A stretch of 21,251 nucleotides of DNA, taken from positions 1 through 21,251 of the forward strand of contig JALLAZ010000581.1 in the NCBI GenBank assembly GCA_036939755.1, in the 5' to 3' direction. The position numbers were made by a program, and so were the translations under genes. The stretch comes from Stephanodiscus triporus. Taxonomy: Eukaryota; Bacillariophyta; Thalassiosirophyceae; Thalassiosirales; Thalassiosiraceae. This document shows positions 1-21,251 of the stretch, piece by piece. The notes beneath the pieces were generated by a model. It was not told where the DNA came from, did no database searches, and saw only the letters and a program-made list of their open reading frames with translations. The stretch's first letter is position 1; every line of letters starts with the position of its first letter.

Positions 1-235
1 CTTAGGGTGAGGACGTTGTATATGTCGATGGTCTCCATGTTGACGAATTTCTCGACTCGTCGAGTTCGTCCGCGTTCAGGCTCGGGACGTTAATCGACGC
101 CCAAGTCCCGAGGAGGAGGTCCACCTCTAGCCACCCCCGTTGCTTCTAGCGGTACACCAGTCGCTTCCTCCTGCGCGCGTCTGGCGCGACGTCGACGTCG
201 TCTTCCTCAGGGGGGAGGCGGACGTGTCGTTCCAT
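1..235 (-). pseudogene. SDHAF2: SDHAF2-like (succinate dehydrogenase assembly factor 2) relic, running off the left edge
   Basis: Reading the minus strand from an ATG at 235-233 gives the core of the SDHAF2/SdhE family, the small mitochondrial protein that helps attach FAD to succinate dehydrogenase. Seen directly: RRRKRLVYR, then an in-frame TAG where the family normally has Ser, then KQRGWLEVDLLLGTWASI and NVPSLNADELDE. After that the frame is lost by one base, and EKFVNMETIDIYNVLTL continues in the next frame up to the window edge. The RGxLExDLLLG and IYNVLT blocks are the family hallmarks. One stop plus one single-base deletion in about 75 codons indicates a decayed copy. A sequencing error could explain one lesion but hardly both. 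The 5' limit is uncertain: codons upstream of the ATG stay open (LCGKRPGYDAI), so the original protein may have started earlier. The 3' end lies outside the window. Confidence 0.7.
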
Positions 236-647
236 GATGGCGTCGTATCCGGGCCTTTTCCCACAGAGCCTGCTCGCGAGCCGCGACGGCGTTGTCCGGT
301 CAGGCGTCGTCGCGTCGGGACTTCATCTCACCCGCGCCCCCCATGTAGGCCCGCCGCGTCGTCGTCGTATTGATCGTCGATGCGATGAACCCGACTACGA
401 CTACGGGCGACGACGACGCCTGAGTCGCGCGATTCCGACGGAGGAGCATCGTCCGCAACGCAGACGTGGTGTGGCGGAGATGTAGGGGTCTCGGGCGGCG
501 TTTCAGGCGAGGCGGTGGCTTAGTATGGCAGCGGGCGGCGGCGGCGGACGAGGGCGGTGGCAGTATCGCACGATGAGAGGCTGCGCACTGTGCTGTGTAA
601 GACCACAAATGCGCTAACTAGTTTGCGTCGGGAGGGAAGGCCAGACA
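236..647. other. Intergenic stretch, no gene recognised
   Basis: GC-rich DNA between the SDHAF2-like relic and the glyoxalase promoter. Short overlapping reading frames on both strands are Arg/Pro/Ser-rich and match no family I know; they look like products of CG-rich triplet sequence. The 10-mer GTAAGACCAC occurs near 596 and again near 687, and TCGCA-containing words recur towards the glyoxalase start. Confidence 0.5.
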
Positions 648-665
648 TCGCATTATATAATGCGA
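648..665. promoter_or_regulatory. Perfect 18-bp palindrome with a TATATAA core upstream of glyoxalase I
   Basis: TCGCATTATATAATGCGA reads identically on both strands. It lies 45-62 bp upstream of the glyoxalase ATG at 710. The half-site TCGCA recurs just downstream in ATATCGCATCGCAC (about 671-684). A TATA-box or factor-binding role is inferred from position and symmetry only. Confidence 0.35.
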
Positions 666-709
666 TAAGCATATCGCATCGCACACAGTAAGACCACTCT
701 AGTGTCAAG

Positions 710-1704
710 ATGACGAATCTTATCCTAACCCTACTAGCATTCCCAGCGCTATTGCCTTTCCTCGCCACATCCATCGATGCGTTCACCTTACCCGCAATAA
801 TCATCCGCTCTGGACCGCGCGGGAGGGCGAGGACGGCGTCGTCGTCGTTGTCGTCGTCATCGTCGTCGCCGTCGTCGTTGGTCCCGCTCGACGTCTCGTC
901 CTACATGTCGGGCCCGACGCCGGAGGGAACGGGAGATTTTATCATGCAGCAGACGATGATCCGCGTCAAGGATCCGAGGAAGAGTTTGGACTTCTACTGC
1001 AACGTACTGGGTTTCAAGTTGATACACTATTCGGAGGTGAGATGCGAACGATGCGCGTTGTGATAATTTTTTTTTTTTAACGATCCGAGGCGCGCCTTTG
1101 TCATTTGTGCTTCTCCTCCCCCCCCCTCGAATAATAATATCATGTTTGTTTCGTGTTCAGTTTCCCGAGTGGAAGTTCAACGTATACTTCGTCGGTAAGG
1201 CCCCATCGACGAGGGCGTTCCATCGTGCGTCATTCGTTCGTCCTAGTGATGAAACCTCACATCTCCGTCGTTGCATCGCACGCATGCGCATCCGATATAG
1301 CGCCCGTCTCCTCCGCCGCCGTCCAGCCGACGCCCGCATCCCGACGGACGCACTGCATGAACACGCCCGGGTGCATAGAGCTGACGTGGAATTACGGCAC
1401 CGAGAACGAGGACGGGCGTGTTTACAACACCGGCAACGCCGACGGCGGCTCGCGCGGCGGGTTCGGTCACGTCGGCATCGCAGTCCCGAACGTGTACGAG
1501 GCCTGCGAGAGATTCCGAGACCTGGGGGTGGAATTTCACAAGTCTCCCAACTCCGGCGGGATGAAGGGATTGGCGTTCGTGCGCGATCCCGACGGATACT
1601 TGATCGAGGTGCTGCCGCGGGGGGAGATGATCGTCGAGGCGGTGGATTGCATGGGGGTCGCCCTGGAGGGGGACGGGACGGGATACGTGGACAACGGCAG
1701 GTGA
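710..1704 (+). CDS. GLO1: Glyoxalase I (lactoylglutathione lyase), three exons, probably plastid-targeted
   Basis: Isomerises the methylglyoxal-glutathione hemithioacetal to S-lactoylglutathione. Exons: 710-1036, 1161-1194 and 1301-1704, joined in one frame to 254 residues. Introns are 124 nt (GTGAGA...TTCAG) and 106 nt (GTAAGG...TATAG). The second acceptor was chosen because it restores the frame and gives YFVAPV, as expected after strand [10 protein letters not shown]. All four metal ligands of the family are visible: Gln81 ([13 protein letters not shown]), Glu147 ([11 protein letters not shown]), His177 ([10 protein letters not shown]) and Glu223 ([10 protein letters not shown]). The catalytic domain starts near residue 75. 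In front lies a hydrophobic signal peptide (residues 1-21) with a cleavage context ending in DAF, followed by an Arg/Ser-rich stretch, as in bipartite diatom plastid presequences. The family assignment is firm; plastid location is inferred. Start ATG 710 is the first that supplies a signal peptide. Confidence 0.92.
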
Positions 1705-1958
1705 TATGGGACGACGAGGTCGGCGAATGAGGCGAGGGAGACGAATCCTGTTGCATATGTCTACATAGTTGACTCGAAATCGCTCTTTGTGGCTACAAAA
1801 AAATATCATGTGCAATATAATTGTTGTTCTCTCGGAATACTTATCATGATCAGGCTTTTTATACACTTCTATATTTCCAAGTTTTTTGTTCATTGTAGGT
1901 ATCGGCTGGGGCAGAGTGAACTTAGGCCTCCTTAGAAAGTACTCCAGCATGATCTGTC

Positions 1959-2669
1959 TCATTTACGCAAACCCACGACTATCGCATTTTTCTCCTTGTG
2001 CTTTTCTTCGTCCGTGTACAACCTCACATCGGTGATACCCTCGCCGGCCCAAGTACCGTCCCACAATCCTCTCCGTCAAACAATTCGCCCGTCATAGGAA
2101 ATTGTGCGATTCGGGATTTTCCGACGAATGACATCGAGGACAATTCGTGCCCCTTGGGCAAACAGCATGGTGATAGGACTATTCCCCCCGCCTCCGGTGT
2201 GGGATGGAATATGTCGATGGCCCTCTCGGAGAGCGCCCCGCATAGGTCCATGCCCACCAGGATGCACGATCGGCCGTGCGTACACGTTTGACTCCGAACG
2301 ATGTTGGATATCTCGTCAAACATACCGTCGGTCATGATGTCTGGCGCGGACATACTGGGTACGTCCGTCATTCGCAAAGTGGGGCATCGCGTGTGGCATC
2401 GAATTGTCAATCACAAAGAAGTGGTTGCTGTTGCCGCCGCCATGACTTTCGTTTGCGGTGTCCATCGCCCCGCAAAGCATCGTGGTGATGCCCTTCCCGC
2501 AACATGAATTGATCAGGAAAATATTCTCGAAGGCGAAGACGTCAATCGTGATTCGAGGAATGCCACCGCTCGCATTATTATTATTATCCAAACCCAATCC
2601 CTTGCAGTATTCATGCCCGGCATGTAGGACCCTGAGTGATTCGCTGATTGCCTTCCGCAGCGTGATACT
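1959..2669 (-). pseudogene. Frameshifted methyltransferase-like gene relic
   Basis: Minus-strand coding similarity is split over frames. From about 2669 to 2400 one frame reads LRVLHAGHEYCKGLGL, then IDVFAFENIFLINSCCGKG and FFVIDN, like motif I of class I SAM-dependent methyltransferases with a CCGKG loop. From about 2400 to 2060 a second frame reads ILVGMDLCGALSERAIDIF and GGIVLSPCCLPK, resembling the HLCG...PCC pattern of TRM13/METTL25-type enzymes, with Asp in place of His. The first frame then returns and ends DVRLYTDEEKHKEKNAIVVG LRK-stop at 1961-1959, a typical C-terminal strand pair. At least two compensating indels are needed, with no plausible splice sites at either switch. TAG|AG at about 2670 could be an old intron acceptor, so further exons may lie upstream. 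The exact subfamily is not certain. Loss of frame argues for a pseudogene. Confidence 0.5.
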
Positions 2670-2744
2670 CTATGCAGCATATTTTTATGTTTCTATGAAA
2701 TAAACAATGAGAAGAAAGCGAATTATGTGTTAACACACATGCAG

Positions 2745-2775
<31 letters not shown>
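2745..2775. repeat. (CAT)n microsatellite
   Basis: About ten uninterrupted CAT units in the intergenic region. Confidence 0.95.
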
Positions 2776-3120
2776 GTGGCAATATATCATACATACGATA
2801 TTGAATCAAAATTGGAATTTCCACCACCAAGTGAAAATACTCACGCCTTGCCATTCGAGTGTAAGTACCATCTGCTGATACAGGTACTTCCGTGAGTAAC
2901 ATACTTCCTCTGCCTCTGCCCCCTGCGCCCACTACTCATACCGTCACCGCCGGCATGGTGGCGCTTGTCAACCCACATCCGCCCCCATGACGGATTCCTA
3001 CCCGGACGATATCCGGCCCATGCTCGTTGGATATTTGACAAGGGTGTTGCTGGTCGGACAAAATTGGCACGTCCCTCCTCCTGGTGTCGTAGCACCTCGT
3101 CGACTAATACGACAACTAGG

Positions 3121-3176
<56 letters not shown>
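3121..3176. repeat. (ATC)n microsatellite
   Basis: About 18 uninterrupted ATC units. The tract produces artificial poly-Ile, poly-Ser, poly-Asp or poly-Met stretches in overlapping frames. Confidence 0.95.
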
Positions 3177-3731
3177 TGTCATCATTGCGCGACGAAGATT
3201 CAGGAGGTCGACGACCAATCTGTTGCCCGTGTTCGACGGCCACGTCCATCGCCGGACATGCCAACAAAAATACCGCCATTCGAACTAACGTTCCCGAAAA
3301 ATGTGCCCCCCGCGTTCGTCGATTTCCTCCACGGCCTCCCGCCTCCCTTCCTTATCCCGTGCATGATCGGACGATCGTCGGACGATGCGGGGCGTAGTAA
3401 CGATATACGTTTTATCCACTCGATGTCGTGCCCAATTGCGCGGCATCGTGCGGATGTGTGGCAATGCGAGGGTCGCGTTCCCTCGGGAAAAATGTCGTTC
3501 GTTGTCTGTGATGTTGTAAAAGGTGTAGAGGAGGGAGCAGGTGGCGAGCAGGTGGCGGGAAAGCCCCCCAGTCAGTCTGGCCTTTTCCCGTCAGACATAA
3601 AGAGACAAGGCACGCTTACGTACACGTGGAAGTAAAATGATGTGGAGAGATGTTGTGACGTTTTTTTCATGTCCCCGGGAACCCTCCGCCGGCCCGGCGG
3701 CACACACATCAACTTTTGAACCACTCTCTCG

Positions 3732-3735
<4 letters not shown>

Positions 3736-3768
<33 letters not shown>
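3736..3768. repeat. (GA)n tract in the 5' flank of the MFS transporter gene
   Basis: About 16 GA units, 60-92 bp before the ATG at 3828. A similar and longer tract lies just before the KUP start. Confidence 0.95.
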
Positions 3769-3771
<3 letters not shown>

Positions 3772-3827
3772 CTAGGTAGAGAGAACACAAACCCTCGCGG
3801 GGCGAGACACTTATATCGTAAAACAGC

Positions 3828-4767
3828 ATGCGAACGACATCGAGATTCTCGTCGTGGTCGTTGTCGTCGTCGTCGATGACTGGGGGGGGGAGAAATGTCC
3901 GCCGCCCATTCGCGCTCGTCTGCCTCCTGTGGCCTGCGGTCGTGGTCTCGGCCTTCGCGTCTTCGTCGTCCTCGTCGTCCTCGTCGTCCTCGTCGTATTC
4001 TTCTTCTCCTTCTCCTTCTTCTTCTTCTTCTCTCCTCCCCGCGACTACGACGATGACGAGGACGTTCCGCCCGCCGCGCGACGAGTACGACGACGACGAC
4101 AGGCATCGTCTCCCCCGCCGTCGTCTCGCGACGTCGACGACGACGAGGGGCCTCCACCTCTCCGTTCCCCGCGGCGGCGCGTCGATGTCGATGTCGATGT
4201 CGATGTCGTCGTCGACGTCGTCGTCGTCGTCGTCGATCGTCGCCGCGATCGCGTCCGGCGTGTCGTCGATGATCACCACCCCGACGGGCGCGTTCAACGC
4301 CGCCCTCGCGCTGTTGGGAATGTCCGCCGGGGCGATGAGGCTGTACGACGCGATCGAGAGGAGGGGGAGGGTCGGGGAAGAAGAAGGAGATGTGGACGTC
4401 GACGGGGGGGAGAAGATCGAGAAGCGGGGGGGGAAGGATCCGAGGGTCGTATCGCTTCAACGACGATTCCTCTCGGTCTTCTGGCTGTTGAGGATGGCCG
4501 ATTGGCTGCAGGTGAGAGAGAGACTGATAAAAAGATTACAAAGATTGGGAGGAGGAGTAGGCGGGGGGAGGGGGGCGAGAGAGATATCTTGACTACGGCG
4601 ATGCATCTATCGGGATGGGTCGGATAGATACTATTGATAGTGCGAGCGTGACGACGACTGCTCGGACTGTCGTCGTCAGGGAAAGGGGGCGAATTCGGCG
4701 AACGGGCATTACCCTCACTTCCCACGAACGCCCCGGAACGACGAACAAACTCCATCGTTACGCAATC

Positions 4768-4801
<34 letters not shown>

Positions 4802-6277
4802 GTTCGCTCGAATCTAATAACCCTCTCTCTCCTCCGTCTATCCATCACTCCATCTCTCTATCTCCTTCTCCGACAGGGACCTTACTTCTACCAGGTCTAC
4901 GCGTCCAAGAACTTCGGCGCGTCCGCGACGGCATCGTCCACGGCCGTCGCTTGGGTATCCCGACTCTTCCTCACGGGATTCGCGTCCACGGCCCTATTCG
5001 GTCCAATGGTCGGACGACTCTGCGACGCGTACGGTCGGAAGGCCGGGACGCTTGCCTTCTCGATATTGTACAGCCTCGGCGCGTGCAGCACGAAGAGCGA
5101 CGTCCTCGGATTGTTGATCCTCGGGCGCGTATTGGGGGGCATAGGCACGAGTTTGTTATTCAGCGCCCCGGAGGCGTGGCTGGTCGGGGAGGCGGGTAGG
5201 ACGGGCGTCGGATCGAGCCTCGGCGAGACGTTCGGCCTCGCTTACGCGGGCGATTCGATCGTGGCGATACTCGCCGGTCAGATGGCCGGGGCGGCGGCGT
5301 CGTCGCGCGGTCCCACGGGCCCGTTCGAGCTGTCGGTCGCGTTCCTGATGTTGGGAGGACTCCTGGCCTCGTTCCTTTGGAAGGAGAACGTCGCCGGCGG
5401 AGGAGGAGGGGTCGGCGGCGAGGGGGGAAACGACGGCGGTGCGAAGTCGAAGGGCGACGCCGACGTCGCGAAACCGACCATACGGGACGCCATCGGGGTC
5501 GTCAGATCGGATCCCAAGATCATGCTCGTCGGGGCCATCCAATCGATGTTCGAGGCCGCCATGTACATCTTCGTCCTGAATTGGCCCCCTGCCGTGAGCG
5601 GGGCCATCGAGTCGTACTTCTCGAAGTTCGCGACGGCGAATTCGTCGCGATCGGCGATCGGCACCCCCTACGGGACGGTCTTCTCGTGTTTCATGGCGTG
5701 CTGCCTCCTCGGATCGACGTTGTTCGGACGATTGACGTCATTGACTGGAAGGCCGGATGCGAGGACGGGGAAAGTCAGGAAGGCGATTACCACGGAGAGC
5801 TTCGCGGCGGGGATGTTGGCGTTGGCGACCACTGCCATGGGAGTCGCCACCTTGTCAATCGGCTCGTCCGCCCCGCCCATCTTCGTCACCATGTTGACGT
5901 CGCTCCCCATCCTATCTCCCGTCGCCGCACTATGCAGTAATGTATCTACGTTTCTGTCATCGCCCGGATCGATCCTGTCTGTGCTCATGCTCAGTCTGTT
6001 CCTATTCGAATCTTGCGTCGGCATGTACTTCCCGACGATTGGGACGCTACGATCTAAGTACTTCCCAGACAGCCACCGCAGCGTGGTGATGAATTTATTC
6101 GGCATACCACTGAATGTCATGGTCGTCACGGTATTCTTGAGCATAGAGAAGTTGGGGGTTCAGGGCGCCCTGGGGGTGAGCACCGCGGCCTTGGCAGTGG
6201 CAACGGCGTGTGGACTGAAGTTGAAGGGGTTGGTTGACGGGGCAGTCGAAGGGGAGAGGGGGAGAATCAAGGTGTAG
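3828..6277 (+). CDS. MFSD5: MFSD5/MOT2-type major-facilitator transporter, two exons
   Basis: Family members are described as molybdate-anion transporters. Exon 1 is 3828-4511 and exon 2 is 4877-6277; the 365-nt intron (GTGAGA...GACAG) separates RMADWLQ from GPYFYQVY, rejoining the family block. The product has 694 residues, longer than the roughly 450 usual, because of an N-terminal extension of about 200 residues. MFS motif A is seen as GRLCDAYGRK (residues 274-283), and the family-specific RVLGGIGTSLLFSAPEAWL at 312-330; further hydrophobic segments run to residue 690. The extension holds a signal-like segment (FALVCLLWPAVVVSAFA), Ser-rich runs from TCG repeats and an Asp/Glu-rich piece. 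The AF junction suggests plastid targeting, which is inferred. A second ATG at 3876 (Met17, MTGGG...) would give a more typical signal peptide. A GA microsatellite lies just upstream and a truncated inverted copy lies downstream. Confidence 0.88.
4771..4798. repeat. (CTAT)n tetranucleotide microsatellite in the MFS intron
   Basis: About seven CTAT units inside the 365-nt intron of the MFSD5-like gene, about 80 nt before its acceptor. Confidence 0.9.
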
Positions 6278-6376
6278 GGTTGTCTGAACACGATGTACTC
6301 TATTCGTGTAAAATTAGATTGCCTTGATTTCTAGCACTATTTAATATAATATTATTTAGACCAGGTTTTTAACTGC

Positions 6377-6637
6377 TTATGGACATGAGATAAAAAGTCG
6401 CCCGAACATGGGACCGAATAGGGCCGTGGATGCGAATCCCGTGAGGAAGAGGCGGGATACCCAAGCGACGGCCGTGGATGATGCCGTCGCGGACGCGGCG
6501 AAGTTCTTGGACGCGTAGACCTGATAGAAACAAGGTCCCTTTCAGAGAGGGCGATAGAGAGATAGAGAGACACATAAAGTAGAAAGAAAGATTAGAAAAA
6601 GGTTATTAGATTTGAGCGAACAAAAGGTAGACAGAAT

Positions 6638-6676
<39 letters not shown>

Positions 6677-7070
6677 GCTGTGTGAAGGGTTTCGTTCGAT
6701 TGCTGCGTTCCCCCTTTCCTTTACGACAGCGCACTCTCATTCTCATTCTCACGTCTCCACCCGTCCATCCCGATGTATCGCTGTTATCTAGATTTTCTCT
6801 CCGTCTCACTCACCTGCAGCCAATTGGCCATCCGCAACAACAAGAAGACCGCCAGGTAACGTCGCTGAAGCGATTTGACCCTCGGATCCTCCCCCCCCCC
6901 CTCATCGATCTTCTCGACATCGTCTTCCCCGACACCGCCACCGACCCCATCACACAGCCTCAGTGCCACGGCGAACGCGCATAATATCGCGAGGGCGGCG
7001 TCGAACACGCCATCGGGGGCGGACGCGATCGACGACTTAGACGTCGCTGCGACAACGACCGCAGTCGCGG
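6377..7070 (-). pseudogene. Truncated inverted partial copy of the MFSD5-like gene
   Basis: Minus-strand exon 1 copy, about 7070-6814: VFDAALAILCAFAVALRL, then DPRVKSLQRRYLAVFLLLRM and ANWLQ, followed by GTGAGTGAG. Exon 2 copy, 6538-6377: GPCFYQVYASKNFAASATAS, then STAVAWVSRLFLTGFASTAL and FGPMFGRL, after which homology stops and FISCP-stop follows. The parent breaks at the same WLQ|GP junction, so intron position is conserved (275 nt here; the acceptor is AAAG instead of ACAG). No ATG precedes the exon 1 homology: the frame is open back to a TAA near 7135 without a start, and the signal region is missing. Only about 54 of 466 exon 2 codons remain. It lies tail-to-tail about 100 bp behind its parent. 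Splicing still looks possible, so a short transcript cannot be excluded. Confidence 0.8.
6638..6676. repeat. (GA)n tract within the intron of the inverted MFS copy
   Basis: Interrupted GA repeat (one AAAG interruption). It has no obvious counterpart in the parent's intron, which has CTAT repeats instead. Confidence 0.9.
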
Positions 7071-7125
7071 CAGCGGCCTCCGCGCTCAGGACGATCTCGA
7101 GCTTCGGACGACGTATTTCGCTCGT

Positions 7126-7479
7126 ATGACATTAGCCGTTCATTAGGTTGGGTCGCTGCCTATGATATTGTAGTATGACGTGCACCGGCGACATTTCAAA
7201 GAAGATGTGTATTTATGAGCTGTGACTACTAAGGGCATCTCGCAATGGCATGAGCAGGTCGGAAAGCCGGAGAGAACTTCTTGCCTCATTCGTATCTATT
7301 TATTCCTACGTACCATATCTACTTACACTTATTGTCGACAAAAAAATTAAGAAATGAGAACTCCTCCACAATCTCTTATCTTTTTTCGTTGTGTCGTTGT
7401 CTTCACTGTGTCAACGCTTCGTATAATGGTGAAGCCGGATATCCGACCATTCTAGTAAGCATAACCATCTATAGAGAGC

Positions 7480-7482
<3 letters not shown>
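7126..7482. other. 5' flank of the KUP gene, no gene recognised
   Basis: AT-richer DNA than the MFS region. It holds no open frame of note besides one that runs into the GA tract and gives artificial Arg-Glu repeats. It probably contains the KUP promoter and 5' leader. Confidence 0.5.

Positions 7483-7538
<56 letters not shown>
7483..7538. repeat. (AG)n microsatellite immediately upstream of KUP
   Basis: About 28 AG units ending 20 bp before the KUP ATG at 7559, so it probably lies in the 5' leader or core promoter. Confidence 0.95.
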
Positions 7539-7541
<3 letters not shown>

Positions 7542-7558
7542 TAATCTCTCACAATATT

Positions 7559-10519
7559 ATGTCAAAAGGAAACAAAGTCGAGGACATCGATCCTTCCTTT
7601 GTCGCGCTAGAAAATGGTACCCTCCGCGAATTGACCGCCATGATGACCAAACAAACCAGTCGCGTGTCATTAACCATTGCGCGTCGTCGGCAGCTGTCGG
7701 CTTTTCCAGACGAATTCCTATTGCAGAATAGCAATAGCGCTACAACTACATCTTTTATTGGAGAACGCCCACGTGGAGCATCCACGAGGTCATCGCCGTG
7801 GAGTGGTGACGAAGGCGAAATCGGTGGCATTGATGGCAAGAAGAAGGGAAAGGCGGAATCATACAAGAACTTTGCGGTCTTGTTAGTGGGGGCGGTGGGC
7901 GTTGTATTTGGCGATATTGGAACCTCGCCACTGTACACGCTCAACACTGTCCTGGCAGACGTTCCCATCTTCCAGGGCGACGATCTTGAGACGGTAAATC
8001 GCTCGGAGGTCGTGGTGGCGGTGTATTGCCTCATTTTCTACAGCTTGGTTTGGGTAGTGTTGATCAAGTATGTGATATGGGTCATGAGGGTGAATCATCA
8101 TGGTGCGGGGGGGGAGCTGGCCATGGCTCAGGTCATTTTGGGTAGTATTTATCCTGTTCTTCCTCAGGGTGCTGTCGCGTATCCCATACCTCCACCCCCT
8201 TCTTCTTCTTTAACACAAGAGAAGACGGTGGCAGAGAAAAAGATGATGAAGAAGAAGAAGAACGAGCTACTTCGAAATGATAATCCTATCAACACCAACA
8301 ACGCTACTACCTCAGCACCTTCTCCTACTCAACGACGACACAGCCGTACCATCATGATTATTGCCATAACGTCCACCAGTTTTCTAATCGGCGATGGGAT
8401 AATCACGCCACCCAACACCGTATTGGGGGCCCTGTACTCCCCCGTATTGGAACATTTATCACCAAGCCTGAATGTCTTAATTAGCGTGTGTGTACTCATT
8501 CTCATTTTCAACGTACAGCGCTATGGCTCCAAGGCTATTGGATTAGTGAGCGGCCCGATCATGATATTGTGGTTTGCCACTCTAGCATTTTTGGGTTTGC
8601 TTACAATTGTGCGCTATCCCGAGGAGGCGCGATTTTTGGCTCGGGCCTTTAATCCAGCAAGTTTGACGGCCTTTTCTGGCACGGCAGGGACGAATCTGCC
8701 CACTGTGGGTTTCAAAAATGCATTTTTTTCTTTGGGGGGTGTCATATTGTGCATTACTGGCGGCGAGGCGTTGTATGCGGACCTGGGACATTTTGGGTAT
8801 CGGGCGATAATGGTAGCATGGTGCATTGTGGTGTTCCCAGCGTTGGCAGTACAATACTTTGGCCAGTGTTGTTATGTCATTTCGTTGGGACGGGATACTT
8901 CACTTTATCCTCCCTCAGACTACGAAACGGAAGAGTATCAAGCGTTATTACAAGAACGGAAATTGTTCAATACCCAGTTGATTACAGTTCCAGGAAATCT
9001 GGTGTATGCCCTCGTACCAACTGAAGCCATGTCTCACAGGCTCGGAGAGACTTGCCTGTGGCTGCTAACCATCATCGCCGTCCTGGCCTCGATTATTGCC
9101 TCTCAGGCTTTGATATCTGGGGTGTTCTCCATCCTTACTCAAGCATACGCCTTGGATTTGGCACCCCGCATGAACATATTTCACACAAATCCCAACGAGA
9201 AGGGACAGGTATTTATTTCCGAGGCCAATACCGTCATGTGCATTGCTTGCGTCCTAATTGTGCTTTTATTTCAGACCTCGGATAAGCTAACCGCCGCCTA
9301 CGGTATTGCAGTGGCAGTCTCTATGACCATCACTGACATTTTGATGGGCTATGTGATGTGCTGGGTGTGGAAATTCCATTGGATTGTGGCCATTATTGGC
9401 GCTCTGCCATTCGTTTTCGTGGATGGTCTCTTTCTGTCATCTAACTGCGTCAAGTTGGCAGAAGGCCCCAATAGCTGGACCAGCATCATCATCGCCGTCG
9501 TGGCGTGGTTTTGTATGTACTCCCACTGGTGGTCCCTTACCAACGTCAAGGAGGTGGCTCACCATAAGTCACAAAGAAGGGAAGAAGGGGGAGGAGGAGG
9601 AGGAGGAGAAGAAGAAGGAGGAGAAGAACGAGGAGAACGAGGAGAAGGAGGAGAAGGAGGAGAAGGAGAAGGATGTGGAGGAGGAGGAGGAGGAGGGATA
9701 ATGGATGATGACGATTCTACCCCAGTCCAAACTGGTTTGACGTCAACGGCAAAAAAGACAATGACGACAGACATTGATAATCTCCTGCGTCTGCTGAAAG
9801 AATCCAAGTTGTTGAAGCGTATGCCTGTTGCTGGCGTGTTTTTGGCGCATTACCCTAAAACCATCCCGCTCTGTCTAACTACCCTGGCGCGATCGATGGC
9901 AGCCCTTCCCGAAACCATCATTCTCTTGCACCTATCGTTTTCTCGTGACAAGCCATTTGTGGATGAATGTGAACGGTATGACCTATGCTGTCACAGCGAG
10001 GAATTGGGCGTTTTTAGTTTGAACATGTATTTTGGGTATTGTGAACCAATCACAGCGAATCATTTTGACATAACCAACTCTTTGAGGGAGATTTTTCAGG
10101 CCGAAGGCTATGTTGCCCTGCAGAAACTTACGGAGTTTCGAGGAGAATCCACACTTCTTACACTCTTCAATGAGAGTCAGGAAGATCTCTCTCAACATTT
10201 GTGGGATCATCACTGGACATACTTTGTGAGCTTACGAAAGTACATACCTCATGAGAAAGAAAATATCTTGGCCAAACTCTTAGTGAATATCTGCGATTTT
10301 TTAACAAGAAATTCCCTTTCCTCCAGAGATTTCTTCGGGCTATCCAGCATCGACACGATTGAAGTCAACTGCGTGACAATAATTCGCTCTAGGGATCATC
10401 CATCTGAAGAAAAAGAAATACCAGGAAAATCTGAACTATCGGGTGTGAAGTTAGAGGAGAAGGAAGCTGGAGAGCGTTGCGAGAAATATATTACTGATCC
10501 CAGTTTTGACGATAAGTAG
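7559..10519 (+). CDS. KUP: KUP/HAK/KT potassium uptake transporter, intronless
   Basis: Membrane K+ uptake system, thought to be H+-coupled. The single open frame gives 986 residues against roughly 620-800 in most relatives. Family blocks in order: GVVFGDIGTSPLYTLNTVL (residues 114-132), HHGAGGELAMAQ (about 180), SFLIGDGIITPPNTVLGAL near 275, GPIMILWFATLAFLGL near 335, and ITGGEALYADLGHFGYRA followed by VQYFGQCCYVI. About twelve hydrophobic segments end near residue 665, then the C-terminal cytosolic domain has MPVAGVFLAHYPKTIPLCL. The extra length comes from a polar N-terminus of about 100 residues, a Lys/Asn/Ser-rich insert near 203-262 between membrane segments, and a Gly/Glu-rich linker at about 672-715. 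The gene has no introns and looks less GC-rich than the MFS gene, compatible with ancient transfer from bacteria or simple intron loss; I cannot tell which. Confidence 0.95.
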   Translation: MSKGNKVEDIDPSFVALENGTLRELTAMMTKQTSRVSLTIARRRQLSAFPDEFLLQNSNSATTTSFIGERPRGASTRSSPWSGDEGEIGGIDGKKKGKAESYKNFAVLLVGAVGVVFGDIGTSPLYTLNTVLADVPIFQGDDLETVNRSEVVVAVYCLIFYSLVWVVLIKYVIWVMRVNHHGAGGELAMAQVILGSIYPVLPQGAVAYPIPPPPSSSLTQEKTVAEKKMMKKKKNELLRNDNPINTNNATTSAPSPTQRRHSRTIMIIAITSTSFLIGDGIITPPNTVLGALYSPVLEHLSPSLNVLISVCVLILIFNVQRYGSKAIGLVSGPIMILWFATLAFLGLLTIVRYPEEARFLARAFNPASLTAFSGTAGTNLPTVGFKNAFFSLGGVILCITGGEALYADLGHFGYRAIMVAWCIVVFPALAVQYFGQCCYVISLGRDTSLYPPSDYETEEYQALLQERKLFNTQLITVPGNLVYALVPTEAMSHRLGETCLWLLTIIAVLASIIASQALISGVFSILTQAYALDLAPRMNIFHTNPNEKGQVFISEANTVMCIACVLIVLLFQTSDKLTAAYGIAVAVSMTITDILMGYVMCWVWKFHWIVAIIGALPFVFVDGLFLSSNCVKLAEGPNSWTSIIIAVVAWFCMYSHWWSLTNVKEVAHHKSQRREEGGGGGGGEEEGGEERGERGEGGEGGEGEGCGGGGGGGIMDDDDSTPVQTGLTSTAKKTMTTDIDNLLRLLKESKLLKRMPVAGVFLAHYPKTIPLCLTTLARSMAALPETIILLHLSFSRDKPFVDECERYDLCCHSEELGVFSLNMYFGYCEPITANHFDITNSLREIFQAEGYVALQKLTEFRGESTLLTLFNESQEDLSQHLWDHHWTYFVSLRKYIPHEKENILAKLLVNICDFLTRNSLSSRDFFGLSSIDTIEVNCVTIIRSRDHPSEEKEIPGKSELSGVKLEEKEAGERCEKYITDPSFDDK

Positions 10520-10933
10520 ATTATGATAGTGGCACACTCTAATGTGTATAGGTAGCTCAATCAAGACATCTCAATGAGGTCTAGATATAATATTTCGGTT
10601 TGGAGATTTTTAGTCTGTACATTGTCTGATATGTTACATGGTTTGCTTATCTTTCGACTCTTCTAGGGATAAAGGACAGTGTGTGCTTACGGTAACTTGT
10701 TGCTGCGGCGTATAACAAATCCGGTGTTACTATCTTGGAATTCGACGGTGAGAGATCTTATCCCAAATGGAAGATTATTTCAATGAGAAACAAGTGCTAA
10801 TTATGGATTTTTTTGTTCCGCTTCTCTCTTCCTCTGGTGCCTTAGACAAATAAAACAAATGGGTCTCACACTTCGAATTGTTGGGCCTATTCTCTTGGCC
10901 CGTCGATTCACAGAAAAAGAGATGTGCTTGTTT
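10520..10933. other. Convergent 3' regions of KUP and neuroguidin
   Basis: AT-rich 3'-flanking DNA between two tail-to-tail genes. AAATAAAACAAAT near 10848 could serve as a polyadenylation signal for KUP. No coding sequence or RNA gene was recognised. Confidence 0.5.
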
Positions 10934-12648
10934 CTATTTCTTCTTCTTCGACATACCGCCACCACCGCCGCCGCCGCCGTCTCCGTACAAACTCTTTTGG
11001 TACGTGTTCGTAGCTCCGCCTTTCTTCTTCTTCCTCTTCTTGGAGCCATCGCCTCCCTCCAGGACGTCCACTCTGCGCTTTCTCATTCCCACCGTCTTGA
11101 ATGGCCCGCCCGCGCCATCGTTGTCCGCGCCGCTCCCCCTCCCATCCCTCGCCTCCCCATCCCTCCTCCTCGTCCCGCCTCCCCCGCCGAACGCATCGTC
11201 GACGCCCACCATCAAGCTCCCTAATCCCCCGGCGATCGCGCCCAAGTTGCTCATCTCCTCCCTCATCATTCGCTTGCGTTCCCCCCTCTCCTTCTTCCCC
11301 ATCGTCAGTCGTATCATCTGACGTTCCTCGAATTCGCGCACGTCGGCGTCCCTGGCGGCGATCCTGCGTGCCGACTCCGACTGCATCCCAAGGAGGGCGC
11401 CGCCGCGCGCGTCCTCCTCCTCGGGAGCGTCGGTGAACTGGGACCTCATCACGGCCGTTAGCTCGGAGCGGGATAGCCGATCGCGCTGCTTCTCTAGCTG
11501 ACGTCGTCGTTTCTGCATCGCGCGTTCGTTGTCGTCTATATCGAACGGCATCGACTGGAGACGGGGCGGCTGATAGACGTTGCTTCTGCCGTCGTTGGGT
11601 TGAGGGTCGTTGTCGTCCTTTTCCAGGGCGATCCTGGCCTTGTAAGATGACGACTTCCCTCCCCCTTCGTCGACGTTACTGTCGTCATCATCATCGCTGC
11701 CCTCGTATTTCGAATCGGCACCATTTGGCTGATAATAATTTGCGAATATAATATATTGGAATGAAAAATGAGAGACGCTAATATTGAACGATGAAAAATT
11801 TCATCCTTCGCCCCCCACTAACATAAATGAGTCGAACCGTCACTCTCTGTCTCTCTCTCTCTCTCCCCCTCGTCACTCACCCCATTATTTCCATCCTCCT
11901 CCTCCTCCTCCACGAACATTTTCATCATCCCCTCCAGGTCGGGTTTGAATGACAGCGGATCGACTCCATCGTCCGCGATTTTCGTCGTCTCATCCTTGTC
12001 ATTTGCCACCTCCTCCTCCCTGCCCATGGCGGCGAACGTCCCCGCGCCCCCTCCCAGGGTGGACAGCGCCAGAAGCTTGTCTATCTGGTACCTCATCTTC
12101 TTCTCGAGCGGTCGCATCCTCTCGAGCGCGACCTTCATCTCCAGGAGGCGATCCAGGCATTCATGTCGCCGTCGTCGTCGTTGTTGTTGATGTGCTTGCC
12201 GTCTCCTCATCTCCTCCCTTCGTCCCTCCCCCGCTCCGTCGCCGTCTTCCGTCGGAGGAGGAGGAGGAGGAGAAGAAGGGGAAGGAGACAGACGATGACG
12301 CAGCAGCATCGTCAGGTCGACGAGGTAGCTGATCGTCATCGCGTTCTTGACCCTGAGGTAGTCCACCACGATGCCCTCGCCGTCGCCGGCGACGTCCCTC
12401 CTCTTCCTTCCGTCGTCGCCTCCGCCGCCGCCGCTCCTCCCCCCACGACCATCGTCGTCGTCGGCGGTGGCGGCGCGTCGATGGCGCGCCAGCGTCCGAC
12501 GGAGCGATTCGGACGCGACGGAGTTGGCCTTGGATAGGTGCGACGCGAGCGTCGAGGTTTTGGACGACCGGCCTCCTCCCGCGGGATCGGAAGGCGTTGT
12601 TGTTTCGGATGTCATGGCGTTGTGCGCCTTAATTATATTTTTTCTCAT
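10934..12648 (-). CDS. NGDN: Neuroguidin/Lcp5-like Sas10/Utp3/C1D-family protein, two exons
   Basis: Family members (yeast Lcp5, animal neuroguidin) act in small-subunit processome assembly and 18S rRNA maturation in the nucleolus. Exon 1 is 12648-11881 and exon 2 is 11728-10934; the intron is 152 nt (GTGAGT...ATCAG, phase 0). The product has 520 residues. The Sas10/C1D domain is split: YLRVKNAMTISYLVDLTMLL (97-116), then a Pro/Arg-rich insert, then LLEMKVALERMRPLEKKMRY (168-187), QIDKLL and DPLSFKPDLEGMM (230-242). The C-terminal family block follows: VYQPPRLQSMPFD (307-319), Arg/Lys-rich helices, RSQFTDAPEEE, EERQMIRLTMGKKERGERKR and a basic KKRKKKK tail. The ATG at 12615 is an alternative start and would remove 11 residues (MRKNIIKAHNA). 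Reading through the donor adds VSDEGERERE and a stop soon after. Confidence 0.88.
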
Positions 12649-13455
12649 CGTTCTTGTGGAATTCTGTGGCTCTCAAAGCAGCAGCTATCGTAGCTCGCCA
12701 GATAAAACCCGGCGGGACCCTTCTCAGCCCGAATCTTACGAGTTTAGGGGGTATCGCACCCATATCTGCATACCAGGTAGGTTCTGTCACCTAACTACCT
12801 AGCGGTAGGTAGGTGACAGGAAACTACCAGTCACCTACCTACCGCTAGGTAGTTAGGTGACGGTACCTACCCACGTACGCAGATATGGGTGGGGGTATCG
12901 TACGATATCATATTATTTTTTTGTTGGAGCCGTGTTGAAAATAGGAAAACGAATATGCCATTCAAATTGCCCGTAGACGTAGGAATAAGTAGTGAACTGA
13001 GAAAACCACTTGTACGAAGGCTCAGGCTTTCTTGTGATCTAAGTACAAGGCTGCGTGACAATAAGCCTGTGTGTTCTACTTACGGTAGGTGAAAAAAATA
13101 AATAATACCTAGAGGTATTAGGTATGGTACACGCACCTGGCTGGGGGGTCGCGGCACGGGTTCCTACGCGGTGTGACATTAGACATTACTCTACATTATT
13201 CCGAGAGAAGAGAAAAGAATGAGCGCGCAAAATAATAGGAGTACACCAAAATCGAAATTCCAACTCGCTACACAAGAGGCAAAAATGCTCCTCCACCATA
13301 AATTCTAAATAATTCAGTACGTATCGGTCTCCGCCATTGGTGAGATCTTCTGACCGTGCATTCTCATTACCACAGGGAAGAAAGGCTACAATAATCTACA
13401 TCGCCTTCTTCGACTATTGTTATTCGATTCATCCAAACAATAAAATACCGCCAAT
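12649..13455. promoter_or_regulatory. Divergent intergenic region between neuroguidin and the GH gene
   Basis: About 800 bp that must hold the promoters of both outward-facing genes. No coding sequence was recognised. It contains the large nested hairpin described separately, and a second imperfect palindrome, AATACCTAGAGGTATT, near 13106 that shares the ACCTA/TAGGT words of the hairpin. No convincing TATA box is seen before 13456. Confidence 0.45.
12757..12891. repeat. Large nested inverted repeat (foldback / cruciform)
   Basis: 12786-12817 and 12830-12861 are perfect 32-bp reverse complements around a 12-bp loop. Imperfect complementarity continues outward to CACCCATATCTGC (12757-12769), matched by GCAGATATGGGTG (12879-12891). 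Each 32-bp arm is itself nearly self-complementary, starting GTCACCTA and ending TAGGTGAC. It lies about 110 bp upstream of the neuroguidin start. It could be a small foldback/MITE-like element or a structured regulatory site. Confidence 0.85.
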
Positions 13456-15507
13456 ATGAGACTTTCATCGGCCTTCATCTTCCTTGTCGCCACGATCAGC
13501 TGTGACCCCGTTGCCGTCACTTGCGCCGTTGGAGGTGAAATTGACTACCTAGAGGCCACCTCTGATTTTGTCGAGGCTGATGTTGTTGGCGGTGGAATCG
13601 ACGATGTAGAGGCCACGTCTTACCCTGTCGAGACTGGGGCCAACGGAGGTGCATACGGCGTCTCTGATGCCAGTGTCGGGGCTGTGGCTGATATATTTGC
13701 TGACTCGCTTAGAATTTCGACTGCAACTGTCGTCATGGGGCCCAACATGCTCCATAAACAAATTATTTGCGGTTATCAGGGGTGGTTCGGATTTCCGGGG
13801 GATGGCGCTCCTATAAACAGATGGAGGCATTGGTTCCGTGGCAACCTCGCTGCTCCTACGTACGACAATGTCACCGTTGATATGTATCCCACGACCGACG
13901 AATACGATGTTGATGACTTGAAACAATCTGGCGTATTGATGCAGGATGGAAGCTACGCAAAATTCTTCTCCAGTGCAAGATACAAGGTCGTGTTGAAACA
14001 TTTTCAGTGGATGGCAACCTACGGTGTTACTGGAGTGTTTCACCATAGATTCATGAATAACTGGCAAGACACCGCATTGCATAATACAAGAACAATGGTT
14101 TTACGGAACGTGATGAGAGCGGCAAAAGAAACGGGACGAGTGTTTGCTGTGTCATATGATATAGCAGGAACTGGCAACGATGTCATCGAAAGTCTTAAGA
14201 ACGATTGGATGATGCTTGTAGACAAGGAGAATATTACGAACAATAGCAATTACATTCGACAGAAAGGATTTCCCGTATTACACATCTATGGGATAGGATT
14301 CACATCTGTCCTGGTTGACGACACGATCGGGATGCAAAATCTTATCAACTGGCTAAAATCAGACACTAAGTATAGAGCGTTTGTTCTAGGTGGGGTTGCA
14401 GGAAAGTGGCGCACTCAAACTGGTGATTCCAGGTCAGGAGAAGGATGGAAGAATATTTACAATTCTTTGGACGGAATCCACGCTTGGCACGTGGGAAGAT
14501 GGAATAACTTAGCTGGGTTCAACACATATTACTCGGATAATATTGGAGGCGACGCTGCATATTGTAAGACGAGGGGGATCCTGTACATACCTACCATGTG
14601 GCCGGGTTTCAGTTGGCACAACCTCAAAAGTACATCCATCCCACAACCAGCAATCAACTCCATTCCCCGAGATGGCGGAAATTTCATGTGGAAAATGGCG
14701 CACAAATATGTGGCCAATAGTAACATCACTACTATTTGGTGTGCTCAATTCGATGAAGTGGATGAAGGCACTGCAATCTTCAAAGTCACCGCGATGGCGA
14801 ACAGCCTTCCCCGTCCGCAGAGTGGTTGGTTGGCCTTGGATGCCGATGGCCACTCTTTGCCCTCGGATTGGTACCTTCGTTTGACCGGCGAAGCGCAATT
14901 GATGTTGGAGGGAAAGCGTGCATTAACGAGCACAATCCTACTTGACCCCAGCGCCCCGTGGGTCCCATATACCTCAAGCCCAACTAGAAATCCGACATCA
15001 CTTAAGCCAACATCCCTTAAGCCAACATCACTTAAGCCAACATCACTTAAGCCAACATCACTTAAGCCGACGTCACTTAAGCCGACGTCACTTAAACCAA
15101 CATCACTTAAGCCGACATCCCTTAAGCCAACATCACTTAAGCCAACATCCCTTAAGCCAACATCACTTAAGCCAACATCCCTTAAGCCAACATCACCTAA
15201 GCCAACATCACTTAAGCCAACATCCCTTAAGCCAACATCACTTATGCCATCATCCCTTAAGCCAACATCACTTAAGCCGACGTCACTTAAGCCAACATCC
15301 CTTAAGCCAACATCATTTAAGCCAGCATCACTTAAGCCGACATCACTCAAGCCAACATCAAAGCCTACTTTTAGCCCCACACGACGTCCCACTCGAAGTC
15401 CCACTCGACGTCCCACTCGACGTCCCACTCGACGTCCCACTCCACATCCCACTCGAAGTCCCACTCGACCACCCACTCAACGTCCAACGCTGAAGCCGAT
15501 TGTCTAG
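13456..15507 (+). CDS. Secreted GH71/GH99-like glycoside hydrolase with LKPTS repeat tail
   Basis: 683 residues, no intron. Residues 1-24 form a signal peptide (MRLSSAFIFLVATISC...). Residues 26-64 contain a tandem duplication, GGEIDYLEATSDFVEADVV then GGGIDDVEATSYPVETGAN. The enzyme-like domain at about 95-490 has GYQGWFGFPGDG (106-117), HFQWMATYGVTGVFHHRF, GRVFAVSYDIAGTG and QFDEVDEGTAIF (431-442). These are blocks I associate with GH71/GH99-like (endo-mannanase or 'xylosidase') proteins; acidic residues in the last block are candidate catalytic ones. Substrate is unknown. From about residue 513 there are some 24 Leu-Lys-Pro-Thr-Ser units, then RPTRRPT/SPTRSPT to the end, a basic O-glycosylatable linker or wall-binding tail as in diatom surface proteins. 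ATG 13456 is the only start giving a signal peptide. AATAAA near 15569 is a likely polyadenylation signal. Confidence 0.82.
   Translation: MRLSSAFIFLVATISCDPVAVTCAVGGEIDYLEATSDFVEADVVGGGIDDVEATSYPVETGANGGAYGVSDASVGAVADIFADSLRISTATVVMGPNMLHKQIICGYQGWFGFPGDGAPINRWRHWFRGNLAAPTYDNVTVDMYPTTDEYDVDDLKQSGVLMQDGSYAKFFSSARYKVVLKHFQWMATYGVTGVFHHRFMNNWQDTALHNTRTMVLRNVMRAAKETGRVFAVSYDIAGTGNDVIESLKNDWMMLVDKENITNNSNYIRQKGFPVLHIYGIGFTSVLVDDTIGMQNLINWLKSDTKYRAFVLGGVAGKWRTQTGDSRSGEGWKNIYNSLDGIHAWHVGRWNNLAGFNTYYSDNIGGDAAYCKTRGILYIPTMWPGFSWHNLKSTSIPQPAINSIPRDGGNFMWKMAHKYVANSNITTIWCAQFDEVDEGTAIFKVTAMANSLPRPQSGWLALDADGHSLPSDWYLRLTGEAQLMLEGKRALTSTILLDPSAPWVPYTSSPTRNPTSLKPTSLKPTSLKPTSLKPTSLKPTSLKPTSLKPTSLKPTSLKPTSLKPTSLKPTSLKPTSLKPTSPKPTSLKPTSLKPTSLMPSSLKPTSLKPTSLKPTSLKPTSFKPASLKPTSLKPTSKPTFSPTRRPTRSPTRRPTRRPTRRPTPHPTRSPTRPPTQRPTLKPIV
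14996..15360 (+). repeat. 15-bp tandem repeat array encoding LKPTS
   Basis: About 24 in-frame copies of CTTAAGCCAACATCA with sporadic third-position changes (CCGACGTCA, CATCCC) and a few replacements (Met, Phe, Pro or Ala variants). A 12-bp RPTR-type array (CGTCCCACTCGA) follows directly to about 15480. Confidence 0.97.
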
Positions 15508-16174
15508 CGTCGTCTAAGGTATTTATACATGTTGGGAGAGAAAGTTTCATGTCAGTTCACTTTCACTCAATAAAGTTCTCTTGATTGATTTTCCAACCTT
15601 GGGCATCCAGAGAGCCCTTAACTCCTCCTCGCGTTATCAAATTATATCGTCTAGCGGTTTCATATCTTTCTTATGGTTGCAGCTTGTGGGAATGAGAAAG
15701 ACCGGTATCTCAAGCAAAAAGGCTTTGTCTCCTTCATAGATATTGAGCAAAGAGTCCACTGGCTTAAAGTTTACTCGGACAGAATTGAAGTTGATGCACT
15801 CAGAGTCAAATTATTCAAGTCAAACGCGTTGAAGGAGTCGCCAATGACAAATGAATCAAAGTCGAGTTTTTCGCTTGAGCTATACCCCGCATACGTGGTA
15901 TGTGTGCCAGCGGAAGCACAAAGCACATCGTTCTTGTCAGTCCTATCAATGGTACGGGGGTGTTTGACAATCCGCCCAGTTTGGTGGGCATTTCGAAAGA
16001 GCGTAGCGCATCGAAAGGGGGGCGACATTCGCACGGGAGCCAGCACATGCGCAAAGTTCACACATGTACAATTGGAGTTAATATTGTCGCATTGGCAAAA
16101 ATGTGCATAATATTTAGAAAGTAAATGTACTTCAAACATCTCCTTGTCATTCCTCTCTCGTCCAATCCTTTGGA
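15508..16174. other. Intergenic stretch, convergent 3' ends; possible relic
   Basis: Lies between two converging genes. A plus-strand open frame at 15673-16110 (145 codons) and an opposing minus-strand frame at 16139-15771 (122 codons) are present. Neither matches a family I know, shows a signal peptide or has codon usage like the neighbours. A decayed gene or mobile-element fragment is possible, but I see no diagnostic motif. Confidence 0.4.
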
Positions 16175-17770
16175 TTACCCCTCCAAATCGACCTTATCCA
16201 CAACCGGGTAGGACCAGTACTCCTCGTCCAGGAATATCGTATTGGCATCAAAGACTTCATCGGTCGTACCGTCGAGGATGATCTCCTTGATGTCGTCGAA
16301 GTGATGCAACAGTACCTGCTTGAAGAAGGGATCGCCGGTGACGTCGCCCTCGAACTCGCTGGCGTCGACGTCGTAGAACTCGTCGTCCTGCTCGACGCGC
16401 AGGAACAGCGCGGGCCCGACGGTGTCGTGAAGCTTCCACCAAGCGATGTAGCAGTAGGAATAAGCCGGGCAGTTCGGATCGTCGTTGCAGTTTGGGGCGA
16501 GGAAGTTGGTGTCGATGGGAGCGTCGTGTATGCAGCAGAACGCTGGTTTGCAGGCGTTGAGACACTCGCGGAACGATCCGTTTGCGCGATCGTACTTGTT
16601 GCAGAGCGATTGGAGGTTGTCGGGGGCGCATGGAACAGCGCCGTCGCTCACGTTGTCGCAGTCGCCCTTGGCATATTCATACCCGTCGAAGACGTCTCCG
16701 TCGACGTTGTTGGTTGATCCTCCTCCAACCCCCCCGCCTCCCTCCTCTTGTTCTTCATTCATTTCTTCTCCCTCGTCAACTTCCTCGTCAACCTCCTCGT
16801 CAACTTCCTCGTCAACTTCCTCGTCAACTTCCTCGTCAACTTCCTCGTCAACTTCCTGGTCAACTTCCTCGTCGACTTCCTCGTCGTCGCCTCCCTCTTC
16901 CGCTTGAAGACGTCGACGAATCATCCGCGACGACGTCCGACGGAGGTATGGCGACGCTCCCCCCGCGGCATCGCCCGCCGTCGTCATCGACGTCTTCGTA
17001 TTCGTCATCATCGTCGTCCACGTCGTCGTCGTCGTCGTCATCGCCGCCGCCGCGCCGTCCAGCGTGTCGTCGGCCCTCCCGCCGTAGTCGTCCTCGTCCT
17101 CGTCGACGATCTTCGTTGCGACCCCGTCCAGCGCGTCGTCCATCATGCCGTCGTAGACGTCGTATTCGTTCCGGTCGGCGATATTCGCGGCGCGATCGGG
17201 AACGGGGCCGGTATCTACAACGACGACGACGCGTTCGACAGTCGACGTTGACGACGAGACGGCGGTCCTGGCGTATTCGTCCCTACGACTATCCCAGTCG
17301 ATGCGATGTCCCAGTTTAGCGATGGCGTAGGCCATCCTCGCCAGACTCAGCCTCTGGTGGGGAGGTCGTAACGATGATTAAAAATAAGGCGGGTGGGGAT
17401 GGGTTGGTGGGGGGAAGGGGAATGGGAGGCGAGGTGAGGGGCGTTCGGCACGTCATGGCATCGTCCTCGCGGCGTTCATTTTTTTTTTTTGCCTCGCGGC
17501 TGACGACGCGACTCGGGCGTATCGTAAAAAAATATATGTATAATATATACAACTCACCTCGTCGTCGGAGAAGGACGACAGGTCGTAAAAGTTTCGGAAA
17601 ATTCGATCGTCGTTGTCGTCGTCGTCGTCGATGACCGATACGCTCGTCGGTCTTCCGACGCCGTCCGTCCCCCCCGACGTCGCGACGGTCGACGACGTCA
17701 TCGTCATCGCGTTAAGCAGGAAGGACAACAGCGGGATCAGTGCGGGGCGACGACATCGACGACGGACCAT
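16175..17770 (-). CDS. Secreted acidic (EEVD)n-repeat protein with a Cys-rich diatom-type domain, two exons
   Basis: Exon 1 is 17770-17558 and exon 2 is 17353-16175; the 204-nt intron (GTGAGT...ACCAG, phase 0) joins SSFSDDE to RLSLARMAYAIAKLG. The product has 463 residues. Exon 1 starts with a basic n-region and a hydrophobic core (ALIPLLSFLLNAM), a probable signal peptide. A frame-identical ATG at 17806 would add MEGYLLTNLFSI. The middle is low-complexity: Asp-rich, then a Met/Thr run from CGT-type repeats, then about ten EEVD units at roughly residues 225-270. The C-terminal part has spaced cysteines: LCNKYDRANGSFRECLNACK, PAFCCIHDAP, NCPAYSYCYIAWWKLHDTVG. I recall similar Cys-rich domains in diatom secreted proteins but know no function. 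The acidic repeats could bind cations or basic partners; this is inference. It is transcribed divergently from the Lys-cluster protein at 18477. Confidence 0.72.
16771..16886 (-). repeat. 12-bp tandem repeat encoding EEVD
   Basis: About nine full copies plus a partial of CCTCGTCAACTT (plus-strand reading). One copy has CCTGG (giving Gln) and the last ones carry CGTCGACTT. Confidence 0.95.
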
Positions 17771-18476
17771 GATAGAGAATAAGTTAGTGAGTAAGTAACC
17801 TTCCACTTGTCGGTTTTTTTTTTAATTTTTTGCAGGAGGATATGGGTGGGAATCGCTTCCGGGCGGAGGTTGTGTCCGTCCGTCCGGGGGGTCGGTTGCC
17901 GGTGTGCGGTCTGTTCGCGAGGATGATGTTGGAAACGGACGATCATTGTTCCGGTCCCGAGGATGGATGATGGTGCCACGAGAGCGAGAGGAGGGATGGA
18001 AGTGGCTCTACATACACTTCTACACCCATGCACTTACCTTCGTAGGAATTAGATCATTGTGGCTTTCCACTAGCGTAGGAATCAAATAAATTTTGGGCAA
18101 ACCAAATATTTGAATTCGTACGAATTCCTCTATTTTCTTTTGTTTTTCTGTTCGGGACGAGACCTGAATATCTCTCGACGAATAAAAAATGCCGCAGGCG
18201 TGAACGGCCTTTTTCCGTCATCTCTACACAACACCATCGAGAAGCGTGGGAAAGCAAACACTGGAATACATTCTTCGATAATATAATCGAGTCCTCCGGG
18301 CATACAACATTCCCATTCGTTCGAGAGAGCCGCCCGAAAGGGGAAAGAGGGGGTCGGGGAATCGTAGGCTTCAATTATCATTCGCGCTATAGAAAATTCG
18401 AAATCCCAAATATTCGTATTCCGGTACATTTCGATATATTGAGAGCGTATAATACGACGAAAAAAAAAAAACCACC
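17771..18476. promoter_or_regulatory. Shared divergent promoter region of two secreted-protein genes
   Basis: About 700 bp between two head-to-head start codons. Seen: a perfect 16-bp palindrome GAATTCGTACGAATTC at 18112-18127; a minus-strand consensus donor GAAG|GTAAGT near 18033, which could belong to a 5'-UTR intron of the acidic gene; and a plus-strand T-tract ending GCAG near 17835. Minus-strand frames at 18130-18606 have no recognisable content. No TATA box is clear. Confidence 0.4.
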
Positions 18477-18522
18477 ATGGCGACATTGAAGCGGATGGCC
18501 ATGGCGGCGGTGATCCTGGCCG

Positions 18523-18556
<34 letters not shown>

Positions 18557-20968
18557 CGCGACCGCCGCGACGACGGCCCGGGAACGTGATCGGTCGGGGG
18601 CGGCAAGACGTCCGCCGATGGTCAAGGGCGGAGGCGGCGGCGCATCCGCCGCCGCGGAACGCGAGCTGAAGAATCCCGGCCTGGTGCCGATACGCGGGTC
18701 GCGAAAATGGAACGCGGATCGAAACGGCGACGGCGACGGCGACGGCGAACGCGACGGCGTGGGCGGGGGGGGGGATGGGACGAGAAAGGAGGGACTGGCG
18801 AACGGCGGAGGAAGGGGCGCTACTGGCGGCAAGAGATTATTCTATGGCGGAAACAGACTGAAGAACGTCGTCGGGTCGAGGTGGCGGCACAACGGCAAGT
18901 CGTCCAAGGGCAAGTCGTCCAAAAAGTATCGCGGCTGGTATTACGACGACGAGTGTTACGATATCGATATATACGATCCGCAAATTGATGAATACGATCC
19001 GTGAGTTGTGTATGGCTTAATTGATTTTCGATCGCGTCCATCTCCTCTTTTCCTCTTGGGTCGTCATTTTATTAGCGCGGCGCAATTGTAACTTCCGAGG
19101 AACTGATATTTTTTTTCCCTGCTAACGGCCATCCCTTTCGGATCTCTTTCCAGGACGATCTCTCCTACTATGTCTCCGACTCAAAGTCCGTGAGTTGTTA
19201 GCGTATGTGTATTTTCTGTGTTCAAATGATTCTCCGTATGTGAAACGAGAGAATCACGAATGATTACCTTCGAGATGAGAGGTTGGTTACGCTCGAAATC
19301 ATCGTACGGCTCATCAATCAAACACCCTGTTTTCATCTTTCACAGCGACGGTGGAACCGTGCCTACGGTGAGAAAATTTGAACTGTGATTGCACGGCCAT
19401 GTTGTTACTGGGGAAGCGAGTTAACTCAACAACCCCACTTCCGGATACATCTCGCGTTCTTCACTCGAATAATACCGATTTTCGTAGGATCCAACAATTA
19501 GTCCAACTTTGTCGCCGTGAGTTCGTGTTCCTCCCTAGTGTCTCACGTTGATGTGAACAACATCTAACAAAGATCGGGCGTCATTGGACTTTTTTTGCGT
19601 TACTCGGTACAGGACGCTATCGCCGACTGTGTCCCCGACTAAGTCTCCGTGAGTGCAATTCATGATAGTATGCGTGCCGCCTCAAGTGCTATGTGCCCGG
19701 CATATATTTTAGTAAAAAGGGAAGAATTTTCACCTTGTTTTATTCTGCATATTCATAATCATGATTCTACAGGTTTTCGAACCCTGATCAAGACCCAACA
19801 TTGAGTCCGACTTTGTCGCCGTAAGATCATGGCTATTTCATTTCTTTGACATGTTATTTTTGTGCGAGATCTAATTGAGTTCATTATTTCGCGTTACCCG
19901 ATCAGGACAACCCCAACTTTGTCCACGTGAGTGTGATTTGTATGCAACTGCATCGATTGTGTGTGTCTGGCGTAGATTTTTCGCCTCATGTTTACAATTC
20001 TTTTTTGTTCGCATTAATAATGATGGCAAAGTACGTTGTCGCCAACCCAATCCCCAACGTTGTCACCGTGAGTACGACTCCCAACAGATGCATTTGCTAT
20101 GTGTGCACAATATTGATATAAGACTAACTGTTTTTCCACCTCTTTCTACACAATTACAGAACCGCATCCCCAACTTTGTCACCGTGAGTGTGATTCATGA
20201 TAACGCACATTCAACTCAATTGCTTTCATATGAAAAGCTGTTTCTGCCTACTATGTGCCTTTTTCCTAACTGACAAAATTTTACCAATCAATATTTGTGT
20301 AGGTCATTGAGTCCAACACTACCACCAACACTACCTGAAACGCTATCACCAACGCTATCACCAACACTACCACCAACACTTTCACCAACACTTTCACCAA
20401 CACTATCACCATCACTATCACCAACACGAAGACCAACACGACGACCCATGTAAGTTTTGAACAATTCCAGTCTTGCGTGCGAATCATCGTACGTGCTAAG
20501 AAATATCTCACTTGTGAAATCGTGTCTTTTTTTCTTATCGACATTGCTTCGATGCGTAGACAAAAATCACTTACCAATACAGTTCTCACAAATGGCACAA
20601 GTCTACGCGATGGCCTGTTGAATAACAGTCGAGATACATTCAAAGACAACGATGATGTATTCGTCTGGAAAGAGAATGAGGATAGTGAAACTGCGAGTAG
20701 AAGATTATTTGAAGGAGATGCTTCAGGATCAGTTGCAGGAGATGGAGATAAAGATGATGAAACAGTAGATGAAGAGGAGAGAAGATTAGATGGCCACTGG
20801 AAGTATTGGGGTGAGGAGGATCAATTGATGGGAAAGGCAGGAAAAACAAGAAAAGGAAGACCTGGCAAATCAAAGTCAAGTAAGAAATGTCTCAATAAGT
20901 GGAATAGAAGGCCACCATCAGCACAAGGAGGAGCGAATCGGAAAGTAGGGGGTCGTGGGGGGGCATAA
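18477..20968 (+). CDS. Secreted Lys-cluster (silaffin-like) protein with a mini-exon-encoded PTLSP linker, eleven exons
   Basis: Exons: 18477-19000, 19154-19189, 19346-19367, 19488-19516, 19613-19648, 19773-19820, 19906-19926, 20032-20067, 20160-20183, 20303-20449 and 20560-20968. Together they make 1332 nt, one frame, 443 residues. All introns are GT-AG, 85-156 nt, with GTGAGT-like donors. Residues 1-25 form a probable signal peptide; there follow a Gly/Arg/Asp region, KSSKGKSSKK at 141-150 and an Asp/Tyr-rich end (WYYDDECYDIDIYDP). Residues 175-308 are a Pro/Thr/Ser linker of PTLSP-type units, closing with RRPTRRP. The last exon encodes an acidic stretch, then a second basic cluster (GKAGKTRKGRPGKSKSSKKC at 400-419). 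KxxK clusters recall silaffins, which template silica when their lysines are modified; a wall role is inferred. The exon 8 acceptor (GCAAAG) is the weakest splice call. No family name is known to me. Confidence 0.78.
19154..20449 (+). other. Array of nine small exons (exons 2-10) encoding the repeat linker
   Basis: Exon lengths are 36, 22, 29, 36, 48, 21, 36, 24 and 147 nt. Seven of the nine start and end in phase 2, so each is frame-neutral. The 22-nt and 29-nt exons are neutral only as a pair (51 nt). Most junctions split a proline codon as CC|G. Confidence 0.8.
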
Positions 20969-21171
20969 ATGAAAAAAAACAGCATGTCATCAAACAGCCA
21001 GTCTGAGACACCCAATAAGTTCATCAGTTGCATGTAGTTTATTCATAAAACATAATCAATAATATGAAGCCAGTGTGGGTGGCTGTCAAAATTTGCTTAA
21101 ATCATTTAAACCGGATTTAGACCGGAATAAATTGGGTCTAAACCTGGTCTAGCTACAAAATAAAATAAAAT
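20969..21171. other. 3' flank with TTTAGACC-type repeats
   Basis: AT-rich DNA after the stop codon, with AATAAGTTC near 21013 as a possible polyadenylation signal. From about 21107, TTTAGACCGGAATAAAT is followed by GGGTCTAAACC (an inverted copy of the core). TTTAGACCAGAATAAAT recurs at about 21203-21219. Confidence 0.5.
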
Positions 21172-21201
21172 TTATTCGGGGTGTCCGGACACCCCGAATA
21201 A
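21172..21201. repeat. Perfect 30-bp palindrome without spacer
   Basis: TTATTCGGGGTGTCC is followed directly by its exact reverse complement. The match extends a few bases further with one unpaired base. It is flanked on both sides by TTTAGACC/AATAAA repeats, giving it the look of a foldback element end. Confidence 0.9.
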
Positions 21202-21251
21202 AATTTAGACCAGAATAAATATTTAGACCAGTCAATTTCATGTCCGGATCC

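Follow-up and report, generated by a model that had tools for sequence, protein, structure and literature searches.

The gene at positions 18477-20968 (+ strand) of the window, by which we mean the whole 21,251-nucleotide stretch of Stephanodiscus triporus DNA analysed here, probably encodes a secreted silaffin-like (SFLP-type) cell-wall protein, to judge from its sequence features and, for the role in silica, from its motifs. Proteins of this type are already known; it is the structure of the gene that looks unusual, the linker between the two Lys-rich ends of the protein being divided into a run of eight mini-exons followed by one longer repeat exon. The best joint explanation, which we hold to be rather likely, is a silaffin-like wall protein with duplicated phase-2 mini-exons, an expansion in exon 10 (E10) and mostly constitutive splicing. 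That the host is a diatom is supported by the same assembly, which contains a silicon transporter (PF03842, E = 8.9e-228) as well as 27 matches to chlorophyll-binding proteins.

The preliminary description of this DNA had joined eleven exons, separated by ten introns, into one frame of 1332 nt. This was borne out: the introns are of the GT..AG type, and the frame, which codes for 443 aa, has a single stop at its end. The exons and the introns discussed below are as follows.

18477-19000, + strand: exon 1, 524 nt; splits a Pro codon at its 3' end (CC/G); contains an apparent signal peptide, a Gly/Asp/Arg-rich region, an RXL site, the N-terminal Lys cluster and a YYDDEC segment
19154-19189, + strand: exon 2, 36 nt, phase 2-2, PTISPTMSPTQSP
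19346-19367, + strand: exon 3, 22 nt, phase 2-0, PDGGTVPT, not symmetric
19488-19516, + strand: exon 4, 29 nt, phase 0-2, DPTISPTLSP
19613-19648, + strand: exon 5, 36 nt, phase 2-2, PTLSPTVSPTKSP
19649-19772, + strand: intron 5, its head like that of intron 9
19773-19820, + strand: exon 6, 48 nt, phase 2-2, PFSNPDQDPTLSPTLSP
19906-19926, + strand: exon 7, 21 nt, phase 2-2, PTTPTLST
20032-20067, + strand: exon 8, 36 nt, phase 2-2, TTLSPTQSPTLSP; weak acceptor, AAG
20160-20183, + strand: exon 9, 24 nt, phase 2-2, PTASPTLSP
20184-20302, + strand: intron 9, its head like that of intron 5
20303-20449, + strand: exon 10, 147 nt, phase 2-2; 12-nt tandem repeat CCAACACTATCA coding for P-T-L-S; ends in PTRRPTRRP
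20450-20559, + strand: intron 10, acceptor ATGCGTAG
20560-20968, + strand: exon 11, 409 nt; conserved C-terminal domain with DDVFVWK, two RRL sites, HWKYWG, a Lys cluster and KSSKKC

All ten introns (85-156 nt) have a GTRAG donor and contain an in-frame stop; the acceptor is CAG or TAG in nine of them and AAG in intron 7. Nine are in phase 2 (binomial probability of at least nine of ten in one given phase, 3.6e-4), and intron 3 is in phase 0. The internal exons had been said to be nearly all symmetric in phase 2 and to encode P-T-x-S-P units. The symmetry was found for seven of the nine, E3 and E4 being asymmetric singly and symmetric together as a 51-nt pair, and E3 does not contain such a unit. 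In agreement with the preliminary description, the frame is retained when E2 or any of E5-E10 is skipped singly, or when the 22-nt and 29-nt exons (E3 and E4) are skipped jointly; skipping of E3 alone or E4 alone leads to an early stop. An alternative TAG acceptor of E4, ending at 19501, would yield a 15-nt symmetric exon (19502-19516). E2-E9 make up 252 of the 1332 coding nt and E10 another 147, and the GC content of third codon positions shifts along the gene, from 0.76 in E1 to 0.50 in E2-E9, 0.08 in E10 and 0.30 in E11.

By a criterion that was chosen after the gene had been seen, and which takes E4 in its 15-nt form (19502-19516) and omits E6, seven non-overlapping phase-2-symmetric P/T/S-rich stretches lie between AG and GTRAG in the region 18991-20600. 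When the region was shuffled 500 times by dinucleotides, the same count had a mean of 0.002 and a maximum of 1, and no such stretch was found on either strand of positions 1-18400 of the window, which contain another PT-repeat gene.

Support for the gene model, and for the two ends with their Lys clusters, came from homologous proteins that align on either side of the linker. Of 7995 candidates scored in a protein search, 400 matched at E <= 0.001, and 120 of these were listed. Three of the 12 sequences that were compared (P0001, P0004 and P0006) match both ends of the protein, whereas the others apparently have only the PT repeat in common with it. The segments GLVPIRG, GKSS..YY..EC, DD.VFVWK, EERRL, W.YWG and KSSK.C are common to the ends of the window protein and of these three homologues, and the same three proteins were found among 58 candidates when the C-terminal domain of P0004 was the query. 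Identity to P0001 is 94% for P0004, 96% for P0006 and 48% for the window protein. The lengths of linker and C-terminal domain, respectively, are 153 and 137 aa in P0001, 156 and 137 aa in P0004, and 119 and 136 aa in P0006. P0006 can be aligned as P0001 minus exactly two units (22 + 12 = 34 aa), and P0004 differs from P0001 by units in the last part of the linker. This suggests, from comparison of the sequences, that the length of the linker can change by evolution alone, through whole units.

With the last exon as the query, three open reading frames (ORFs) were obtained among 3557 candidates. P0121 (163 aa, 93% identical to exon 11) starts within intron 10; P0122 (151 aa, 61% identical) aligns from the ATG contained in the intron 10 acceptor of the window gene, ATGCGTAG; P0123 (142 aa, 51% identical) aligns from the same acceptor ATG, with two extra residues following. 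The last-exon ORF of one close relative thus reads into intron 10 and two more begin at or near its acceptor, which adds to the support for the gene model, and these closer relatives appear therefore to retain intron 10. P0001, P0004 and P0006 are each listed as a single protein including the linker, from which the P0001-type lineage may lack introns. P0001 is listed as one whole protein, its contig being 31,033 bases long, and one of its two sources (ena) is the source of P0123, which is a last-exon-only ORF. If P0001 was called in the same manner as P0123, it would be an orthologue that has no introns.

It is possible, though we think it the less probable case, that the model is wrong in part, with E3, E8 and perhaps E7 unused, or with E4 starting after the acceptor that ends at 19501; such an error would be compatible with any of the readings discussed below. 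The AAG acceptor of E8, the small size of E3 (22 nt) together with its non-PT sequence, and the 15-nt symmetric alternative of E4 speak for it. They have to be set against the single frame that runs across the full chain, and against the homologues, which have a GDDEPTISP segment at the place where E3 and E4 encode GGTVPTDPTISP.

The assignment of the protein to the silaffin-like group is based on the following features.

18495-18527, + strand: hydrophobic N-terminal core, likely signal peptide (residues 7-17; Kyte-Doolittle mean 2.46 over 11 residues)
18660-18668, + strand: RXL site REL (residues 62-64)
18897-18926, + strand: N-terminal Lys cluster KSSKGKSSKK, with two KSSK motifs
20699-20707, + strand: RXL site RRL (residues 355-357)
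20780-20788, + strand: RXL site RRL (residues 382-384)
20834-20887, + strand: C-terminal pentalysine cluster KAGKTRKGRPGKSKSSKK, starting at residue 400

Silaffin-like and KXXK proteins of Thalassiosira pseudonana were screened for by KSSK-type (KXXK), pentalysine and RXL motifs (PMC5501833). By the criterion of that paper, KSSK motifs occur three times here, at residues 141, 146 and 413, with one residue between the first two. The C-terminal cluster is a pentalysine cluster in the strict sense (five non-consecutive lysines in 12-14 residues); the N-terminal KSSKGKSSKK, where a count by eye gives five lysines within ten residues and the final two are adjacent, is absent from the pentalysine list produced by the script. 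There are three RXL sites of the kind taken as protease sites and 29 P-T or P-S pairs in the protein. Brembu et al. 2017 (PMC5501833) reported that the SFLPs and KXXK proteins with PT repeats number 14, TpSIL1 among them; the same source describes such repeats in many silicon-responsive diatom proteins and their function as poorly understood. According to PMC9650480, pentalysine clusters play a part in directing proteins to the frustule. By analogy with known silaffin-like proteins, the Lys clusters would target the protein to silica or bind silica, and the RXL sites would permit processing. The flexible P-T-x-S-P linker, which may be hydroxylated or glycosylated, would connect the two Lys-cluster ends. 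Exons 1 and 11 gave no family match in Pfam at 1e-3.

Like the SFLPs and KXXK proteins of T. pseudonana, the window protein unites PT repeats with KXXK motifs, a pentalysine cluster and RXL sites, and its hydrophobic N terminus may be a signal peptide. The likeness rests on motifs, and the difference is that here the PT linker is divided into mini-exons; in the main text of the T. pseudonana SFLP paper (PMC5501833) the strings intron, exon and splic do not occur.

Several of the mini-exons resemble each other. E2 and E5, with their splice sites included, are 75% identical over 52 nt, E4 and the 3' part of E6 are 83% identical over 40 nt with the donor included, and E7 and E9 are 90% identical over 31 nt, also with the donor. 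Because of these three likenesses the sequences suggest that a block consisting of a 36-nt exon and an exon of roughly 50 nt was doubled, although the encoded repeat may partly account for the similarity. The heads of introns 5 and 9 are identical in 11 of the 13 nt that follow GTGAGT, with p = 0.006, all pairs and all prefix lengths being taken into account, in a test that was run after the pair had been noticed. In the earlier comparison of intron heads, of a fixed length of 30 nt, the same pair was the best (p = 0.088) and the p value for the mean was 0.22; the intron tails showed no significant similarity (p = 0.11). Similarity of whole introns was rejected as proof of recent duplication: in local alignment three of the 45 pairs were at p < 0.05, and the mean z was about 0. 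The Leu codon TTG is used in seven of eight cases in E2-E9 versus one of ten in E10 (Fisher p = 0.003), and because of this difference in codon use we think that E10 was expanded separately.

We infer from these similarities that the array probably arose by old tandem duplications of exon and intron, to which a separate repeat expansion in E10 was added. A repeat exon in the ancestor would have been duplicated in tandem several times, together with its phase-2 intron, and the last repeat exon, E10, would then have been enlarged by tandem expansion of 12 nt. The linker would be spread over phase-2 mini-exons because the repeat exon was duplicated together with its intron. Splicing would be mostly constitutive, probably with one form, and the exon layout would be a trace of the growth of the linker. 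Changes in linker length would come about chiefly in the course of evolution, as whole units are gained or lost. Intron 3, which is in phase 0, does not fit a simple duplication.

In an opposite scenario the ancestor was a repeat gene without introns, into which introns were inserted repeatedly at one kind of repeat site (..TCNCC/GTGAG.., the slash marking the border). We regard this as unlikely. It would accommodate the phase of intron 3 and the fact that the introns are mostly dissimilar, and it would agree with the single-protein listings of P0001, P0004 and P0006, with the P0001 contig of 31,033 bases and with the ena source that P0001 shares with P0123. However, it requires about ten gains as compared with one loss event, it leaves the duplicated-looking exon borders and the like heads of introns 5 and 9 to be explained, and the uninterrupted P0001 ORF is itself deduced from the listing. 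If P0001, P0004 and P0006 are indeed without introns, intron gain in the window lineage is also possible.

The preliminary description likened the array to a built-in length tuner. In such a tuner, regulated skipping of symmetric mini-exons would produce many linker lengths, as in the micro-exon genes (MEGs) of schistosomes or in the PEVK region of titin. Seven single exons and the E3-E4 pair can be removed in frame, giving 256 combinations and 84 linker lengths from 0 to 133 aa, and both the weak AAG acceptor of E8 and the second in-frame acceptor of E4 would suit such regulation. Some skipping would not be surprising, since exon skipping was reported in about 20% of Phaeodactylum tricornutum genes (PMC5859163). 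Nevertheless, duplication alone already yields phase symmetry, and no spliced form of the window gene, of whatever isoform, is among the 120 listed of the 400 protein matches. The linkers of the homologues vary by whole units, perhaps without introns, and such unit-wise variation without exons weakens the idea of a tuner, which seems improbable to us.

The two systems named above are parallels in layout. Schistosome MEGs share with the window gene a run of short symmetric exons and a secreted product, which is likely here, but in MEGs about 80% of the coding region consists of exons of 6-36 bp, and protein variants are proven (PMC5825161). The exons of the window gene are 21-147 nt long and occupy part of the coding region, so that its share of symmetric 6-36 bp exons falls short of the MEG figure of about 80%; it has no known variants, and we claim no homology. 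Titin PEVK, an unrelated protein, shares the flexible Pro-rich linker and a set of short repeated exons enlarged through exon duplication, and differs in its 74-109 PEVK exons in mammals, its known isoforms and its mechanical role (PMC6469411). PT disordered repeat proteins (PF04886) have the same type of repeat and are frequent among the protein matches listed, some of them from named diatoms. They are present in this genome too, where the other loci examined were without a PT mini-exon run under the criteria of our survey.

The layout had been thought to be without a described parallel in diatoms. Among the matches listed in the diatom and silaffin literature there was indeed no diatom gene of this kind, which is not proof of its absence, but within the genome the layout is not unique. 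A second gene model (C143; 678 aa, Lys-rich and PT-tailed) has exons of 1436, 57, 69, 444 and 31 nt at 7156-4696 on the minus strand. Four phase-2 introns lie in its PT linker, three of them split a Pro codon, and all have in-frame stops. Genome-wide, the pattern of P-T-x-S-P followed by a donor was found at 11 sites, six of them in the window gene, and at six in the reversed control; by number the other five sites are thus at chance level, and one of these five falls in C143. A narrower form of the pattern had three sites, all in the window gene, and none in the control.

The PF04886 survey of the genome gave 66 matches, with 150 of 158 candidates scored, and 30 of the 66 were made into loci (14 contigs, about 1.5 kb of flank per side). 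No further PT mini-exon run was found at these 30 loci or in the neighbour gene at 13456-15507, under criteria that recognise six of the seven symmetric exons of the window gene (E9 was missed) and, in C143, the 69-nt exon and not the 57-nt one. C143 is missing from the 66 matches, therefore the survey is incomplete and may have missed other such genes. When this genome was searched for paralogues of exon 11 and of the whole gene, the gene itself was the single match in either case. Of 10 pattern matches in viral contigs and 28 in prokaryote contigs, none was confirmed as homologous DNA.

The neighbour gene at 13456-15507 (+ strand) is an intron-free ORF of 683 aa. Its product is probably secreted and has a long tail, (KPTSL)n, encoded by 24.4 copies of a 15-nt unit. 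Its body resembles glycoside hydrolases by eye only, and a comparison with solved structures gave no match. On the minus strand, an ORF with an apparent signal peptide (17453-17806) precedes an ORF (16175-17335) for an acidic protein that has (DEEV)n repeats and an RRL site; both are head-to-head with the mini-exon gene. Together with the gene at 13456 there are three genes for repeat-bearing, apparently secreted proteins consecutively. NCBIfam gave nothing useful for the neighbour genes or for P0004. Near the end of the window, at 21166-21207, there is a near-perfect palindrome of 42 nt (21-nt arms, 95% complementary, no spacer), which may be part of a mobile element.

A diatom counterpart of the micro-exon genes, that is, a small family of silaffin-like genes with PT linkers in phase-2 mini-exons in which splicing sets the spacing of the Lys clusters, is something to which we give little credence; if true, the spacing of silica-binding Lys clusters set by splicing would influence wall patterning.

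The in-frame exon units and the homologues that vary by whole units offer a natural series for testing the effects of linker length. The gene also raises the question of how introns were gained or lost, and exons duplicated, in a group that is intron-poor in the members studied, P. tricornutum having 0.7 introns per gene according to PMC5859163.
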